Shown here: positions 1-64,000 of the stretch, piece after piece
Numbering within the stretch: the first letter of the stretch is position 1
How the letters are laid out: every line of letters starts with the position of its first letter
Source of the DNA: Haloplanus sp. HW8-1
GTDB lineage: Archaea; Halobacteriota; Halobacteria; Halobacteriales; Haloferacaceae
Length of the DNA: 64,000 nt
Assembly (NCBI RefSeq): GCF_023703795.1
Contig: NZ_CP098518.1
Location: forward strand, 372,001-436,000
Direction of reading: 5' to 3'
Notes under the pieces: model-generated
The model's input: the letters and a program-made list of their open reading frames with translations, nothing else
Database searches by the model: none
What the model was told of the DNA's origin: nothing
Position numbers and translations under genes: made by a program

Positions 1-812
1 GGCGCCACCTCGCGGATGCCCGCGTACAGTCGTCGGAGCGCGTCGGGGTTCGGCGCCTCGCCGTCGCCGCCGAAGGCGAGGATGTCGGCCTGTCGACCCA
101 GTCGGAAGTGACGGACGCCGCGGTCGTACAGCGCCTCGACCTCGCGGACGACCGACTCGGCGGACCGAAAGCCCGGGTCGCCGTACAGCGGTTCGGTGCA
201 AAACGAACACCGGTACGCACAGCCACGGGAGGTTTCCAGTTCCGCGATCAGGTAGTCGGGGTGGTTGGGGTGGTCCGCGACGACGAACGCGCCCTTCGCG
301 GCCCAGCGGTCGAGTTCGTCGTTGTCGCGCATCCGGTTGCCGAACCCTTCCAACCCGCTCGCCACGAGGTCGTGGGCCGCCGCCTCCACGTCGCCTTTGG
401 CGACGAAGTCGTAGTCGAGGTCCTTGCGCTCCATCTCCTGGGCACCGGCGTTCTCCTCGCCCACCCCGAAGCGGACTGGGCCCCCCATCAGCGTCGTCCC
501 GTCGGCGGTCCAGGCGAGTTCCCGCACTTCGTCGGGTTCGGCGGGCGTCCCACCCACGTACTTTCCGGGAACGGTCATGCCGCCCAGATAGATCACGAGG
601 TCGGCGTCGGCCACGTCGCCCCACTTCATGCGGTCATCGCGGAGTTCGTCGATGGTGTGATACGTGATGGCGTCGGCGGGTACGCCGGCGTCGACCAGCG
701 CCCCCGCGGTGAAACGGGGGTACGTCGAGATGTAGGGTGGGACCCCGAAGTGTGCCGGTTCGTCGACGTAGCCGTCGACGATGGTCACCGAGAGGTCGGC
801 GGGGTCGGTCAT
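1..812 (-). CDS. Radical SAM protein (partial, 3' end outside window)
   Basis: The protein starts at the ATG at 812 (MTDPADLSVTIVDGY) and runs off the left edge, leaving about 270 residues. An N-terminal stretch of about 150 residues resembles the cobalamin-binding-like Rossmann region common in this superfamily. It is followed near residues 195-205 by the cluster motif SRGCAYRCSFC, a CxxxCxxC that in this family binds a 4Fe-4S cluster and cleaves S-adenosylmethionine. The following residues (EVEALYDRGVRHFRLGRQADIL cut short here) fit the start of the radical SAM barrel. Substrate and product cannot be told. It is divergent from the kinase gene at 896, with about 80 bases between the starts. 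Confidence 0.85.
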   Translation of the reverse strand, partial: MTDPADLSVTIVDGYVDEPAHFGVPPYISTYPRFTAGALVDAGVPADAITYHTIDELRDDRMKWGDVADADLVIYLGGMTVPGKYVGGTPAEPDEVRELAWTADGTTLMGGPVRFGVGEENAGAQEMERKDLDYDFVAKGDVEAAAHDLVASGLEGFGNRMRDNDELDRWAAKGAFVVADHPNHPDYLIAELETSRGCAYRCSFCTEPLYGDPGFRSAESVVREVEALYDRGVRHFRLGRQADILAFGGDGEAPNPDALRRLYAGIREVA

Positions 813-895
813 GGGGGTCGGTTGGCGGCCGACGCGTAAAACCGTGTTCGTGTCGGGCGCCGGATTTAAGCCGTCACTCGCGGGAGCTATCCGCA

Positions 896-2764
896 ATGCG
901 ACTCGTGTCGGATCGGGTGCAGTTCGTCGTCGTGTCGCTCGTGGCGGTGGGTGCGTGGGTGGCGGTGACGTTCACGACACACACCCCGTCTTTGAATAGT
1001 GATCCCGACCTGTTGGCCGAACTTCGCGGGCCACTGCTGGCGATGATCGCCGCCTGTGTCTCCTATCCCTTGTCGTGGCTGATCTTCGACTGGAGTCGAC
1101 CCCCGCGTCGCGGCGTCACGCTCTCCTGTGGCGTGCTCGGCCTCCTCGTGGCGTTGTCGCCGTTTCTGAACTCGTACTCGCGATACGGACTGCTGGTCGG
1201 TAGTGTCGTCGCCTTCCTCGCCGTGGCGACGACGGCGGCCTCCGTCCTCGTCGTCTCCGCCACCGCGTCCGGTGACCACGCCGCGACGCCCCGTCCATAT
1301 CTGCAGCCGGCCGCCGTCTTCGGCTTCGGTCTCTTTCTGACCGCCGTGCTGGTGTTCCTGCACGACGCGCCCGACGAGTTCGCGCTGATCGTCATGTCAC
1401 GGGCCTACGGCTCGGTGGGGTTCTTCCTCTTTCTCCTCGGTCCCCTCTCGGCGCTCGCGCTCTTTCCCCTCTCGTGGCGACACTTCCCGTGGACCGGAAC
1501 CGGAACCCGGACCGTCGTCGGCATCTCGGTCGCGCTCGGCGCGCCCATTGCCGTCCTCTGGTCTCTCCTCGTGTCGAAACGGAGTCCCATCCTGCTCACC
1601 TGGATCCCGCTCGGCTTCCTCGCGTTTACGGGGGCGGCCGTCGCCGTCGGCTATCCGGAGTGGATTCGCCGCCCGGACGTCGTTACGGAACCGGCGGAGA
1701 TGTCCGAGGGCAGTCCCGAACCGGCCCCGGACCCCGACGACACGACGGCCCGGTCGCCGGATCGGTCCGACGATCCGGCGCCGGCGACCGGCGGACCGTC
1801 CGGAGCCTCGGACGACCCGTTCGCCGCCGCGGCGTCGGCAGCCGACGGGAGCGCCGTGCGAGAGCCCTCACCCGACACAGCGGAGCGATCGACCGCCCCC
1901 GCCAATACTCGCTCGCTCGGTCCGCCCGACCGGGTCCCTCGAACGTCCGACCTCACGATCGACTACGACGCCCTGACCGACAAGGAACCGATCGGTCGCG
2001 GCGGCAACGCCGACGTGTACCGCGCGACGGTCCGCGTCGACGGAGCGGACCGCGCCGTCGGGCTCAAGGAACCCCGAATGTCGGGGACCTTGCATACGGA
2101 CGCGGTGGAGCGACTGCTGGCGGAGGCGGAAACGTGGGACAAACTCGACGACCACGACCACGTGGTGGGCGTCGTCGACTACGATGCCCACCCGCTCCCC
2201 TGGATCGCCATGGAGTATATGGACGCCGGCGACCTCTCCGCACGGGCCGGCGACCTCGACCGCGACCAGGCGCTCTGGACGGCCGAAGCCATCACGGAGG
2301 GCGTGCGTCACGCCCACCGCCGCGGGGTCGCCCATCTCGATCTCAAGCCCGCGAACGTCCTCTTCCGGTCGGTCGAGGACGCCTGGGACGTGCCGAAGGT
2401 CGCCGACTGGGGGCTCTCGAAGCATCTGCTGGAGCACTCCCAGAGCGTCGAGGGGCTCTCCCCGCAGTACGCCGCCCCCGAGCAGTTCGACACTGATCGT
2501 GGCCCCGCGGACGACTTGACCGACGTCTACCAGTTGGGCGCCGTCCTCTACGAACTGTTCACCGGCCGGCCGCCCTTCGAGGGCGATCCGACGACGGTGA
2601 TGCACCGGGTGCTGACCGAGGAGCCGACGCCGCCGAGCGCGGTGGCCGACGTGCCCGAGGCGTTGGACGACGTGCTCCTGACTGCGCTGGCAACGGCGAA
2701 GGCCGACCGCTACGACTCCGTTCTCTATCTGCGCGACGCGTTCCGGGATCTCGCGGAGCGGTGA
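896..2764 (+). CDS. Membrane-anchored serine/threonine protein kinase
   Basis: This 622-residue protein has about eight predicted membrane helices in the first 265 residues, then an acidic Pro/Asp/Ser-rich linker (about 265-350), then a C-terminal Hanks-type kinase domain. The glycine loop IGRGGNADVY lies near residue 365, the catalytic loop HLDLKPANVLF near 478 and the metal site near 502. The catalytic loop has HLD in place of HRD, and the metal motif reads DWG rather than DFG, but the catalytic Asp, Lys and Asn are all present, so activity is plausible. An APE-like motif (AAPEQF) is present. I place the start at ATG 896 because ATTTAAG at 864-870 lies 26-32 bases upstream, which fits a leaderless transcript. 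Ligand and targets are unknown. Confidence 0.85.
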   Translation: MRLVSDRVQFVVVSLVAVGAWVAVTFTTHTPSLNSDPDLLAELRGPLLAMIAACVSYPLSWLIFDWSRPPRRGVTLSCGVLGLLVALSPFLNSYSRYGLLVGSVVAFLAVATTAASVLVVSATASGDHAATPRPYLQPAAVFGFGLFLTAVLVFLHDAPDEFALIVMSRAYGSVGFFLFLLGPLSALALFPLSWRHFPWTGTGTRTVVGISVALGAPIAVLWSLLVSKRSPILLTWIPLGFLAFTGAAVAVGYPEWIRRPDVVTEPAEMSEGSPEPAPDPDDTTARSPDRSDDPAPATGGPSGASDDPFAAAASAADGSAVREPSPDTAERSTAPANTRSLGPPDRVPRTSDLTIDYDALTDKEPIGRGGNADVYRATVRVDGADRAVGLKEPRMSGTLHTDAVERLLAEAETWDKLDDHDHVVGVVDYDAHPLPWIAMEYMDAGDLSARAGDLDRDQALWTAEAITEGVRHAHRRGVAHLDLKPANVLFRSVEDAWDVPKVADWGLSKHLLEHSQSVEGLSPQYAAPEQFDTDRGPADDLTDVYQLGAVLYELFTGRPPFEGDPTTVMHRVLTEEPTPPSAVADVPEALDDVLLTALATAKADRYDSVLYLRDAFRDLAER

Positions 2765-2836
2765 TCACCGACTCCGGCTTCCGTCGTGGCTACGGGCTCC
2801 ACGCCACTTATGCCGGTCGCGGCACTACCGCCACTT

Positions 2837-2995
2837 ATGCCCGCCACGAAGGAACTCAAATGTACCAGTCCCGACTGTGAACTCGACATGTTCGAGAACC
2901 ACTACACCTACGACATCGCCGACGACCACACGGTTGGCGACCTCTCCTGTCCGCTGTGTGGCGGCACCGATTGCCTCGAAGAGATCGAACTATGA
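2837..2995 (+). CDS. Small zinc-ribbon protein (52 aa)
   Basis: The protein is MPATKELKCTSPDCELDMFE followed by a Tyr/Asp-rich middle and CPLCGGTDC near the end. The two cysteine pairs (CTSPDC and CPLC) should bind one zinc ion. Function is unknown, but such one-domain zinc proteins are widespread in haloarchaea. An in-frame ATG also occurs at 2810, but GCCACTTATGCC is duplicated at 2803-2814 and 2830-2841, and the upstream copy sits where the TATA box of a leaderless transcript from 2837 should be. The stop codon overlaps the ATG of the Hsp20 gene (ATGA), so the two are probably cotranscribed and translationally coupled. Confidence 0.75.
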   Translation: MPATKELKCTSPDCELDMFENHYTYDIADDHTVGDLSCPLCGGTDCLEEIEL

Positions 2996-3438
2996 CCGGG
3001 TTCAAGGAGTTCGGCAAGTCCGCGGCGTCGGCCGTCCTCGAACGCGTCGGGCGCGGCGTCGGGAAGGTTCAGGAACGCAAGCCCCTCTCGTACGACGTTC
3101 TGGAATCGGACGACGCCTACCTCGTCGTCTTCGACGCACCTGGGGTCACGCGAAGCGACGTACAGGTTCGGTACGTCGAAGGCGAGGTACAGGTTCGCCT
3201 CGACCGCTTCCGTGACTTCCACGAGGGCTTCGAGATGCGCTTCCCCGGGCGTGGCCTCTCGCTCGACGGCCGTGCGCGCCTGCCGCCGGACGCCGACGTG
3301 GACGCCGGTGAGGCCTCGGCCACGCTGAGCGACAACGGCACCCTTCGAGTCGAGGTGCCAAAGCGGGGGAACGGCACCGACGTGACGGTGCGCGAGGAGA
3401 CCGAGGTCGACGAGACGCCCGACGACGACGCGGCCTGA
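2992..3438 (+). CDS. Hsp20/alpha-crystallin family small heat shock protein
   Basis: This 148-residue protein has an alpha-crystallin domain over about residues 30-125. Visible marks are the entry strand YDVLESDDAYLVVFDAPGV and the closing LSDNGTLRVEVPK, which matches the family's LxNGxLxIxxPK-like signature. The C-terminal tail is very acidic. Members are ATP-independent chaperones that hold unfolding proteins in oligomers. Start ATG 2992 overlaps the stop of the zinc-ribbon gene by 4 bases. The downstream neighbour, a Nudix gene, is convergent, with 22 bases between the two stop codons. Confidence 0.88.
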   Translation: MTGFKEFGKSAASAVLERVGRGVGKVQERKPLSYDVLESDDAYLVVFDAPGVTRSDVQVRYVEGEVQVRLDRFRDFHEGFEMRFPGRGLSLDGRARLPPDADVDAGEASATLSDNGTLRVEVPKRGNGTDVTVREETEVDETPDDDAA

Positions 3439-3460
3439 CGGCGACCGTCCAGCATCCCGA

Positions 3461-4066
3461 TCAGACCGGAAAGTCGGCGTCGGGATCGACGACCCGATCG
3501 ACCTCCGGCGGCATCTCCCAGTCGGTCGCGAGTTCGAGCAACTGGACGAGCATTCTCCCGGTCGCCCCCCAGACGGTGTAGCCGTCGACGCGGAAGAAGT
3601 GGAGTCGGATCTCGCCGTAGTGGGGGTGGTCGCGACGCTCGGACTCGTAGTTGTCGAGGTCGACGAGGTCCGCGACCGGCAGGACGGCGATCTCGGCGAC
3701 CTCCCGTTCGTCGGGGACGTACGTCCGGTCGGGGATCCGCGAGACGAACGGGCGGACCGCGTACTCGCTGACCGTCGGGATGTCGTCGAGTCGTCCGACG
3801 ACATCGATCTCGTCGGGTTCGAGGCCGATCTCCTCGTTGGCCTCGCGGCGCGCGGTCGCTTCGAGGTCGGCGTCGCTCGGTTCGCGCCCCCCACCCGGGA
3901 AGCTCATCTGTCCCGCGTGTTCGCCGAGGTGGTCGGCGCGCTTGGTAAAGAGGAGCCCGTCGCCGGCCGCCCGGGCGACGACCGGTGCGACGACGGACGC
4001 TTCGCGCTCTGCGTCCTCGATGGTCCGCGGGGCGTGGTCGGCGACGGCGGACAGGTCCATGCGCAT
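3461..4066 (-). CDS. Nudix hydrolase, probable CoA pyrophosphatase
   Basis: The protein is 201 residues if translation starts at ATG 4066; ATG 4060 is an alternative two codons later. The Nudix box spans about residues 57-80, with GGGREPSD followed by REANEEIGL, so the metal-binding Glu residues are present. The preceding FTKRADHLGEHAGQMSFPGG matches the extra signature of the CoA/acyl-CoA pyrophosphatase (NudL-like) branch, which splits CoA to 4'-phosphopantetheine and 3',5'-ADP. Substrate assignment rests on that motif only. The gene is convergent with hsp20 and separated by 73 bases from the next upstream minus-strand gene. Confidence 0.8.
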   Translation of the reverse strand: MRMDLSAVADHAPRTIEDAEREASVVAPVVARAAGDGLLFTKRADHLGEHAGQMSFPGGGREPSDADLEATARREANEEIGLEPDEIDVVGRLDDIPTVSEYAVRPFVSRIPDRTYVPDEREVAEIAVLPVADLVDLDNYESERRDHPHYGEIRLHFFRVDGYTVWGATGRMLVQLLELATDWEMPPEVDRVVDPDADFPV

Positions 4067-4139
4067 GGTGTGTCGGGTAGTGTGGTGTCGGTTTCGGTCC
4101 CGCAGCGTCTTCCCCGGGTCTACGTCCCAGGGGGTGGTT

Positions 4140-4619
4140 TCAGTTGTGGTTTTCGGTCGCGTCGTCGAGGCGGCTCCGAACGTCGCTGACGTCGACGCCA
4201 CCCCACGTTTCGAGATCGTAGCTCACGTCCAGCAACCGTTCGATCCGGTCGCCGTCGCCCTCGTCGACCGCGCGGGCGGCGTCGGCACGGAGGCGACGCT
4301 CGGCGGCCTCGACCAGCGCCGTCCGGTCGGGATCGCGGTCGGGAACGTCGAGGATGTGTGGCAGGTCCTCCGCCCCCGTCGGCAGCGACGGGAACGCCGC
4401 CGGTCCCGGCGCGAGCAGCGTCCGCTCCCCGCGGTCGACGGCGACGAGGTAGTAGTCCTCGACGGCCGCATCGACGGCAGCCGCCGCCGCGTCGGCCTCG
4501 ACTTCCGCCCCGCGTTTGAACGCGAGTTCGCCGAGCGCCGATTCGAGTTCCTCGCGGGTCAGCCCCCCGAAGAGGTCGACCACGCCGGCGAGTTCGTCGC
4601 CGGTCGCGTCCGCGATCAT
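4140..4619 (-). CDS. Conserved haloarchaeal protein of unknown function
   Basis: This acidic, soluble protein of 159 residues begins MIADATGDELAGVVDLFGGL. It contains no cysteine cluster, membrane segment or nucleotide-binding motif I recognise. A helical N-terminal region (DLFGGLTREELESALGELAF) leads into a hydrophobic core (DYYLVAVDRGERTLLAPGP). Its ATG overlaps the stop codon of the glycosyltransferase gene (ATGA, 4616-4619), so the pair is probably translationally coupled. From memory this family sits beside the glycosyltransferase in several haloarchaea, but I cannot verify that here. Function is unknown. Confidence 0.75.
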   Translation of the reverse strand: MIADATGDELAGVVDLFGGLTREELESALGELAFKRGAEVEADAAAAAVDAAVEDYYLVAVDRGERTLLAPGPAAFPSLPTGAEDLPHILDVPDRDPDRTALVEAAERRLRADAARAVDEGDGDRIERLLDVSYDLETWGGVDVSDVRSRLDDATENHN

Positions 4620-5707
4620 CGCACTGCCTCCAGATCCGCTTCGACGGCTTCCGCGACCCGCGCCGGCGACAGCGGCGCGTCGGTCCACGCCGGCAGCCGT
4701 CGATCCGGTCCCGGCGGTTCGATGGCCGTCGCGTACGTCTCCACCTGTTCGAGTTCGTCCGTCCGGTCGTACTCCAGGCCGTTGAACTCCGCGTCGAGTT
4801 CGTACCCCCGGACGAGCGAGCCTGCGGCCTCGCGGTAGCGCCGCGGGAGCGCGTCGTAGTCCGGATCGACGCCGTGGTCGGTGACGGCCCGAAAGAGCGC
4901 CGCGGCGACGTGGCGACTCATATCCGAGAGCCCGGTCGGCCCGCTCACTGCCCGGTGGTCGTGTTCGTACGTCCCCAGGTCGACCTGTGTGCTTCCCTCG
5001 AAGCCAGCGTACTCGAAGGCGTCGCCCAGGGTGCCGACTTCGAGCCCCCACGACCGCTGCGTGCGCAGGCGTTCCGCGAGTCCCGTCGTCGCCGCGAACT
5101 CCCCCGCCAGCGCGTAGCGAAACGCCCCCAGGTACCGCAACACCGGCGCGTCGCGTTCCGATTCGAGCGCCCGGACCAGCGGGACGAAAAACAAGCGAAA
5201 CAGCCGGCCGTAGAGGCGGTCGTTCTCGACACGTGCGTAATACCCCTTCGAGAAGTCGTACCCCTGAGAGAGCGGATAGAGGAGGCGCGCCACGTCCGCC
5301 CGGGAGTAGCTCTTGGTGTCCGCGTCGTGGACGACGACGTACTCCCGGTCGAGGGCCTGCCCGATTCCGAGCCACACGTCGCGTCCCTTCCCGAACTCGC
5401 CGTCGAGGCCGTGTTCGTCGAGCAACTCCTCCAGTCGCGGCCCGTTACACCAGACGACCGACAGCGGGAGGTCGTAGTCGGCGAGCCAGTCGTAGAAGGG
5501 ACCGACCCGGTCGGTCGAGGCCCGGAGCGGCACGACCACCTGTCCCGGATCGACTCGTTCCAGCTCCGAGAGGACGCGATCCGGCGCCAGCCCGGCGTAC
5601 TCGCGTTCGGTCATCGGGACGACTATCGACGCGCGGTCCGTCGGTGCCGACGGCACCGGATCGGTCAGATCGTGGAGCGTCGTCACGCGTTCCTGGACGT
5701 ACTCCAT
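4616..5707 (-). CDS. Family 2-type glycosyltransferase, glucosyl-3-phosphoglycerate synthase-like
   Basis: The protein has 363 residues with a GT-A fold: ASIVVPMTEREYAG opens the nucleotide-binding half, and VVHDADTKSYSR carries the DxD-type metal site near residue 125. The WGLEVGTLGDAFEYAG region and the overall length resemble GpgS/MpgS enzymes, which transfer glucose or mannose from a nucleotide sugar to 3-phosphoglycerate, a first step in compatible-solute or lipid glycoside synthesis. No glucosylglycerate phosphatase gene is adjacent, so the acceptor is uncertain. The start is ATG 5707. It overlaps the downstream unknown gene by 4 bases, implying an operon. Confidence 0.75.
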   Translation of the reverse strand: MEYVQERVTTLHDLTDPVPSAPTDRASIVVPMTEREYAGLAPDRVLSELERVDPGQVVVPLRASTDRVGPFYDWLADYDLPLSVVWCNGPRLEELLDEHGLDGEFGKGRDVWLGIGQALDREYVVVHDADTKSYSRADVARLLYPLSQGYDFSKGYYARVENDRLYGRLFRLFFVPLVRALESERDAPVLRYLGAFRYALAGEFAATTGLAERLRTQRSWGLEVGTLGDAFEYAGFEGSTQVDLGTYEHDHRAVSGPTGLSDMSRHVAAALFRAVTDHGVDPDYDALPRRYREAAGSLVRGYELDAEFNGLEYDRTDELEQVETYATAIEPPGPDRRLPAWTDAPLSPARVAEAVEADLEAVR

Positions 5708-5835
5708 CACCCGAGTCTGAGGACGGCGCGGACAAAAGCCCGCGGGTGTCCGTCGGCCGACCTCGTCACGCGCCGCCACTCATCTCGGACGAGCGGCCGG
5801 ACTGTTTTTTAAACCGGGGCGCACAAGGTGAAGAC

Positions 5836-6006
5836 ATGAAATCGACGCGGAAAGGACTCCGTGACGGTGAACTCGTCAAGGACACCTACGAGCGACTCAC
5901 GTGTGCGGAGTGCGAGAAGGTGTTGAAAAAGCAGGACGACCCGGACGAAGTGTTCGCCGTTCGGATCTGTCCCGAGTGCGGACGGGAGTGGAAGGACCTC
6001 CGATAG
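5836..6006 (+). CDS. Small zinc-finger protein (56 aa, HVO_0758-type)
   Basis: The protein begins MKSTRKGLRDGELVKDTYER and carries two CxxC knuckles, CAEC and CPEC, about 25 residues apart, enough for one zinc site. It is basic at the N-terminus and acidic in the middle. I recognise it as the family named after Haloferax HVO_0758; no biochemical role is known. A strong TATA-like run (5805-5813, T7A3-like) lies 23-31 bases before the ATG, which supports a leaderless start. It is convergent with the aldo/keto reductase gene, with 12 bases between them. Confidence 0.8.
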   Translation: MKSTRKGLRDGELVKDTYERLTCAECEKVLKKQDDPDEVFAVRICPECGREWKDLR

Positions 6007-6018
6007 GGTCTGCCGTCG

Positions 6019-7107
6019 TCACTCGAAGACTGCGTCGAATGCCCGCGCTCCCAGCGGATCGAACGTTCCCGCGGCGACGTTCTCGGCGACGTGCTCCGAA
6101 TCGCTCGTCCCTACGAGCGCACAGGTCACGCCCGGCGCGCTCCGTGCGAAGTTGATCGCCCGCTGGGCCGCCGTGTCGCCGGTCAGTTCGGCGTCGACGG
6201 CCGCCGGCAGTCCCGCCACGAGGTCCCCCCCAGCGAGACTCGTACTGGTGAAGACGTCGAGGTCGAGGGCGTGTGCCACCTCCAGCGTCGAGCGTCTCGA
6301 TCCATCGAACTCGTGGGCCGGCGTCGTGAACGCGTCCGCCATGACGACGTTGAAGGGGAGCTGAACGGCGAAAAAGCCGGTCTCCTCGCGGCCCACCGTC
6401 TCGGCGGCACGCCGCGCGCGCTCGACCACCGTCGGAAGCGACAGATACTCCTCGTGATCGGGCGGGTGGCGGAACGCCTCCCAGGTCGCGACGCCGTATC
6501 CGCCGACGTCGCCGGCGATGATCCGTCGTTCTAGCCGTTCGAAGGTGGCTTCGAGCTGGTCGTAGACCGCCTCCCGGGAGCGGACGCGAAGTTGCGTCTC
6601 GGGGTTGTGGACGTAGTAGCAGTCGACGGTATCGACGCCCAGTCGATCGAGGGAGCGATCGACCATGGCGTCGATGAGAGCGGGGGCGATGCAGTGCTGG
6701 CCCGCCGCGAGGTCCGCGGGGTCGACCGGACCGTTCTCGACGAACCGGTCCCGGAGATATCCGGCGGGGTCGTCGGGTCGGTCGCCGTCGAACGGCAGGA
6801 ACCCCCCCTTCGTGGCCACGACGACCGCCGACCGATCGACGTCGGCGCGATCGAGGGCCCGGCCCACCACACGCTCGCTCCGGCCACAGCGGTAGTTGGC
6901 CGCGGTGTCGACGACGTTGCATCCCCCCTCGAGACCGGCGATCAGCGCCCGCTCGTACCCCTCGTCGACGGCGTCCGTCGGCTCGCCGAGATACGTACCG
7001 AGGCCGACACTCGAGACGACGCCCGGACCGAACCGGCGAAAGTAGGTTCGTCCGAACCCGTCGCCGAAGCGGTCGCGATACTCCCAGGTGGCGCGTGCGG
7101 TCGCCAT
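6019..7107 (-). CDS. Aldo/keto reductase
   Basis: This 362-residue (beta/alpha)8-barrel oxidoreductase has the catalytic tetrad: Asp and Tyr in VVDTAANYRCG, Lys in VVATKGGF and His in DCYYVHNPE. The C-terminal LVGTSDSEHVAENV fits the NADP-binding loop of the family. Members reduce aldehydes or ketones with NADPH; the substrate cannot be told. The length is slightly above the usual 300-330 because of an insertion around residues 95-130. The start ATG at 7107 precedes MATARATWEYRDRFGDGFGR. The next upstream gene, encoding a DHH protein, is on the same strand 31 bases away, so cotranscription is possible. Confidence 0.85.
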   Translation of the reverse strand: MATARATWEYRDRFGDGFGRTYFRRFGPGVVSSVGLGTYLGEPTDAVDEGYERALIAGLEGGCNVVDTAANYRCGRSERVVGRALDRADVDRSAVVVATKGGFLPFDGDRPDDPAGYLRDRFVENGPVDPADLAAGQHCIAPALIDAMVDRSLDRLGVDTVDCYYVHNPETQLRVRSREAVYDQLEATFERLERRIIAGDVGGYGVATWEAFRHPPDHEEYLSLPTVVERARRAAETVGREETGFFAVQLPFNVVMADAFTTPAHEFDGSRRSTLEVAHALDLDVFTSTSLAGGDLVAGLPAAVDAELTGDTAAQRAINFARSAPGVTCALVGTSDSEHVAENVAAGTFDPLGARAFDAVFE

Positions 7108-7138
7108 GCGCCCGCTACGTTCGACGGCGTGAAAAGGG

Positions 7139-8296
7139 CTACACGTCGCCTTCGAGCGCCCGACGGAGCCGATCGGTGAGGGCGGCGCGCCGACCCGGCC
7201 ACACGAAGTCGCCCTCCTCGATGGGGATCTGTCCCCCACCCATGCGGGCGTGCCCGCCGCCGCTGCCGCCGGGCACCGCCTCCAGTGCGGCCTCGATCGC
7301 CCGACCCATGTGGACGCGGTCGTCCCGGGAGCGTCCGGAGAGATAGAGGGTCCCGTTGCGGGTCCCACAGACGACGGCTGCCGTGATGCCTTCGAGGCGG
7401 ATGAGTTCGTCGGCGGCCTGCGGAATCGCGTCGACGTTCGAGATGTCGCCCACGTCGCTGATCGCGAAGGCCCCCTCGACGTCGCGTTCGCGGATCGCGG
7501 TCGCCTTGATCTCCAGTACCTCCGAACTCACCTGCGGGTTGGCGATGCGGTCGAGCAGACTCTCGTCGACGCCGGGCGAGAGGTAGCCGCTCGCGGCGAA
7601 GTCGGCGGGATCGATCCCACCGGTCAGCCGGTCGGTGTCGGTGAGGATGCCGAAAAAGAGGCCGGTCGCTACCCGGGATGGGACTACGTAGTTCGCGTCG
7701 ACTTCGGTCTCGTGGTTCTCCGGTGGAACCGGCTCGGCGTCGAGATCCTGGAAATACTCCGCGATCACGCTCGAACACGCGCCGTACTCGGTGCGCACGT
7801 CGGTGAACGACTCGCCGCGTCCGTCGCCAGGGTGGTGATCGACGACCGCAAGCGGCCGGACGTCCTCCGACCCGGTGAATCCCCGCGGCCGGTTGTGATC
7901 GACGAGGATCACCGCCTCCGAGGCGAGGTCATCCGCCCGCTCGATGACATCGAGTTCTACCTCCAGGACGTTCCGGAACGCGCGGTTCTCCTGGTGGCGG
8001 ATCTGCCCCGAAAACTGGATCGTTGACGCCGTATCCACCTGCTCGGCCAGCGAAGCGACGCCCATCGCCGCGGCCATCGCGTCCGGGTCCGGATTCGGGT
8101 GAGTGAGCACCGCCACGTCGTCGTACTCGGCCAGTAGCGACGCGAACCGTACGCCGGACGGTCGGGTGAACTGGTGGAGGATGTACCCGCCACCGATCAG
8201 CACGGCGACGCTAACGAGCAGTGCGGCCAGCAACTCCGGATGGGACTGGACGAACGCCACCGCTCGCTCGGCGTACTCCTCGGCGGCGACCGACAT
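7139..8296 (-). CDS. Membrane-anchored DHH family phosphoesterase
   Basis: The protein has 385 residues. One membrane helix (LLAALLVSVAVLIGGGYIL) near residues 25-45 anchors it; the rest is soluble. DHH-family motifs are LTHPNPDPDAMAAAMG, VILVDHNRP and VVDHHPGDG, with a DHHA1-type C-terminus containing GGHARMGGG. Such enzymes hydrolyse phosphodiester bonds in short oligonucleotides or cyclic dinucleotides using Mn2+. Which substrate applies here is not visible. I chose ATG 8296 over an upstream TTG at 8323; AATACTCT (8324-8331, minus strand) sits at TATA distance. Confidence 0.82.
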   Translation of the reverse strand: MSVAAEEYAERAVAFVQSHPELLAALLVSVAVLIGGGYILHQFTRPSGVRFASLLAEYDDVAVLTHPNPDPDAMAAAMGVASLAEQVDTASTIQFSGQIRHQENRAFRNVLEVELDVIERADDLASEAVILVDHNRPRGFTGSEDVRPLAVVDHHPGDGRGESFTDVRTEYGACSSVIAEYFQDLDAEPVPPENHETEVDANYVVPSRVATGLFFGILTDTDRLTGGIDPADFAASGYLSPGVDESLLDRIANPQVSSEVLEIKATAIRERDVEGAFAISDVGDISNVDAIPQAADELIRLEGITAAVVCGTRNGTLYLSGRSRDDRVHMGRAIEAALEAVPGGSGGGHARMGGGQIPIEEGDFVWPGRRAALTDRLRRALEGDV

Positions 8297-8370
8297 ACCC
8301 ACCCCGACAGAGTCGAACGCCAAGAGTATTCTCCTATTGCGTCGACCCGATCACGACGGAATCGATCCCG

Positions 8371-9255
8371 TCAGTTCGTGCGATACGTTTCGATCGCTGG
8401 CCGGAATCCGTCCCGAACGGTCGGATAGCGAAGCTCGTACCCGAGTTCGTGTAGCCGGTCGTTGGCACACCGCTTGTTCGCCCGGACGCGGCGACTCACC
8501 TCACCCTCGGCCGCCGCCTCTCGCTCCGCGACCGTCCACTTCTTCGGTGGTGAAACGCCGCACTGCTCGGCCAACCAGTCGGCGAATCTCCACTTCGAGA
8601 CGGGTTCGTCGTCGACCGCCAGCACCACCTCGTCGCGAGCTACGTCCGTCGCCAGCAGGTGGGCGACGGCGCCGGCAGCGTCGTCGCGGTGGATCGAGTT
8701 GAGGTATCCCTCCGTCACCGGCCCCTCGAGATACCGATCCAGCCGGTACCGGTCCGGTCCGTAGAGCCCGCCGAACCTGACGACGGTGCCGTCGATCCCC
8801 CACGCCGCCGTCTCCTCCAGCGCGATCCGCTCGGCCTCCAGTAGGATGCGCTGTCGGTCCGTCGCGGGATCCGGCGACGTCTCCTCGTCGACCCAGTCGC
8901 CATCCTGGTCACCGTACACCCCGGTACTCGACGTGTACACGAGTCGATCCGGCGGCGAGGTCCGCTCACCGAGCGTCTCGGCGACCGTTCGCAGTCCGTC
9001 GACGTACGCGGTGCGCGCGGCGTCGACGCCCCGGCCGCCCGCGCTCGCCGCGTACACCACCCAGTCGGCGTCGGGGAGCGCCGCGAGCGACGACGCGTCG
9101 GTCAGATCGGCACGGGTTGGATCGAAGCCCGCGGCCTCGATGGCGGCCAGCCCCGCGTCGGATCGGCGGACACCAACGACGTCGTGGCCGGCGTCGATCA
9201 ACTGGCGGCCGAGTTCGAGACCGACGTATCCACAGCCGAGAATGGCGACGTGCAT
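8371..9255 (-). CDS. NAD(P)-binding SDR-family epimerase/reductase-like protein
   Basis: The protein has 294 residues. The dinucleotide-binding loop is at the extreme N-terminus (MHVAILGCGYVGLELGRQL), with the strand ADWVVYAASAGG and the SSTGVYG motif typical of atypical extended SDRs (YeeZ-like). The YxxxK catalytic pair is not evident: the region after VYGDQDGDWVDEE shows neither Tyr nor Lys in the expected spacing. It may therefore bind NAD(P) without classical dehydrogenase chemistry. A C-terminal basic segment (SRRVRANKRCANDRLHELGY) is usual in this subgroup. It overlaps nothing; the next upstream gene ends 5 bases before its start, which suggests an operon. Confidence 0.78.
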   Translation of the reverse strand: MHVAILGCGYVGLELGRQLIDAGHDVVGVRRSDAGLAAIEAAGFDPTRADLTDASSLAALPDADWVVYAASAGGRGVDAARTAYVDGLRTVAETLGERTSPPDRLVYTSSTGVYGDQDGDWVDEETSPDPATDRQRILLEAERIALEETAAWGIDGTVVRFGGLYGPDRYRLDRYLEGPVTEGYLNSIHRDDAAGAVAHLLATDVARDEVVLAVDDEPVSKWRFADWLAEQCGVSPPKKWTVAEREAAAEGEVSRRVRANKRCANDRLHELGYELRYPTVRDGFRPAIETYRTN

Positions 9256-9260
9256 GGGTC

Positions 9261-9692
9261 TCAGCGGGCGTTTCGGCCCGCAACGTAGCTCTGGATCGCG
9301 GCGAGTTCGTCGAGAGTCATGCGTGCCCGCCCCTCGATCGCCTGCTGGATCTCCTGTCCCGACAGGCCGATGTCGACGTTCGAGGCGATCGTATCCACGT
9401 CGAGGACTCCCGTCGTCATTCCCATCAGCAGGTAGTCTCGGACCTCCTGAACGATCCCATCGGCGTCCCGACCGTCGAAGTCGACTGCCAGGATGGCCGC
9501 CGCCTCCGAGAGCGTCACAGAGGGTGACTCGCCGCCGGCGAGGGCCGCGACGGTTTCGGTCGGAAGGTTGGCCGTCGTGGCAACCGTCTCGATCCCTCGG
9601 GCGTCGATCACGGCACGGAGTTCGGCCTCGTAGGCGTCGCGAAGCTGTTGGGGGGACAGCGCTTCCGGTTCGTCGACCGCTTCGTGGAGCAT
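9261..9692 (-). CDS. Conserved haloarchaeal protein of unknown function (143 aa)
   Basis: This acidic, largely helical protein begins MLHEAVDEPEALSPQQLRDA. It contains ATTANLPTETVAALAGGE, which looks like a short helix-turn-helix-like segment, and ends with SYVAGRNAR. There are no cysteines, catalytic motifs or membrane spans. I believe it corresponds to a haloarchaeal DUF family (DUF5791), but the number is from memory. It lies 5 bases upstream of the SDR gene and just downstream of the pilus-like operon end at 9725. Function is unknown. Confidence 0.72.
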   Translation of the reverse strand: MLHEAVDEPEALSPQQLRDAYEAELRAVIDARGIETVATTANLPTETVAALAGGESPSVTLSEAAAILAVDFDGRDADGIVQEVRDYLLMGMTTGVLDVDTIASNVDIGLSGQEIQQAIEGRARMTLDELAAIQSYVAGRNAR

Positions 9693-9724
9693 ACGTCGGA
9701 TGGGGGTCCCGTCGACAAAAGACT

Positions 9725-12700
9725 TCAGTCCGCGGCGGGACAGGCCCGGGCCGCCCAAGATGTACAGCCCGGTTCCGGCCACGTGCCCGCACGCTCGTCG
9801 GCGTCGCCGTCGACGTCGCCGACGCCGTTTCGATACGGCGGCACCGCCACGGCGACGACCGTCCGGGTCCGGAAGTCGATTCGCTCGTCTCGGCCGAGTC
9901 GCTCCGCCTCCCCGTCGCCGTCGACGTCGAATCGAACGATCGAGCCGTCGCGAACGTACCGGGTCGCACCTCCCGGCGTCGGTGCACCGCGTCCGGTCCG
10001 AACCGTGAACCTGGCGTAGGCGCCTTTCACCTCTACGTTCCAGACGTTCACTGTCGCGTACCAGTATCCCGGGACAGGTGCGACCGGCAACCCAGCGGGG
10101 ACCGCACCGAGCGTGCGGTTCAGGCGGCTGCGCTGGAGTCGCTTCGTGACGGCCGCGTCCGCCCGCTCCAGTGCCCGCGCTCGCACCCGACTCATGGTTT
10201 CGTTCACGAGTGACTGGGAGACGACGGTCTCCGGCGTTCGTAGGGCGTCGGCGATGGCGACGTCGAGACGCACCTCCAGACGACTGACTCGTCGTGGGGT
10301 CGGATCGCCAGTTCGTCGCGCGGCCGCGAGAGCGATCGCCTCGGCGAGCGAGCCGTTGGCGGCGGCGAGCGCCCGCGGTCCGGGACCGTCCCACCGGGCG
10401 GTCCCCGCCGCGACGGCCGCCTCGGCCTCCAGACGCGAGAGCCGCGTCTCGTTCGACACCGCACGATGCGCCCGTTCCCCGACGTCGTCGATGGACCCAG
10501 CGACCGCGTCGCGGAGTTCGCGGCGGGGCTCCCGAACGGATCCGTTCGCAACCGGGCGGGACGCGAGCAGTACCCGGGCGGCGGTCCGGAGCCGAACCGC
10601 CGACGGCCGATCGACGTCGGGCGCCGCGGCCGTCACGGCGTCCGCGGCGTCGCCGTACGGAGCCGCGAACAGGTTGACGTTCGCGGTTGAGAGCGGGTGA
10701 TACGGTCGTGACGGGGGGACGCCACGCGCTCGGTCGTGCCCCACCGAAGCCACCGTGAGGTACGCCGGCGAGCCGTCAGGAACGGGACGTACCGGCCCCC
10801 CGGGCGGCGTCCCAGCGAGTCGCTCGCGCCGGGTGGGGATCGGAGCTCTCCGCGCCGTCAGGATCCGGTGGAGCGATCGCGGTGAATCGACACCGGCGCG
10901 GCCGAGCGCCTCGTCGAACGCCTCGCGGGTTCGCTCGTGGGTGGCCGCCCGGCGATTCAGCCGACGGAGCGTCGCGTCGACGAGCGCCGCTCGCGCAGCG
11001 ACGCGGGCCCGGTCCGCGGCACCCCGGTATCCCTCCGGCGGGTCGATCAGCGCGCCGCGTCGCTCGCGCAGACTGGCTGCCAGTCGCGCCGGTGGGTTGG
11101 CCGTGTACGTCGCGATCCGTCCCGCCCGAACGCCGACAGACCGATTCGACAGACTGGACCGGAGCTTCGACAGGTCGCGGTACGTCCACGATCGGAGATC
11201 CGCGGGTCGATCGCCGTAAACCGCCAGTTCACGGGTGCCGAGACTCCCGTTGGCGACGGCCACTGCCACCCCTTCACGGCCCCCTTGACGATCGAGGAGT
11301 TTCGACCTCGCCTTGCCGGGCACGTCGGCGAGGTTCGGACCGTCGATCGGGCCTCCCCGTTCGAACAGGGGGCTCGCCGGTCGGTCGGGCGCCGTTCCGT
11401 TCGGGGCGTACGTCCCGACCAGCGTCACGCCGACGCGATACCGATCGGTCCACTCGGCGGTCGTGGTTCGCGTGTCGTTCCCACGTTCCCAGGTCCACTT
11501 GACGCGGTGTTCGAGGACGACGTTCCTCGAGAAGGCCGCGAATCGGCGTTCGCTCGCCGCAGCCGTGGGCGGCGAAGCGACGCCCGCCGACGCCTCGCCG
11601 TCGGTCTCGACGCGGGTCTCGGCGAGGTCCCACTCCGGCCCCGGCGGGTCGGGATCGGGTCGCGGTTCGTGGTACGTCCGGCGGCTCCGCGTCCGGAGCT
11701 TCGATTCCACCCGATAGGCGGCCCGAAGCACGTCCGCGAGCGATCGGTTCGTCCGGGTCGCCCCCGTTCGAAGGCCGGTCAGGGACCGGCCGGCGAGCGG
11801 TCCTACGTCGACGTCGAGCCGACGGGTCGGCGAGGGACCGGATGTCCCCCGTCGAGTCGGCAACGGGTGTTTGTCGCCGGTAGATACCCGGGGGTTTGGC
11901 CGCGGAAGAACGCGATCAGCCCACGCCGAATCGACGGACGTCGCCGCCGTCAACTCTCGGACTCCGAGTTCGCGGGTCGCGCGTCGCATCGCCGTCCGCC
12001 CGGCCGGGTCGCTCCGTCCGAACACCGCTCGCTGCGTCTCGAGGAGGGCTCCGTTGGTCGCCGTCTCGACGTGGCGAGTCGCGACGACGTTGGTGACGGG
12101 GACACCGCCGTACTGTGCGTAACCACGCGCCCACGCGATGGGGTAGAGCCGGGCGGTCAACCGTCGACCCAGTCCCGACCCCTCCAGCGGTCCTCGGTTC
12201 AGCCGCGTCTCGAATGTCATCGCCCGGTCGTGGAGGGAGAGGACGGGTGTCGCCACGGTCACCGTCCGGATTCGGTGCTTGCGATCGACGACGCGCTCCC
12301 CGTTGCGGACGGTGATCGTGCGCTTTCGTACCGTCACTCGGAGTGCCGTCCCGTTCTCGACGCCAGCTACCCGAATCCGGTCCATCGCCCGTCGGAGTTC
12401 GGCCGGCGTCGTCGCCGCGGGGAGGGACGCGACGGCGCTCACGTCCCCGCGCCGGTGTCGTGTCGCCCGCAGTCGCTCGCGGAGCGTCCGGTAGATCCGA
12501 AGGCGAAGGGCGTCTCGAAACGGCTGCTCCTCGCTCAACAGTCGACCGTACGCCGTCCCGGCCGGCGCCGTCACCGGTTCGGCCGCGGCCGCGCGTGCCG
12601 CCTCGCCGACGGCGGACCGCAGGACGGCCGTCGTCTCGGCCGACGTCCGCTCCATCGCCACCTCGGCTCCCGTCTCGAGTCGACTCGGTCCTTGGGTGGT

Positions 12701-12802
12701 CACCGTCGCGGCGTACGTCGAGGCACCGACCAGCAGGAGGACGCCGATCAGGGCGAAGGGGACGCGTCCGCGCCGGTCGTCGGCGAGTCGGATTCGGGTC
12801 AC
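9725..12802 (-). CDS. Very large single-pass protein of a type IV pilus-like operon (1025 aa)
   Basis: The protein begins with a short charged stretch and a helix (VPFALIGVLLLVGASTYAATV), so it is anchored by an N-terminal segment with nearly all of its 1025 residues outside the membrane. The ectodomain is rich in Arg and Ala and includes potential N-glycosylation sequons (NGT, NGS, NRS). No enzyme motif is visible. GTG 12802 overlaps the stop of the upstream gene (GTGA), so it is translationally coupled as the last gene of the operon. Pilin-like topology suggests an adhesin or tip component of the pilus-like machine, but that is inference. I recall it as a haloarchaeal DUF family linked to PilB/PilC loci. 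Confidence 0.72.
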   Translation of the reverse strand: MTRIRLADDRRGRVPFALIGVLLLVGASTYAATVTTQGPSRLETGAEVAMERTSAETTAVLRSAVGEAARAAAAEPVTAPAGTAYGRLLSEEQPFRDALRLRIYRTLRERLRATRHRRGDVSAVASLPAATTPAELRRAMDRIRVAGVENGTALRVTVRKRTITVRNGERVVDRKHRIRTVTVATPVLSLHDRAMTFETRLNRGPLEGSGLGRRLTARLYPIAWARGYAQYGGVPVTNVVATRHVETATNGALLETQRAVFGRSDPAGRTAMRRATRELGVRELTAATSVDSAWADRVLPRPNPRVSTGDKHPLPTRRGTSGPSPTRRLDVDVGPLAGRSLTGLRTGATRTNRSLADVLRAAYRVESKLRTRSRRTYHEPRPDPDPPGPEWDLAETRVETDGEASAGVASPPTAAASERRFAAFSRNVVLEHRVKWTWERGNDTRTTTAEWTDRYRVGVTLVGTYAPNGTAPDRPASPLFERGGPIDGPNLADVPGKARSKLLDRQGGREGVAVAVANGSLGTRELAVYGDRPADLRSWTYRDLSKLRSSLSNRSVGVRAGRIATYTANPPARLAASLRERRGALIDPPEGYRGAADRARVAARAALVDATLRRLNRRAATHERTREAFDEALGRAGVDSPRSLHRILTARRAPIPTRRERLAGTPPGGPVRPVPDGSPAYLTVASVGHDRARGVPPSRPYHPLSTANVNLFAAPYGDAADAVTAAAPDVDRPSAVRLRTAARVLLASRPVANGSVREPRRELRDAVAGSIDDVGERAHRAVSNETRLSRLEAEAAVAAGTARWDGPGPRALAAANGSLAEAIALAAARRTGDPTPRRVSRLEVRLDVAIADALRTPETVVSQSLVNETMSRVRARALERADAAVTKRLQRSRLNRTLGAVPAGLPVAPVPGYWYATVNVWNVEVKGAYARFTVRTGRGAPTPGGATRYVRDGSIVRFDVDGDGEAERLGRDERIDFRTRTVVAVAVPPYRNGVGDVDGDADERAGTWPEPGCTSWAARACPAAD

Positions 12803-13650
12803 GGCCACGTCCTCACGACGATCCGGACCCGCCCGAGTCGGACGCGTTCGACGACCCGCCGCGTCGAGGCGTTCGTGCCGTGCAGATCGGCGGCGACGCG
12901 ATCCGAGAGCGCGGTCGCTAGACGGTCGTTGGCAGCGGCGACGCCACCGTGGGCTAGCGTCGCGCGACCGTCGACGCCGACCCGGCGCTCGGCGAGACGG
13001 CACCGGTGACGGACCAACGCCGCGTCCCGTTCCCCGGCAGCGATACGCGTCCGAGTCGGCGGAAACAGTCCGTCGACGATGCCGTCCGCGACGACGTCGG
13101 CGATCCCCTCGATCCCCTCACTCTCGGCGGCGTCCCGGACCGCCGCCCGCCTAGACGGGATTCCGCTCGGCGCCGCGATCCTCGCGGCGTGGACCGGCAC
13201 GTCCGGAGGCGGTCGGCCGCCGACGACGATCCGCCCCTCGACCGACGCTCCAGGATACGGCCGCCAGACCGCGGTGATCCGGGTGTGGTTCGCCCGGATC
13301 GTCGCCCCGACGGCACGGATCACCGCCCGTGAGAGCCCGTCCCGTGTGTGTGACAGGCGCCGGCCGTCGATCTCGAGTCGCCCGACGGCCGCCCGAGCCA
13401 ACAGTTCCGCCAGCGTACCGTGGGCGGTCCGATCGAACACGGCGGTCGACTCCGGATCACCGGCGGTCGCGGGTTCGGGAGCGGGCGTGAGCGTGTAGTT
13501 GACGGTCGCCGTCGTCGTCGCCAGCGTCGACGCCACGTCGGCGGCGCGGCCCTCGCCTGTCGGCTCCCGTGGCGTCGCCGTCGTCACCGTCACCACTGCG
13601 GCGCTGATCAACAGGAGGCAGATCACGCCATCGAGGACGGTGCTCGTCAC
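12799..13650 (-). CDS. Single-pass pilus-operon protein of unknown function (283 aa)
   Basis: The start is GTG 13650 (MTSTVLDGVICLLLISAAVV), overlapping the stop of the upstream gene by GTGA. One N-terminal helix (about residues 6-24) is followed by an extracytoplasmic domain rich in Ala and Arg with NYT, NHT and NAS sequons. It has the same overall architecture as its three neighbours: short N-tail, one helix, long outer domain. No catalytic motif is visible. Its place between the PilC gene and the 1025-residue gene suggests a minor pilin-like or assembly role. The function is unknown. Confidence 0.7.
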   Translation of the reverse strand: MTSTVLDGVICLLLISAAVVTVTTATPREPTGEGRAADVASTLATTTATVNYTLTPAPEPATAGDPESTAVFDRTAHGTLAELLARAAVGRLEIDGRRLSHTRDGLSRAVIRAVGATIRANHTRITAVWRPYPGASVEGRIVVGGRPPPDVPVHAARIAAPSGIPSRRAAVRDAAESEGIEGIADVVADGIVDGLFPPTRTRIAAGERDAALVRHRCRLAERRVGVDGRATLAHGGVAAANDRLATALSDRVAADLHGTNASTRRVVERVRLGRVRIVVRTWP

Positions 13651-14039
13651 GACCACACCTCCACCCGGACGCGACCGGGGCGGATCCTCCCGGGCCCGAG
13701 GCGGACGCTCATCGCCCGACTCGCCGCGTCGGTCGCCGTATCTCGAGGTGGGGTTACCCCGGCGTGCCACCGACGCCCCGCCGCGGCGACGGTGACGTTC
13801 AGGCGGTACCCCGAGGGCCCGACACGCCGGGCACGGTGCGTTCGAGACGGGTGGGCCACGCCGCCGGTGCCGAGCGTCTCGGCGACCCGTTCGAGAGTCG
13901 GCTCCGCTAGGGCACGCTCGTCCGCTCCGCCCGCACCACCGAGAGCGGCCGCGTACGCCGATATCGCGCCCGTCACTGCCAGGAGGACCACGATCGCGGC
14001 GGTCGGTTCGACCTGTCCCCTACGCGACGAGCGTGACAT
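13647..14039 (-). CDS. Pilin-like small protein of the pilus operon (130 aa)
   Basis: The N-terminus MSRSSRRGQVEPTAAIVVLL has a positively charged tail, a GQxEP-type junction and then a hydrophobic stretch. It resembles the class III signal peptide and H-domain of archaeal pilins, in which prepilin peptidase cuts before the Q. The remaining 100 residues form a small, basic domain (GRIRPGRVRVEVW end). The ATG at 14039 lies inside the preceding gene (20-base overlap, 14020-14039) and the stop overlaps the next GTG. Likely a minor pilin or pseudopilin; no direct evidence. Confidence 0.7.
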   Translation of the reverse strand: MSRSSRRGQVEPTAAIVVLLAVTGAISAYAAALGGAGGADERALAEPTLERVAETLGTGGVAHPSRTHRARRVGPSGYRLNVTVAAAGRRWHAGVTPPRDTATDAASRAMSVRLGPGRIRPGRVRVEVWS

Positions 14040-14487
14040 CGCACCCCTCCCAAACGACGTGTCGGACGAGCAGCGGGCCGTCGACCGACTGCCAGCGCGC
14101 GGAACGGTCGCGCGCCGCCCCCGCGGCGGCACAGAGTCCCACAGCGGAGTCGAACCGTGACGACGGCGGTGCACCACGGAGCACGGCGAGCAACGCTTGA
14201 TTCCCGTCTGCCGGCGTCACCGGTCCGAACGCGAACGTCGCGTGCGTGGTGCCGGCGTCGTTCCGAAGACCGAGTCGGTTCGGTTCGACCCGTAGCTCCC
14301 GCGCGTCGAGTGGGTGTTCGGCGGTCAGCGACGACGTCGACGCGGCTGCCCGGTCGACCGTGTCGGCGACGTCGGCCGCGGCCGGCGGAGGGGTGGTCGG
14401 CAACGCCGTCCCGACGCCGAGAAGCACGACACTCGCGAGCGACAGACCGAGCCACGTATACCAGGCGTCGACAGGAACGTCGAACAT
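14020..14487 (-). CDS. Single-pass pilus-operon protein (155 aa)
   Basis: The protein begins MFDVPVDAWYTWLGLSLASV, with a membrane helix at about residues 10-30, then a Pro/Ala linker and a soluble domain with two cysteines (GLCAAAG and WEGCDVTLV). The same-strand PilC gene ends 32 bases upstream. The ATG at 14487 was chosen because the first hydrophobic segment starts right after it. Function is unknown; position and topology place it with the other accessory subunits of this PilB/PilC locus. Confidence 0.7.
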   Translation of the reverse strand: MFDVPVDAWYTWLGLSLASVVLLGVGTALPTTPPPAAADVADTVDRAAASTSSLTAEHPLDARELRVEPNRLGLRNDAGTTHATFAFGPVTPADGNQALLAVLRGAPPSSRFDSAVGLCAAAGAARDRSARWQSVDGPLLVRHVVWEGCDVTLVA

Positions 14488-14519
14488 GCGAAGCCGTGGC
14501 CCCGTCTCCGTATTTAAAT

Positions 14520-16253
14520 TCACAGGAACAGACCGGCGCCGACGTACGCCGCGAAGTACGCGAGGGTCGCGAGACACAGTGCGGCGCCGACGCGATATCC
14601 GACGAGCGTTCGATCGAGCCCGCGTGTCAGTCCGCTCGAGAGAACGGTCAGCACGGCGGCCAGCCACAGGACGTACGCACCGACCGCGATACCGAGGGCG
14701 GCTGTCGGAAGGGCGCTGGCTCCGAACCCGGCACTCGTTCCCGCCCCGGCGTCCGAGACCCGGGCCGACAGCGCGACCGTCGCCCCGCCGACCAGGGGGC
14801 CGAAGACGGCCGCGGTGTTACTGAGCGTGTCGGTCACCCGCGCCAGTTCCCGTCGGGCGTCGCGCTCGACCCGCCGGAGTTCTTCGAGGTGTTCTGCGGT
14901 CGCCACGAGTGCGCTGCCCGCCGGCCGTCCCTCGGTCGCCGCGAGGCCGAAGAGAGTTGTCACCTCCTCGATCCGACGACTCGGCAACGAGGTCAGCGGT
15001 CCGCCCTCGCCGCGAAACGCTTCGGTCACCGTGTGCCCGAGGCGTCGCTGCCGTGCCACGGCCGCGTCGAGGACTTCTGCGGTCGCGCCGTCGAGTCGCC
15101 CCGCGGCGTCGGCGATGGCCACCTCGACGGCTTCACCGGACGCGACCCGGCGACCGACCAGGTATAGCGCGTCGTGCAGCCCCGACTCGACCGCGAGCAC
15201 ACGCTCGCGGACCTGCCGTGCCGCGTGGTGGTGGCACACGAGCGCCACCCCGATCCCGAGACCGACCGCGGCGATCGGACCCCCCCACGGGGCGACCCAT
15301 CGTCCGACGAGGACGCCGCCAGCGGCCCCGGCAGCGGCACCTCCGACGAGCGCCCCCAGCCGATCGTCGGGCGTCTCGGGGTGATCCGAGTCGATCCGCG
15401 GCGGCGGGAACGCGATCGGTCGGCGAGCGAGAAGCCACGCCCCCACCACGACCACGACGATCGGAAGGACGACATCGTAGAGGACGACGACGGCCGCGAG
15501 CGGGATGCGGGCACCCGTCGCCCGTGCTGCCGGGAGGACGCCGATCAGCGCGAGCGGCAGGAGTATCCCGAAGGCGTACAGCGCGGTGACCGGCCCGCGG
15601 ATCTCGCCCGTGAACGCCGCCAACTCCTCTCGGGCGCCGTCCAGCGCTGCCGAGAGAGCGCGGTCGAGCTGTCGACCCCGCTCGTCGGCCGGTGCCGACG
15701 CCGCGGCCTCAAGGCGGGACACTGCGCGGCCGAGCGCCGGGAAGTCGTCATCCCACTCGTCGGCGAAGGCTTCGAAGCCGCTCCGGGGCGTTCCACTCGC
15801 CCGGCGCACGTGCTCGTCGAGGCTCCGAGCGAGCGTGCCCGTCCCGGTCTGGGCGGCGAACGCGGCCGCGCGTTCGACGGTCGGATCGATACGCAGCCGC
15901 ATGGCACCCCGTCCTACCAGCCCTGCGGCCCCGCCGAGCGCCCGCGTTCGGGACAGGCGCGCCAGCAGTCGAGGTAGCCGGTTCGCGGCGAGGGGAAGCG
16001 CGACGCCCAGAGCCATCCCCGAGGCCGTGACGACGAGCAGCCACCGGGGAGTGATCAGCGCGCCCGCCACCCCGCCGAGGCCAACCGCAGCGACGACGAC
16101 GACCGTCGCGACGACTCGCACCGCGCGTTCGAGCGTCGGGGCGTCGATCGGTACGCCGAGATATGTAAGCGCCCGGTCGAGGGCCGGATCCGCAGCCGTG
16201 GGCCACGGCCAGCGGGGGGCGAGCCACCGGACGAGCACCGCCGGATCGCTCAT
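14520..16253 (-). CDS. PilC/TadC-like type II/IV secretion membrane protein
   Basis: This 577-residue membrane protein carries two copies of the F-domain arrangement (soluble helical half, then membrane helices), as in archaeal PilC/FlaJ. Helix clusters are near residues 50-90, 215-280, 305-350 and 475-575. Soluble segments such as LAVESGLHDALYLVGRRVAS and FGLAATEGRPAGSALV match the T2SSF helical motif. In these machines it is the membrane platform that the ATPase rotates or pushes to assemble pilins. Its ATG (16253) overlaps the ATPase stop codon (ATGA). It shares little residue-level identity by eye with the PilC at 41228. Confidence 0.82.
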   Translation of the reverse strand: MSDPAVLVRWLAPRWPWPTAADPALDRALTYLGVPIDAPTLERAVRVVATVVVVAAVGLGGVAGALITPRWLLVVTASGMALGVALPLAANRLPRLLARLSRTRALGGAAGLVGRGAMRLRIDPTVERAAAFAAQTGTGTLARSLDEHVRRASGTPRSGFEAFADEWDDDFPALGRAVSRLEAAASAPADERGRQLDRALSAALDGAREELAAFTGEIRGPVTALYAFGILLPLALIGVLPAARATGARIPLAAVVVLYDVVLPIVVVVVGAWLLARRPIAFPPPRIDSDHPETPDDRLGALVGGAAAGAAGGVLVGRWVAPWGGPIAAVGLGIGVALVCHHHAARQVRERVLAVESGLHDALYLVGRRVASGEAVEVAIADAAGRLDGATAEVLDAAVARQRRLGHTVTEAFRGEGGPLTSLPSRRIEEVTTLFGLAATEGRPAGSALVATAEHLEELRRVERDARRELARVTDTLSNTAAVFGPLVGGATVALSARVSDAGAGTSAGFGASALPTAALGIAVGAYVLWLAAVLTVLSSGLTRGLDRTLVGYRVGAALCLATLAYFAAYVGAGLFL

Positions 16254-18178
16254 TCGGCCACCCGCTCGCGCCGTGCCGTCTCGACCGCTTCCGGATCGGT
16301 ACGGTCCGTCTCCGCCAGGTCCGCGAGGAGCGCCGACCGTCCGTCCAGTAGATCGAGTACGTCGGCGTAGGACTCGCCCGGCCGGGTGAGCGACGCGACG
16401 AGGCGACTGTTGCCCCGGTCGACGACGCCCGTCGGTTCGGCGCCGTCGTCTCCAGGTTCGAACAGCGACTCGAAGGTGACCGCTCCCTCGACGTCGCGAA
16501 CCTCCTCGATGCTCGACACCCGACGTCGCTGGTCGGCCGAGAGGGTGACGAGAAAATCGGTCGCCGCGAACGACGACGCGGGCACGTCGAGGTCGGTCAC
16601 CACGCGCTCGAACACCGCATCTGCACCGTCGCCGTGGATGGTCCCGAGGACGGCGCTTCCCGACGCGCCGACGTGCATGGCCTCGTAGAGCGTCGCTGCC
16701 TCCTCGCCCCGTACCTCGCCGACGACGAGCGCTCCCTCACCGAGACGGAGGGCGGTTCGGAGCGCCTCCGTCGCGGAGAGCGCTGGTCCGTCCCCGGTCT
16801 CGACGCGGAGCGACTGGACGTCTCGCCCGGCGTCGCGAAGCCTCGCCGCCGGAAGTTCGGGCGTATCCTCGACGACGACGGTTCGGGTCGTCGACGGAAG
16901 TTCCCACAGGAGCGCCGAGAGGAGCGTCGTCTTGCCGGCACCGCGTGGTCCGGCGATCAGTCCCGCGCCGGCACGTTCGACGGCGACCGAACAGAGCGCC
17001 GCCGCGTCCGCCGACAGGGTTCCGTTGGCGACGAGCGCCGGGAGCGTCCACGCGTCCCGATCGTCCGCACGGAAGACGAACCCGTAGCCGTCGCTGGCCG
17101 GGTCGGCGACCCCCGCCACCCTGATCCGGCCGTTTCGAACCGTCGTCGTCGCGTCGAGCGTCGGCGCGGCCCGTGAGAAGGCTCGGCCGCTCTCGCGTCG
17201 AAACCGAGAGGCCAGCGACGCAGCCCCCCGTCGGGTCAGGTGGACGTTCGTCGGCATCCGATCGCCATCGACCGACACGCGAACCGGATTCTCGCCGACC
17301 GGTGCCGTGATCAGCACCTCGGACACCAGCGGATCGGCGAAGAGGTCCTCGAGCATCCCGTGTCCTCGGGTGTGTCTCCGGAGGACGTGCTCTACCGCCG
17401 GCATCGATACGTCCTCGGCGTCCGGCTCCACGGCCCGGACGGCACGGGCGATCCGTCGGTCGTCGTCGGTGCCGGTTCCGATGCTGTCCACCAGGCGGTC
17501 GTGAGCGGCAGCGAGCGTCGCCAGTTCCGCCCCATCCAGTCGCGAGCTGACCGGTTCGAGCAGGTAGTACCCTCCCCCGTTCGTGCGGTACTGGCGGACC
17601 GTCGCGCGCGTTTCGAGGTCGCGCCGTCCTACCAGCGTCGCGTCCGGCGGTGGTCCCTCCGCAAGTCGTGCGTTGGCGACGACGGGTTTCACCGTCGATC
17701 CGAGGGCCTCTCGGTAGCCGCCGACCCGGTTCGCACCCGCGGCCAGTCCCGTGTTCGCGGCCAGCGTCGACACCGGTCCCGCTCGTCCCGTCGCGGAGCG
17801 GGCGGCCCCGAGTGGATCACGGCGCGCCCGCTCTGCGAGCCGTTCGTCGTGGACGGCAACGCGGGTCACGAACCGCCCCGCGGCGACCAGCAACCCGACT
17901 GCACCGTCGTCGTACACCCGTTCGACCCCCTCGCTCGTGACGCGAATCGCATCGACCGACAGATCGGCCAGTGCGTCGATCACCGTCGCCCGACAGCCGG
18001 AACTCGTCGCCAGGTCGCCGTCGCCGGGACAGTCGTCGGCGTCGACGACGAGTGTGACTCCGTCCTCGGGGTCGCTCCCCGGCGGGGATCGACCCGTCGG
18101 CTCACACCTGCAGACCTCCCCGTCTCCCTCCCGCTCGTCGTCGGTCGCGCCGTCCCGCAGCCGGTCCAGTAGGCGCAT
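16250..18178 (-). CDS. PilB-like type II/IV secretion ATPase
   Basis: The protein has 642 residues. The N-terminal 280 residues form a divergent domain with a Cys-containing start (EVCRCEP). The N2-type domain around 300-400 includes LEDLFADPLVSEVLITAP. The RecA-like core has Walker A GPRGAGKTT near 406-414, a conserved acidic box (VVVEDTPELP), Walker B ALVVGEVRGEE near 485 and a His box (GTIHGDGAD). Such hexameric ATPases power pilus assembly from the cytoplasm. It is followed with ATGA overlap by the PilC-like gene, which makes this a PilB/PilC pair, highly divergent from the pair at 38440-43264. Confidence 0.85.
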   Translation of the reverse strand: MRLLDRLRDGATDDEREGDGEVCRCEPTGRSPPGSDPEDGVTLVVDADDCPGDGDLATSSGCRATVIDALADLSVDAIRVTSEGVERVYDDGAVGLLVAAGRFVTRVAVHDERLAERARRDPLGAARSATGRAGPVSTLAANTGLAAGANRVGGYREALGSTVKPVVANARLAEGPPPDATLVGRRDLETRATVRQYRTNGGGYYLLEPVSSRLDGAELATLAAAHDRLVDSIGTGTDDDRRIARAVRAVEPDAEDVSMPAVEHVLRRHTRGHGMLEDLFADPLVSEVLITAPVGENPVRVSVDGDRMPTNVHLTRRGAASLASRFRRESGRAFSRAAPTLDATTTVRNGRIRVAGVADPASDGYGFVFRADDRDAWTLPALVANGTLSADAAALCSVAVERAGAGLIAGPRGAGKTTLLSALLWELPSTTRTVVVEDTPELPAARLRDAGRDVQSLRVETGDGPALSATEALRTALRLGEGALVVGEVRGEEAATLYEAMHVGASGSAVLGTIHGDGADAVFERVVTDLDVPASSFAATDFLVTLSADQRRRVSSIEEVRDVEGAVTFESLFEPGDDGAEPTGVVDRGNSRLVASLTRPGESYADVLDLLDGRSALLADLAETDRTDPEAVETARRERVAE

Positions 18179-18211
18179 GCGACGCCCTGGCCGCCCGATC
18201 GCTCTTGAACC

Positions 18212-18646
18212 TCAGCCCCTCGTGACGACGACGCCGACACCTCGATCGCGCACGAGCGAGAGGACGAGTCGGTGACCGCCCGGACGCTCGACGACGACGG
18301 GGCCCTCGGGTGTCCGGAGATCGATCCCGCGGAGCGTCGTCCAGTGGGGGTGACGGCCGCCGACGCGGTAGCCGATCCGGTCCCGGCGGCCGTCGACTTG
18401 GAGGGTCGCGCTCGCGGCCGCGAGTGATCGGGCCGGGAGACGAAACCGCACGATTCGTCGCGCGCCCGCGACACCCGGCCGGGTCGGGTCCTCGTGGGTG
18501 AGCAGCGACCGCGCGGCACGCTCGACGCGGTGGGTGATGCCGTCGAGCCGTGTCGCGCTGTGTGTCCGTCTCCCCTCGTCGACGCCCGGACCGACCGCGG
18601 CGAACAGGGCGACGGCCAACAGCACCGCGAGCACGACGCGGATCAC
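18212..18646 (-). CDS. Small exported/membrane protein of the pilus operon (144 aa)
   Basis: The start is GTG 18646, overlapping the stop of the coiled-coil gene (GTGA). The first 20 residues (MIRVVLAVLLAVALFAAVGP) are a signal peptide or membrane anchor; the rest is a basic domain rich in Arg and Val strands. No motif is recognisable. It lies 33 bases upstream of the PilB-like ATPase. I recall haloarchaeal DUF families at exactly this place in PilB loci, unverified. Function is unknown, probably an accessory factor of the machine. Confidence 0.7.
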   Translation of the reverse strand: MIRVVLAVLLAVALFAAVGPGVDEGRRTHSATRLDGITHRVERAARSLLTHEDPTRPGVAGARRIVRFRLPARSLAAASATLQVDGRRDRIGYRVGGRHPHWTTLRGIDLRTPEGPVVVERPGGHRLVLSLVRDRGVGVVVTRG

Positions 18647-19371
18647 AGCAGTCGGCGGATCCGTTCGGCCAACGTCGTCGCCGAGTCGTCGGTACGGTCG
18701 GTCGGTTCCGGCTCCGCGTCCAGTTCGTTCCGGGCGGTGTCGGCCGCCGCCGCCGCGAGCGTCGTGGCGTCCGATCCCTCCACCGGGGACGGTCGCTCAT
18801 GCGAGTCGGTCGCCCCGTCTCGGGTCCGCCGGGCACCCCGTCCGTCCGTCGGCGTGGGATCGTGCCCGGCCGCCGAGTGGATGTCGGTCCCCGCGTCCGC
18901 GGCGACGCCGCGGTCGCCGGCATTCGGTGCACCCGATTCGGGATCGACGTGTCGGTCGCCCGTCGGTTCCGATCCGGTCGTCCCGTAGGGCTCGCTCGGA
19001 TTCGGCGTTCCGGGCCTCTCGGTCGTCACGGCCGTCCCAGTCGTTTCGGTCTCCCCGGCTCCCGGTCGGTCGTTCCCCCGCTTCCCGCTACCGTCCCGCA
19101 GTTCGGCTTCGAGGCGTTCGACGCGAGCGACGGCGGCGTTCGCCCGTCGTTCGACCGACTCGTCGACGGCGTCGACGCCGCCGACGAAGCCACGGAGGGC
19201 CTGGACTGTGGCCTCCAGTTCCGACAGCCGGTCGTCGACCTCCTCGGCGGTTCGGTCGAGTTCCGCCAGCCGGGTCTCCATCCGTGCCGCGTCGGGGAGG
19301 CCATCGTCCGCGTGACCGTCGGTGAGCGCGCGTTCGATCGCGTCGACACGTTCTTCGAGGGTGTCGTCCAT
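18643..19371 (-). CDS. Coiled-coil protein at head of pilus operon (242 aa)
   Basis: The first 95 residues form heptad-rich helices (LEERVDAIERAL, LAELDRTAEEVDDRLSELEA, ARVERLEAELRDG), a clear coiled coil. Residues 95-215 are a disordered acidic Thr/Pro/Gly-rich linker. A short amphipathic C-terminal helix (TTLAERIRRLL) ends the protein. There is no membrane segment, so it is cytoplasmic. It is the first gene of the eight-gene minus-strand operon (19371 to 9725) and may organise or regulate the ATPase; that role is inferred. The divergent cetZ starts about 110 bases away. Confidence 0.72.
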   Translation of the reverse strand: MDDTLEERVDAIERALTDGHADDGLPDAARMETRLAELDRTAEEVDDRLSELEATVQALRGFVGGVDAVDESVERRANAAVARVERLEAELRDGSGKRGNDRPGAGETETTGTAVTTERPGTPNPSEPYGTTGSEPTGDRHVDPESGAPNAGDRGVAADAGTDIHSAAGHDPTPTDGRGARRTRDGATDSHERPSPVEGSDATTLAAAAADTARNELDAEPEPTDRTDDSATTLAERIRRLL

Positions 19372-19479
19372 GGCTCGCGGTGGCCGCGGCATCGCTCCTA
19401 AACCCTCGGCCCGGATGGCGGTCTCACGGTCGTACTCGCGTCGGAGAGTTGAAGGGGGCGCATGACACACGTCGGACGT

Positions 19480-20562
19480 ATGAAGTCCGTCCTGATTGGT
19501 GTCGGACAGGCCGGCGGCAAGGTCGTCGACGCCCTGTCCGATTTCGACGCGCGGAACGGTTTCGGTGCAGTCATCGGCACGCTCGCGGTCAACAGCGCCC
19601 GCTCCGACCTGCAGTCCCTCCCCCTCGATACGGTCCTCATCGGCGGGTCACGGGTGAACGGCCACGGGGTCGGCGGCGACAACGAACTCGGCACGCAAGT
19701 GATGCGTGAGGACGCCCAAGAGGTCCTCGGCGCCATCGACGGCCGGGTGACTGCCCGTGCCGAGGCCATCTTCGTCGTCGCGGGTCTCGGCGGCGGCACC
19801 GGGAGCGGCGGCGCTCCATACCTCGTCAAGGAACTCACGCGCGTGTACGACGTTCCCGTCTACGGCCTCGGCATCCTCCCCGGCCGCGACGAGGGATCGC
19901 TGTATCAAGTGAACGCCGGCCGCTCGCTGAAGACGCTGACCAGGGAAGCGGACTCGACCCTGCTCGTCGACAACGACGCCTGGCGCTCGTCCGGCGAGAG
20001 CCTCGAATCCGGCTACGAGGCGATCAACGAGCGCATCGCCCGCCGGGTCGGCCTCCTGTTGGCCGCCGGTGAGGCGGTCGACGGCGTCGCCGAGTCCGTC
20101 GTCGACAGCTCCGAGGTCATCAACACGCTCCGTGACACCGGTGTCGCGACGCTCGGGTACGCCTCCGCGGAGGCGGCCGCCGACGCGAGCGCGAACGTGA
20201 ACGTCGTCACCAGCACCACCCGGCAGGCGATTCGGTCCGGCCTGAGTCTCCCCGACACGTCGAGCGCAGAGCGCGGGCTACTGGTCGTCGCCGGGCGCCC
20301 CGACACCATCTCCCGGAAGGGTGTCGAACGCGCCCGCTCCTGGCTGGAGACGGAACTCGACACCATGGAGGTCCGCGGCGGCGACTTCCCGATCTCGGAC
20401 GGTCGCCTGGCTGCGCTGGTCTTGCTCGGCGGCGTGGCGGACTCCGAGCGCCTCGACGGCTTCCTCGAACGCGCGCGGCAGGCCGCCCGCGAGGAGGAGG
20501 AGAAAGAGGAGAACACCGCCGCTTCGGCGTTCGAGGAAGAGCAGATCGACGGCCTGCTCTGA
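19480..20562 (+). CDS. cetZ: CetZ-family tubulin/FtsZ-like protein
   Basis: The protein has 360 residues from ATG 19480 (MKSVLIGVGQAGGKVVDALS); an in-frame ATG at 19462 would add six residues (MTHVGR). The GTP-binding tubulin signature GLGGGTGSGGAP lies near residue 105, and GQAGGK begins the first nucleotide loop. VAESVVDSSEVINTL and the late VRGGDFPI motif are typical of CetZ. CetZ proteins polymerise with GTP under the haloarchaeal envelope and control cell shape and motility. The variable C-terminal tail ends in EEEQIDGLL. The gene stands alone, divergent from the pilus operon. I cannot assign it to CetZ1, CetZ2 or a minor paralogue. Confidence 0.88.
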   Translation: MKSVLIGVGQAGGKVVDALSDFDARNGFGAVIGTLAVNSARSDLQSLPLDTVLIGGSRVNGHGVGGDNELGTQVMREDAQEVLGAIDGRVTARAEAIFVVAGLGGGTGSGGAPYLVKELTRVYDVPVYGLGILPGRDEGSLYQVNAGRSLKTLTREADSTLLVDNDAWRSSGESLESGYEAINERIARRVGLLLAAGEAVDGVAESVVDSSEVINTLRDTGVATLGYASAEAAADASANVNVVTSTTRQAIRSGLSLPDTSSAERGLLVVAGRPDTISRKGVERARSWLETELDTMEVRGGDFPISDGRLAALVLLGGVADSERLDGFLERARQAAREEEEKEENTAASAFEEEQIDGLL

Positions 20563-20642
20563 TACGGATTATTGTAACTGTTTACCGGTGGGTCGCCGGA
20601 CCGTCTCGGCGACCCACCAGTAATGACTTACAGTAAACCGTA
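20563..20642. repeat. 80 bp imperfect palindrome between convergent genes (possible bidirectional terminator or MITE)
   Basis: It begins directly after the cetZ stop codon and ends 9 bases before the stop codon of the opposing gene. Two 36-base arms (20563-20598 and 20607-20642) pair at 30 of 36 positions around an 8-base loop. The inner 12 bp, GGTGGGTCGCCG with its complement, are perfect; the outer AT-richer 24 bp (TACGGATTATTGTAA with TACGGTTTACTGTAA in the opposite arm) carry six mismatches. It lacks the T-run of a simple terminator. The TACGG/CCGTA ends recall terminal inverted repeats of a small mobile element, but no target duplication is obvious. Confidence 0.8.
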
Positions 20643-20651
20643 TGACTCCCG

Positions 20652-22004
20652 CTACTTCGAGGTGACCAGGCTGCCGCCGTCGAAGTCGGTGCGGCCGTAG
20701 TCGACGTCCATCAGGTCGAGGATCGTCGGCGCGATGTCGAACAGGTCCGCGTCCGAGATGGACGCCGACGGGTCGTCGACGAACAGCGTCGCGTTATCGA
20801 AGCTGTGCATCCCGTTGCGTGGCCCGACGTCGAACACGTCCTCGTGGCCCTTGAACCCGGACTTGAGGTCGAACCCGTGGTTCGGGATGGCGACGAGATC
20901 CGGCGCGATGTCGTCGTGTTCGCCGCGGAAGGCGTCCTCTTTCTCGACGACGCGCTCACACACGGGGTTCCCGTCGGGTCCTTCGAGCGCTTCCAGCGCC
21001 GCCTTCAGTTCGTCGCGGGTCGCTTCGTACTCTTCTTGGGCCACCGACCCACGCGGCTCCCGGCCTTCGAGGTTGATGTAGAACCGCCCGGGGATGAGCG
21101 AGTAGGCCCGGGACTCCTCCGCGATGTCGGCCAGGTCGTCGTGGTCGTCGTCCTCGAAGGAGAGCCAGCCTTCCTCTTGGAGCCACGCGTTGCAGTGGAC
21201 CTCGTAGTCAAGCGACGTGAAGCCGTGGTCGCTCGCGACGACGAGCGTCACGTCGTCGTCCAGCATCGACCGAATCCGCCCGACGTAGTCGTCGACCTTC
21301 CGGTAGAACTCCATGAACGCCTCCTTGTTCGGGCCGTCGCGTTCGTAGTCCTTGAACAGGAAGTGGTTAACCCGATCGGTCGTCATGAAGACGCCGAAAA
21401 ACAGGTCCCAGTCGTCGCGTTCGAGGTACTGTGAGAAGGCCTCGAACCGGGTGTCGAGGGTGTCGTGAGCGTCCTCGACGAACTCGCTTTTGTCCTCTTT
21501 GTGTCCGAGTTTGGCGTTCACGTCGATGGCGTAGTCGATAGACTGCAGGTAGTCCCGAAGGTCGTCGGGGTGGGCTGCCTTGTCGACGCCGGGCGAGAGA
21601 AAGCCCGACACCATGCGCTGGACGTTCCGCTGTGGTGGGAAGGTCACGGGGACGTTCATCACCGTCGCGGTGCGTTCGGCTTCCTCGAGTCGGTCCCACA
21701 GCCGCGGGGCCTGGACGTCCTGTCCCATCGGGACGTAGGTGTCGTACGATCCGGACTCGCGGTCCTGGAAGCCGTACACCCCCGTCTCCCCGGGATTGAC
21801 GCCGGTCGTGAGCGCCGGCCAACAGGCGCTCGACTCCGGCGGAACGATGCTGTCGATGGCGCCCGCACTCCCCTCGTCGGCGAGCGCTGCGAAGTTCGGG
21901 AACTCCTCGGGATGGTCCTCGAGGAGGCTAAAGGGCACCCCGTCGATGCCGACGAACGCGACGCGCGGGTGATCCTCTCCGCGCAGTCTATCGAACAGAC
22001 CCAT
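20652..22004 (-). CDS. Alkaline phosphatase superfamily phosphodiesterase/phosphatase-like protein
   Basis: The protein has 450 residues. Motifs of the type I phosphodiesterase/nucleotide pyrophosphatase branch are AFVGIDGVPFSLL at the N-terminus (first metal Asp), SACWPALTTGVNPGETGVYG (nucleophile region), VVASDHGF near residue 260 and a late NGMHS. No signal peptide or membrane segment is seen, so it is probably cytoplasmic. Members hydrolyse phosphomonoesters, phosphodiesters or sulfates with two Zn2+; the substrate is unknown. The ATG at 22004 has AATAAGTAT (minus-strand TATA, 22026-22034) 22-30 bases upstream, so it is leaderless. It is convergent with cetZ across the palindrome. Confidence 0.82.
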   Translation of the reverse strand: MGLFDRLRGEDHPRVAFVGIDGVPFSLLEDHPEEFPNFAALADEGSAGAIDSIVPPESSACWPALTTGVNPGETGVYGFQDRESGSYDTYVPMGQDVQAPRLWDRLEEAERTATVMNVPVTFPPQRNVQRMVSGFLSPGVDKAAHPDDLRDYLQSIDYAIDVNAKLGHKEDKSEFVEDAHDTLDTRFEAFSQYLERDDWDLFFGVFMTTDRVNHFLFKDYERDGPNKEAFMEFYRKVDDYVGRIRSMLDDDVTLVVASDHGFTSLDYEVHCNAWLQEEGWLSFEDDDHDDLADIAEESRAYSLIPGRFYINLEGREPRGSVAQEEYEATRDELKAALEALEGPDGNPVCERVVEKEDAFRGEHDDIAPDLVAIPNHGFDLKSGFKGHEDVFDVGPRNGMHSFDNATLFVDDPSASISDADLFDIAPTILDLMDVDYGRTDFDGGSLVTSK

Positions 22005-22212
22005 ACCATCGCATATCCGGGACGCCAATAAGTATCTTCGTTTCCGGCGGGTACGGGCGGTTGCTACGACGGCCGCCGGCTGTTAGGTAACCGTACCGCA
22101 CTGCCCGCTCTCGGGACGTTCCGGTCGGTGTCTCGGCACACTAATCGACCGACAGAGGCGTGTTAACCACACGTACCAAACTCCCTATTACCGTGACGAC
22201 CCTGCTTCCGGT

Positions 22213-22449
22213 ATGAGCACGAGTGCCGCCGGCAACGACCTCACGGACAAACAGCGCCGCATCCTCGCGTACCTTCGCGAACACGCTGCCAGCCAGACGT
22301 ACTTCAAATCGCGACTCATCGCGTCGGAACTCGGCATGACTGCCAAGGAGGTCGGGGCGAACATGACCGCCATCCGGAGCGGCGAGTTCGACGTGACGGT
22401 CGAGAAGTGGGGGTACTCCTCGGGAACGACCTGGAAGGTCGACGTTTAG
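22213..22449 (+). CDS. Small winged-helix DNA-binding-like protein (78 aa)
   Basis: The protein begins MSTSAAGNDLTDKQRRILAY and continues with a helix-turn-helix pattern (LREHAASQTYFKSRLIASEL then MTAKEVGANM) and a wing strand pair ending TWKVDV. This small family is haloarchaea-wide in my memory (DUF7123-type, unverified). It probably binds DNA; targets are unknown. Divergent from the phosphodiesterase gene across 208 bases. Its TAG stop and the TAA stop of the convergent regulator gene share the same bases (22446-22449). Confidence 0.75.
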   Translation: MSTSAAGNDLTDKQRRILAYLREHAASQTYFKSRLIASELGMTAKEVGANMTAIRSGEFDVTVEKWGYSSGTTWKVDV

Positions 22450-23126
22450 GGATCGTACCGGAGCACCTCGTCCGCCTCGGCCGCGAACGCCGCCGTCTCC
22501 GCGTCGAAGGAGTCCGCGTACCGGACCAGTAGCGTGATGATCGTCTCCGGGCGCGCCACGGTGTAGCCGTCGTCCCGGACGAGCAGTCCCGCTTCCTCGA
22601 GTTCCGAGACGTACGTGCTCACCGTCGCCCGCGACACGCCGATGGCGTCCGCGACGGCGCTGCCCGTCGCGTCGGGATGCCGAAGCAACGTCAGCACCAT
22701 CCCGCGTGGCGTCTCGCGGCGCAGGTAGCCGAGCGCCACCTGTTCGAACGTCGAGAAGCGACCGGCCAAAAAGAAGCGCCGGTAGTCGCCGTCGCGCCGA
22801 GAGACGATGGCGGGGTCGTCGGATCGCCGCTCCGACGAGGGCACGTCCGCGTCGCTCGCGCGGCCGTCGTCGAGCAGTCGGCGAAGGTGGTGTTGGGTCT
22901 CGCCCGTACCGAGTTTCAGGTCGTCGCGGAGCTTCGAGAAGTGAGCCCCGGGTGTCGTCCGGACGTAGCCGAGGATGGCGTCGCGGGCGTCGCTGCGTTC
23001 GGTCGTCGCCCGTGCCTCCGCCTCGCCCGTCCCGAGGCTGGCGAGCGGCGTCGCCGCTCCCAGCGCAGCGAATCGACGCAGGGTGGCCCGCTTGTCGGCG
23101 TCGACACCTCGGTCCTCATCGGACAT
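22446..23126 (-). CDS. Winged-helix transcriptional regulator with two HTH domains
   Basis: The protein has 226 residues. After a basic Ala-rich start (DADKRATLRRFAALGAATPL) come two winged-helix units: one at about residues 45-85 (ILGYVRTTPGAHFSKLRDDL, HHLRRLLDDG) and one at about 140-185 (LLRHPDATGSAVADAIGVSR, VSELEEAGLLVRD). This MarR/ArsR-like double architecture is common in haloarchaeal regulators of membrane or protease genes. No metal or ligand site is obvious. The ATG is at 23126. The next gene downstream is convergent with a shared stop. The SPFH gene upstream on the same strand is 46 bases away. Confidence 0.8.
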   Translation of the reverse strand: MSDEDRGVDADKRATLRRFAALGAATPLASLGTGEAEARATTERSDARDAILGYVRTTPGAHFSKLRDDLKLGTGETQHHLRRLLDDGRASDADVPSSERRSDDPAIVSRRDGDYRRFFLAGRFSTFEQVALGYLRRETPRGMVLTLLRHPDATGSAVADAIGVSRATVSTYVSELEEAGLLVRDDGYTVARPETIITLLVRYADSFDAETAAFAAEADEVLRYDP

Positions 23127-23172
23127 CTACCGTAACACCGGAGCCTGCGGACTAAAGCGTGTCGCACGCCGT

Positions 23173-24315
23173 CTACTCGGGTTCGGACTCGGGCTCCTCT
23201 CGCGAGAAGTCGGCGCCTTGGTCGGCCTCCTCTACGACCTCGTCGGGGCTTTTGATGTCCGTCCCGGCACCCGACTTGATCGCCTCGGCTTCCTGTTCGA
23301 GCTCCTCGATATCCATCTCGGCGGCCTCGTCGATCTGTCCGAGGATCTCCTCGATGTCGTCGAGGCCGATCAGTTCCCGCGTCTCCTCGTCGAAGTCGAG
23401 CGAGTCGAGTGCCTGGCTGTCCTGAACGTCGCTCCCGGTCAACTGCTTGCCGTAGCGACCGACCAGCGACGTGAGTTCCTGCGGGAGGACGAACGTCGTC
23501 GACTCGCCCTGTCCGATGCGTTCGAGCGTCTCCATCCCCTTGTCGATGACCGCACGCTCGCCCATCGACTCCGCGGACTTCGCGCGCAGCACCGTCGAGA
23601 TGGCGTCTCCCTGCGCTTCGAGGATCTGGCTCTGCTTTTCACCCTGGGCGCGGATGATGTTCGACTGCTTTTCACCCTGTGCCGTCTCGACGGCGCTCCG
23701 CCGTTCGCCCTGCGCTTCGAGGATCATCGCCCGCCGGCGCCGTTCCGCGGAGGTCTGTTGTTCCATCGCCTGCTGGACGTCCTTCGAGGGGTTCACTTCC
23801 CGCACCTCGACGCTCTCGACGCGGACCCCCCACTCGTCGGTCGGTTCGTCGAGTTCCTTCCGGATGCGGGCGTTGATCTCCTGGCGCTTGTTCAGCGTGT
23901 CGTCGAGTTCCATGTCGCCGAGAACGGCTCTGAGCGTCGTCTGGGCGAGGTTCGACACCGCCATCTTGTAGTCGTCGACCTCCAGAAACGCCTTCTTGGC
24001 GTCCATCACCTTGATGTAGACGACGGCGTCCGCCGTCACCGGCGAGTTGTCGCGCGTGATCGCCTCCTGGCGCGGCACGTCGAGCGTCTGCGTTCGCATG
24101 TCGAAGGCGTACGTCCGCGAGACGAACGGGGGGATGAACGTGATCCCCGGTTCGAGCAGGCGGCGGTACTCGCCGAACACCGTCAGCGCCTTCTTCTCGT
24201 AGGCGTCGACGATCTCGACCATCTGGTAGACCGTGACGATGGCGAGCAACAGGACGAGAACGCCCACGAGGAGCGGTCCGAGACCGGGGATCAACTGCAG
24301 TACGACGGGGCCCAT
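23173..24315 (-). CDS. SPFH/Band 7 (stomatin-like) membrane protein
   Basis: The protein has 380 residues. An N-terminal helix (LLVGVLVLLLAIVTVYQMV) anchors it. The SPFH domain covers about residues 35-205 with the family signatures PGITFIPPFVSRTYAFDMR, TADAVVYIKV and WGVRVESVEVREV. A charged coiled coil follows (QGERRSAVETAQGEKQSNI and near-repeats of AQGEKQS). The C-terminal 100 residues are acidic. Stomatins form ring oligomers on membranes and influence proteases or channels; a NfeD partner is usual but is not adjacent here. It may share a transcript with the regulator 46 bases downstream. Confidence 0.85.
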   Translation of the reverse strand: MGPVVLQLIPGLGPLLVGVLVLLLAIVTVYQMVEIVDAYEKKALTVFGEYRRLLEPGITFIPPFVSRTYAFDMRTQTLDVPRQEAITRDNSPVTADAVVYIKVMDAKKAFLEVDDYKMAVSNLAQTTLRAVLGDMELDDTLNKRQEINARIRKELDEPTDEWGVRVESVEVREVNPSKDVQQAMEQQTSAERRRRAMILEAQGERRSAVETAQGEKQSNIIRAQGEKQSQILEAQGDAISTVLRAKSAESMGERAVIDKGMETLERIGQGESTTFVLPQELTSLVGRYGKQLTGSDVQDSQALDSLDFDEETRELIGLDDIEEILGQIDEAAEMDIEELEQEAEAIKSGAGTDIKSPDEVVEEADQGADFSREEPESEPE

Positions 24316-24405
24316 GGCGGCATGTTAGAGTGTAGTTGGCAAAAGAGTTCGCACGATGACGCCGGCTCGGGAAAGATTCATATACGCCCGCCCATATCGA
24401 CAGAC

Positions 24406-24579
24406 ATGGACATACAGACGAAAAAACACGGGATAAAACTAAGAATATCCATTAATTTTCCATTTCAATTGTTTATCATGGGTGTATCGCGTTTCAAAAC
24501 AAAACGATGTCCGTGGGGTGGTAAACACCGTCCGGTGGGTCGCGAGGACGCTCGCTCGGGTCACGGGGGACGGTGCTAA
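24406..24579 (+). CDS. Doubtful small ORF in an AT-rich island before the AEC transporter
   Basis: An ATG at 24406 opens 57 codons (MDIQTKKHGIKLRIS then a hydrophobic stretch NFPFQLFIM). ATTCATATAC at 24376-24385 could be its promoter. The first 30 codons use AAA, ATA, TTT and other codons rare in the surrounding genes, and bases 24361-24510 are far more AT-rich than the rest of the window. It ends 6 bases before the GTG of the AEC gene. It could be a leader peptide, a foreign remnant or merely the promoter region of the transporter. Apart from this, 24316-24585 holds no gene. Confidence 0.25.
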   Translation: MDIQTKKHGIKLRISINFPFQLFIMGVSRFKTKRCPWGGKHRPVGREDARSGHGGRC

Positions 24580-24585
24580 CCGTCC

Positions 24586-25518
24586 GTGTCGGTGCTCGCC
24601 GGTCTCCGGGCCGGTGCCCTGGATCAACTCGTGTACGTCCTGGTCTGTCTCGGCGCCGGGATCGCGGCCCAGCGCGCCGGGGTACTCACCGAGCGGTGGA
24701 CCGACCGGCTGAACCACCTGGCGTTCTACGCCGCCCTTCCCGCGCTCGTGTTCGTCTCGGTGTACGGCCAGTCGCTCGGTGCGCTCGTCTCGCCGGCGCT
24801 GGTCGGTGGCCTGTGGGTGGCCCTGTTCGGGACGGCGTTCGTGGCGTGGTACGTCCACCGTGACTACGCGTCGGCCACGCGCCGGGGGGTCGCGACGATG
24901 CAGTCGTATCACACGAGCGTCGGCGTCCTCGGGCTTCCGCTCGTGGCGGCGCTGTTCGGCGCGCGCGTCACCGCCGTCGCGAGCGTCGTGTTGGGGATCG
25001 TCGCCTTCTCACAGCTACCGTTGACCGCGTTCCTACTCGCCCGGGTGGGGAACGCCGAGCGACGACTCCGCGACGAGGTCGTTCGCTTCTTCGGGAACCC
25101 GGTGCTCGCCGCCCTCCTCGCCGGCGCTTCCGCCTCCGCGCTCGGTCTCCCCGTTCCCGACCCAGCCATCGAATCCCTCGATGCCGTGTCCGAACTCGCA
25201 CTTCCGGCCGCCCTTCTCTGTGTCGGCGCCTCGCTCCCGCTCGACGCGCGACCCTCGGACCTCGAGACGACCGGGGCGGTCGTCGGTCTGAAACTGGGCC
25301 TGATGCCGATTCTCGCGTGGGCGACGTTCTCACGGCTCTCCGTCGCGTCGGCGACGCTCGTCGCGGCGGTGGTCATGCTCGCGATGCCGACGGCGGTATC
25401 GACGTTCGTCTACGCTGGCGAGTTCGGTGGCGACGATGGGTTCGCCTCGACCAACGTCTTCGCGACCTTCGTCGGGTCGGTGGGAACGCTGTTCGTGTTG
25501 CTCCAATTTCTCCGGTAG
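24586..25518 (+). CDS. AEC family transporter (auxin efflux carrier-like)
   Basis: The protein has 310 residues with about nine to ten membrane helices in two halves: LVYVLVCLGAGIAAQRAGVL and HLAFYAALPALVFVSVYG first, LPAALLCVGASLPLD and ILAWATFSRLSVASAT in the second. The conserved proline/asparagine helices (FFGNPVLAALLAG; AVVMLAMPTAVSTFVYA) are hallmarks of AEC carriers, which move carboxylates, amino acids or similar anions. Substrate unknown. The start is GTG 24586 (GTGTCGGTG). It stands behind an AT-rich segment that may carry its promoter and is convergent with the cytosine deaminase gene. Confidence 0.82.
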   Translation: MSVLAGLRAGALDQLVYVLVCLGAGIAAQRAGVLTERWTDRLNHLAFYAALPALVFVSVYGQSLGALVSPALVGGLWVALFGTAFVAWYVHRDYASATRRGVATMQSYHTSVGVLGLPLVAALFGARVTAVASVVLGIVAFSQLPLTAFLLARVGNAERRLRDEVVRFFGNPVLAALLAGASASALGLPVPDPAIESLDAVSELALPAALLCVGASLPLDARPSDLETTGAVVGLKLGLMPILAWATFSRLSVASATLVAAVVMLAMPTAVSTFVYAGEFGGDDGFASTNVFATFVGSVGTLFVLLQFLR

Positions 25519-25548
25519 TTCCGGTCGCCGGCGGGACTCGGAGCCGAC

Positions 25549-26832
25549 TTACCGGTGGAAGTCCACCGTCCTCGTCTCTCCGTCGCGGTGGACCGTCGCA
25601 CTCGCCGGATCGGTTCGGGCTACGGCCTCGCCCGACCGGAGGACGAGCGTCCGCGGCGCGCGGGTCCGGAGGGCGTTGAACGGGTCGGGACTGTCGTAGA
25701 CGACGAGCGACCCCTCGGTGCCCTCCCGCAGGCCGTACCCCTCGGCCCCGAACACCTCGGCGTTCGCCTCGGTCAGCATCTCCCACAGGGTGGCCACGTC
25801 GCCACGGCCGGCCATGTGGGCGTAGTGCAGGAGGACGAACGCGGCGTCGAGGGGGTCGGCCTGCCCGTAGTGATACCACGGATCGAGGACGGAGTCGTGA
25901 CCGACGCCGACGGTGACGTCGGCGGCCCGGAGTTCGTCGATGCGGGTGTGCCCGCGGCGTCGCGGGTAGTCGTCGTAACTCCCCTGCAGCACCGAGTTGT
26001 CGGGTGGGTTCGTCACGACGCTCACGCCGCTCTCGGCGAGCAGCGAGATCAGTTTGTCGGCGTAGGCATTGTTATAGGAGTGCATCGCCGTGGTGTGACT
26101 CGCCGTCGTCCGGCCGCCGATCCCGCGCTTGAGCGCCTCGCTCGCCAGCACCTCGGTGAACCGCGATCCCGGGTCGTCGGTCTCGTCGATATGCAAGTCG
26201 AGCGGCAGGTCGTGGCGTTCGGCGAGGTCACAGACCGTCTTCACGCTCCGGACGCCGTCCTCGCGGGTGTGTTCGTTGTGCGGGATCGCCCCGATCACGT
26301 CGACGCCCATCGCCACCGCCTCGCGGAGCAGATCCTCGTGAGACTCGTCGGTGAAGAGCCCGTCCTGTGGGAAGGCGACCACCTGCAGGTCGACGAGGTC
26401 CGACACCTGGGTCCGCAGTTCGAGAAGTGCCTCCACCGTCGTCAGCGACGGCTCGGTGGTGTCGGCGTGGGTCCGTATCCGCGTGACGCCGTTGGCCGCG
26501 TACCACTCGACGGTCCGAGTCGCCCGTTCGACGATGTCGTCGACGGAGATGTCCGTCTTGTACTCGGCCCAGACCTCGATGCCCTCCGCGAGCGTCCCGC
26601 TCTCGTTCCACGCGGGGTCGCCCGCGGTCCCCGTCGCGTCGAGGTGGACGTGTGGTTCGATCAGCGGCGGCGTCACCAGCCGTCCGTCGGCGTCGTGCCG
26701 TCGGTCAGCCGGGAACGCCTCGCGGTCCCCCTCGCCCGCGGGAACGATCCGGCGGATCGTCCCCTCGCGGATCTCCACGTCGACGGCGTCGCCGGCCAGC
26801 GTTCGCCCCCCGGTGACGATGTATTCCGACAT
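25549..26832 (-). CDS. codA: Cytosine deaminase-like amidohydrolase
   Basis: The protein has 427 residues with the amidohydrolase barrel. Metal ligands are visible as EPHVHLD (HxH) near residue 60, LHIDETDD (His, then Glu for catalysis), ASHTTAMHS and GHDSVLDPWYHYG, the last two being CodA hallmarks. Family members convert cytosine to uracil and ammonia, or deaminate related pyrimidines. Context supports this, since the divergent neighbour is a cytosine permease-type NCS1 transporter. The ATG at 26832 has a minus-strand TATA (bases 26855-26862) 23-30 upstream, so I reject the longer forms. Cytosine specificity is likely but unproven. Confidence 0.82.
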   Translation of the reverse strand: MSEYIVTGGRTLAGDAVDVEIREGTIRRIVPAGEGDREAFPADRRHDADGRLVTPPLIEPHVHLDATGTAGDPAWNESGTLAEGIEVWAEYKTDISVDDIVERATRTVEWYAANGVTRIRTHADTTEPSLTTVEALLELRTQVSDLVDLQVVAFPQDGLFTDESHEDLLREAVAMGVDVIGAIPHNEHTREDGVRSVKTVCDLAERHDLPLDLHIDETDDPGSRFTEVLASEALKRGIGGRTTASHTTAMHSYNNAYADKLISLLAESGVSVVTNPPDNSVLQGSYDDYPRRRGHTRIDELRAADVTVGVGHDSVLDPWYHYGQADPLDAAFVLLHYAHMAGRGDVATLWEMLTEANAEVFGAEGYGLREGTEGSLVVYDSPDPFNALRTRAPRTLVLRSGEAVARTDPASATVHRDGETRTVDFHR

Positions 26833-26938
26833 ATCGGATCGATGGCCAGCCGGTACATATTCCTTCGGACTCCCCGTTTCCACACAAACGTGGACGTGAT
26901 GCCAAATTTTATCAACAATACTCGTTCCACAAGGGGTA
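26833..26938. promoter_or_regulatory. Divergent codA/codB promoter with inverted repeat
   Basis: Both genes have TATA-like boxes here: 26855-26862 for codA (minus strand, AATATGTA) and 26902-26911 for codB (AAATTTTATC). Between them lies an inverted repeat TCCAC-N6-GTGGA at 26879-26894, placed to affect both promoters. A flanking CCCC/GGGG pair (near 26872 and 26932) widens the symmetry weakly. It is a plausible operator for a pyrimidine-responsive regulator. No regulator gene is adjacent. Confidence 0.45.
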
Positions 26939-28333
26939 ATGGCAACCGAAGAGGAGTCCTCGGCGTGGCGGACGTTCGTATTCGGGGACGAGGATCTCCC
27001 CGATCCGGACTATCCGATCGATCACGTCCCTTCGAACGAACGCAAAGGGTTGGTGAGTATCTCCGCGGTGTTGCTCGGCTTCGTCTTTTTCGCCGGGACG
27101 CTGTGGTCGGGCGCGGAGGTGGGCGCGGCGATGGGGTTCGGCCCGATGCTGTCGGCGACCGCCGTCGGCTACGCCATCCTCGGCGTCTACGTCGCGGCGC
27201 TGTGTGGCATCGCGGCGAAGGCTGGACTGACGACCGTTCTCCTCGCCCGGTACAGTTTCGGTCGGTGGGGTGCGAAGTTCGCCGACCTCCTCCTCGGCGG
27301 GACGCAGGTCGGCTGGTTCGGCGTCACCATCCCGATGGTCGCCATCCCGACGGCGACCTTCTTCGGGGTCGAATCCCGGCCGTTCGTCCTCGCACTCGTC
27401 GTGATCTGGGGCGTGCTTCACCTCGCGACGGCCTACTTCGGCTACGAGGGCATGGAGAAACTCTCGTTGATCGCCGTCCCGATTCTGGTCGTCGTCGGCC
27501 TGCTCTCCGTGTTCATCGCCGTCGGCGACGCCGGCGGCGTCTCCGGCCTGTTCGCCGGGGGCGGAAGCGGGGAGATGGGCTTTGCCGCGGCGGTCACCAT
27601 CGTCGTCGGCACGTTCATCAGCGGCGGGACGCAGGCGCCCAACTGGGCGCGGTTCGCGTCGTCCACCCGCGTCGGCTTCTGGGCGGGGCTCATCGCCTTC
27701 CTCCTCGGCAACGGCTTTCTCTTTCTCTCCGGCGCCGTCGGCGGCGCCGTCTACGACGTGACGCCCGCCGGTGATCTCTACGAGGTGCTCGCCGCACAGG
27801 GACTGGCCGCAATCGGGCTGATCGCCCTGATCCTCAACATCTGGACGACGAACGACAACGCCGCCTACGCCTTCGGCGTCGCCGGCAGCGAAGCGTTCGA
27901 GTTCGACCGCAAGCGCCCCTTCGTTCTGGCCGGCGGGACCGTCGGCATCCTCCTCGCACTGGCCGGGGCCGAGAGCCTGCTCATCCCGTGGCTGTCGACG
28001 CTCGGACAGTACGTGCCGCCCCTCGGTGGCGTCATCATCGCCGACTTCCTCCTGTGTTGGCGGCTGGACGTCCCGCGGATGGACGACGTCGACTTCACCG
28101 AGGTTCGCTGGATCGCCGTCATTGCCTACGTCGTCGGCATCGCCGTCGCCGTCTTCACCGCCGGACAGGTCGTGCCCGGGGTTGCCGCTCCCCAGGTGCT
28201 TCCGGGGCCGGGCGGCGCGGCGCTGAACGGCCTCGCCGCCGCCTTCGTCGTTCACACTGCGGCGTACTACCTGCTCGAAGGGACCGGATTCCTCGCCGGC
28301 CACGACGTCGATCCGTCGGCCAACCGGCTCTAA
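26939..28333 (+). CDS. codB: Cytosine permease-type NCS1 transporter
   Basis: This 464-residue membrane protein has twelve likely helices. NCS1-family features are the early GAEVGAAMGFGPMLSATAVG, TTVLLARYSFGRWGAKFADL, and the mid-protein LALVVIWGVLHLATAYFGYE followed later by NIWTTNDNAAYAFGVAG. The WTTNDNAAY segment is typical of CodB, which imports cytosine with a cation. Next to the divergent cytosine deaminase it makes a salvage module: uptake and conversion to uracil. The stop codon shares two bases with the stop of the convergent trm56 gene (28330-28333). Confidence 0.85.
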   Translation: MATEEESSAWRTFVFGDEDLPDPDYPIDHVPSNERKGLVSISAVLLGFVFFAGTLWSGAEVGAAMGFGPMLSATAVGYAILGVYVAALCGIAAKAGLTTVLLARYSFGRWGAKFADLLLGGTQVGWFGVTIPMVAIPTATFFGVESRPFVLALVVIWGVLHLATAYFGYEGMEKLSLIAVPILVVVGLLSVFIAVGDAGGVSGLFAGGGSGEMGFAAAVTIVVGTFISGGTQAPNWARFASSTRVGFWAGLIAFLLGNGFLFLSGAVGGAVYDVTPAGDLYEVLAAQGLAAIGLIALILNIWTTNDNAAYAFGVAGSEAFEFDRKRPFVLAGGTVGILLALAGAESLLIPWLSTLGQYVPPLGGVIIADFLLCWRLDVPRMDDVDFTEVRWIAVIAYVVGIAVAVFTAGQVVPGVAAPQVLPGPGGAALNGLAAAFVVHTAAYYLLEGTGFLAGHDVDPSANRL

Positions 28334-28869
28334 TCGTCCACTTCCTCGACCCGCTTGCCGGTCGCTTGCGGAACCACCCGCCGATCGGCGTCCTCCCACT
28401 TTCGGTCGAGTTCCCGCCCCTCGAACAGGCGGTCGAGAAACACGGCCAGGGCCGCCACCTCCGAGTGGGGCTGGTTCGTCACGCCTACGTTCCAGTTGGC
28501 GCGGTCGTACACCTCGAAGTCCACCTTTCCGGCGCCGACGACGACGAGTAACGGGTCGGTTCGGTGGCGCTCCCGAACGGCGTCGGTCACCGTCTCGACC
28601 GGTTCGCCGTACATCGTGAGGTGGACGACCGGCCCCTCCCAGTCCCGGAGGATGGGGCGGTAGGCGTCGGTCACCGTCACGTCGAAGGGGCCGCCGAAGC
28701 GGTCGGTGATGTCGGCCACCGTCTCGGCGGCCTGGGAGGCGTCGCCGACGAGGACCGCCCGGTCGGCACCGAGCGCCCGCGCCGTCAGGGCCACGTGCGT
28801 CGTCATGCGGTCGTCGCGGCCGGGTCGGTGTCCCAGCCGCAACACGACCACCTCGGGGGTCTCCTGCAT
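28330..28869 (-). CDS. tRNA (cytidine(56)-2'-O)-methyltransferase
   Basis: The protein has 179 residues with a SPOUT-type knot fold. N-terminal VVVLRLGHRPGRDDRMTTHV is the strongly conserved opening of archaeal Trm56. The knot region contains VVVGAGKVDFEVYD and NWNVGVTNQPHSEVAALAVF, where S-adenosylmethionine binds. The enzyme methylates C56 in the T-loop of tRNAs, in place of the guide RNA used in some other archaea. Start ATG 28869. Divergent from the DUF2797 gene with 90 bases between. Confidence 0.88.
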   Translation of the reverse strand: MQETPEVVVLRLGHRPGRDDRMTTHVALTARALGADRAVLVGDASQAAETVADITDRFGGPFDVTVTDAYRPILRDWEGPVVHLTMYGEPVETVTDAVRERHRTDPLLVVVGAGKVDFEVYDRANWNVGVTNQPHSEVAALAVFLDRLFEGRELDRKWEDADRRVVPQATGKRVEEVDD

Positions 28870-28959
28870 ACTCGACGGGAGTGGACCGAGGGGGTAACGG
28901 CTTTCGGAACGCTCGGCCGGGAGAGACACGCCTTTACTCGCCGGCCCCGAAGGCTCCCT

Positions 28960-29742
28960 GTGCAGATCGTCGGCTACGACATGCCCGACGGCGGCCTCCT
29001 CGTGAGCGACGGCAGTGCGGCCGACGACGGGCCGGACGGCGACCGGCACCGGCCCGTGACGTCCGTCCCCCTCGACCCCGGTGTCGATCTGTCCTACCGC
29101 CTCGACGACCGTCACTGTGCGGGCACCGTCACCGACGACGGCCACCGCCCGTGTGACGCCGATGGGACGCCGTACTGCCCCGAACACACCTCGACCTGGG
29201 TCTGTGCCCGGTGTACGGGTACGTGTCTCAAAGACGAGATGGACTGTTTCGACGAGCACGCGGTCTACCTGGCGGCGTTCGCACCCGCCACGTTCAAAGT
29301 CGGCGTCACCCGGGAGTGGCGTCTGGAGACCCGTCTTCGCGAACAGGGGGCGGACCGCGGCGCCCACCTCCGGACCGTCGCCAACGGCCGGATCGCCCGT
29401 GAGATCGAGGCCGAACTCGCCGCGGAGATCCCTGACCGGGTGCGGGTCCCGGAGAAGCTGGCGGGCCTCGGCCGGTCGGTCGACGAGCGGGCGTGGGCGG
29501 ACCTGCTCGAGGACTTCGACCCGCTGGCGACCGTCGAGTTCGACTACGGGCTCGACCTCTCGGAGCGCCCGGTCGCCGAGACGCTCGCCACTGGGCGGGT
29601 GCGCGGGACGAAGGGACGCCTGCTCGTGCTGGATCACGGCGGCAGCACGTACGCCGTCGATCTGCGGGACCTCGTCGGCTACCGGGTGACGTCCGGGGGG
29701 ACCGACCGTCGCCTGCAGTCGAGTCTCGGTGCCTTCGAGTAG
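28960..29742 (+). CDS. DUF2797 family zinc-ribbon protein
   Basis: The protein has 260 residues starting at GTG 28960 (MQIVGYDMPDGGLLVSDG); CTTTACT at 28932-28938 is the likely TATA box 22-30 bases upstream. Cysteine motifs are HCAGTVTDDG, CPEH, CARC and CLKDEMDC in residues 50-95, a zinc-binding region. The middle (FKVGVTREWRLETRLREQGA) is the most conserved segment of DUF2797 and resembles a GIY-YIG-like core. Function is unknown in the literature I know. It is followed 39 bases later by the Gly/Met-rich protein gene. Confidence 0.78.
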   Translation: MQIVGYDMPDGGLLVSDGSAADDGPDGDRHRPVTSVPLDPGVDLSYRLDDRHCAGTVTDDGHRPCDADGTPYCPEHTSTWVCARCTGTCLKDEMDCFDEHAVYLAAFAPATFKVGVTREWRLETRLREQGADRGAHLRTVANGRIAREIEAELAAEIPDRVRVPEKLAGLGRSVDERAWADLLEDFDPLATVEFDYGLDLSERPVAETLATGRVRGTKGRLLVLDHGGSTYAVDLRDLVGYRVTSGGTDRRLQSSLGAFE

Positions 29743-29781
29743 ACGGCAACCCTTTTCGGCGTGGGTTTCGAATCCGGTCAC

Positions 29782-30222
29782 ATGGCAGACGACGACACCG
29801 GCGACGAGTCCGAGGCAGCGGGCGGCGAAACCGAAGACGCGGGCGAGAGCGAGGGAGAAGAGAAGTCCTTCCGCGAGCGCGTCGAGGAGATCCGCGAGCG
29901 ACGCGCCGAGGAGCGCGAAGAGGGCGAGCGCCCCGACCCGGAGGAGATGATGAGCGGCGAGGGTGGCCCCGGCGGCAACCCCTTCGCGCAGATGATGAGC
30001 GGCATGATGGGCGGCGGCGGTCCCGGCGGCATGGGCGGCGGCGGCGGTCCCGGCGGCATGGGTGGCGGCCCGCCCGGCATGGGCGGCGGCTCAGGCCGCG
30101 GTGGCGAGGAAGAGTCCGTCGGCAACGAAGAACTCGTCCGCGAGGTCCGCCAGCTCCGTGACGAGGTCCGCGACGCCACCCGACAGCTCCAGCGGATCGC
30201 ACAGGCGATCGAAGACGACTGA
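29782..30222 (+). CDS. Acidic protein with Gly/Met/Pro low-complexity centre (146 aa)
   Basis: Three parts can be seen. Residues 1-55 are acidic then charged helical (FRERVEEIRERRAEEREEGE). Residues 58-112 are a low-complexity Gly-Gly-Met-Gly run with near-repeats such as GGGGPGGMGGG. The last 33 residues are a heptad-like helix (ELVREVRQLRDEVRDATRQL). Helices at both ends around a flexible glycine hinge suggest a self-associating protein; no function is known. The gene is coded by repeated GGC-GGC-CCC-type triplets, so length variation between strains is likely. An upstream GTG at 29761 is possible but weaker. Confidence 0.65.
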   Translation: MADDDTGDESEAAGGETEDAGESEGEEKSFRERVEEIRERRAEEREEGERPDPEEMMSGEGGPGGNPFAQMMSGMMGGGGPGGMGGGGGPGGMGGGPPGMGGGSGRGGEEESVGNEELVREVRQLRDEVRDATRQLQRIAQAIEDD

Positions 30223-30243
30223 TCGGCATCCCGTGACGGCCGT

Positions 30244-31347
30244 CTAGCTCACGCGCTCGTACACGTCCGCCAGTCGATCGACCGCCCGGTCGATGCCGTG
30301 TCGATCCCGCCTGGCGAGACAGCTCTCCTCGAGTCGCTCGCGGTCGGACAAGGTCCGTCGGATCGACTCGCGTAGTCCTTCTACGTCGCCGGTCTCGAAG
30401 TGATACCCCGTCTCGCCCTCGATCACGGTATCGGCGAGGGCACCGTCGTTCGCGCCCACGACCGGCGTACCACAGGCGTTTGCCTCCAGCGCCACCAGTC
30501 CCTGCGTCTCGATCGGACTCGGGAAGACGAAGGCGTCGAGCGCGCTGTAGAACGCGGGGAGTTCGTCGCGGTCCAGAAAGCCGAGAAAGCGGGCGTCGAC
30601 GCCGCGGTCGGCTGCCCGGGCTTCGAGGTCCGCGCGGGCCGGGCCGTCCCCGCCGAAGACGACCGTCGCGTCGAGCGTCGCCGCCGCGTCCACGAGGTCC
30701 GTCAGCCGCTTCTCGTAGCCGTGACGGCCGGTGTATCCGAGCAGCGTCCCGGCGTCGTCGAGGCCATGGCGCGACAGGAAGGCCGCGGGATCGACCCGGC
30801 GGAATCGCTCCGTATCGATGCCGTTGGGGATGACGGTCACCGGCGTCGAGACGCCGACTTCGTCGGTGAGGTGGTCGGCGGTCGCCCCGCTCGGCGCGAC
30901 CACGGCGTCGGCACGGTCGAGGAACCACCGTTCGTACCGCTCGCTCGCTCGCTCGACGAGGCGCTCGACCGCCTCGCTCGGGGCCAGGTAGTCGGCGTAC
31001 TCCGCGCTCGGCGTGTGATACGAGGCGACGAAGGGCCGGTCGTGCCGTCGCGCGAGTCGGAGTCCAGCCAGCCCGACGGCGAAGGGCGTGTGGGCGTGAA
31101 CGACGTCGACGTCCCGGACCCGACGGGGGATCCAGGGGACGCCGAGACGGAACCCGGGGTAGAACGGGAAGGGGAGGCTCCGGACCGGATACTCACCGGT
31201 GCGGGCGGCGTAGCCGTCGGTCCGGGGGTAGACCACGTCCATGCGGCCGCCGCGGTCGGCCCAGCAGTCGCGCCAGGCTTCGACGGTGTAGGTGACGCCG
31301 TTGACCGTCGGCAGGTAGGTGTCCGTGAAGGCGGCGACCGAACGCAT
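30244..31347 (-). CDS. Family 4 glycosyltransferase
   Basis: The protein has 367 residues with a GT-B fold. The N-terminal half opens RSVAAFTDTYLPTVNGVTYT, a glycosyltransferase 4 signature in which the G loop faces the acceptor. The C-terminal half holds GGDGPARADLEARAADRG and the nucleotide-sugar E(x7)E motif, PIETQGLVALEANACGTPVV. Family members build lipids or surface glycans (for example glucuronosyl or mannosyl diacylglycerol synthases). It stands 80 bases behind another family 4 gene on the same strand, so the two may extend the same glycan or glycolipid. Confidence 0.83.
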   Translation of the reverse strand: MRSVAAFTDTYLPTVNGVTYTVEAWRDCWADRGGRMDVVYPRTDGYAARTGEYPVRSLPFPFYPGFRLGVPWIPRRVRDVDVVHAHTPFAVGLAGLRLARRHDRPFVASYHTPSAEYADYLAPSEAVERLVERASERYERWFLDRADAVVAPSGATADHLTDEVGVSTPVTVIPNGIDTERFRRVDPAAFLSRHGLDDAGTLLGYTGRHGYEKRLTDLVDAAATLDATVVFGGDGPARADLEARAADRGVDARFLGFLDRDELPAFYSALDAFVFPSPIETQGLVALEANACGTPVVGANDGALADTVIEGETGYHFETGDVEGLRESIRRTLSDRERLEESCLARRDRHGIDRAVDRLADVYERVS

Positions 31348-31427
31348 TGCCGGCGGTTCGGCGAGGAGGGGTTAATCGCTTGTGACTTCGTCGTCGGGAC
31401 CGATGGCGTCGGCGCGGCGGTGCCGGC

Positions 31428-32486
31428 TCAGACGCTCCCTCGACGAACGTCCCGGTAGGCCTCGACGAGTTTCTCGCCGACCCGCGACAGCGAGTGGTCG
31501 CTCGCCGTCGCCCGCGCGTTCTCGCCCAGTCGCTCCCGGAGGTCGGGGTCGGCGGCCAGACGGTCCAGCGCGTCACGGAACTCCGCCCGCGTCTCGCATT
31601 TCAGGCAGTCGTGACCGTGGGTGTAGAACTCCTCGAACACCGGAATATCCCGCAGGACGACCGGTTTGCCACACGCCATCGCCTCCAACACGGCGATGCC
31701 TTGGTTCTCCGCCTTGGTCGGGAACAGGTAGACGTCGCCTGCGGCGAAGGCGCCGCGCTTGTCGTCGACCCAGCCGGTGAACGTGGCGTTCTCGGGTGGG
31801 TTCCGGGTCCACCGACGAACCGCCTCGGAGGCCTGTGGCCCCGAGTCGTAGGGTCCGAACCACGCGAACTCGTAGTCGGTCTCTTCGGCGAGCCGACAGA
31901 ACGTCGAGAGGCCCTTGCGCTCGAAGACGTTGCCGACGGAGAACGCGACCAGGCCCTCCAGGTCGAACCGGTCGCGGTACTCCTCACGGAGGGTCTCGAA
32001 CCCCGACAGCGAGTCTACGTCGACGCCGTTGGTGATCGGACGGATCGGCGCCTCGACGGGGTAGGACTCGAGAACCCGTTTCGTGTAGGCGCTGGGACAG
32101 AGCACCAAGTCGGCCTGCGAGTAGAACCACCGGAGATACCGACCCAGCGGGCCGGCAAGGTGGGTCGACCCCCGGAAGCTCTCGGCGAAGTCCTCGCGCG
32201 TGACGTGGGCGTGGAGGACCAGCGGCGTTCCCGTCCGCTTTGCGTGCCGGGCCACCGCGACCGTCCCGGGGCCGATCATGTTGCAGTGAGCGACGTCGTA
32301 CGCCCGGATGGCCCCTTCCCCACGGAGCGCCGATCCGACGGCCCGAAGCGGCGAATCACCTGCCCACGGCGAGGTGAGCACCGACACGTCGGTGGTCGAC
32401 AGGGCCGCGCGTTGCTGGGCGGCGGCGGTTCCGATCCCGCTCCGATCCAGTCGCCCCGCCAGTTCGAGGTAGTTCAACACCCGCAC
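31428..32486 (-). CDS. Family 4 glycosyltransferase
   Basis: The protein has 352 residues starting at GTG 32486 (MRVLNYLELAGRLDRSGIGT). GTTTTTACG (32509-32517), read on the minus strand as CGTAAAAAC, lies 23-31 bases upstream and supports a leaderless start. GT-B features are the opening glycine loop, AYDVAHCNMIGPGTV, LHAHVTREDF in the acceptor half and PTKAENQGIAVLEAMACGKP as the E(x7)E donor motif. It resembles archaeal glycosyltransferases of S-layer or lipid glycosylation. Acceptor unknown. Forms a probable two-gene unit with the glycosyltransferase at 30244. Confidence 0.82.
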   Translation of the reverse strand: MRVLNYLELAGRLDRSGIGTAAAQQRAALSTTDVSVLTSPWAGDSPLRAVGSALRGEGAIRAYDVAHCNMIGPGTVAVARHAKRTGTPLVLHAHVTREDFAESFRGSTHLAGPLGRYLRWFYSQADLVLCPSAYTKRVLESYPVEAPIRPITNGVDVDSLSGFETLREEYRDRFDLEGLVAFSVGNVFERKGLSTFCRLAEETDYEFAWFGPYDSGPQASEAVRRWTRNPPENATFTGWVDDKRGAFAAGDVYLFPTKAENQGIAVLEAMACGKPVVLRDIPVFEEFYTHGHDCLKCETRAEFRDALDRLAADPDLRERLGENARATASDHSLSRVGEKLVEAYRDVRRGSV

Positions 32487-32567
32487 GAGCGGCGATTGCG
32501 CGGTGACCGTTTTTACGCTACCGATCCCTGTCGGAAGGTCTTTGCCACCGCCCGGCCGGGGTCGTAC

Positions 32568-32843
32568 ATGGGCATCGCCGAGGAGCGGATCGAGCGGTTG
32601 GCGACACTCGCCCGCAGTGCCGTCTCGGACGGTGAGGAGGACCGCGCCCGAGAGTATGTCCGCCTCGCCCGCCGCATCGCCGAGCGCAACCGTCTCTCCC
32701 TCCCGCGTGCGTTCCGGCGGTTCACCTGTGACGCCTGCGATGTCTACCTCCGCCCCGGGCAAAACGCGCGCGTCCGGTTGCAGGACGGCCACGTCGTCGT
32801 CCGCTGTGACTGTGGGGCGACGGCCCGCTACCCCTACGACTGA
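32568..32843 (+). CDS. rnp4: Ribonuclease P protein component 4 (Rpp21 homologue)
   Basis: The protein has 91 residues: MGIAEERIERLATLARSAVS, a helical N-terminal pair, then a zinc ribbon made by CDAC and CDCG around residues 57-83. This matches archaeal RNase P subunit Rpp21/Rnp4, which binds the RNase P RNA and its partner Rpp29 to stabilise the specificity domain for tRNA 5'-end cutting. In many haloarchaea it sits next to a YhbY-like gene, as here (gap 73 bases). Confidence 0.88.
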   Translation: MGIAEERIERLATLARSAVSDGEEDRAREYVRLARRIAERNRLSLPRAFRRFTCDACDVYLRPGQNARVRLQDGHVVVRCDCGATARYPYD

Positions 32844-32916
32844 CCGGGAGCGCGATGCTGTCCGCCCCCGCTCGGATAATATAAACGTTCAAACCGTTTC
32901 GGATCCAGTATCGGGT

Positions 32917-33165
32917 ATGGATACGCAAGCGTTGCGCAAGCGGGCCCACGACCTCGACGTGACGGTGTGGGTCGGCAAAGGGGGCGTCGATCCGGTCGTC
33001 GACGAATGTGCTGACCAACTGACAAACGAGGCGCTGGTGAAGGTGAAGTTCCTGCGGTCTGCTCAGGGGGGCACGGACGTGGAGTCGCTGGCGGCAACCC
33101 TCGCGGAGCGAACGGATGCGGCCGTCGTCGAGACGCGAGGTAACACTGCCGTGCTTCACCGATGA
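32917..33165 (+). CDS. YhbY family (CRM domain) RNA-binding protein
   Basis: The protein has 82 residues: a CRM/YhbY fold with DLDVTVWVGKGGVDPVV, which contains the GKxG loop typical of the family, then ALVKVKFLRSA and VETRGNTAVLHR. CRM proteins bind RNA and are associated with ribosome assembly or tRNA/rRNA processing; association with RNase P subunit 4 in the previous gene is suggestive. Start ATG 32917. The stop overlaps the ATG of mscS by ATGA, which implies coupling. Confidence 0.85.
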   Translation: MDTQALRKRAHDLDVTVWVGKGGVDPVVDECADQLTNEALVKVKFLRSAQGGTDVESLAATLAERTDAAVVETRGNTAVLHR

Positions 33166-34049
33166 CCGGGGTGGCGCTCCAGAGCGGGGCGCTCGCACGC
33201 TTCCTCTCGGAGAGTGGTGTCCCCTACGCCGACGCCATCGGGTCCGCCGTCGTCTTTCTCGTCGTCCTGGCGGCCATCTACGCCGTCGGGCGTGTGATCA
33301 TCCTCTCGCTCGTCGACCGGATCCTCGACTCCCGGGGACTGGAGACACACGCGAGGCGGCCGCTGCGGAAACTCACGCTGTTGCTCGTCGTCTTCGCTGG
33401 CGTCGCCATCGCCTTCGGCCTCGCGGGATACGGCGACTTCCTCCAGTCGCTCGCGACGGTCGCGGCCGCCGCGACGCTCGCCATCGGCTTCGCCATGCAG
33501 GACGTCATCGCCAACTTCGTCGCCGGCGTCTTCATCTTCACCGACAAACCCTTCAAGATCGGCGACTGGATCGAGTGGGACGGCAACTCGGGCATCGTCG
33601 AGGACATCAGCTTCCGCGTCTCGCGCGTGCGAACCTTCGACAACGAACTGCTGACCGTCCCCAACTCCCACCTCACCGACGGCGTCATCAAGAACCCCGT
33701 CGCCAAGGGGAAACTCCGACTGCAGGTCCCCTTCGGCATCGGCTACGACGACGACATCGAGCGGGCAAACGAGATCATCCTAGAGGAAGCCCACGCCCAT
33801 CCGGACATCATGGCCGACCCCGAGCCCTCGGTGCGACTGACCGAACTCGGCGACTCCTCGGTCGTGCTCAAGTCCCGCGTCTGGATCGACGATCCGAGTC
33901 GGTCGGACTTCGTCAAGACGCGCGGCGAGTACGTCACCGCGGTGAAAGAGCGGTTCGACGAGGAGGACATCAACATCCCCTATCCGAACCGGACCCTCGG
34001 GGGGACGCTCGAACTCGGCGGCGTCGACGAGACGGTCGTCTCGGACTAG
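33162..34049 (+). CDS. MscS-type mechanosensitive ion channel
   Basis: The protein has 295 residues. Three N-terminal helices are present (about 25-45, 70-90 and 95-125). The last contains the pore sequence LATVAAAATLAIGFAMQDVI with the Gly/Ala pattern of MscS TM3. The beta domain follows (FIFTDKPFKIGDWIEWDG, VPNSHLTDGVIKN), then the alpha/beta vestibule ends near residue 280. It opens under membrane tension to release solutes on hypo-osmotic shock, relevant for halophiles. ATGA overlap with the YhbY gene; convergent with the HD gene, sharing the stop bases 34046-34049. Confidence 0.88.
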   Translation: MTGVALQSGALARFLSESGVPYADAIGSAVVFLVVLAAIYAVGRVIILSLVDRILDSRGLETHARRPLRKLTLLLVVFAGVAIAFGLAGYGDFLQSLATVAAAATLAIGFAMQDVIANFVAGVFIFTDKPFKIGDWIEWDGNSGIVEDISFRVSRVRTFDNELLTVPNSHLTDGVIKNPVAKGKLRLQVPFGIGYDDDIERANEIILEEAHAHPDIMADPEPSVRLTELGDSSVVLKSRVWIDDPSRSDFVKTRGEYVTAVKERFDEEDINIPYPNRTLGGTLELGGVDETVVSD

Positions 34050-34849
34050 AGTTCGATCCGTTCGACCAGCCCGCTCTCCTCTTTCGTGTTGATGGCGACG
34101 ATCCGGACGTGGTCTTCGAGCGTCGAATCCCGGAGCTTCGCCTTCAGTAGGTTGTCGACCTGGTAGACACCTGCCGCGTTCACCATCTCGATTTCGACCA
34201 GGACCGCCGCGTCGTCGCCTTCCGACAGCGTGACGTTGCGGATCGCTCGACTCGACAGGGTGTTGATGCCCCGGCCGCCCTTCTCGTAGGGGATGCGCGA
34301 CCGCCCCCGCTCCATGTCGAGGGCGTCGGCGACACGGATAACGCCCGCTTCGCGGGTCAGCGGGTCCTCCTCAGTGTGATGACAGAGGATTGCGTGCAGC
34401 GTTTCGGCTTTCGCCCGGACGGCCGCCTCCGTCTCGTAGAACTCCGACAGGAGTCGGTCGAGGAGGTCGGCGGCGAGCGGGATGGAGTAGTAGGCGTGCC
34501 GGTCGCGGTGGACGACGTGGCCCACGTCGTGAAGGGTGGCCGCTAGGGCGACGACCACCGGTTCGTCGGCCTCGTCGAGGCCCTGATCCGCCGCCCCGTT
34601 GAACGGGACGCCGGCACGCTTCAGTAGTTCGTACAGGCGAAGCGCCCGGTTCCGGACGATTTCGATGTGTTTCGGGCCGTGGTCGTTGTACCCCTTCCGT
34701 TTGACGGCGTTGACGTTCTGAGCGTCGAGATACGCGCGGACCTCGGGATCCTCCACGACGGCCGGGAGCACCCGGTTCAGTTTCTCGTCCGGGAAGGCGT
34801 GTGGTGCGTCCGGATCGTACTCGCGACCGTCGGCGTCGTCGGTGTCCAT
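34046..34849 (-). CDS. HD domain phosphohydrolase-like protein
   Basis: The protein has 267 residues. The HD metal site is spread over YNDHGPKHIEIV (His), ATLHDVGHVVHR (His-Asp) and ILCHHTEED, an arrangement of archaeal HD proteins (HDIG-like). The C-terminal 90 residues form a beta-rich domain (VLVEIEMVNAAGVYQVDN) typical of a conserved archaeal family. Substrates may be nucleotides or cyclic dinucleotides but are not known. The ATG is at 34849. A tail-to-tail overlap with mscS leaves no intergenic DNA. Confidence 0.8.
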   Translation of the reverse strand: MDTDDADGREYDPDAPHAFPDEKLNRVLPAVVEDPEVRAYLDAQNVNAVKRKGYNDHGPKHIEIVRNRALRLYELLKRAGVPFNGAADQGLDEADEPVVVALAATLHDVGHVVHRDRHAYYSIPLAADLLDRLLSEFYETEAAVRAKAETLHAILCHHTEEDPLTREAGVIRVADALDMERGRSRIPYEKGGRGINTLSSRAIRNVTLSEGDDAAVLVEIEMVNAAGVYQVDNLLKAKLRDSTLEDHVRIVAINTKEESGLVERIEL

Positions 34850-34898
34850 ACGAGTCAGTCGTATCCCGACGAGAAAAAGCGCGCCGTCCGCCCCCGTC

Positions 34899-35375
34899 TC
34901 AGGCCGCGGCGTCGGCCGCCGCCTCGCGGACCGCCTCGTAGTCCGGCTCCTGTTTCGGGGTATCGCCGAGCCAGCGGTAGGTGATCCGTCCGTCGCCGTC
35001 CACGACGAACACCGCCCGCTGGGCGACGCGCATGTCGACCGGCGGGAACGCGTCCGCCACGCCGTAGTCGTCGATCAGTTCCCGCCGCTCGTCGCTCAGG
35101 AGCCCGAAGTTCAGATCGTTCTGTCGGCGGAACTCGTTGAGCGTGTAGGGGAGATCCACACTGATCCCGTACACCGTCGCGCCGACGTCCTCGAAGTTGG
35201 CCAGCCGATCGCGGAAGGTACACATCTCCGTCGTGCAGGTGTTGGTGAAGGCCGCTGGGAAAAAGGCGAGGACGATCGGTGCCTCGTCTAGGTTGTCCGA
35301 GAGTGTGAACGACGCTACGTCACCGTCCGCGAGCGGGACGGTGAAATCGGGTGCCTCGTCGCCGATGTCGACCAT
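34899..35375 (-). CDS. Peroxiredoxin (AhpC/TSA, BCP/Prx1-like)
   Basis: The protein has 158 residues. The thioredoxin-fold motif is VLAFFPAAFTNTCTTEMCTF: peroxidatic Cys in TNTC and a second Cys five residues later (EMC), the pattern of atypical two-Cys BCP enzymes that reduce hydroperoxides. FVVDGDGRITYRW is the typical C-terminal strand pair. I chose ATG 35375 (MVDIGDEAPDFT) rather than 35384 because the TATA-like sequence at 35399-35406 sits about 25-30 bases upstream. Part of the oxidative defence together with OsmC and KatG in this window. Confidence 0.86.
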   Translation of the reverse strand: MVDIGDEAPDFTVPLADGDVASFTLSDNLDEAPIVLAFFPAAFTNTCTTEMCTFRDRLANFEDVGATVYGISVDLPYTLNEFRRQNDLNFGLLSDERRELIDDYGVADAFPPVDMRVAQRAVFVVDGDGRITYRWLGDTPKQEPDYEAVREAAADAAA

Positions 35376-35504
35376 ACACGACATTGATCGGTGGCCGACA
35401 TTATACTGTCGACCGTGGCTGTGGCGGCGGGTCGGCCCGGTCGTCGGCTCAGACCGTTCGGTCCAAAAAGCCTATAATCGCGAATCGGCTAGCCGGATGT
35501 AGTG

Positions 35505-35774
35505 ATGTACGACTCAATCATTCCACTGTTCCCCGGGCTGCCCGGCGGGCCGGAGCTGCTCATCGTGCTTTTCGTCCTCGTTTTGCTGTTCGGGGCGAAC
35601 AAGATCCCGAAACTGGCTCGCTCGACCGGCCAGGCGATGGGCGAGTTCAAGCGCGGCCGCGAGGAGATCGAGGAGGAACTGCAGGAGGGTGTCGAGTCCT
35701 CGGACACCGACGCGACTGCGGCGACCGGCGAGACGACCGAGACGACCGAGACGGACGCCGAACGGAGCAACTGA
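35505..35774 (+). CDS. tatA: Sec-independent translocase subunit TatA
   Basis: The protein has 89 residues: MYDSIIPLFPGLPGGPELLI, a single helix at about residues 17-35 (ELLIVLFVLVLLFGANKIPK), the FGxxKIPKLARSTG hinge, an amphipathic helix (GQAMGEFKRGREEIEEELQE) and an acidic Thr/Glu tail. This is the pore-forming TatA/E subunit. Tat is the main export route in haloarchaea, and the halocyanin-like protein at 37782 has a Tat-type signal. GTG 35502 directly precedes the ATG; TATAAT at 35473-35478 supports transcription start near 35505. TatC is not in the window. Confidence 0.88.
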   Translation: MYDSIIPLFPGLPGGPELLIVLFVLVLLFGANKIPKLARSTGQAMGEFKRGREEIEEELQEGVESSDTDATAATGETTETTETDAERSN

Positions 35775-35901
35775 CCCGGCCGTCCCCCGCCCCGGGCGCC
35801 GCGTCCGGACCGCTCCCTTCACCGCTTTCCCCTCTGTCGCTTTTCTCCCGTCGATCCCAGCAGTAGTAATACATTGGGCGGTCGGCCGCGACTGGACGGG
35901 C

Positions 35902-36189
35902 ATGGACGAACGCGACGATATCGCCCAATAGGTCAGACGGCTTCACGACGAGACGCCACACGCGGTCCGTGTCTCGGTGACGCTCTCGACGGAGACCCGC
36001 CGCGTGCTGAGTACGGTCCGTGAGGATCTGAGCGATCGTGCCGGCGAACCAATCGCGAACACGAACCACGTCGTTCCACTCGTGCTCGAAGGTGCCGCGC
36101 GATATCACGAACGGGCTTCGGATGGAGGGGGCGACCCCGACCTCCGCTGGCTCACTGCGTCGATTCACGACGCGGTCGAGTCGGAGTGA
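35902..36189 (+). pseudogene. Short gene apparently interrupted by an amber codon
   Basis: An ATG at 35902 opens MDERDDIAQ and then meets TAG at 35929-35931. The same frame continues as VRRLHDETPHAVRVSVTL through a coherent helical protein to TGA at 36187-36189, about 95 residues in all. The codon use after the stop is ordinary for this genome, and TAATACA at 35866-35872 sits at promoter distance from the ATG, not from any later start. A GTG at 35977 gives a 70-residue shorter product. I read this as a nonsense-mutated gene; a real protein starting at 35977 cannot be excluded. I do not recognise the family. Confidence 0.45.
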
Positions 36190-36212
36190 GCGGCCGCCAC
36201 CCCAACGACGAT

Positions 36213-36600
36213 CAGCCGAGCGGTTCGTCGGTGACGACGAGGTTGCCGCGGTCCTCGGCGTTGCCGAGGCTACCCGGTGAGAGGTCGACGACGTTAAAAG
36301 AAGACGAGATCCGGCGTGGGAAGCGCCATCACTGCGACGAATCCAGTACCATCCGAACGATCGCTGGTCCTCGAGGCCGCGGTAGGCGTTCACCGCGATC
36401 CAGAGGTAGTGAACCAACACAGCATCGTGCCGGCGGTGTCATACGGCGTTCCGTCGGAGGCGTCGCCGCCGAAACCCCACCAGAGGACCATCGAGAACGT
36501 GATGGGTCCGGTGGAGCGGTTGAAGATCGCGACGTCCCTGTTCGATCCGTAACCCAGCAGCCACGTTTCGCATCGATGCGACACCGGTATTGAAGCCGTC
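36213..36600 (-). pseudogene. Probable frameshifted gene remnant (membrane-like segments)
   Basis: On the minus strand, one frame reads RDVAIFNRSTGPITFSMVLW through WGFGGDASDGTPYDTAGTML and then stops; within the same bases the next frame continues VHYLWIAVNAYRGLEDQRSF and GWYWIRRSDG. A third frame ends with SPGSLGNAEDRGNLVVTDEP and a TGA at 36213-36215. Each piece has good codon use and looks coding, yet no single frame spans them. I do not recognise the family; Trp/Tyr-rich strands suggest a membrane-associated protein. Other shorter frames here on the plus strand look like chance. Confidence 0.35.
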
Positions 36601-36634
36601 CCGCCCCGAAGGTCGGATCGACACCGACCCGATC

Positions 36635-37024
36635 ATGACCCGGACGATGGCGGCACGACTCCGAACGCTCGAGGTCGTCTTCCTCGTGGCGATCGGCGGC
36701 TTCGCCGGCGCGAACATGCGACACGTCCTCTCGATCGTCGTCCCCGGACTCGGGGGGACCTTCGCGGCGAACGTCCTCGGCTGTCTCGCCCTCGGATTTC
36801 TGGTCTACGAGGCTGAACTGGTCGGCATCCTTGCCGAGAAGACGGGGTTCGTCGCCGCTACGGGCTTTCTTTCCTCGTTTACCACCTACAGTACGTTCGC
36901 CCTAGAGGCCGTCCAGTCGCCGACGCTCACGGCAGTCGGCTACGTCGGGGCGACGTACGTCTGTGGGTTCGCCGCGGTTCTCGTCGGCCGGCGGCTCGCA
37001 CGGAGTCTGGAGGGGAGCGCCTAG
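36635..37024 (+). CDS. crcB1: Fluoride efflux channel CrcB, first paralogue
   Basis: The protein has 129 residues with four membrane helices: LEVVFLVAIGGFAGANMRHVL, the middle FAANVLGCLALGFLVYEAEL, ATGFLSSFTTYSTFALEAV and a C-terminal helix. The conserved GxxGxxxR near the start, the N in FAANVLG and the FTTYSTF motif (the F/T/S fluoride track) are all there. Starting at ATG 36635; ATG 36647 is an alternative. Followed by a second CrcB whose GTG overlaps this stop by one base, so the pair likely assembles as an antiparallel heterodimer. Confidence 0.87.
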   Translation: MTRTMAARLRTLEVVFLVAIGGFAGANMRHVLSIVVPGLGGTFAANVLGCLALGFLVYEAELVGILAEKTGFVAATGFLSSFTTYSTFALEAVQSPTLTAVGYVGATYVCGFAAVLVGRRLARSLEGSA

Positions 37025-37386
37025 TGGTCTCCCCGGCCTACCTGATCGGTGCCGGCGCCGCCGTGGGGGCGGTCCTACGCTATGCGACCAACCAGTACGT
37101 GGACGGTGTCGCCGCCCGGCGACGGTTCCCCTACGGCACCTTCACCGTCAACGTCGTCGGCTCTTTCGTTCTCGCCTTGGTCACCTTCCTCGGCGCCGGC
37201 ACCGACGTCCTGTATCTGATCGGAACCGGTGCCTGTGGCTCGTACACGACGTTCTCGTCGTTTTCGGTCGACACCGTGCGCCTCTGGGAGACCGGGGACC
37301 GCCTCCTCGCCGGGTGGTACGCCGCAGCGAACTTTCTGGGCGCGCTGGGGGGTATCGGACTGGCGTTCGGCGTATCGACCCTCTGA
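37024..37386 (+). CDS. crcB2: Fluoride efflux channel CrcB, second paralogue
   Basis: The protein has 120 residues, starting at GTG 37024, with its first base being the last base of the crcB1 stop. It has four helices with GAGAAVGAVLRYATNQYV, FTVNVVGSFVLALVTFLG (conserved Asn) and GACGSYTTFSSFSVDTV (Phe/Ser track). CrcB/Fluc channels expel fluoride down the membrane potential. Two neighbouring small CrcB genes usually give opposite-topology subunits of one channel. No fluoride riboswitch is visible before crcB1. Confidence 0.87.
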   Translation: MVSPAYLIGAGAAVGAVLRYATNQYVDGVAARRRFPYGTFTVNVVGSFVLALVTFLGAGTDVLYLIGTGACGSYTTFSSFSVDTVRLWETGDRLLAGWYAAANFLGALGGIGLAFGVSTL

Positions 37387-37781
37387 TCGTTCCGGGATCG
37401 GCCGCGCCACGCCCGACGCTCCCCGTCAGTGGTCGATGGGCCACATACCGGCATCGCTCCGGACCCGTCGTGCCCGTGTGCTCCCGGTCCTCGGAGCCAG
37501 CCGTCTCGATGCCCCCCTCGATCCGGTGGACGAGATCGGCGGTATCCGTCGCGTCGGCGACGGCGAGGACCTCTCGCCCGCGATCCCTCCCGCGTGCAGG
37601 TCGCGTGCGCGACCTCCGTCGCCGGGGACCCTCCGGCGCGTGTGCCGAACGTCTCCAGGAGGGCGATGGCATCGCTTCGGTTCCTGTGACTGACACTGTC
37701 TTCGACGGACGGCGCGGTGATGGATGTGGGCTCGCCGACGAACCGCGTTCCGTCGAACGGGGAGGGTAACACGTCGGGGAA
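37387..37781. other. 395 bp gap without a convincing gene; possible stress-protein remnant
   Basis: No intact gene is visible. On the minus strand, one frame near 37590-37730 reads AIALLETFGTRAGGSPATEV and another near 37480-37573 reads EVLAVADATDTADLVH. Put end to end they resemble the middle of a UspA-type universal stress protein, whose EVLxxADxxDxDLV signature is usual, but frame breaks separate them and the N-terminal start is missing. This could be a decayed usp gene or chance in GC-rich DNA. It lies between crcB2 and the halocyanin-like gene. Confidence 0.25.
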
Positions 37782-38312
37782 CTACTGAGCCTCGCACGGC
37801 AGCATCTCCTCGTCGTAGTCCTGTTCTCCGACGACGACGGCCGCACAGCCGCCGATGTGGCCGAAGTCGTACGAGCATTTGTACTCGTAGACGCCCGGTT
37901 CGGGGAAGTAGTGGCTGACCGGATCGCTGCTCAGGTCCTCGTCGAAGCTCCACTCCGAGGCGATGTCGGGGTTGAACGCCCGTCTGCTGCGCTCCGAACT
38001 CGACGGCGACATCGACGTGACGCTGTGTGAGCCGATTCCGTCGTAGGTCCACTCGACGACTGTCCCCGGCTCCACCTCTGCGACCATCGGGATGAACGTC
38101 TTATTCTCGACGGTGACGTTCAGGACGGGTGCGTCCTCGGGTGGCCCGCTCGGCGTGGGGGTGGCCGTCGTGGTCGCCGTAGCCGTTGCGGTCGGAGTGG
38201 CCGTCGCCGTCCCGTCGTCGCCGCCACCGCCATCCGAGCCACCCGAACAGCCCGCAAGCGATCCGACGAGTCCAGCGGCCGCTGCAACGACTTTCCTGCG
38301 ACTGAATACCAT
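37782..38312 (-). CDS. Halocyanin-like blue copper lipoprotein with altered ligand site
   Basis: The protein has 176 residues. The N-terminus SRRKVVAAAAGLVGSLAGCS is a Tat-type signal ending in a lipobox (LAGC), so it is likely a lipid-anchored exported protein. A Thr/Ala/Pro linker (residues 30-60) precedes a cupredoxin domain of about 110 residues with GSHSVTS and YEYKCSYDFGHIGGC. The first His, the Cys and a later His are present, but the spacing from Cys to His is six residues and the usual Met axial ligand is replaced, with Cys at that position. Electron-carrier activity is therefore uncertain. Near tatA, though 2 kb away. Confidence 0.8.
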   Translation of the reverse strand: MVFSRRKVVAAAAGLVGSLAGCSGGSDGGGGDDGTATATPTATATATTTATPTPSGPPEDAPVLNVTVENKTFIPMVAEVEPGTVVEWTYDGIGSHSVTSMSPSSSERSRRAFNPDIASEWSFDEDLSSDPVSHYFPEPGVYEYKCSYDFGHIGGCAAVVVGEQDYDEEMLPCEAQ

Positions 38313-38439
38313 AGACGAGCCCGCTTGGTGAGGGTGCGTCAAAAAACATTCGAGGTCGTTCGGGGGCGCTCACCCTCCGATTATCAGCCGTCTAGATCGG
38401 CCACCAGAGTTTATATTCGGGAACTCCCTGAACTGGTCA

Positions 38440-41226
38440 ATGGCTATCGACGACGCCGAGGGTTCCGGGTCGGGGGGGCCCGACGGCGCGGCGACCGCCG
38501 GTCCGGACCGTGGGGACGGGGACCCCGCGACCCTTCCCGAACTGCTCGCCGCGGGCGATACCGCAGCGACGCGACTCGACGCCGCGGTCTCCCGCTCACG
38601 AGCCGACGGTACACCGGTCGTCAAGGACCTCTGGTCGTGGGAGGACTACAAGGAAGAGTTCTACTACGACGCCGACGGGACTCCGCCGACCGACGGGAAC
38701 GGGGAGCCCATCCCGTTCGATCCGACGGACACGCTGGGGTTCGACCCCGAGCGGACGGAGAACGTGCTGTCCGGGGCGGCCGACCTCGCCGCCGAACTCG
38801 GCGCCGTCGTCGACGATCGGACGGTGTCGGTCGACGCGGCTCTCGACGAGGACGCCTTCTTCAGCACTGAGTTCGGGACGACGACGGTCGCCAACCGGTA
38901 CGATCTGGAGAAGACGGTCCCGCTCGAAAAGAAGACCCACTTCGTGGAGGAGGATCGCTACTGGGTGAACAAACCGTACGCGTACGTCGTCATCTTCCGT
39001 TCGCTGAAGGAAAACGAGCAGAAGTACTACGTCGTCCAGCCCCACACCACGCCGATCGAGGAGGAACTGGTCGACTTTCTGACGGCCAAGCTCCAGAACG
39101 CGATCAAGTACGCGGACGTGGGCGTCGCCGGCGGTCTCGAGGAGCGCGAACGCGTGATCCGGGACGAGACCTACACCCTCCTCGAACGCTACGACCTCTA
39201 TTCCCGCACGTCGGGGGCCGGATTGCTCGACACCATCGCCTCCCAGATCGGCGTCGAAGCGGCCGAAGGGACCGCCGGACGGCTCCTCTCTAGGCTCGGC
39301 TGGCAGCCCCAGTCCGAAGTCGACGAGGAGATCTCCGGGATCACAGCCCGACCCGAACCCGCCGTCCTCGAGGAGGATTCGGACGACCTCTCCGAGTACC
39401 AGGTGGAGAAACTGCTCTACTACCTCAAGCGCGACTTCATCGGCTACGAACGCATCGACGCGATCAAACACGACATCAACGTCGAGGACATCTCGTGTGA
39501 CGGCTACCACTCGCCCGTCTTCGTCTACCACAGCGACTACGAGCAGATCATCTCCAACATTTACCACGGGGACGACGAACTCGACGACTTCGTCGTCAAA
39601 CTCGCCCAGCGGTCGGGCAAGGGCATCAGCAAGCGCCGGCCGCAGGTGGACGCGACCTTGCCGGACGGTTCCCGCGCCCAGCTAACCCTGGGCAAGGAGG
39701 TGTCCGACCACGGCACCAACTACACCATCCGCCAGTTCAAGGACGTCCCGTTCACCCCCGTCGACCTCATCAACTGGAAGACGTTCTCGCTGGAGGAGAT
39801 GGCGTACCTCTGGCTTGCCATCGAGAACAACAAGTCGCTGATCTTCGCCGGGGGGACCGCGTCGGGGAAGACGACCAGCCTGAACGCCGTCTCGCTCTTT
39901 ATTCCCTCGAACTCGAAGATCGTCTCCATCGAGGACACCCGCGAGGTGGAACTCCCCCAGCGCAACTGGGTGGCCTCGGTCACCCGCCCCTCTTTCTCCG
40001 ACGACGAACAGGGGGAAGTCGACGAGTTCGACCTGCTGGAGGCGGCGCTCCGGCAACGGCCGGAGTACATCGTCATGGGCGAGATCCGTGGTGAGGAGGG
40101 GCGCACCCTGTTCCAGGTCATGTCGACCGGACACACCACGCTGACGACGTTCCACGCCGACAGCGTGGGCGAGGTGTTGAAGCGGTTCACCACCGAGCCG
40201 ATCAACGTCTCGAAGACGATGTTCACGGCCCTCGATCTGGTGTCGATCCAGACCCAGACCAGGGTCGGGGGACAGAAGGTCCGCCGGAACAAGAACCTCA
40301 CCGAGATCAACTTCTACGACGCCGAAAACGACGAGATCAACGTTCAGGACGTCTATCAGTGGCAGGCCGAGACAGACGAGTTCCTCCGCATGAGCGACTC
40401 GAACACCTTAGAGGAGATCCGCTTCGACCGCGGGTGGACCCGATCCACCCTGGAGGAGGAACTGTTCAAGCGGCAGGTCGTCCTCGCGTATCTCATCGAG
40501 AACGGTCTCAACACGTACACGCAGGTAGCGGCCACCGTCCAGGCGTTCATCAACGACGAGGAGACAATCCTCGCGCTCATGGCGGAGGGGCGCCTCGAAC
40601 GCAGCCTGGAGGACCTCCGCGAGATGGAGTCCGTGCTGATCGACATCGATCCGGAGAAGGAGGCGATGGTTCCCCGTCCCGATCCGAACGAGCGGGGACT
40701 CGAGCTCTGTGCCGACCTTCTCGACCGTGCCGAGTCGGAACTGTTCGACGACTACCGCGGCGAGGACGTCGCCGGCATCGACGACGCTCTGGGTGGGATA
40801 GAGGGTGCCGCCGACGTGACGGCCGAGGCGGGTGCCGAGTCACCACCGGTCGAGCCGGGTGACACGGCTGCCGTCGACGACGACGCCCCGGACGGGAGCG
40901 GGGAGGAAGACGCCGCCGATCCGGCCCCGTTCGCGGACGACCCCGACGACGAGTTCGACATCTCCTTCGACGCTCCGGACGCGGACGACGGATGGGGTGG
41001 GGCAGCGGACGACGTGAGCGACGCGGGCGTGGACGACGTCTCGCTCGACCCGACGGCGGACGAAAGCGAAGAATCGACCGCCGAGACGGACACCGACGCG
41101 GGAGACGCCGAGGCGGACACCGACACGGGAGACGCCGAGACGGACACCGACACGGGAGACGCCGAGGCGGACATCGACGGGTGGGGCTTCGGTGACGTGA
41201 CCGACACCGACGACGGGGAGGACTGA
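38440..41226 (+). CDS. PilB-type ATPase of an archaeal type IV pilus system
   Basis: The protein has 928 residues. An acidic N-terminus is followed by a 300-residue domain (EDRYWVNKPYAYVVIF), then the N2 domain and a RecA-like core. Walker A FAGGTASGKTTSLN lies near residue 470, the Asp box VSIEDTREVELP near 493, Walker B YIVMGEIRGEEGRT near 543 and the His box TTFHADSVGEV near 567. The last 140 residues are a very acidic low-complexity tail with tandem repeats. TTTATATT at 38410-38417 is at TATA distance from ATG 38440. It is followed one base later by the PilC gene, giving a standard PilB/PilC pair. Confidence 0.88.
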   Translation: MAIDDAEGSGSGGPDGAATAGPDRGDGDPATLPELLAAGDTAATRLDAAVSRSRADGTPVVKDLWSWEDYKEEFYYDADGTPPTDGNGEPIPFDPTDTLGFDPERTENVLSGAADLAAELGAVVDDRTVSVDAALDEDAFFSTEFGTTTVANRYDLEKTVPLEKKTHFVEEDRYWVNKPYAYVVIFRSLKENEQKYYVVQPHTTPIEEELVDFLTAKLQNAIKYADVGVAGGLEERERVIRDETYTLLERYDLYSRTSGAGLLDTIASQIGVEAAEGTAGRLLSRLGWQPQSEVDEEISGITARPEPAVLEEDSDDLSEYQVEKLLYYLKRDFIGYERIDAIKHDINVEDISCDGYHSPVFVYHSDYEQIISNIYHGDDELDDFVVKLAQRSGKGISKRRPQVDATLPDGSRAQLTLGKEVSDHGTNYTIRQFKDVPFTPVDLINWKTFSLEEMAYLWLAIENNKSLIFAGGTASGKTTSLNAVSLFIPSNSKIVSIEDTREVELPQRNWVASVTRPSFSDDEQGEVDEFDLLEAALRQRPEYIVMGEIRGEEGRTLFQVMSTGHTTLTTFHADSVGEVLKRFTTEPINVSKTMFTALDLVSIQTQTRVGGQKVRRNKNLTEINFYDAENDEINVQDVYQWQAETDEFLRMSDSNTLEEIRFDRGWTRSTLEEELFKRQVVLAYLIENGLNTYTQVAATVQAFINDEETILALMAEGRLERSLEDLREMESVLIDIDPEKEAMVPRPDPNERGLELCADLLDRAESELFDDYRGEDVAGIDDALGGIEGAADVTAEAGAESPPVEPGDTAAVDDDAPDGSGEEDAADPAPFADDPDDEFDISFDAPDADDGWGGAADDVSDAGVDDVSLDPTADESEESTAETDTDAGDAEADTDTGDAETDTDTGDAEADIDGWGFGDVTDTDDGED
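41089..41169 (+). repeat. Three tandem 27 bp repeats in the pilB tail
   Basis: Units at 41089-41115, 41116-41142 and 41143-41169 encode DTDAGDAEA, DTDTGDAET and DTDTGDAEA. They differ at two or three bases. The repeats lie in the acidic C-terminal tail and keep the frame, so copy number can change without breaking the gene. Confidence 0.85.
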
Positions 41227-41227
41227 C

Positions 41228-43264
41228 GTGAGTCTCGACACCGGAACCGGTCTGGATCGGAGCGTCGATAGCCTCGGCGACCTGTTTTACCCACTCTTTC
41301 GGCGGCTGTTCGACGAGGACGGCGACTTCGTCGACGACGTGGAGACGAAACTGGCACAGGCGCGGATGGCGACGACCGTCGAACTCTACCTCTCGCGGGC
41401 GCTCGCTGTCGGCGTCCTCCTCGGACTCGTGCTGTGGGTTCTCGGTACGTTCGTCGGATACAGCCTCTTCGCGCTCGGTGTCCTCTCACCCGAGACGTTC
41501 TCGACGGGGGCGCATATCCCCAACGAAACCGTCGTGTCGTTCATCGAGCGGATCAAGGTCCCCGCGGCCGTCGGTATTCTCGGCCTCGTCACGGGATCGA
41601 TCGGCTTCATCACGGGCTTTGGCACCCTCGTCGCCATCCCCTATTCGCGGGCTTCGGGCCGTGAACGGGAGATCAACATGCTGCTTTCGGACTCCATTTC
41701 GTTCATGTACGCCCTCTCGGTTGGGGGGCTCAACCAACTGGAGATCCTGGAGGCGATGGCCCGTGCCGAGGACACCTACGGCGAGGTGGCCCAGGAGTTC
41801 CAGAGCATCGTCCAGGAGACGAAGTATTTCGGGACCGACTATCGGAACGCCATCCGGGAGCAGGCGGCCGAGACTCCGAGTGACGACCTCTCACAGTTCC
41901 TGACCGATATGCTCTCTATCGTCAATTCCGGCGGGAATATGGAGGCCTTTCTCTCCGACAAGAAGGACAAGCACATGCGCACCGCCAAACAGCAACAGGA
42001 GGTCACGCTCGATACCCTCGAACTGTTCGGCGAGATGTACATGACCCTCTCGCTGTTTCCTCTCCTTCTGATCATCATCCTCGTCATCATGAGCATGCTC
42101 GGCGAGGCCCAGGAGTTCATGCTGTTCGGGACGGTGTACGCGCTCATACCGATCACCGGCGTGATGTTTCTGGTGCTGGTCTCGACGGTGAAACAGGACG
42201 AACCCGGCGACGGCTACCTCCAGCCCGCGGGCAGCGACGACCACGACCCCGTCGCCGACGCCGAACGCGGTGGCCTCCGACATCTCGGCATCGTCGAGGG
42301 GTTCGTCGGTACCTTCGGCATCTTCGACCGAATCAAATCCCGCGAGGGGACCTTCCGAACGAAACAGCTCCTGCGGAACCCGCATCACTTCTTCCGGGAC
42401 CATCCGACATACACGCTCGCGCTGACCGCCCCCGCGGCGCTGGTGTTGCTGGCCTTCGCGGGTGTGAGCGGCGCGGCGCCGACGACGTGGGACGGCATGG
42501 TGGCGGCGCCCGTCTGGGGCACCTTCGTCTGGGTGTACGTCCCGCTGTACGTCCTGTTGATCCCGCTCGGCGTCTTCCACGAGTGGAGCGTCCGGACCCG
42601 TGCGGCGATCACCGGAAAACTCTCCGACAACCTCCGGAAACTGTCGAGTGCGAACGATACTGGACAGACGCTACTGGAGTCGATTCAGACCACCGCGGAG
42701 ACGTCCTCGGGCAAACTCGCCGACGAACTCGACGTCATCTACGCCAAGGTGAACTACGGGATGAGCCTGCGGAACGCGCTGATCGAGTTCAACAACAAGT
42801 ATCACGTCCCACGGCTGGCGCGGACGGTAAAGCTCATCAGCAAGGCCCAGGAGGCCTCCAGTCAGATCACCCAGGTGTTGACGACGGCCGCCCAGGCCAG
42901 CGAAAACCAGGACGACATCGAGCGCGAGCGCCGCTCCCGGACCCGGATGCAGGTGGCGATCATCCTGATGACCTACCTCACCCTGCTCGGCGTGATGGCC
43001 ATCCTCAAGACGCAGTTCCTCGACGTCATGGCGGGGCTGACCGAGCAGGCTTCCGGGAGCGGCGGCGGCGGTGGCTCCTCGCAGTTCGGCGGTGGCATCG
43101 ACACACAGCTCCTGTCGCTGCTCTTTTTCCACGCCGTCACCCTCCAGGCCGTCCTCTCGGGGATCATCAGCGGCTACATCCGGACGGCGAAGCTGATGGC
43201 CGGCATCAAGTTCGTGGTGATCCTGCAAACGATCGCGCTGGCCGTATGGCTGGTGGTTGGATGA
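41228..43264 (+). CDS. PilC-type membrane platform protein of a type IV pilus system
   Basis: The protein has 678 residues starting at GTG 41228. Two T2SSF halves are clear. The first runs from a helix near residue 60 (LALVLW region) through MYALSVGGLNQLEILEAMAR to a triple hydrophobic stretch LSLFPLLLIIILVIMSMLG. The second has AAPVWGTFVWVYVPLYVLLI, then KLSDNLRKLSSANDTGQTLL and a C-terminal membrane segment. PilC anchors the ATPase and assembles pilins. Directly after pilB and overlapping the next gene (ATGA, 43261-43264). Confidence 0.87.
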   Translation: MSLDTGTGLDRSVDSLGDLFYPLFRRLFDEDGDFVDDVETKLAQARMATTVELYLSRALAVGVLLGLVLWVLGTFVGYSLFALGVLSPETFSTGAHIPNETVVSFIERIKVPAAVGILGLVTGSIGFITGFGTLVAIPYSRASGREREINMLLSDSISFMYALSVGGLNQLEILEAMARAEDTYGEVAQEFQSIVQETKYFGTDYRNAIREQAAETPSDDLSQFLTDMLSIVNSGGNMEAFLSDKKDKHMRTAKQQQEVTLDTLELFGEMYMTLSLFPLLLIIILVIMSMLGEAQEFMLFGTVYALIPITGVMFLVLVSTVKQDEPGDGYLQPAGSDDHDPVADAERGGLRHLGIVEGFVGTFGIFDRIKSREGTFRTKQLLRNPHHFFRDHPTYTLALTAPAALVLLAFAGVSGAAPTTWDGMVAAPVWGTFVWVYVPLYVLLIPLGVFHEWSVRTRAAITGKLSDNLRKLSSANDTGQTLLESIQTTAETSSGKLADELDVIYAKVNYGMSLRNALIEFNNKYHVPRLARTVKLISKAQEASSQITQVLTTAAQASENQDDIERERRSRTRMQVAIILMTYLTLLGVMAILKTQFLDVMAGLTEQASGSGGGGGSSQFGGGIDTQLLSLLFFHAVTLQAVLSGIISGYIRTAKLMAGIKFVVILQTIALAVWLVVG

Positions 43265-43800
43265 TCGACGACCGCGGACAGACGACGCTCGATTTCGCCA
43301 TCGGCACCAGCGTGTTTCTCGTCACCGTCGCCTTCGTCGTGGCCTTCGTTCCCGGCATCTTCCAACCGTTCGCCGACGGCCCGCAGGAGGAACTCGCAAG
43401 TGTCGACCGGATCGCCGACACCATCGTCCACGACCTCCTCGACGGCGGCGACGACACCACCGCGCTGGACCGGGAGTGTACCATCTACCTGTTCAACGAC
43501 ACGGACACCGACCCCGACACCTGTCCGTTCGACGACGCGGATCCGCTCGCCGAACAGGTCGGCCTCACCGAGAGGCACCACGTGAACGTCACCGTCGTGG
43601 GCGGCGATCCGAACGGCGACTCGCCGAACCCGGTCTGTACCGACGGAGAAAACGTCTTCGTGAGCGAATCCGACGACTGCACGAGCGGCGTCGCCCTCGA
43701 CGCGGGCGAACCCCTCCCCGACAGCGGTGCGTCGGTGATCGGTCGGCGGATCGTCCACGTCGACGGGACCATCGCGACGATAATCGTCAGGATGTGGTGA
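43261..43800 (+). CDS. Pilin-like protein (179 aa) of pilus locus 2
   Basis: The N-terminus MIDDRGQTTLDFAIGTSVFL is a class III-like signal: short charged tail, Q at the expected cleavage position, then a hydrophobic helix to about residue 35. QTTLDF fits the archaeal pilin QxSxE pattern with Thr and Asp substituted. The outer domain contains two Cys pairs (DRECTIYLF, PDTCPFDDA; PNPVCTDG, SDDCTSG), likely disulfides. ATGA overlap with pilC and GTGA overlap with the next gene. Likely a minor pilin; not a proven pilus subunit. Confidence 0.75.
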   Translation: MIDDRGQTTLDFAIGTSVFLVTVAFVVAFVPGIFQPFADGPQEELASVDRIADTIVHDLLDGGDDTTALDRECTIYLFNDTDTDPDTCPFDDADPLAEQVGLTERHHVNVTVVGGDPNGDSPNPVCTDGENVFVSESDDCTSGVALDAGEPLPDSGASVIGRRIVHVDGTIATIIVRMW

Positions 43801-44396
43801 CCGTGCGCGCACAGGCACACACGCTCGAAGCGATCACGGCGGGGATGATCCTGCTAGCGAGCGTCGTCTTCGCGCTGCAGGTGACCGCGGTTACCCCGCT
43901 GTCCGCGAGTACCTCGAGCCAGCACATCGAGAACCAGCAGCAGGCGTCGGCGGCTGGCGTGCTCGATACGGCTCGCGAGACGGGTGCGCTCGACGCAGCC
44001 GTCGTCCACTGGGACGACACGAACGGGTCGTTACACGGCGTCTCGGCCGGGGCCTACACGACCGACCCCGAGGTCAACCGAACGCGTCTCGGACACATGC
44101 TCCTCGATACGTTCCAGTCCCGCGGCATCGCGTTCAACGTCTACGTCGCCTACACCACCGACACGGGGACCGTCGACCGAACGCGGTTCATCTATCGGGG
44201 CGAACCCAGCGACAACGCCGCCACGGCCACGACGTCGCTGGCGCTCTACGACGACGACCCGCTGTACGACGCGAACGGTACGGCGACGAACACCACCGTC
44301 GCCGGATCGAGTAGCTACGCCAACTTCGTCCCGCCGGGGTCGGACACCGGCCTGTACAACGTTGTGGTGGTAGAGGTGGTCGTATGGCGGATGTGA
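43797..44396 (+). CDS. Pilin-like protein (199 aa) of pilus locus 2
   Basis: GTG 43797 overlaps the previous stop (GTGA). The start MTVRAQAHTLEAITAGMILL again has a charged tail followed by AQxxTLE and a membrane helix (about residues 13-32). The ectodomain is Thr/Asp/Asn-rich with NGS, NRT, NGT and NTT sequons, and ends VVVVEVVVWRM. No cysteine is present. Its stop is 9 bases beyond the next ATG (44384), a 13-base overlap. Function unknown; topology matches minor pilins. Confidence 0.72.
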   Translation: MTVRAQAHTLEAITAGMILLASVVFALQVTAVTPLSASTSSQHIENQQQASAAGVLDTARETGALDAAVVHWDDTNGSLHGVSAGAYTTDPEVNRTRLGHMLLDTFQSRGIAFNVYVAYTTDTGTVDRTRFIYRGEPSDNAATATTSLALYDDDPLYDANGTATNTTVAGSSSYANFVPPGSDTGLYNVVVVEVVVWRM

Positions 44397-45646
44397 GCCT
44401 CCCGGTGCCGACGGGCGACGGCTCGACCGACCGCGCCCAGTTGCTCCTGGTCGGCGCGCTCACCCTCGCGGTCGTGTTCCTCTCGCTCAGCCTGCTTCTC
44501 AACTCGGTGATCTACACCGAGAACTTGGCGACCCGGCAGACGAACACGGACGTCGAGAAGACGACGACGTTCCGCTTTGCGGCCGTCGACGTACTCGGTG
44601 ACGCCATCGAACACGTCAACCGCGGGGACGCCCCCGACTTCGCGACGCGGCACGACGACTACCGGAACGTCACCGGGGCGACCGTATCGATGCTCGCGAA
44701 CCACTCCGCGACCGACGGCCTGGCGACCGACGTCGAGCGACGGACTGTCCGTCGGGGGACCCGCATCGTCGACGACAACGCTACCTCGACGCTGACACCG
44801 GAGAACGACTCTACGGCCAACTGGACGGTCGTGACGGACGCACGGGTTCGCAACGCTCGACTGCACGTCGAAACCGGCGCCGTTGTTCGGATCGTCGTCG
44901 ACAACGGCACGGCGCGGGACGTCGTCCTCGACGGTACCGCGGACGAACTCCGCGTCGAGGGCGAAAGCGAGGCGTGTTCGCTCACCGCCGGTCGCAACTG
45001 GGTCGACCTGACGGCCGCGCAGGTCGACGGCGAGCGGTGCCGTGCCCTGACGACGCTCCCGTTCGACGACGAGGTGAACGTCTCGATCGAGAACGGGGCC
45101 GACGCGACGGGGACGTACTCGCTCGTGGTCGATCGGTACGAGGTCGGAACCCGATCGGCGGTCGACACGCGGAACTACCCCGATCAGTGTACGCCCCCGT
45201 CGCCGTCGACGTACAACGACAGCGACGCGGGCGGGCCGTACACGTCACCGGCGGTGTACGCCTCGACTGCGAACGTCTCGGTTCGGAGTCAGGACATCGA
45301 CTACCGGCGGACGATACGTGCGGCTCCCGGCGAGGTCGGCGGACCGCCGACCGATCCCACCTTCGAGCGGTACGACGTGACCAACACCACGACCTCGCTC
45401 CAGGTCGACTGGAACGTGACGGATCCGAACGGCGACTTCGACTACGTCGAGGTCAGCCTCTACAACCGCTCCGACGGCTCGACGAATGTCCGCTCGTCGA
45501 ACGTCTCCGACAGTTCCGAGACGTTCACGGGACTGTCAAATAGCTCGGCGTACGCCATCAACGCGACGGCGGTCGACGGGGCGTCGAACCGTCGGTTCGT
45601 ATCGGAGATCCACAGCCCCGACGGCGGCGGGGGGTGTCCGCCGTGA
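44384..45646 (+). CDS. Single-pass surface protein (420 aa) of pilus locus 2
   Basis: The short tail MADVSLPVPTGDGSTDRAQL leads to one helix (LLLVGALTLAVVFLSLSLLL). The ectodomain of about 370 residues is Asp/Thr-rich and holds some fifteen N-glycosylation sequons. The last 120 residues (TTSLQVDWNVTDPNGDFDYV) look like a fibronectin III or similar Ig-like domain. Cysteines in EACSL and DGERCRA, and DQCTPP and GGCPP near the end, may bond. Overlaps its neighbours by 13 and 4 bases. Possibly a tip or adhesive subunit; inferred. Confidence 0.72.
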   Translation: MADVSLPVPTGDGSTDRAQLLLVGALTLAVVFLSLSLLLNSVIYTENLATRQTNTDVEKTTTFRFAAVDVLGDAIEHVNRGDAPDFATRHDDYRNVTGATVSMLANHSATDGLATDVERRTVRRGTRIVDDNATSTLTPENDSTANWTVVTDARVRNARLHVETGAVVRIVVDNGTARDVVLDGTADELRVEGESEACSLTAGRNWVDLTAAQVDGERCRALTTLPFDDEVNVSIENGADATGTYSLVVDRYEVGTRSAVDTRNYPDQCTPPSPSTYNDSDAGGPYTSPAVYASTANVSVRSQDIDYRRTIRAAPGEVGGPPTDPTFERYDVTNTTTSLQVDWNVTDPNGDFDYVEVSLYNRSDGSTNVRSSNVSDSSETFTGLSNSSAYAINATAVDGASNRRFVSEIHSPDGGGGCPP

Positions 45647-46098
45647 CCCTCCGTGTGGACCGCCGGGGAAGTTCGACGACGCTCGGTTACGTCCTGTCGC
45701 TCGGTATCGCTGCGATCCTCATTTCGGGGCTGATCGTCGCCGGGGGTGGGCTGATGGAGAGTCAGCGCGACCAGTCGGCACGGACCGAACTCCAGGTGGT
45801 CGGACAGACGCTCGCCGAGGAGGTGGCGAGCGCGGGACGACTCGCGGACTGTCCGTCGTGTGAACTCCGACTTCGGGTCGACCTCCCCACCCGCATCGCC
45901 GGCGGAGCCTATCTGATCGAGGTGACCGACGCCGCCGGCACGGGGATCTATCGAGTCGTCCTGAACACGAGCGTGACTGACGTGACGGCCTCGGTTCGCT
46001 TCCGGTCGCGACTCCCCGTCGACGAGACCAGCGTCGCTGGCGGCCCGGTCGTGATCGTGTACGACTCGGGAACTCTGGAGGTGCGCGACGCCGAATGA
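45643..46098 (+). CDS. Pilin-like protein (151 aa) of pilus locus 2
   Basis: GTG 45643 overlaps the preceding stop (GTGA); a GTG nine bases earlier is less likely. MTLRVDRRGSSTTLGYVLSL opens with Arg-rich tail, then a membrane helix (LGYVLSLGIAAILISGLIVA), then a short beta-rich domain with a Cys pair ADCPSCELR (CPSC). The layout recalls Tad/TadE-like pseudopilins. ATGA overlap with the next gene. Confidence 0.72.
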   Translation: MTLRVDRRGSSTTLGYVLSLGIAAILISGLIVAGGGLMESQRDQSARTELQVVGQTLAEEVASAGRLADCPSCELRLRVDLPTRIAGGAYLIEVTDAAGTGIYRVVLNTSVTDVTASVRFRSRLPVDETSVAGGPVVIVYDSGTLEVRDAE

Positions 46099-46859
46099 CC
46101 GACCGCGCCGTCAGCGACGTGGTGGGTTTCGTCCTCGTGTTCTCGCTCATTACGGCCTCCGTGGGGCTGGTGAGCGTGGCCGGCCTCGGGAGCCTGCAGG
46201 ACACACGCGACGCCGAGCGGATCAACAACGGCGAACGCGCCTTCGAGGTGCTCGCGGACAACCACGGCGACATCGTCCACGGCGGCGCGCCCTCGCGGGC
46301 GACCGAGATCAAACTCGCCGAGACGACGCTGACGCTCGCGGGGGCGACGGACTCCGAAGCCACGCTGGAGAGCGGATCGGTGGTCGGGACGACCGAGACA
46401 CGGCCGATCACGTTCGGTCGTTCGGGCGAAGGCCTCGACAGCGGCGTCGTGTACGAGATGGGCGCGGTGATCCGGGTGGATCGGGGCGGAGCCGTAATGC
46501 GTCGCGAACCCCCGTTCTACTTCGACGAGGATCGAACCGTGATCCAGTACGTCGCGCTCGAATCCCAGACCGGGGAGCCCCAGCGCCGCTCCGGATCGAC
46601 GACCGTCCTCGTCCGCGGGGTCCGGGGCACCACCGCGATCTTGGCCCACGAACAGCCGACCGGGAACGTCACGCTCACTATCGACACCGAACCCCGACGG
46701 GCGGCAGCCTGGAAGCGGTATCTCGACGCGGAACTCGACGGGATGACGCCCGCGGCCTCGGCCTGTGATCCCCTCACCGGCAACGGGATGGTCAACTGTA
46801 CGTTCCGGACCGACGACCTCCGCATCAGCCGGACTACGATCCGCGTGTCGATCGACTGA
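46095..46859 (+). CDS. Pilin-like protein (254 aa) of pilus locus 2
   Basis: MTDRAVSDVVGFVLVFSLIT begins with the RAVSDVVGxxLV pattern typical of haloarchaeal pilin-type (DUF1628/PilA-like) signal peptides, with the membrane helix to about residue 30. The outer domain ends with two Cys (SACDPLTGN, VNCTFRT). It is the last plus-strand gene of the operon, its stop abutting the stop of the convergent 489-residue gene with no bases between. Confidence 0.74.
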   Translation: MTDRAVSDVVGFVLVFSLITASVGLVSVAGLGSLQDTRDAERINNGERAFEVLADNHGDIVHGGAPSRATEIKLAETTLTLAGATDSEATLESGSVVGTTETRPITFGRSGEGLDSGVVYEMGAVIRVDRGGAVMRREPPFYFDEDRTVIQYVALESQTGEPQRRSGSTTVLVRGVRGTTAILAHEQPTGNVTLTIDTEPRRAAAWKRYLDAELDGMTPAASACDPLTGNGMVNCTFRTDDLRISRTTIRVSID

Positions 46860-48329
46860 TCAGCCGACCGTGGCCGTCACGTTGTGTTCCGTGATGTGGA
46901 GGTAGGTGACGACCTTGCCGCTGCCCCCGTAGTAGATGTAGCCCGAGGAGCCCGACTCGCCGATCCCCGCGTTGTTCCCGTCGGCGACGATGAGGTCGAA
47001 GCTGGGCCCCATCTCGGCGAAGTAGTGTCTGGTGACGAGCGTCAGGTTCTCCGTATTACCGGACGAGTAGGTGACGTTCGGATCGGGCGAGTGCGATTCG
47101 AACCGCGCGTCGCCGGCGAGCGACTTCGATCCGCTCTTGAAGTGGACGTTGTCGTTTTTCACCTTCTTGAAGGTCATGTCCGTCCCGTCTTCGGGCGTGA
47201 GGTCGACGTCGACCCAGATCTCGTCGCCGTCGGCGGGCTTGCCGTTCACCTCCCCACACTCCGTCTCCAGGTAGTCGTCGCTGTACCAGCCGTGGTGCGT
47301 GTCGCCGCCGTCGTCGCTGTAGTAGATCGACAGCGTCACGTCCTCGTTACAGTCGTTGACGCCGTTCCCGCCGACGTGGATCTCGAACTCCTCTTGGCCC
47401 TCCCTGGCGTAGAACGACCAGTCCAGATTCGAGAACGAGGACTCCTCGGTGTCCTGCGGACGGATGGTAAACGAGAAGTCATCGAGCGAGTGACCGCCGT
47501 CCATCCCGCGGACCGTGACTCCCTGAGTCTCCGGTGGCATCTGGAAGTCCCCAAGGGTGCCGATACTGAGCAGTTCGACCGTCACCTGATTGGACGCCGG
47601 ATAGGTGACGTTGCCGTCGGTCCGGGTCTCGAAGTACGACCCCCACGCCTCGGCGTACTCGCTCCAGATGGTGACCACCACGGTCCCGTTCTCCACCGGA
47701 TTCTGGTACTCGCTATCGTCGGGATACGTCTCGTTCGTGGGGTAGAGGGACTCGCTGGTCCCCGGGGCGCTGGCGCCGACGGTCGTCCGGCCTGCGGCGC
47801 TCCCGTTCCCCCGGATGCGGACGAGCGGGAAGGTGAGCGAGCCCTCGCGGTAGTGGAACTCCGGCGGCGAGACCATCCGCGTCGAGCCGTCGTCGTACCG
47901 CCGCCACACGCCGCCGCCCTGGTAGGCGATGGATTCGTCGCCGCTCCGGTAGACGATGGCCCCGAGCGACGTGTTCGACACCAGTTTGGTGTCGTTGCTC
48001 TCGTCGTAGTTCCGGTGGACGATCCGGATGGTCCCCGCGTCCTCGTCGACGGTGTACCCGCCGTTGGACGTTGGGAGGTCGACTGACTGACGCTCCGAAT
48101 CGCCGAGCGCGACGGTCGACAGCCGGGAGTCGAGGAGGGTCATGCCGTTCTCGGCGCGGTCGAGTTCCGACCGCGACTGGACGCTCTCGATGGCCGAGAA
48201 CCCGAAGGTGACGACCACCGTCGTCGAGACGAGGACGAGACCGATCACGAGAATCACCCCGAGCGGCTCGGCCTGTGACTGCCGGTCACGCACGAACCGG
48301 TACAGCCAGGGGGAGCGTGACCGCGACAT
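46860..48329 (-). CDS. Large pilin-like surface protein (489 aa)
   Basis: The tail MSRSRSPWLYRFVRDRQSQA ends in QSQAEPLGVILVIGLVLV, a pilin-type junction (QAEP) followed by a membrane helix. The 440-residue ectodomain is acidic, with sequons (NDT, NTS, NGS, NGT, NVT) and repeated Gly/Asp turn motifs (YYSDDGGDTHHG), and carries CNEDVTLS and ETECGEV as potential disulfides. Related to the family at 46095 only in the N-terminal segment. Convergent with the pilus operon, so it is likely under its own promoter. Role unknown; a surface or adhesive pilin is plausible. Confidence 0.73.
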   Translation of the reverse strand: MSRSRSPWLYRFVRDRQSQAEPLGVILVIGLVLVSTTVVVTFGFSAIESVQSRSELDRAENGMTLLDSRLSTVALGDSERQSVDLPTSNGGYTVDEDAGTIRIVHRNYDESNDTKLVSNTSLGAIVYRSGDESIAYQGGGVWRRYDDGSTRMVSPPEFHYREGSLTFPLVRIRGNGSAAGRTTVGASAPGTSESLYPTNETYPDDSEYQNPVENGTVVVTIWSEYAEAWGSYFETRTDGNVTYPASNQVTVELLSIGTLGDFQMPPETQGVTVRGMDGGHSLDDFSFTIRPQDTEESSFSNLDWSFYAREGQEEFEIHVGGNGVNDCNEDVTLSIYYSDDGGDTHHGWYSDDYLETECGEVNGKPADGDEIWVDVDLTPEDGTDMTFKKVKNDNVHFKSGSKSLAGDARFESHSPDPNVTYSSGNTENLTLVTRHYFAEMGPSFDLIVADGNNAGIGESGSSGYIYYGGSGKVVTYLHITEHNVTATVG

Positions 48330-48449
48330 TGGAGGGGGAAGGCAGCCGACACGTAAAAGCCGAGTGGCCGATTCTCCGCTCTGAGATCCGGCGGATCCCA
48401 GTCGTCACCGAGCAACAGGTCTATATCCGTGCTCCCGTTGGCTCGGAGT

Positions 48450-49844
48450 ATGCGACACGATACCACGTTCCTCGACGACCTCGGTCTCGCAGCCCACCAG
48501 ATGTCCGTCGGGGACGCCGACCGCGAACAACGGTCCCACGACTGGGGGACTGCACGGGAGGACGGCGTTCGGCCCGACGTCGTGGTCTGGCCCGAGTCCA
48601 CGGCGGACGTGTCGTCGATCCTCGACGCTGCGACCGATCACGGCGTTCCCGTGACGCCCTACGCCGCCGGGACGAGTCTGGAGGGCAACGCCGTCCCCGT
48701 CGAGGGCGGTATCACGCTCGATATGACGCGAATGGACGCCGTCCTCGATATCCGGCCCGACGACCTGCAGGTCGACGTCCAGCCCGGCATCCTCGGCGAC
48801 GACGTGAACGAGGCGGTGGCGAAACACGGGCTCTTCCTCCCGGCGCTCCCCTCCTCGGGGGCCATCTCCACCATCGGCGGCATGCTCGCCAACGACGCCA
48901 GCGGGATGAAGACGGTCAAGTACGGGGAGGTGAGCGATTGGGTACTGGGGATGGAAGTCGTCCTCCCGACCGGCGAGGTGATCACGACCGGCAGCACGGC
49001 TGCCAAGACCTCCAGCGGCTACGATCTCGGCGACCTGATCGTCGGTAGCGAGGGCACGCTCGGCGTCATCACGCGCGTGACGATCCAGCTCGCCGGTCGC
49101 CCCCGGCAGGTCCGTGGCGGCCGTGCGTACTTCGAGACTCTCAACGACGCCGCCGAGGCGGTGTTCGACGCCGTCCGCTCCGGCGTCGACGTGGCGAAGA
49201 TCGAACTCATCGACCGCCTGAGCGCCGCCATGTCCAACGCCCATCTCGACACCGACCTCCCGGACGTCCCGATGGTGTTCGTCGAGTTCCACGCCGACCA
49301 CGGGATCGAGGACGAAATCGAGTTCTGTCGCACCGTGTTCGAGGCCCACGGCGTGACCGAGTTCGAGGTGGCCGAGAACGACCGCGGCATGGCCGATCTG
49401 TGGGCGGCCCGGCGGGAACTGGCAGAGGCACTCGAACCCTACGAGGAGCAGCTCTCGCCGCTCACTCCCGGCGACGTGACCGTCCCCATCAGCGAGTATC
49501 CGGGGATGATCCGATACGCGAAGGAACTCGGCGAGCAGGAGGACTTCCTCATCCCCTGTTTCGGCCACGCGGGCGACGGCAACCTCCACTACGCGGTCAT
49601 GGTCGACCCCGACGATCCCGAGGACGTGGCCCACGGGAAGGAGGTCTCCCGACGGATCGTCGAGCACGCCATCGAACTCGGCGGCACGTCGACGGGTGAA
49701 CACGGCATCGGTCTCGGCAAACAGGACTACCTCGTGGCCGAACACGGCGACGCCGCCGTGGACGCGATGCGCTCGATCAAAGACGCCCTCGATCCCGCCG
49801 GCATCATGAACCCCGGCAAGGTGTTCGACGGCCCGACGGCCTGA
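48450..49844 (+). CDS. FAD-binding oxidase, GlcD/D-lactate dehydrogenase type
   Basis: The protein has 464 residues from ATG 48450; CTATATCC at 48421-48428 is its TATA box. The FAD-binding PCMH-type domain shows PESTADVSSILDAATDHGVP, TPYAAGTSLEGNAVP, ALPSSGAISTIGGMLANDAS and SEGTLGVITRVTIQL. The cap domain ends with FGHAGDGNLHYAV and GTSTGEHGIGLGKQ, signatures of the GlcD/DLD oxidase C-terminal half. Such enzymes oxidise glycolate or D-lactate. No GlcE/GlcF genes are adjacent and the N-terminus has no Cys-rich ferredoxin domain, so the acceptor is unclear. Confidence 0.85.
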   Translation: MRHDTTFLDDLGLAAHQMSVGDADREQRSHDWGTAREDGVRPDVVVWPESTADVSSILDAATDHGVPVTPYAAGTSLEGNAVPVEGGITLDMTRMDAVLDIRPDDLQVDVQPGILGDDVNEAVAKHGLFLPALPSSGAISTIGGMLANDASGMKTVKYGEVSDWVLGMEVVLPTGEVITTGSTAAKTSSGYDLGDLIVGSEGTLGVITRVTIQLAGRPRQVRGGRAYFETLNDAAEAVFDAVRSGVDVAKIELIDRLSAAMSNAHLDTDLPDVPMVFVEFHADHGIEDEIEFCRTVFEAHGVTEFEVAENDRGMADLWAARRELAEALEPYEEQLSPLTPGDVTVPISEYPGMIRYAKELGEQEDFLIPCFGHAGDGNLHYAVMVDPDDPEDVAHGKEVSRRIVEHAIELGGTSTGEHGIGLGKQDYLVAEHGDAAVDAMRSIKDALDPAGIMNPGKVFDGPTA

Positions 49845-49861
49845 CACGCAGCCGATTCGGG

Positions 49862-50275
49862 TCAGGACTCGGCGCTGTACAGATACAGGGTGGCGACGGC
49901 GAACAGCCCCTCCGCCGCCTTGGCGACGACCGCCATCACGTTGAGTTCCCCGCGCATGTAGAACGCGGAGACGAAGCCCTCGAACCCGCCGAAAAAGAAG
50001 AACGCGAGGAAGGTGACGATGGCGTAGCCCGCCGCGACCAAGTACAGTTCACGGCGCCAGTAACGGGTCAGGAAGACGGCGATCCCACCCAGGAACCCGA
50101 GTCCGTTGAGCGCAAAGAGGATGGCGAGGGTCCGGCTGAACCCGATCACCCGGGGCGCGAGGAGCAGATGGATCACGGCCGTCACCGCCGCCAGTGCGAT
50201 GGCGACGTAGCCGACGGGAGTCCCCGGAAGATCGACGACCGATCCGCCGCTCGCCCGCGTGTCGCTCACGCCCAT
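49862..50275 (-). CDS. Conserved haloarchaeal membrane protein (137 aa)
   Basis: Four membrane helices can be placed: VGYVAIALAAVTAVIHLLLA, LAILFALNGLGFLGGIAVFL, LYLVAAGYAIVTFLAFFFFG and a final one (AVVAKAAEGLFAVATLYLYS). A Gly-Phe rich loop follows the third. No charged residue inside the helices suggests a transporter. The family is haloarchaeal, function unknown. Convergent with the GlcD gene (17-base gap). Confidence 0.78.
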   Translation of the reverse strand: MGVSDTRASGGSVVDLPGTPVGYVAIALAAVTAVIHLLLAPRVIGFSRTLAILFALNGLGFLGGIAVFLTRYWRRELYLVAAGYAIVTFLAFFFFGGFEGFVSAFYMRGELNVMAVVAKAAEGLFAVATLYLYSAES

Positions 50276-50403
50276 CCGTATCCCTCCGGTTCACGCGTAT
50301 CGACGGCTGGTTCGTCGTTCCTCGAAGACGCCGCGACGGTCGACTGTGGACCCGCTGCCTGCGTCGACGGGGACGCGGCTCCACCGAATTCGGATCGTGG
50401 CAT
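50266..50403 (-). CDS. Doubtful 45-residue ORF upstream of the membrane gene
   Basis: ATG 50403 opens MPRSEFGGAASPSTQAAGPQ and ends GYGWA at TGA 50266, overlapping the start of the next gene by 10 bases. It has no predicted fold and a low-complexity Ala/Ser/Pro content; codon use is normal. The 223-base gap 50276-50498 holds nothing else I can support. It may be a small coupled protein or chance. Confidence 0.25.
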   Translation of the reverse strand: MPRSEFGGAASPSTQAAGPQSTVAASSRNDEPAVDTREPEGYGWA

Positions 50404-50498
50404 ACACCGGACTGTCAGGGGCGCGAAACAAAGATCGATTGGTACGATCGTCGAAACGACGGACCGGATCAAACGACGGCGTGCGACTCAGTTCGGAC

Positions 50499-51071
50499 TC
50501 ACAGGTCGACGCGGTCGAAGTCGTAGAACACTGCCTCGAAGTCACCTTCGTCCATGCCCGACGCCAGTTCGTCGACCCGTTCGGCCGTCCGTTCGAACTC
50601 GGCTTTGAGTCGCGTGTACTCCTCGCTTCCGTTCAGTTCCGCCTCGGTTTTGTGGGATTCGAGGGCAGCCAGCTTCGAGGCAGCGGCAAAGAGGGTCGAA
50701 AGCCGTCGGTCGTACTCGCCGCGTTTGCGTAGGCCACGGACTAGCCGGCGGATGTCCTCCCGGAAGAGCGGTTTGACCACGTAGTCGTCGAACCCCATCT
50801 CCAGAACGTCGAAGTCGGGTTCGACCGCGGTCACCATGGCGACACGGACCGAGAAGCCCCGGTCACGGATCCGCTCGAGTACCTCGTCGCCGGAGACACC
50901 GGGCATCAACCGATCGAGCAACACCACCTCCACGTCCTCGTCGAGTCGTTCGAGCGCCTCCTCTCCGCTCGTCGCGATGCGAACCTCGTAATCCCCGGAG
51001 AGCCACTCGGCGAACAGTTCGGCCAGTTCGACCTCGTCTTCGACGACGAGAACGCAGGGTGATCCGGTCAT
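50499..51071 (-). CDS. Response regulator with HalX output domain
   Basis: The protein has 190 residues. The receiver domain covers residues 5-115: acidic pocket EDE near the start, phosphorylation Asp in VVLLDRLMPGVSG, Thr/Ser position VAMVTAVEP and Lys in VVKPLFREDI. The C-terminal half is a helical HalX domain (YDRRLSTLFAAASKLAALES through LKAEFERTAERVDEL), an output module found in haloarchaea whose partner is unknown. The ATG is at 51071. No histidine kinase gene adjoins it. A zinc-ribbon gene lies 96 bases upstream on the same strand. Confidence 0.84.
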   Translation of the reverse strand: MTGSPCVLVVEDEVELAELFAEWLSGDYEVRIATSGEEALERLDEDVEVVLLDRLMPGVSGDEVLERIRDRGFSVRVAMVTAVEPDFDVLEMGFDDYVVKPLFREDIRRLVRGLRKRGEYDRRLSTLFAAASKLAALESHKTEAELNGSEEYTRLKAEFERTAERVDELASGMDEGDFEAVFYDFDRVDL

Positions 51072-51167
51072 GGAGACGTCGGTTCCGCGATGACCGACTC
51101 TTTCGACGGCTCACTGAAAGGTATTTCTCCCACGTTCCCGGTCCGGACGTGGCCGTCCCTCCGGTCG

Positions 51168-51332
51168 TCAGGATTCGGCCGACGGAGGGCGCCGCTCAAG
51201 CGTGAGCGTCCCACACTCCGGACAGAGATAGTGGTCGTCGTCGAAGGTGGACTCACATCTGGAACAGACGTAGGCCGATCCCGACTCCGGTCCCAGATCG
51301 AGCATCCCATCGTAGCTGTACGGTGCAGTCAC
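51168..51332 (-). CDS. Small zinc-ribbon protein (54 aa)
   Basis: GTG 51332 opens MTAPYSYDGMLDLGPESGSA; the zinc knuckles CSRC and CPEC are separated by 14 residues, and the end reads LERRPPSAES. Codon use is normal and the cysteine spacing matches a rubredoxin-like zinc ribbon. It precedes the HalX regulator gene by 96 bases on the same strand. No function is known. Confidence 0.72.
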   Translation of the reverse strand: MTAPYSYDGMLDLGPESGSAYVCSRCESTFDDDHYLCPECGTLTLERRPPSAES

Positions 51333-51515
51333 GATTTCCACACCCCGCCGCTGTCTTGGCTGGATATTCCCACGTGCATGTCGGTGTGGTTCGTATCGCT
51401 ACCTACCACTCCATAGTACCAAAAACTACCGGTCGTCCTCCGCGCCGAGGCGTCGCGGCGGCGCGGACCACGTCGGTACCCAGGGCTTACCTGTCTCCAC
51501 ACCCTCGGTCGGCGT

Positions 51516-51737
51516 ATGTCAAATCGCGTCGTCCAGGGCCGCATGGTGACCGCCGAACGCCTGGCGGAACTGATCGAGGGCGAACCGCCCATGGAGGCCG
51601 ACGGCATCGAGGACGCCGACCGTGACTGTCCGGACTGTGCCGGGGACGTCCTCGCAGTCTCGTATATGCCTTCGGTTACCGAACTGATCACCGGGTACAA
51701 ATGCCAGGAGTGCGACTGGTCCGATACCGACCGATAA
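51516..51737 (+). CDS. Conserved zinc-ribbon protein (73 aa)
   Basis: The protein MSNRVVQGRMVTAERLAELI leads to CPDCAGDVLAVSYMPS and YKCQECDWSDTDR, giving two CxxC pairs of a zinc ribbon 27 residues apart. The sequence is one I recall from many haloarchaea (a DUF5795-type family; number from memory). It ends 40 bases before the tRNA-Trp gene on the same strand, whose promoter overlaps the gap. Function unknown. Confidence 0.78.
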   Translation: MSNRVVQGRMVTAERLAELIEGEPPMEADGIEDADRDCPDCAGDVLAVSYMPSVTELITGYKCQECDWSDTDR

Positions 51738-51746
51738 CCGAAATCC

Positions 51747-51754
51747 CTTTATCG
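51747..51754 (+). promoter_or_regulatory. TATA box of the tRNA-Trp gene
   Basis: CTTTATCG lies 24-31 bases before the first base of the tRNA (51778), the usual archaeal TATA distance. The gap to the preceding zinc-ribbon stop (51737) is short, so the box abuts that gene's 3' end. Confidence 0.6.
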
Positions 51755-51777
51755 CCCTTCGGGTAACGAGGTAGCGA

Positions 51778-51954
51778 GGGGTTGTGGCCAAGCCCGGCAT
51801 GGCGACTGACTCCAGAGGCCACGCCCGGTGACGACACTCCAGACTGATATACCGAGCGCGCGACTGATCATCGCCGCGCGACGACGACCCTCTGGAGTAC
51901 CGAGGCGCAACCGGAGATATCAGTCGATCGGGGGTTCAAATCCCTCCAACCCCA
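51778..51954 (+). tRNA. trnW: tRNA-Trp (CCA) with 103-base intron
   Basis: The spliced RNA folds as a 74-base tRNA. Acceptor GGGGTTG (51778-51784) pairs with CAACCCC (51947-51953), discriminator A at 51954. The anticodon stem ACTGA pairs with TCAGT, and the loop CTCCAGA holds the CCA anticodon at 51812-51814. The T arm is GGGGG-TTCAAAT-CCCTC. The intron sits after base 37: exon 1 is 51778-51815 and exon 2 is 51919-51954. CCA is not encoded. This intron position and length fit the known haloarchaeal tRNA-Trp, spliced by the bulge-helix-bulge endonuclease. Confidence 0.95.
51816..51918 (+). ncRNA. tRNA-Trp intron: box C/D guide RNA for C34 and U39 methylation
   Basis: Two guides can be read. 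GACTGATAT (51842-51850) is complementary to 51917-51925 and is followed by CCGA (51852-51855); the fifth base before that box, A51847, pairs with T51920, which is base 39. TCTGGAGT (51891-51898) is complementary to 51809-51816 and is followed by CCGA (51900-51903); the fifth base before it, G51895, pairs with C51812, which is C34. C-like boxes are GTGACGA (51828-51834) and GCGACGA (51878-51884). Both D-type boxes read CCGA instead of the usual CTGA. This fits published haloarchaeal tRNA-Trp introns that guide 2'-O-methylation at 34 and 39. Confidence 0.88.
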
Positions 51955-52070
51955 CTCTGAAAAAGTATTTCGGAAGCTCTTGCCGCAGAATTTTGGAATA
52001 CGCTCACCAAACGTAACCCCGACCGGCGCCGGTCGTCGAACGCTACGAGAGCGATACTGACCGACCGCCA

Positions 52071-52181
52071 CTACCCGAAACCGGGGAACAACTGGCTGAT
52101 GACGAACCAGAGCAGGACGCCCAGAACGGCCAGGAGTGTAATCACGCTTATCGCGTCTCCGATCAGTTTGACGGGGTCCAT
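52071..52181 (-). CDS. One-helix membrane peptide (36 aa)
   Basis: The peptide MDPVKLIGDAISVITLLAVL continues to VLLWFVISQLFPGFG, so all but the ends is a membrane helix. GATTATTTATC (52202-52212, minus strand) lies 21-31 bases upstream as a TATA box, supporting a leaderless transcript. The codons are normal. Haloarchaea encode several such tiny membrane proteins whose function is unknown. The intergenic DNA to the tRNA (51955-52070) shows nothing else I can support. Confidence 0.65.
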   Translation of the reverse strand: MDPVKLIGDAISVITLLAVLGVLLWFVISQLFPGFG

Positions 52182-52248
52182 AGGCGGTCGAAATTCCGGA
52201 CGATAAATAATCGTTTGGGGGAGACTGCTCCCCCGACTCCCTCACGGA

Positions 52249-54723
52249 TCACGTCGCGGGCGCGTCCAAGGGGTCCGTCGGTCGCCGGTCCTCGTCGACG
52301 AACCGTGCCCAGAGGACGAGTACCGACGGGAGGACGACGATGGAGGTGAGGTAGGCGTACAGCACGCTGAGGGCGATCAGCACTCCGAACACGCCGACGG
52401 CAGGGTTGAGCGCGAGTCCCAGAACGCCGACGCCGAACACCGTCGTCAGCATGCTGCCGGTGAGCGCCCCGCCCGTACCGACGACCGTTCGTCGCAGCGC
52501 CGGGTAGAGGTCACGTTCCGCGTACTCGTCGGCGAACCGGTGGACGACGTGGACGGAGTAGTCGATGCCGAGGCCGACGGAGATAGCGAGAATCGTCCCG
52601 TTGATCGCGTTGAAGCTGATGCCGAACGCGCGCATCGACGCGACGAGGGCGACGACGGTGACGAGGATGGGAATGACGTTGGCGACGCCGAGCGACGGTC
52701 GGCCCTCCACGGCCCAGTAGACGAAGACGAGGAACAGCGCGGCCCCGAGCAGTGTCAGGACGAGGCTCTGGATTACGGTTTCGAGGACGAGCGACAGCGC
52801 CTCGTCGAAGATGACGGCGTTGCCCGTCGGCTGCGCACTGTAACGCAGATCACCCGCCACGCGGTACGCGTCGTCGGTGATGGCGTCGTTCGGTTCGTCG
52901 CCGTCGACGGTGTAGACGACGAGCGCGCTCCGTCGATCCGCGCTCAGGAACTGCGCCAGGTCGTCCTCGCCGGTCGACTCCTCCATCGCGGCGTACACCT
53001 GCGAGAGGTCGTCGTCCGGGATGTCGTTCTCGTTCCGGTCGTTGCGCTCGACGACCCGCCGCACGTCGGGGTCGGTCCGCGTCCGCGATCGGATCAGCGT
53101 CGCGATGCTCTGGGAGTCGGCGTACTGTCCGTCGCGCTCGAACGTCGGTGGCGGGTCGCGCCCCGCCCCGTAGAGGCGTTCGAGGGCCGTGTCCTCGCGC
53201 ATCGGTCCCTCGACGTACATCAGGACGCGGTCCTCCTGTGCGAAGTTCTCCTGCCTGAAGTCGTCGATTTTCACGTACTCGAACTCGGCCGGCGGCCGGA
53301 TGGGTTCGGGGAGGGACTGGAGGTACGCCGGCGTCTCTGCTGCCGGCTGGAAGTCGTCGGGGCTGAAGCCGGTGTCGACGCCGGCCGCGTAGACGCCACC
53401 CCCGGCCGTCGCGAGGAGGACGAGGATCACGAACAGCGCCGGCGCACGCTCCGCGATGCCGACGCCGCCGGCGAGGATGCGTCCGAGCGGCGACGACTCC
53501 GACCCGAACGGCGTCTGTGTGTTCGTTGGGATCGGATACCGCTCCCGGAGGCGGTCGACGGACACCTTCGTCGCCGGGACGAAGATTCCGAAGATGAGGC
53601 CGGTGAAGACGATGCCTGCCGCGGCGGTGATACCGAAATCACGCGTCGGCGGGAAGGCACTGACGACGTTCGAGAGAAAGCCGATGGCCGAGGTGCCCAT
53701 GACGATGAAGAAGGCGACGCTCACCTGATCGGTCGTCAGCCGCATCGATTCGGCGACGTCCCGTCCCTTGACTCGCTCCTCGCGGTAGCGGTTGATGGCG
53801 TGGATTCCGAAGTCGATACCGACCGCGATCAGGATGGGCGGGACGGCGATCAGCAGGACGGCGAAAGGAATGCCGACGAGGCCGATGAACCCGAACGTCC
53901 AGACCAACGTCATGACGATGCCGGCGAGGCCGATCAGTAGATCGACCAGGTCGCGGTACGCGACGGCCAGCATGATCACGATCAGGACGAGGGCGATTGG
54001 CAACACCACTGTCAGCGTCGTCGTCGTCGTATCGGGCGGCGTTCCCTGGATGCGGATGGTCGAGGCGGTCGCTTCGCTCGCGACGAGTCGTTCCATCCGC
54101 TCTTCTTTGTTCGGCGGGAACTCCGACGCCCCGCCGGGCCCCCCCTCGCTCCCCGCCCCCGGGCCGGCACGGTGCGTGACCGTCGACTCCATGGCGGAGG
54201 CCGTCGCCGACCGTCGGTTGAAGTCCGTGCTCAGCCGCGACCGGAACGTCGCACGGTCGTCCTCGGCGGCACGGCGGACGGCGGTGTCGATCTCGCTCGG
54301 CGTTGCCCCTTCGATCGCTCGGATCTGCTCGTCGAGCGTCCGCGCGTCGGGATCGAGAGTCCGGGCCACCTGCCGGGCCGGACTGTCCGTCTCCTCGACC
54401 CGGAGCGGGCCGCTCTCGCGGATCCGCTCCTGGGTGCGGAGCATATCGAGCAGGGCGGATCGCGAGAGGACGTTCTGGTCGCTCTGGACCAGCGTCGTCG
54501 TCGTGTTTACCTGTGAGAAACTCGTGTCGAAATCCTCCTGGACCTGCTCCAGCGCCTGGAAGGAGGGGAGTTCTTCGACGAACTGCTGTTGGCCGCTCTC
54601 GGTTTCGATGCTGCCGAGGCCACCGACGAACACCGCCGTCGCCACCAGAAAGAGGAGGATGACCGTTCGTGAGTGCTCGACGATGTAGCCGTCGACGCGG
54701 TCGATCAGCCATTGGTAGTTCAT
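52249..54723 (-). CDS. RND superfamily (MMPL-type) transporter
   Basis: The protein has 824 residues with two copies of a helix-plus-five-helix unit. The first has one helix (VILLFLVATAVFVGGLG), a large outer loop, then LTVVLPIALVLIVIMLAVAY through GVDTG; the conserved GIDFGIHAINRYREE motif marks RND/patched-like proteins. The second repeats this with GLGIDYSVHVVHRF. Outer loops (about 60-250 and 510-640) are acidic. Substrate unknown: lipids, sterol-like compounds or drugs are moved by relatives. I chose ATG 54723 (MNYQWLIDRVDGYIVEHSRT) over upstream starts because the first helix follows it closely. Confidence 0.83.
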   Translation of the reverse strand: MNYQWLIDRVDGYIVEHSRTVILLFLVATAVFVGGLGSIETESGQQQFVEELPSFQALEQVQEDFDTSFSQVNTTTTLVQSDQNVLSRSALLDMLRTQERIRESGPLRVEETDSPARQVARTLDPDARTLDEQIRAIEGATPSEIDTAVRRAAEDDRATFRSRLSTDFNRRSATASAMESTVTHRAGPGAGSEGGPGGASEFPPNKEERMERLVASEATASTIRIQGTPPDTTTTTLTVVLPIALVLIVIMLAVAYRDLVDLLIGLAGIVMTLVWTFGFIGLVGIPFAVLLIAVPPILIAVGIDFGIHAINRYREERVKGRDVAESMRLTTDQVSVAFFIVMGTSAIGFLSNVVSAFPPTRDFGITAAAGIVFTGLIFGIFVPATKVSVDRLRERYPIPTNTQTPFGSESSPLGRILAGGVGIAERAPALFVILVLLATAGGGVYAAGVDTGFSPDDFQPAAETPAYLQSLPEPIRPPAEFEYVKIDDFRQENFAQEDRVLMYVEGPMREDTALERLYGAGRDPPPTFERDGQYADSQSIATLIRSRTRTDPDVRRVVERNDRNENDIPDDDLSQVYAAMEESTGEDDLAQFLSADRRSALVVYTVDGDEPNDAITDDAYRVAGDLRYSAQPTGNAVIFDEALSLVLETVIQSLVLTLLGAALFLVFVYWAVEGRPSLGVANVIPILVTVVALVASMRAFGISFNAINGTILAISVGLGIDYSVHVVHRFADEYAERDLYPALRRTVVGTGGALTGSMLTTVFGVGVLGLALNPAVGVFGVLIALSVLYAYLTSIVVLPSVLVLWARFVDEDRRPTDPLDAPAT

Positions 54724-55029
54724 GAGTCGTCGGGAGGGGACGTCGCCCCGCACGGGGGACGGGGCGACGCCGTCGGTGTCGAACACTCCGTCCCGAGACG
54801 TAAAACTGCGACGACGATTCGCCGCCGACCGTCGACGTCGCCGGCGATCCGATTCGGCGCCGACGGCATCCGCGCCCGCCTCTCCTCCGGGGCGACGGCT
54901 TCCTGTCGCCGTACCGGTGGGGTTTTGTGCCCACGACGGTTGTGATCGGATAGGCGGCACGGCCGGTCAGCCCCTTTCAGCCACCGTGGCTTCCACGTGT
55001 GGTCCCGCTGGCCGCCCTACCCCGTCTCT
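54724..55029. other. 306 bp with no supported gene
   Basis: It lies between the RND start and the end of the HalOD1 reading frame. Short frames exist on both strands but none has convincing start, codon use or motif. The RND promoter should be here, possibly near 54750-54790, but I see no clear TATA box. Confidence 0.3.
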
Positions 55030-55632
55030 CTACTGACCGCGAGCGACTGCGCCGACAGTTCCGACCTGAACTCTCCCCGCGACGTGCGCAGCGAGACCGT
55101 TACTCCGTACGAACGCCGACTCCGGTCCGGGGCGCTCCTCGCGTGTTCGTGTGCCATCAGTTACCAAAGATTGACGTTCGATAGCTCCGTATCTCACATT
55201 ATTGACCATGTACAAATCGACCGACGACGGGGACGGAGGCCCCGTGTTCGAAGTCGAGTTCGTCGTCCGGGATCCGTCGTATCCGTTCGTCGGCGCGTCC
55301 GCCGGCGAGGGCGACCCGTCGCCCTCGCGTGACGAGACGACCGTTCGGCCGTCGCCGTGGACGATCACGTTACACCCGTTGAACTCGAACCCGACGCTGA
55401 CGACCGAAGCGGGAGTCGTCCGACGAGGTGTCGGTTCGACCAGCCGATCGAGTGCGTCCGGATCGATCGCGTCACACAGCGGTCGCAGGCGGTCCGGGTC
55501 CGTTCCGGTCACTTCAGCGACCGCCACGACCACGCTGTAGGAGGGACGGTGGTCGTCACCACGCACGTGGCTGATCGTGTCCGCCTCGGCCTCCGGACCG
55601 CCGTCCGAGTGGGAATCACGCTGGTGTAACAT
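55030..55632 (-). CDS. HalOD1 output domain protein with an abnormal C-terminal tail
   Basis: The ATG at 55632 opens MLHQRDSHSDGGPEAEADTI. Residues 30-100 are a clear HalOD1 domain: SYSVVVAVAEVTGTDPDRLR, LCDAIDPDALDRLV and VGFEFNGCNVIVHGDGRTVV. HalOD1 proteins are usually about 90-110 residues and end soon after this last strand. Here the frame continues another 100 residues (to 55030), and from 55315 to 55208 it is antisense to a fragment of another coding gene. I infer that the normal stop was lost at a rearrangement. A truncated but functional HalOD1 is possible; the tail should be mostly disordered. Confidence 0.7.
   Translation of the reverse strand: MLHQRDSHSDGGPEAEADTISHVRGDDHRPSYSVVVAVAEVTGTDPDRLRPLCDAIDPDALDRLVEPTPRRTTPASVVSVGFEFNGCNVIVHGDGRTVVSSREGDGSPSPADAPTNGYDGSRTTNSTSNTGPPSPSSVDLYMVNNVRYGAIERQSLVTDGTRTREERPGPESAFVRSNGLAAHVAGRVQVGTVGAVARGQ
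55208..55315 (+). pseudogene. N-terminal fragment of a haloarchaeal HTH regulator (Bat-like)
   Basis: ATG 55208 opens MYKSTDDGDGGPVFEVEFVV and reaches RDPSYPFVGASAGEGD, a passage I recognise from the sensory N-terminus of haloarchaeal bacterio-opsin-activator-like HTH regulators (VEFVVxDPxYPFV). After about 36 residues the homology ends and the strand becomes antisense to the HalOD1 gene. An AT-rich stretch around 55187-55204 is in promoter position. It is either the surviving start of a lost regulator or a small truncated protein. Confidence 0.5.
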
Positions 55633-56088
55633 GACAGTACGTACCGTGACTGGAACGTGGCTTCGGAGGGGCTTAGTTCGGTTCCCTACAGTTCGAGGGT
55701 GACGGGTCGATTCACCCCGTTTCTCTCCGGGCGTCGACGCCGGAGAATGGACGGGCCCGAGGTGGCCGACGCGGACCGCCGTCAGATTCGTTCACCGACT
55801 CCCAGACGGGTCGTCTTTCGGCCGGTACCACCACGCCGTCGCGCTCCGTACGGCGTCAGCGTCGCTGTCTACGGGGTCGATGCCGCTCGACCGACCCGTC
55901 CGCTACTTTTTCCTCCGAACCGGAACTTCCCTCGTCGTGACCGCCCGCTGGTGCCGACTGCTCGCAATCGACGCTGATCCTCTCGGTGACGTGTGTCACG
56001 GCCACATATCACAATCGTCGAACCTGACTTCGACAATATATTGCCACGAACACGCAGGTTTTTATTCCGCTCGGCCGTCGGGTCGGAC
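55633..56088. other. 456 bp intergenic region with one visible promoter
   Basis: No gene is supported in this interval. The promoter of the aminotransferase gene is near its end: GTTTTTATTC at 56058-56067, 22-31 bases before the ATG at 56089. The middle (55680-55960) is GC-rich without a coherent reading frame. Just before the promoter, 56009-56045 is AT-richer than its surroundings (CACATATCACAATCG, then ACAATATATTGCC). Confidence 0.4.
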
Positions 56089-57252
56089 ATGAGAAGTCCA
56101 CCCGAGACGAGCGAACTCGACGTCCCTTCACGAATCCTGATGGGCCCCGGCCCGAGCATGATCCACCCCCGCGTTCTGCGTGCGATGTCGACGCAGGCGC
56201 TCGGATACATGGACCCTTCCTTCCTGGAGATCATGGACGAAATCCAGGAACTGCTGCGCTACACGTTCCAGACGGACAACGAGTGGACGCTCGCCACGAG
56301 CGGGACGGGGACTGCAGCGATGGAGACGGCCATCGGCAACCTCGTCGAGCCGGGGGAGACGATGCTGGTCCCTACCAACGGCTACTTCGGGGACCGCATG
56401 GGCAAGATCGCTCGCCGGGCGGGCGGTGATGTGGTCACCGTCGACGCGCCGTGGGGCGAGCCGCTCCAGCCCGCGGACGTCGCCGACGCCTTCGACGAAC
56501 ACCAGCCCGACGTCTTCGGGTTCGTCCACGCCGAGACGAGTACCGGCGTCCGGCAGCCGAACGTCCCGGAACTGACCGACATCGCCCACGACCACGATGC
56601 CATCGTTCTCGCGGACTGTGTCACCTCGCTTTCCGGCGTCGAACTCCGCGTCGACGAGTGGGGGATCGACGCGGCCTACGGCAGTCCTCAGAAGTGTCTC
56701 TCCTGTACCCCCGGTGCGACGCCGCTGACGATCGGAGAGCGCGCCCGCGAGAAGATCCGGAACCGCGATACCGACACCGGCTCCTGGTATCTCGACCTCG
56801 ACCTCGTCATGGAGTACTGGGGCGACGAGCGCAACTATCACCACACCGCCCCCACGACGAACTTCTACGGCCTCCGCGAGGCGCTTCGCCTCGTCGCCGA
56901 GGAGGGACTGGAGAACCGCTGGGAGCGTCACCTCGAGGTCGCCGGCGAACTCCGCGAGGGACTCCAGAAGCTCGGCCTCGAACCCGCCGCTGAGAAGGAG
57001 TACTGGCTCCCCAGTCTGAACTCCATCGAGGTGCCCGACGGTGTCGACGACACCGCAGTCATCGAGTTCCTGATGAACGAGTACGACATCGATATCGCCA
57101 GCGGCCTCGGCGCCCTCGAAGGCGACATCTGGCGGATCGGCTGCATGGGCTACTCCGCCCGCCGACAGAACGTCGCCTGCCTCCTGACGGCGATGGAGGA
57201 GGCCCTCGAAGCCCAGAACTTCGACGTGGACGAGCCCACGGTCGAAGCGTAG
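56089..57252 (+). CDS. Alanine/serine-glyoxylate aminotransferase family protein (class V)
   Basis: The protein has 387 residues. N-terminal SRILMGPGPSMIHPRVLRAM is the class V opening; LATSGTGTAAMETAIGNLVE holds the PLP phosphate site; VLADCVTSLSGVEL carries the Asp that binds the ring nitrogen; GSPQKCLSCTPGATPL carries the PLP lysine. C-terminal EGDIWRIGCMGYSARRQNV binds the substrate carboxylate. Members transfer the amino group from alanine or serine to glyoxylate. ATG 56089 has a TATA box 22-31 bases upstream. A GlcD-type oxidase lies about 6 kb upstream, and together they could channel glycolate to glycine. Confidence 0.86.
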   Translation: MRSPPETSELDVPSRILMGPGPSMIHPRVLRAMSTQALGYMDPSFLEIMDEIQELLRYTFQTDNEWTLATSGTGTAAMETAIGNLVEPGETMLVPTNGYFGDRMGKIARRAGGDVVTVDAPWGEPLQPADVADAFDEHQPDVFGFVHAETSTGVRQPNVPELTDIAHDHDAIVLADCVTSLSGVELRVDEWGIDAAYGSPQKCLSCTPGATPLTIGERAREKIRNRDTDTGSWYLDLDLVMEYWGDERNYHHTAPTTNFYGLREALRLVAEEGLENRWERHLEVAGELREGLQKLGLEPAAEKEYWLPSLNSIEVPDGVDDTAVIEFLMNEYDIDIASGLGALEGDIWRIGCMGYSARRQNVACLLTAMEEALEAQNFDVDEPTVEA

Positions 57253-57256
57253 CGGG

Positions 57257-58033
57257 CTACTCCCCTACGATTTCTGCCGCCGAGTCGTCCAGTTCGACCG
57301 CCGTTCCGCGGTGTCGACACTCCTCCAACGCGTGTTTCGCGGCCATTCCGGCCTCGTGGGCGGTCACCCCGCGGCCGACGCCGACCTTGAGGTCGACGCC
57401 GACGGTCTCCTCCACGTGGTCGATGGCGTCACGGTAGGCGTCCGTGCCCAGTCCGGGCGTGACGGCGATGATGTTGTCTCCACCGACGAAAAAGGAGAGC
57501 CCGCCGTATTCTTCACGGAGGTAACGCATCAGCGCCGCGTAGCCCTGCTCGATCTGGATGAAGGAGTCGAACTCGTTGAGGCGGTCGGTGTACTTCTCGG
57601 TCGCGTCGTTCACGTCGAAGTGAGCGATGGAGACGTCGTCGCTCCCGTCGGAGATGGGCGTCCCGACGAGTACCTCGCGTCGGTCGCCGTCCTGGGCGCT
57701 ACCGGCCCGCTGGAGGCCCTCGGTCGCCTCCTCGAGGGCGACCGCCGGGTTCGTGTCGACGCCGATGCCGAGGCTGACGGTGACCGGATAGCGGTTGCCC
57801 ATCGACTCCTGCAGGAGTCGGTGATCGTCCGCGTCCAGGCCGTTCGTCACCGCGACCATGTTGTCGAATCGGGTGAAGAAGGCGTACCCACCCCGGTAGC
57901 CGACGAACTGTGCGATGTCGGCGAAGAGACGCGACTGGAGGGTCTGGAGATCCATCTCACGGCGCGGTTCTGGCGTCACCGTCCACGGCCCGTAGTTGTC
58001 GATCTGAACGAGCGTCAACTGCGTGTTCGTCAC
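57257..58033 (-). CDS. arfA: GTP cyclohydrolase III (archaeal)
   Basis: The protein has 258 residues starting at GTG 58033 (MTNTQLTLVQIDNYGPWTVT). Two related halves can be seen: FTRFDNMVAVTNGLDADDHR in the first and FVGGDNIIAVTPGLGTDAYR in the second, the GG-DN pattern that resembles GGDEF-type cyclases, as in archaeal GCH III. It converts GTP to FAPy (2-amino-5-formylamino-6-ribosylamino-4(3H)-pyrimidinone 5'-phosphate), the first step of riboflavin and F420 deazaflavin synthesis. Convergent with the aminotransferase gene, with stops 4 bases apart. Confidence 0.88.
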   Translation of the reverse strand: MTNTQLTLVQIDNYGPWTVTPEPRREMDLQTLQSRLFADIAQFVGYRGGYAFFTRFDNMVAVTNGLDADDHRLLQESMGNRYPVTVSLGIGVDTNPAVALEEATEGLQRAGSAQDGDRREVLVGTPISDGSDDVSIAHFDVNDATEKYTDRLNEFDSFIQIEQGYAALMRYLREEYGGLSFFVGGDNIIAVTPGLGTDAYRDAIDHVEETVGVDLKVGVGRGVTAHEAGMAAKHALEECRHRGTAVELDDSAAEIVGE

Positions 58034-58135
58034 GGTATCGGGTGGTAGGACGGCGTCCAAATGGCTCTTTGGTTTGGGAACGGGGATCGACGGCGAGCGC
58101 GGGGTTCAACTTCGTCGCCTCCATAGGACTCGTCG

Positions 58136-58921
58136 ATGACCTATCGTGGAGTCGTCCTCGACGTGGACGGGACGGTGGTACGCGGTGACGATCCCATCCC
58201 GGGCGCGGCCGAGGGGCTCGACCGACTGGCGGCGGCAGGCTGTCGACGGCTGTTCGTCTCGAACAACCCGACGAAGCGCCCACCGGCGTACGCCGACAGG
58301 CTCGGACGGGCCGGCTTCGACGTCGACCCCACCGAGATCCTCACCGCCGGGACGGTCACCACCACCTATCTCGCCGACAGACACGCCGACGACGCGCTTT
58401 TCGTCGTCGGCGAACCGGCACTCGTCGACCAACTGACCGACGCCGGACTGACCGTCGTCACCGACGAAAGGCGCGCCGACACCGTCGTCCTCTCCATCGA
58501 CCGCGCTTTCGACTACGACCGCCTCGCCGCGGCGCTCCGGGTGTGTGCGGACGGCGACGTCACGCTCGTCGGCACCGATCCAGACATGGTGATCCCCGCC
58601 GCCGAGGGCGACCTCCCCGGGTCGGGAGCGATCATCAACGCCGTCGCCGGAGTGGCCGGACGCGATCCCGACGTCGTTTTGGGGAAACCCTCCGATCCCG
58701 CGCTCCGGATGGTTCGTGACCGCCTCGACGTGCCGCCGGCCGAGTGTCTGGTCGTCGGCGATCGCCTCGATACCGACGTGGCGCTCGGCGAACGCGCCGG
58801 GATGACGACGGCGTTGGTCCGCACCGGCATCACCGACGAGACGGATCTGCGCCGGAGCGACGTCTCCCCCGACTACGTCCTCGACTCGCTGGCCGAGGTC
58901 GGACGGATCCTCGACGGTTAG
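58136..58921 (+). CDS. HAD-IIA family phosphatase (NagD-like)
   Basis: The protein has 261 residues. HAD motifs: VVLDVDGTVVRG (nucleophile Asp near residue 9), VSNNPTKRPP (Ser/Asn motif 2), GKPSDPALRM (Lys) and VGDRLDTDVALGERAG (acidic motif 4). The HAD-IIA cap lies between. Relatives hydrolyse p-nitrophenyl phosphate, ribonucleotide monophosphates or glycerol phosphate. Substrate unknown. The stop shares bases 58918-58921 with the convergent trkA-like gene, so the transcripts overlap tail to tail. Confidence 0.84.
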   Translation: MTYRGVVLDVDGTVVRGDDPIPGAAEGLDRLAAAGCRRLFVSNNPTKRPPAYADRLGRAGFDVDPTEILTAGTVTTTYLADRHADDALFVVGEPALVDQLTDAGLTVVTDERRADTVVLSIDRAFDYDRLAAALRVCADGDVTLVGTDPDMVIPAAEGDLPGSGAIINAVAGVAGRDPDVVLGKPSDPALRMVRDRLDVPPAECLVVGDRLDTDVALGERAGMTTALVRTGITDETDLRRSDVSPDYVLDSLAEVGRILDG

Positions 58922-59571
58922 CCACGGAGCAGATTCAACACTTCGTCGACCACGTCGGGTTCGACCGCGATGACGTAGCGCTTGCCCGGCGTGAGCGTCG
59001 TGTCCGGTCGCGCTACCCGCTCCCCATCGTCGTCCGAGATGACGAGCGTGCCCGCAGGGAAGCGCGTCTCCCGGAGTTTCTTGTTCGCGGCCGGGGCGCC
59101 CTCCTTGACCCGGACTTCGACGATGTCGAGAGATCCCGTCACGTCGGCGAGCGACCGGACGTCGCTCCCCTCGATCTCGTTGACGGCCACGCGGGCCCCT
59201 GCGTCCTCGGGGAACACCGTCTCGTCGACGAACCGGGTGTAGCCCGCCCGTTCGCGGTTGTCGATGCGCGCGACGGTCCGGATGCCGGGTGCCATCTCGG
59301 CGGCCTCCATACAGACCGCCAGGTTCAGCCCCGGCTCCCCCGTCAGGCCGGCGATCACGTCCGCCGACTCGACGCCTGCCTGCTGGAGGATATCGGGCCT
59401 CGAGGCGTCGCCACAGATGACCGTCGCGACGTACTCGTCGGCGATGGCGTCACACCGCTCCGGATTCTGTTCGACGACCGTGAGATCGTGTCCCCGGTCG
59501 TCGAGGGTGGTCGCTGTTTGGAAGCCGACGCGTCCACCGCCCGCGATGATGACGTTGAGGTGGCTTGGCAT
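58918..59571 (-). CDS. TrkA/RCK-type NAD-binding regulatory protein
   Basis: The protein has 217 residues. The N-terminal Rossmann domain opens LNVIIAGGGRVGFQTATTLD (GxGxxG variant GGGRVG) and includes VICGDASRPDILQQAGVESA; the C-terminal RCK_C domain covers about 140-210 (DIVEVRVKEGAPAANKKLRE, TLVISDDDGE). It is the cytoplasmic ligand-gating subunit common to K+ uptake systems. Here its start lies one base after the APC permease stop, an unusual pairing suggesting that it gates that permease. NAD(H) or ATP is the likely ligand. Confidence 0.83.
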   Translation of the reverse strand: MPSHLNVIIAGGGRVGFQTATTLDDRGHDLTVVEQNPERCDAIADEYVATVICGDASRPDILQQAGVESADVIAGLTGEPGLNLAVCMEAAEMAPGIRTVARIDNRERAGYTRFVDETVFPEDAGARVAVNEIEGSDVRSLADVTGSLDIVEVRVKEGAPAANKKLRETRFPAGTLVISDDDGERVARPDTTLTPGKRYVIAVEPDVVDEVLNLLRG

Positions 59572-59572
59572 G

Positions 59573-61033
59573 TCAGTCGTTTCCTGGGATCGGTTGGTCG
59601 GTATCGGGCTCCTCCTCCTCGGACTCCTCCGACCGCAGCAGGACGTAGACGGCGTACGCGGCGGCCCCCAGCCCGATCCAGCCGATGCTGAGGAGGAGCG
59701 CGAGCGTATCCGTCCGGAGAAGATAGCGGACCAGCACGCCCGTCAACAGGAGATTGAGTAGAATCCCGAGGATCGGCGGGAGCGGATAGTACGGCATCTC
59801 GTACGGCCGGTTCATGTCCGGACGTTCCCGGCGAAGCTTGATCACGGAGCCGTTGACGACGATAAACGAGAGCAGAAAGAAGAGACTCGACATGTTGCCC
59901 GCGCTCTGGGTGGGCAACGCGACCGAGCCGAGCATCACCACCCCGCTGGCGAGGATGGCGACGAACGGTGTCCCGTACCGGTGGTGGAGCTGGCCGAACG
60001 AGGGAAGAAGTTGCTCTTCGCGCCCCATCGAGAACGCCACTCGGGAGGAGGCGATCACGACGGCGTTCAGCGCCGTCAGCGTCGAGAAGACGGCGCCGAA
60101 GACGATGATCGCCCCCCCGTTCTGGATCACCGGCAGCCCCGTCGGCATGAACGCCGTCGCCGCCTGGGCGATGCCCGCTTCGCCGGCGGCAGCCAGACCC
60201 TCCGCGCCGAGCGTCCCGATGGCGACGCCGACGACCGCGAGATACACCAGTACCGTCACGCCAAGGCTCACGAAGATGGCCTTGGGAATGTTCTCTCGGG
60301 GGTTCTCCACCTCTTCGGTCACCGTCGTGATGAGGTCGTACCCCTCGAAGGCGATGAACGTCAGTCCCATCGCGGGGAGGATGCTGAAGGCCCCGGCGTC
60401 GCCCGGAAACAGCGGCTGGAACTCGGCCGACGAGAACATCGGCGAGGTGAATCCGAAGGCGACGAAGACGACGAGGATGCTCACCTTGATGAGGGTGAAG
60501 ATGGTCTCGACGCTCCCGCTGGCTGCCGTCGAGAGGGCGTTCAACCCCACGAGCAGAAACACCGCGGCCGACGCCAGCAACACTGCGATCGGCACGCCGG
60601 CGTCGACGACCGGGAGCGCGACGGCCCCCACCGCGTCCGGTGCCGGCGTCACGTCGTAGACGTGGAGGAGTTCGAGGAAGTTCGGAGCAAATCCCAGCGC
60701 GTACAGCCCGCCGGCGATCATGTAGGCGAACCAGAGCATCCACCCCATCAAGAACGAGGAGAAGTCGTCGAACACCTCCCTGACGAAGGCGTACCCACCC
60801 CCACTTTTCGGGATGGACGACGCGAGCTCCGCGTACGACAGCCCGGTGAACGCCGTCACGACGCCGTTGAGGACGAACACCAGGATGGCCGCAGGACCGG
60901 CAATCTCGGCCGCCAGTCCCGTCAGGACGAAGATCCCCGCACCGATCATCGCTCCCATTCCGATCATCGTCGCGTCCAGCAGCCCCAGATCCGCGTCCGG
61001 GGACCGCTCGCCGTGACTGCTCACGATTCCCAC
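59573..61033 (-). CDS. APC family amino acid permease
   Basis: The protein is 486 residues from GTG 61033, or 483 from GTG 61024 (MSSHGERSPDADLGLL); I cannot choose firmly. Twelve helices are visible. MIGMGAMIGAGIFVLTGLAA is the substrate-binding loop of APC transporters, and the tail has two more helices and an acidic end (SEESEEEEPDTD). Substrate cannot be told; related archaeal permeases move cationic or neutral amino acids. The TrkA-type gene follows one base later, so the two are in one operon. Confidence 0.83.
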   Translation of the reverse strand: MGIVSSHGERSPDADLGLLDATMIGMGAMIGAGIFVLTGLAAEIAGPAAILVFVLNGVVTAFTGLSYAELASSIPKSGGGYAFVREVFDDFSSFLMGWMLWFAYMIAGGLYALGFAPNFLELLHVYDVTPAPDAVGAVALPVVDAGVPIAVLLASAAVFLLVGLNALSTAASGSVETIFTLIKVSILVVFVAFGFTSPMFSSAEFQPLFPGDAGAFSILPAMGLTFIAFEGYDLITTVTEEVENPRENIPKAIFVSLGVTVLVYLAVVGVAIGTLGAEGLAAAGEAGIAQAATAFMPTGLPVIQNGGAIIVFGAVFSTLTALNAVVIASSRVAFSMGREEQLLPSFGQLHHRYGTPFVAILASGVVMLGSVALPTQSAGNMSSLFFLLSFIVVNGSVIKLRRERPDMNRPYEMPYYPLPPILGILLNLLLTGVLVRYLLRTDTLALLLSIGWIGLGAAAYAVYVLLRSEESEEEEPDTDQPIPGND

Positions 61034-61273
61034 GCTCCGACGTGACGCTCCGGTAGTCGTCGAGTATCTCCATCCATCGCCTGGCTACCGACGATAAGGG
61101 CGACGAGTTACAAAAAAGTGGGATGCCGCTCCCAGTTGGGGAGAAACCTTCGGGAGGTGGCGGTCTCGGTTCGGCCTGCGGCACCCCTGGGTCTTCGGAG
61201 AAATCAGTGATCTCAGGTTCTCAGGCTGGCGTCTGACGTAACTTTATTTGCGTGCGGGGACGTACCATGGTGT

Positions 61274-61417
61274 ATGGCATCGAACGACAGCCCGTACGTC
61301 TTCCGCGAGAACCCCTCGGACGACGACGGGGAGCGTGAGACGGGGTCGCCGACGAAAGGTCAGGAGGTCGTGATCGTCGACGGCCGGGCGATGAGTTACC
61401 GCTGGTACCGTCGCTGA
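61274..61417 (+). CDS. Small conserved-looking protein (47 aa)
   Basis: The protein MASNDSPYVFRENPSDDDGE continues to VVIVDGRAMSYRWYRR. Codon use is normal, and CTTTATTT at 61242-61249 lies about 25-32 bases before the ATG, so it is probably a leaderless gene. The strand VVIVDG and the basic end YRWYRR make a small domain possible. No family recognised. Convergent with osmC, with 25 bases between stops. Confidence 0.6.
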   Translation: MASNDSPYVFRENPSDDDGERETGSPTKGQEVVIVDGRAMSYRWYRR

Positions 61418-61442
61418 CGCCGTTTTTCGTGGCGATGACTGC

Positions 61443-61841
61443 TCAGAAGGCGTCGCCGTACACGTCGACGTCGGCCTCCAGTTCCTCGCGCAGCGCCGCG
61501 TGAACGTGACAGATGTCCTCGGCACGGGCGACGATCTCGTCGAACTCGTCGTCCGAGAGGTCGGCGGCGACGTGAACCGCGAAGCCGATCGATTCGAGAT
61601 CGTCGTCGTCGTCCAGATCAGCATCCGCGTCGATCTGAATCTTCCCCAGGTCGTCGTGACCGCGCTGTTGGCCGCCGACGCGGAACGCGGGCAGGAAACA
61701 GGAGGCGTACGTCGCGACCAGCGCCGCGTTCGGGTTCGGCCCGGACTCGTCGGTGGCGTCGACGGTGAACTCGAACTCGCCGACCTGGTTGACACACGCG
61801 AATCCCTCTTCGCTGACGGTGATGGTTTCGATGTCGCTCAT
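61443..61841 (-). CDS. OsmC family peroxidase-like protein
   Basis: The protein has 132 residues: MSDIETITVSEEGFACVNQV, then GPNPNAALVATYASCFLPAF with the first redox Cys and DICHVHAALREELEAD with the second. This is the OsmC/Ohr pattern of a Cys pair that reduces organic hydroperoxides, used with lipoyl or other thiols. An extra Cys at residue 16 is unusual but probably not catalytic. Part of the oxidative defence with the peroxiredoxin at 34899 and katG. Confidence 0.85.
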   Translation of the reverse strand: MSDIETITVSEEGFACVNQVGEFEFTVDATDESGPNPNAALVATYASCFLPAFRVGGQQRGHDDLGKIQIDADADLDDDDDLESIGFAVHVAADLSDDEFDEIVARAEDICHVHAALREELEADVDVYGDAF

Positions 61842-61899
61842 TCCACTCTTCGAGAGACGCCGCGGCGTCTAAATTCTGTTCATCCTCGCCGCGCCGCGG

Positions 61900-62634
61900 T
61901 CATCCGTCGGCGTACGGCCGATCGAAGACGTAGCTCTCGTCGCCGTCGAGGACGTGGACCTCGGCGTCGGCGCCGGTCGCCGCGACCTCCCGTTCGACCC
62001 GATCGACGTCGATCTCGATCGGCGGGAAGGTGTCGTAATGCATCGGGAAGACGTGATCGACGTCGAGCCAGTCGGCGGCGATGGCGGCCTGTGCCGGCCC
62101 CATCGTGAAGTGATCGCCGACGGGAAGCGCCGCGGCGTCCGGTTCGAGGAACGTCCCGATCACGTCGCGCATCTCGGACATCAGCCCGGTGTCGCCCGCG
62201 TGATAGAACGCGAAGGCGTCCTCGTCGTCCTCTCGGGTCGGTTGCGTGTCGCCGATCACGTAGCCGGCAGGCATTCCGGCACCGTACTCGTAGTCCGTGC
62301 CGATCCCGTTGGTGTGATCCGCACGGTGCATCGTCACGTACGCGTCGCCACACTCGACGGTCCCGCCGAGGTTCATCCCGATCGTGTCGTCGGCGCCGCG
62401 TTTGTCGGCGACCCAGCCGGTCAGTTCCGGCGTCCCGACGACCGTCGCGTCGGTAAACGCGCTCGCGTCCGCGATGTGGTCGGCGTGGCCGTGGGTCAAC
62501 AGCACGTAATCCGGCGTCGGTACGTCGGACACGTCGAGCGACGTATGGGGATTGTCGAAGAACGGATCGATCAGCAGGCTGGTGCCGTCGACCGCGACGT
62601 ACCACGTGGAGTGGCCGTGCCAGGTGAGTTCCAT
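61900..62634 (-). CDS. Metallo-beta-lactamase fold hydrolase (UPF0173-type)
   Basis: The protein has 244 residues from ATG 62634 ([20 protein letters not shown]). Metal motif: [12 protein letters not shown] (HxHxDH), later [26 protein letters not shown] (D ligand) and [12 protein letters not shown] (H ligand), in the order of the MBL superfamily. This branch is called UPF0173 and its substrate is unknown; small metabolites are likely. No operon partner: the osmC stop is 58 bases downstream and the space upstream is intergenic. Confidence 0.85.
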
Positions 62635-62755
62635 GGCGTCAGACCGTTGTCCGGACCCGACCGTCAATCTTGCTCCACGTTCGTCCCGACGCCGAAGTGT
62701 GTCAACGACTACTGTGAGATTGGGACATGGCACCTCCTCCCGTCCGCCTGGACAG

Positions 62756-62848
62756 ATGACGCTCGAGCGCATCCGCGAGGTGATCCCCAACCGGGACGAC
62801 GCCGCCGACGAAACGCCGACGGGGCCGGGAGCACCCACTCCGGAGTGA
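62756..62848 (+). CDS. Doubtful 30-residue ORF
   Basis: ATG 62756 opens [20 protein letters not shown] and ends GAPTPE. It is acidic and could be a tiny protein, as haloarchaea encode some, but it has no motif, no clear TATA box and normal background composition. Between 62635 and 62755 nothing else is seen. Confidence 0.25.

Positions 62849-64000
<1,152 letters not shown>

Follow-up and report, generated by a model that had tools for sequence, protein, structure and literature searches.

In haloarchaea, a type IV pilus locus that lies divergent from cetZ2 has been described under several names, as subclade 4F (PMC4858521), as pil-2 (PMC4292770) and as pilB2-pilC2 (PMC9856176), as far as the available portions of these papers go. 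For subclade 4F, an N-terminal cysteine region of the ATPase is given by Makarova et al. (PMC4858521, available portion), and in the portion of PMC4292770 available, the pilB2 transcript of Halobacterium salinarum is 8.5-fold higher in adherent cells and scarce relative to that of pilB1. Within the accessible parts of the open-licence literature, no filament or mutant phenotype is reported for the pilB2 locus, and no pilB2 deletion (literature on pilB2, Haloferax volcanii, pili, and pilB1/2/4/5 from 2019). Similarly, no open-licence papers were found on DUF7286, DUF7285, DUF7283 or DUF7311.

The locus analysed here, within a 64,000-nucleotide window of Haloplanus sp. HW8-1 (contig NZ_CP098518.1), is this known locus. 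New relative to print are a likely main pilus subunit, missing from the cluster and encoded at another place in the genome, and an account of which parts travel together. Across Halobacteria the 4F/pilB2 pilus is found widely and often adjoins a tubulin-family cytoskeletal gene, and naming a likely main pilin (DUF7382), a probable tip (DUF7286) and separable transcription units makes the purpose of the pilus testable in Haloferax volcanii, as well as its positioning by CetZ2.

Gene content and junctions of the locus

The original prediction of an eight-gene pilus-like cluster with five overlapping junctions and two gaps was borne out by reading the minus strand, where the order is DUF7310, DUF7311, PilB, PilC, DUF7283, DUF7285, DUF7284, DUF7286. 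Seven of the eight match a Pfam model above cut-off and the platform is a T2SSF relative, which argues that all eight genes are real. The features are as follows.

19462..20562, plus strand: CetZ tubulin-like protein (CetZ2 type), divergent, 90 bases from DUF7310; Pfam CetZ_C, E 1.3e-62
18643..19371, minus strand: DUF7310, cytoplasmic coiled-coil protein, 242 aa, without hydrophobic segment; PF23991, E 1.2e-24
18212..18646, minus strand: DUF7311, single-pass protein of 144 aa whose residues 1-19 form an N-terminal hydrophobic segment; PF23993, E 1.2e-38
16250..18178, minus strand: PilB, 642-aa assembly ATPase of the subclade 4F type, with a cysteine region at the N terminus; PF00437, E 1.3e-17
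14520..16253, minus strand: 577-aa membrane platform resembling PilC/TadC, with 9 hydrophobic segments by hydropathy; T2SSF in orthologues
14511..14518, minus strand: TATA-like box TTTAAATA, probable internal promoter, 24-31 bases before the DUF7283 start
14020..14487, minus strand: DUF7283, single-pass protein, 155 aa, hydrophobic segment 11-29; PF23954, E 2.7e-52
13647..14039, minus strand: DUF7285, 130-aa protein resembling a prepilin, with the leader R[AG]-Q-V/T-E-P; PF23956, E 6.9e-33
12799..13650, minus strand: DUF7284, single-pass protein, 283 aa; PF23955, E 9e-84; AlphaFold2 pLDDT 89.2, pTM 0.84
9725..12802, minus strand: DUF7286, 1,025 aa, proposed as tip subunit, with R[GA]R[VI]PFAL as a prepilin-like start; PF23957, 1152 bits
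9261..9692, minus strand: DUF5791 protein, directly downstream, a usual neighbour and not a pilus part; PF19104, E 4.5e-47

By hydropathy, DUF7310 is the only one of the six accessory proteins without a hydrophobic segment, and the single-pass proteins number five (DUF7311, DUF7283, DUF7285, DUF7284 and DUF7286) rather than the four first counted. DUF7310 matches Makarova's arCOG07564, by description only; its NCBIfam hit to pneumococcal PspA, with E 0.0023 well short of the cut-off, was put down to the coiled coil and rejected. The DUF5791 neighbour was found at 73 of 78 loci, and a CetZ gene is adjacent and divergent at 57 of 78. The best solved structure for the CetZ protein is 4b45 (E 4.1e-147, versus 8.9e-96 for 4b46).

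The junctions, with the number of loci that keep each arrangement, agree with the predicted four 4-base overlaps, one 20-base overlap and two gaps of about 32 bases.

18646-18643: DUF7310/DUF7311 overlap, GTGA; 4-base overlap kept in 43/70 loci
18211-18179: gap of 33 bases from DUF7311 to PilB; no 4-base overlap in 62/70
16253-16250: PilB/PilC overlap, ATGA; 4-base overlap kept in 56/74
14519-14488: gap of 32 bases from PilC to DUF7283; no 4-base overlap in 72/75
14039-14020: DUF7283/DUF7285 overlap of 20 bases; 20 or 23 bases in at least 49/78
13650-13647: DUF7285/DUF7284 overlap, GTGA; 4-base overlap kept in 73/78
12802-12799: DUF7284/DUF7286 overlap, GTGA; 4-base overlap kept in 64/78

Across the 78 loci this pattern of junctions is conserved as well. 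Overlaps are not special to this cluster, since the second pil cluster in the window also has three successive overlapping junctions (44396/44384, 45646/45634 and 46098/46095, as ORF coordinates). At positions -30 to -25 the A/T content is 91% before DUF7283 (77 loci) and only 17-33% before DUF7311, PilC, DUF7285, DUF7284 and DUF7286. The eight genes and their overlaps stand as predicted, but a single eight-gene operon is probably too simple a description, because both gaps (before PilB and before DUF7283) carry TATA-like predicted promoters.

The ATPase and platform

In our tree, which holds no crenarchaeal rows, the cluster ATPase falls in a 12-row clade (support 100/100) that takes in methanogen relatives and leaves outside PilB3 (L031, L134), FlaI (L032) and the second, PilB4-like ATPase (L033); the program flagged long branches for L187, L185, L182 and the L146/L149 pair. 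The ATPase thus stands apart from the PilB3 and PilB4 types of adhesion pilus; grouping with them would have counted against the original prediction. Similarly, neither the PilB3_N nor the PilB3_C model matches the pilB2-type ATPase of the window, and both match L031 and L134. The predicted strong divergence of this ATPase and platform from the second pair in the window also held, with 27% identity over 399 columns for PilB and no significant match for PilC by profile comparison or BLASTP.

PilB-family ATPases are hexameric, and Walker A and other ATPase residues are invariant across nine aligned PilB relatives. The N-terminal region carries CxC...C...C in the window and haloarchaeal rows, and more cysteines in methanogen rows. 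Legerme and Pohlschroder placed H. volcanii PilB2 in clade 4C (PMC6491452, available portion); we prefer 4F because the CetZ context and the cysteine region fit Makarova's 4F. As for PilC, it is a divergent T2SSF protein by the evidence of its orthologues, its membership resting on the T2SSF matches in 14 of 19 (best E 9.8e-6; window copy alone, E 0.086), the 19 being a diverse set chosen from the 78 loci.

Co-retained parts and a candidate main pilin

All eight genes occur in order at 70 of the 78 named loci. The prediction would have suffered if the accessory proteins mostly occurred apart from PilB and PilC; this objection fails within Halobacteria, where the order is so widely kept, but it applies outside them, where DUF7286 lies within 19 kb of a 4F-type ATPase in 0 of 27 genomes. 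Across 246 genomes, DUF7286 and the 4F-type ATPase occurred together in 60, each occurred without the other in 3, and 180 had neither, so that 60 of the 66 genomes having either have both, although related genomes do not make these counts independent events. Could the locus instead be decaying, largely unused and kept by chance? Both DUF7286 and the ATPase are missing from 9 of 43 haloarchaea, DUF7286 is reduced to a C-terminal piece in G143, and pilB2 is split in L148/L208 and interrupted in H. salinarum NRC-1 (PMC4292770, available portion). However, all eight genes are open in the window and in order at most loci, the ATPase residues are invariant, and the parts are retained together per genome even when unlinked, so we consider decay highly improbable.

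As predicted, the cluster contains neither a prepilin peptidase nor a major pilin. The genome's one peptidase gene lies outside the window (G000:C1:2996418-2997344), where PF01478 and PF06847 each match once in the same frame, and a stand-alone pilin, DUF7382, is encoded elsewhere. DUF7382 carries a prepilin-type leader and scored above cut-off in all 33 haloarchaea that have a 4F-type ATPase and in 1 of the 10 that lack one (weak matches below cut-off, in 28 of 71 genomes, were left uncounted), whereas the general archaeal pilin family Pilin_N occurs in 43 of 43. A DUF7382-type pilin adjoins the machine in three genomes (L205, L206 and L167), one of which, L205, also has a prepilin peptidase and a relative of DUF7311 nearby. 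G143 retains DUF7382, and its 4F-type ATPase was not found; G067 and G076 have no match to the DUF7382 Pfam model, and G067 has a related pilin beside PilC. Around DUF7382 in four genomes, the open reading frames, judged by their first residues only, did not form an evident set of pilus genes (the pilin itself was missed in L242). From its sequence and distribution, DUF7382 is likely the main pilin of the pilB2-type machine, and probably Makarova's arCOG02981.

Within the cluster, DUF7285 and the 1,025-residue DUF7286 carry prepilin-type leaders, conserved for DUF7285 at R 92%, A/G 92% and P 97% (79 rows) and for DUF7286 at 94-100% per column (79 rows; 28 of 30 loci by pattern). The other three single-pass proteins, DUF7311, DUF7283 and DUF7284, show no prepilin leader. 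The DUF7286 structure model (pLDDT 80.7, pTM 0.68) and that of DUF7284 gave no Foldseek match to solved structures at E <= 0.001, including no solved pilin or adhesin fold, and the DUF7286 profile found nothing better than E 0.59 among solved-structure sequences. The best VIA-align candidates, a ribosomal S3-like region (Z 3.9, rmsd 4.0, 86 aligned) and a SecB-like sheet (Z 5.0, rmsd 4.2, 94 aligned), were set aside as within the range that the tool flags as possibly chance, and neither fold is put forward as new. In two loci of methanogen type, a sarcinarray MAST-domain protein comes after DUF7286. We propose that DUF7286 is a tip subunit.

Type II secretion systems have a GspH-I-J-K tip set of several small pilin-like proteins and one large one, which the present set resembles. 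That resemblance, and the absence of a major pilin from the cluster itself, speak for a secretion machine, raised as a possibility in the original prediction, here driven by a pseudopilus whose short filament would act as a piston exporting protein across the S-layer; the methanogen MAST-domain protein could then be cargo or partner. However, in the eight genes the Pfam search found neither a secretin nor cargo nor any other mark of secretion, the stand-alone DUF7382 tracks the machine, and archaea of this kind are not known to have an outer membrane that would need crossing. A pilus therefore fits better, and we regard a secretion machine as rather unlikely.

Proposed working and comparison with described systems

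With a probability of about 0.6, we consider the cluster to code for the assembly machine and the minor subunits of a 4F (pilB2-pilC2) archaeal type IV pilus. The analysis itself shows the clade of the ATPase, the leaders, the single membrane segments, the co-occurrence and the promoter signals, whereas subunit roles, the filament and the part played by CetZ2 are inferred as follows. The peptidase encoded elsewhere would trim DUF7285, DUF7286 and DUF7382; DUF7311, DUF7283, DUF7285, DUF7284 and DUF7286 would assemble on the PilC platform into a membrane priming or tip complex whose exposed head is DUF7286; and PilB, hydrolysing ATP, would push DUF7382 subunits in beneath it. The resulting surface filament may serve surface-attached life, and DUF7310 and, where adjacent, CetZ2 might regulate or position the machine. 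Another purpose for such a filament would be DNA uptake or cell contact, as with the Ups pili of crenarchaea or the competence pseudopili of bacteria. Haloarchaea do exchange DNA through cell contact, and type IV pili do so elsewhere, but no gene of the cluster suggests a role in handling DNA, and in the available portion of a mating study most time points had lower cetZ2 and the pili genes followed no uniform pattern (PMC7749143), so we think this role improbable.

More tentatively, the pilus may consist of three modules, an ATPase-platform pair, a five-protein priming/tip module capped by DUF7286 and the stand-alone DUF7382, held together by selection rather than linkage, with CetZ2 placing the pilus at a cell site in Halobacteria and a sortase-anchored MAST-domain protein joining the head in methanogens. 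Taken jointly, these proposals are possible, at clearly less than even odds. The DUF7286 head would span 1,000 to 1,400 residues, and no solved relative of it was found.

Among known systems, the PilB3-PilC3/PilB4 adhesion-pilus type, represented by the second pair in the window (38440-43264), shares the superfamily and general mechanism but belongs to a separate ATPase clade and has its own pilin set (DUF7288, DUF7261, DUF7266, DUF7289 and DUF7308). The pilB2/C2 regulon beside cetZ2 (Brown and Duggin 2023, PMC9856176) shares the divergent cetZ2 and the epimerase and phosphodiesterase neighbours, and no difference was found from the portion available. Similarly, judging from the available part of PMC4292770, pil-2 of H. 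salinarum R1 shares the arCOG01818-type ATPase, the 9-segment platform and co-transcribed prepilin-like genes; its pilC2 has an in-frame stop and NRC-1 an insertion in pilB2, whereas both genes are intact in the window. From subclade 4F, as described in the available part of PMC4858521, the window locus has no essential difference: both have the 4F-type ATPase with its N-terminal cysteine region, a TadC-like platform, several predicted pilins, a coiled-coil protein, a large predicted surface protein and an FtsZ-family gene nearby. The dedicated stand-alone PilA-family major pilin given there is arCOG02981, for which DUF7382 is the candidate here. What our analysis adds to this picture is that the large protein has a prepilin-type leader, that the accessory module is separable and that DUF7382 is the pilin found to co-occur.

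Gene content, conserved order and transcription signals

A reading of the window's minus strand bore out the original prediction of eight genes and its description of all seven junctions. The Pfam matches of the window proteins run DUF7310, DUF7311, T2SSE ATPase (PilB), DUF7283, DUF7285, DUF7284 and DUF7286, and the PilC platform gene is positioned between the ATPase and DUF7283. The window PilC alone matches T2SSF at E 0.086, and 14 of 19 PilC orthologues match this family (best E 9.8e-6); hydropathy gives it nine hydrophobic segments. Single-pass accessory proteins are indeed present, but five of the six, rather than the predicted four, carry one N-terminal hydrophobic segment, the sole exception being DUF7310, which lacks any. 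The cluster lies among these neighbours:

8371-9255, epimerase gene
9261-9692, DUF5791 gene, after the cluster, with its own TATA-like signal
9725-19371, minus strand, the eight-gene cluster
19462-20562, CetZ gene, divergent from the cluster
20652-22028, phosphodiesterase gene

The CetZ protein is nearer to solved structure 4b45, that of H. volcanii CetZ2, than to 4b46.

The predicted order proved to be conserved. A scan with a DUF7286 alignment yielded 78 loci from named genomes among the best 80 of 188 matches, that is, the closest relatives, and within these the full eight-gene order is kept in 70 loci, CetZ is adjoining and divergent in 57, DUF5791 is present in 73, and the overlap pattern is kept at the same junctions. 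Among the exceptions, DUF7310 and DUF7311 were not detected in L094 and L122, the upstream DNA stops early in L098, L102 and L110, only the accessory half lies near DUF7286 in L068 and L118, and for L119 the PilB-PilC half is on the opposite strand some kilobases off, in L208. In L148 and L208 (3852-7095) a PilB of the published haloarchaeal 4F pilus type is split between frames and the same genome's accessory half lies apart, possibly a recent decay.

Promoter-like sequence sits at the two gapped junctions. For example, TTTAAATA stands 24-31 bases before the DUF7283 start in the window, and the signal before PilB is weak there. Across the 78 loci (best 80 of 188 matches), A and T made up the following share of positions -30 to -25: 91% before DUF7283 (77 loci), 78% before DUF7310 (47 loci), 73% before CetZ (57 loci), 65% before DUF5791 (72 loci) and 61% before PilB (47 loci), as compared to 17-33% before DUF7311, PilC, DUF7285, DUF7284 and DUF7286; these percentages are estimates, since a script picked the start codons and any locus lacking a suitable start was left out. 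The pattern is in keeping with leaderless promoters of haloarchaea. The eight genes of the predicted single operon share one direction, and the signals fit three transcription units: DUF7310-DUF7311, PilB-PilC, and DUF7283 to DUF7286. Losensky et al. (PMC4292770) report co-transcription of the pil-2 genes by RT-PCR, which would also be expected from read-through.

ATPase phylogeny and distribution of the accessory proteins

We built a tree of 48 ATPases drawn from eleven genomes, the window genome among them. The window ATPase falls in a 12-row group (100/100) comprising eight haloarchaeal rows, which include the window ATPase and its identical own-genome copy L034, and four rows from non-haloarchaeal members of the phylum. 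Outside this group fall PilB3 (identified by PilB3_N and PilB3_C), FlaI (by an NCBIfam equivalog) and L033, the window's second, long PilB4-like ATPase, in agreement with the earlier impression that the window's two ATPases are very unlike.

The second pil cluster (38440-48329) encodes this 928-aa ATPase followed by a T2SSF platform, DUF7288, DUF7261 with an fn3 domain, DUF7266 and DUF7289, with a DUF7308/DUF7289 protein on the opposite strand. Elsewhere in the window genome (G000:C1:3359154-3366826), two fragments of another T2SSE ATPase (L036 and L037), one with an internal stop codon, probably stem from a further ATPase of the secretion type that has been broken up or rearranged.

One set of 246 genomes from the phylum was scanned for both DUF7286 and the 4F-type ATPase: each was found in 63, both in 60 and neither in 180. 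These genomes are related and the counts are not independent events, so Fisher values computed from them do not measure significance in the usual sense. DUF7286 lacks the ATPase in G143, G203 and G253, and the reverse holds in G193, G256 and G286. The original prediction hinged on the accessory proteins staying with PilB and PilC; they do so in haloarchaea, where DUF7286 lies <8 kb from the ATPase in 32/33, but elsewhere DUF7286 and the ATPase are >19 kb apart or on different contigs in 27/27. We take this non-haloarchaeal group to be methanogens on the basis of a control match in Methanosarcina acetivorans and of gene content. Three loci (L158, L160 and L163) retain the order DUF7285, DUF7284, DUF7286, with no PilB found nearby, and L159 has DUF7286 alone. 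This retained order and the unlinked co-occurrence show the accessory set to be a separate module. In L158 (11379-11987) and L159 (12292-12903) DUF7286 has as its next gene one for a sarcinarray-family MAST-domain protein, a possible archaeosortase-anchored partner. In G143 the ATPase is absent and DUF7286 is reduced to its last quarter, as if the two had decayed together. Separate short ORFs in L157 (roughly profile positions 812-1009) and L165 carry C-terminal DUF7286 pieces, and this end may be a separate domain.

Prepilin leaders, a candidate shaft pilin and the proposed machine

Most rows of DUF7285 start with R-[AG]-Q-[VT]-E-P, and most of DUF7286 with R-[GA]-R-[VI]-P-F-A-L; both starts resemble the archaeal prepilin leader motif, whereas no such leader was seen in the aligned rows of DUF7311, DUF7283 or DUF7284. 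The predicted structures of DUF7284 (confident; pLDDT 89.2, pTM 0.84) and DUF7286 (fair; pLDDT 80.7, pTM 0.68, poor N-terminus) gave no convincing solved-structure match, and these models neither support nor exclude a pilin-type head.

In L205 a pilin-like protein gene adjoining PilB-PilC matched DUF7382 weakly (E 0.0062, under the cut-off), and we therefore searched for this family. It is above cut-off in 43 of 246 genomes, 42 of which have the ATPase; among 43 haloarchaea it occurs in 33/33 with the ATPase and 1/10 without (G143), again counts from related genomes, and the general family Pilin_N, as a control, occurs in 43/43. The proteins are about 150 residues, mostly starting D-x-R-[AG]-I-E-G-L-P-[VI]-R-L. 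A relative lies beside the machine in three genomes (L167, near DUF7310; L205 and L206, near PilC). The window genome's copy is distant:

G000:C1:1791869-1792063, DUF7382 gene, about 1.4 Mb from the cluster

L205 (11094-12097), from a methanogen-type genome, also has a prepilin peptidase gene and a DUF7311 relative within about 3 kb of PilB-PilC.

A secretion machine rather than a pilus, as originally suggested, is possible; this analysis yielded no positive evidence for secretion, and a pilus is the best reading. PilB on the PilC platform would power assembly of a pilus whose shaft would best be DUF7382, with DUF7283, DUF7285, DUF7284 and DUF7286 (and DUF7311) as a putative tip or priming set. 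Trimming would fall to the one prepilin peptidase found in the window genome, and CetZ2 perhaps positions the machine. In adherent H. salinarum cells pilB2 expression is 8.5-fold higher, though at a low level (PMC4292770), which fits surface life.

Comparison with known pilus loci

Our literature search found no paper naming the DUF families, DUF7382 included, and no pilB2 deletion; the available parts of PMC13286277, PMC7749143 and PMC10067837 do not treat the pilB2 locus directly. The cluster type, the CetZ link, a coiled-coil protein and a dedicated pilin are already in print (PMC4858521, PMC4292770, PMC9856176, PMC6491452), and our additions may partly be present in the supplementary tables of these papers. 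The epimerase, DUF5791 and phosphodiesterase neighbours agree with the cetZ2 region of Brown and Duggin (PMC9856176), whose arCOG04674 we guess to be DUF5791. Makarova et al. (PMC4858521) propose a stand-alone pilin, arCOG02981, as the 4F major pilin, and DUF7382 is probably that family. The N-terminal CxC...C...C of the window ATPase is compatible with the cysteine-rich region ascribed there to subclade 4F ATPases.
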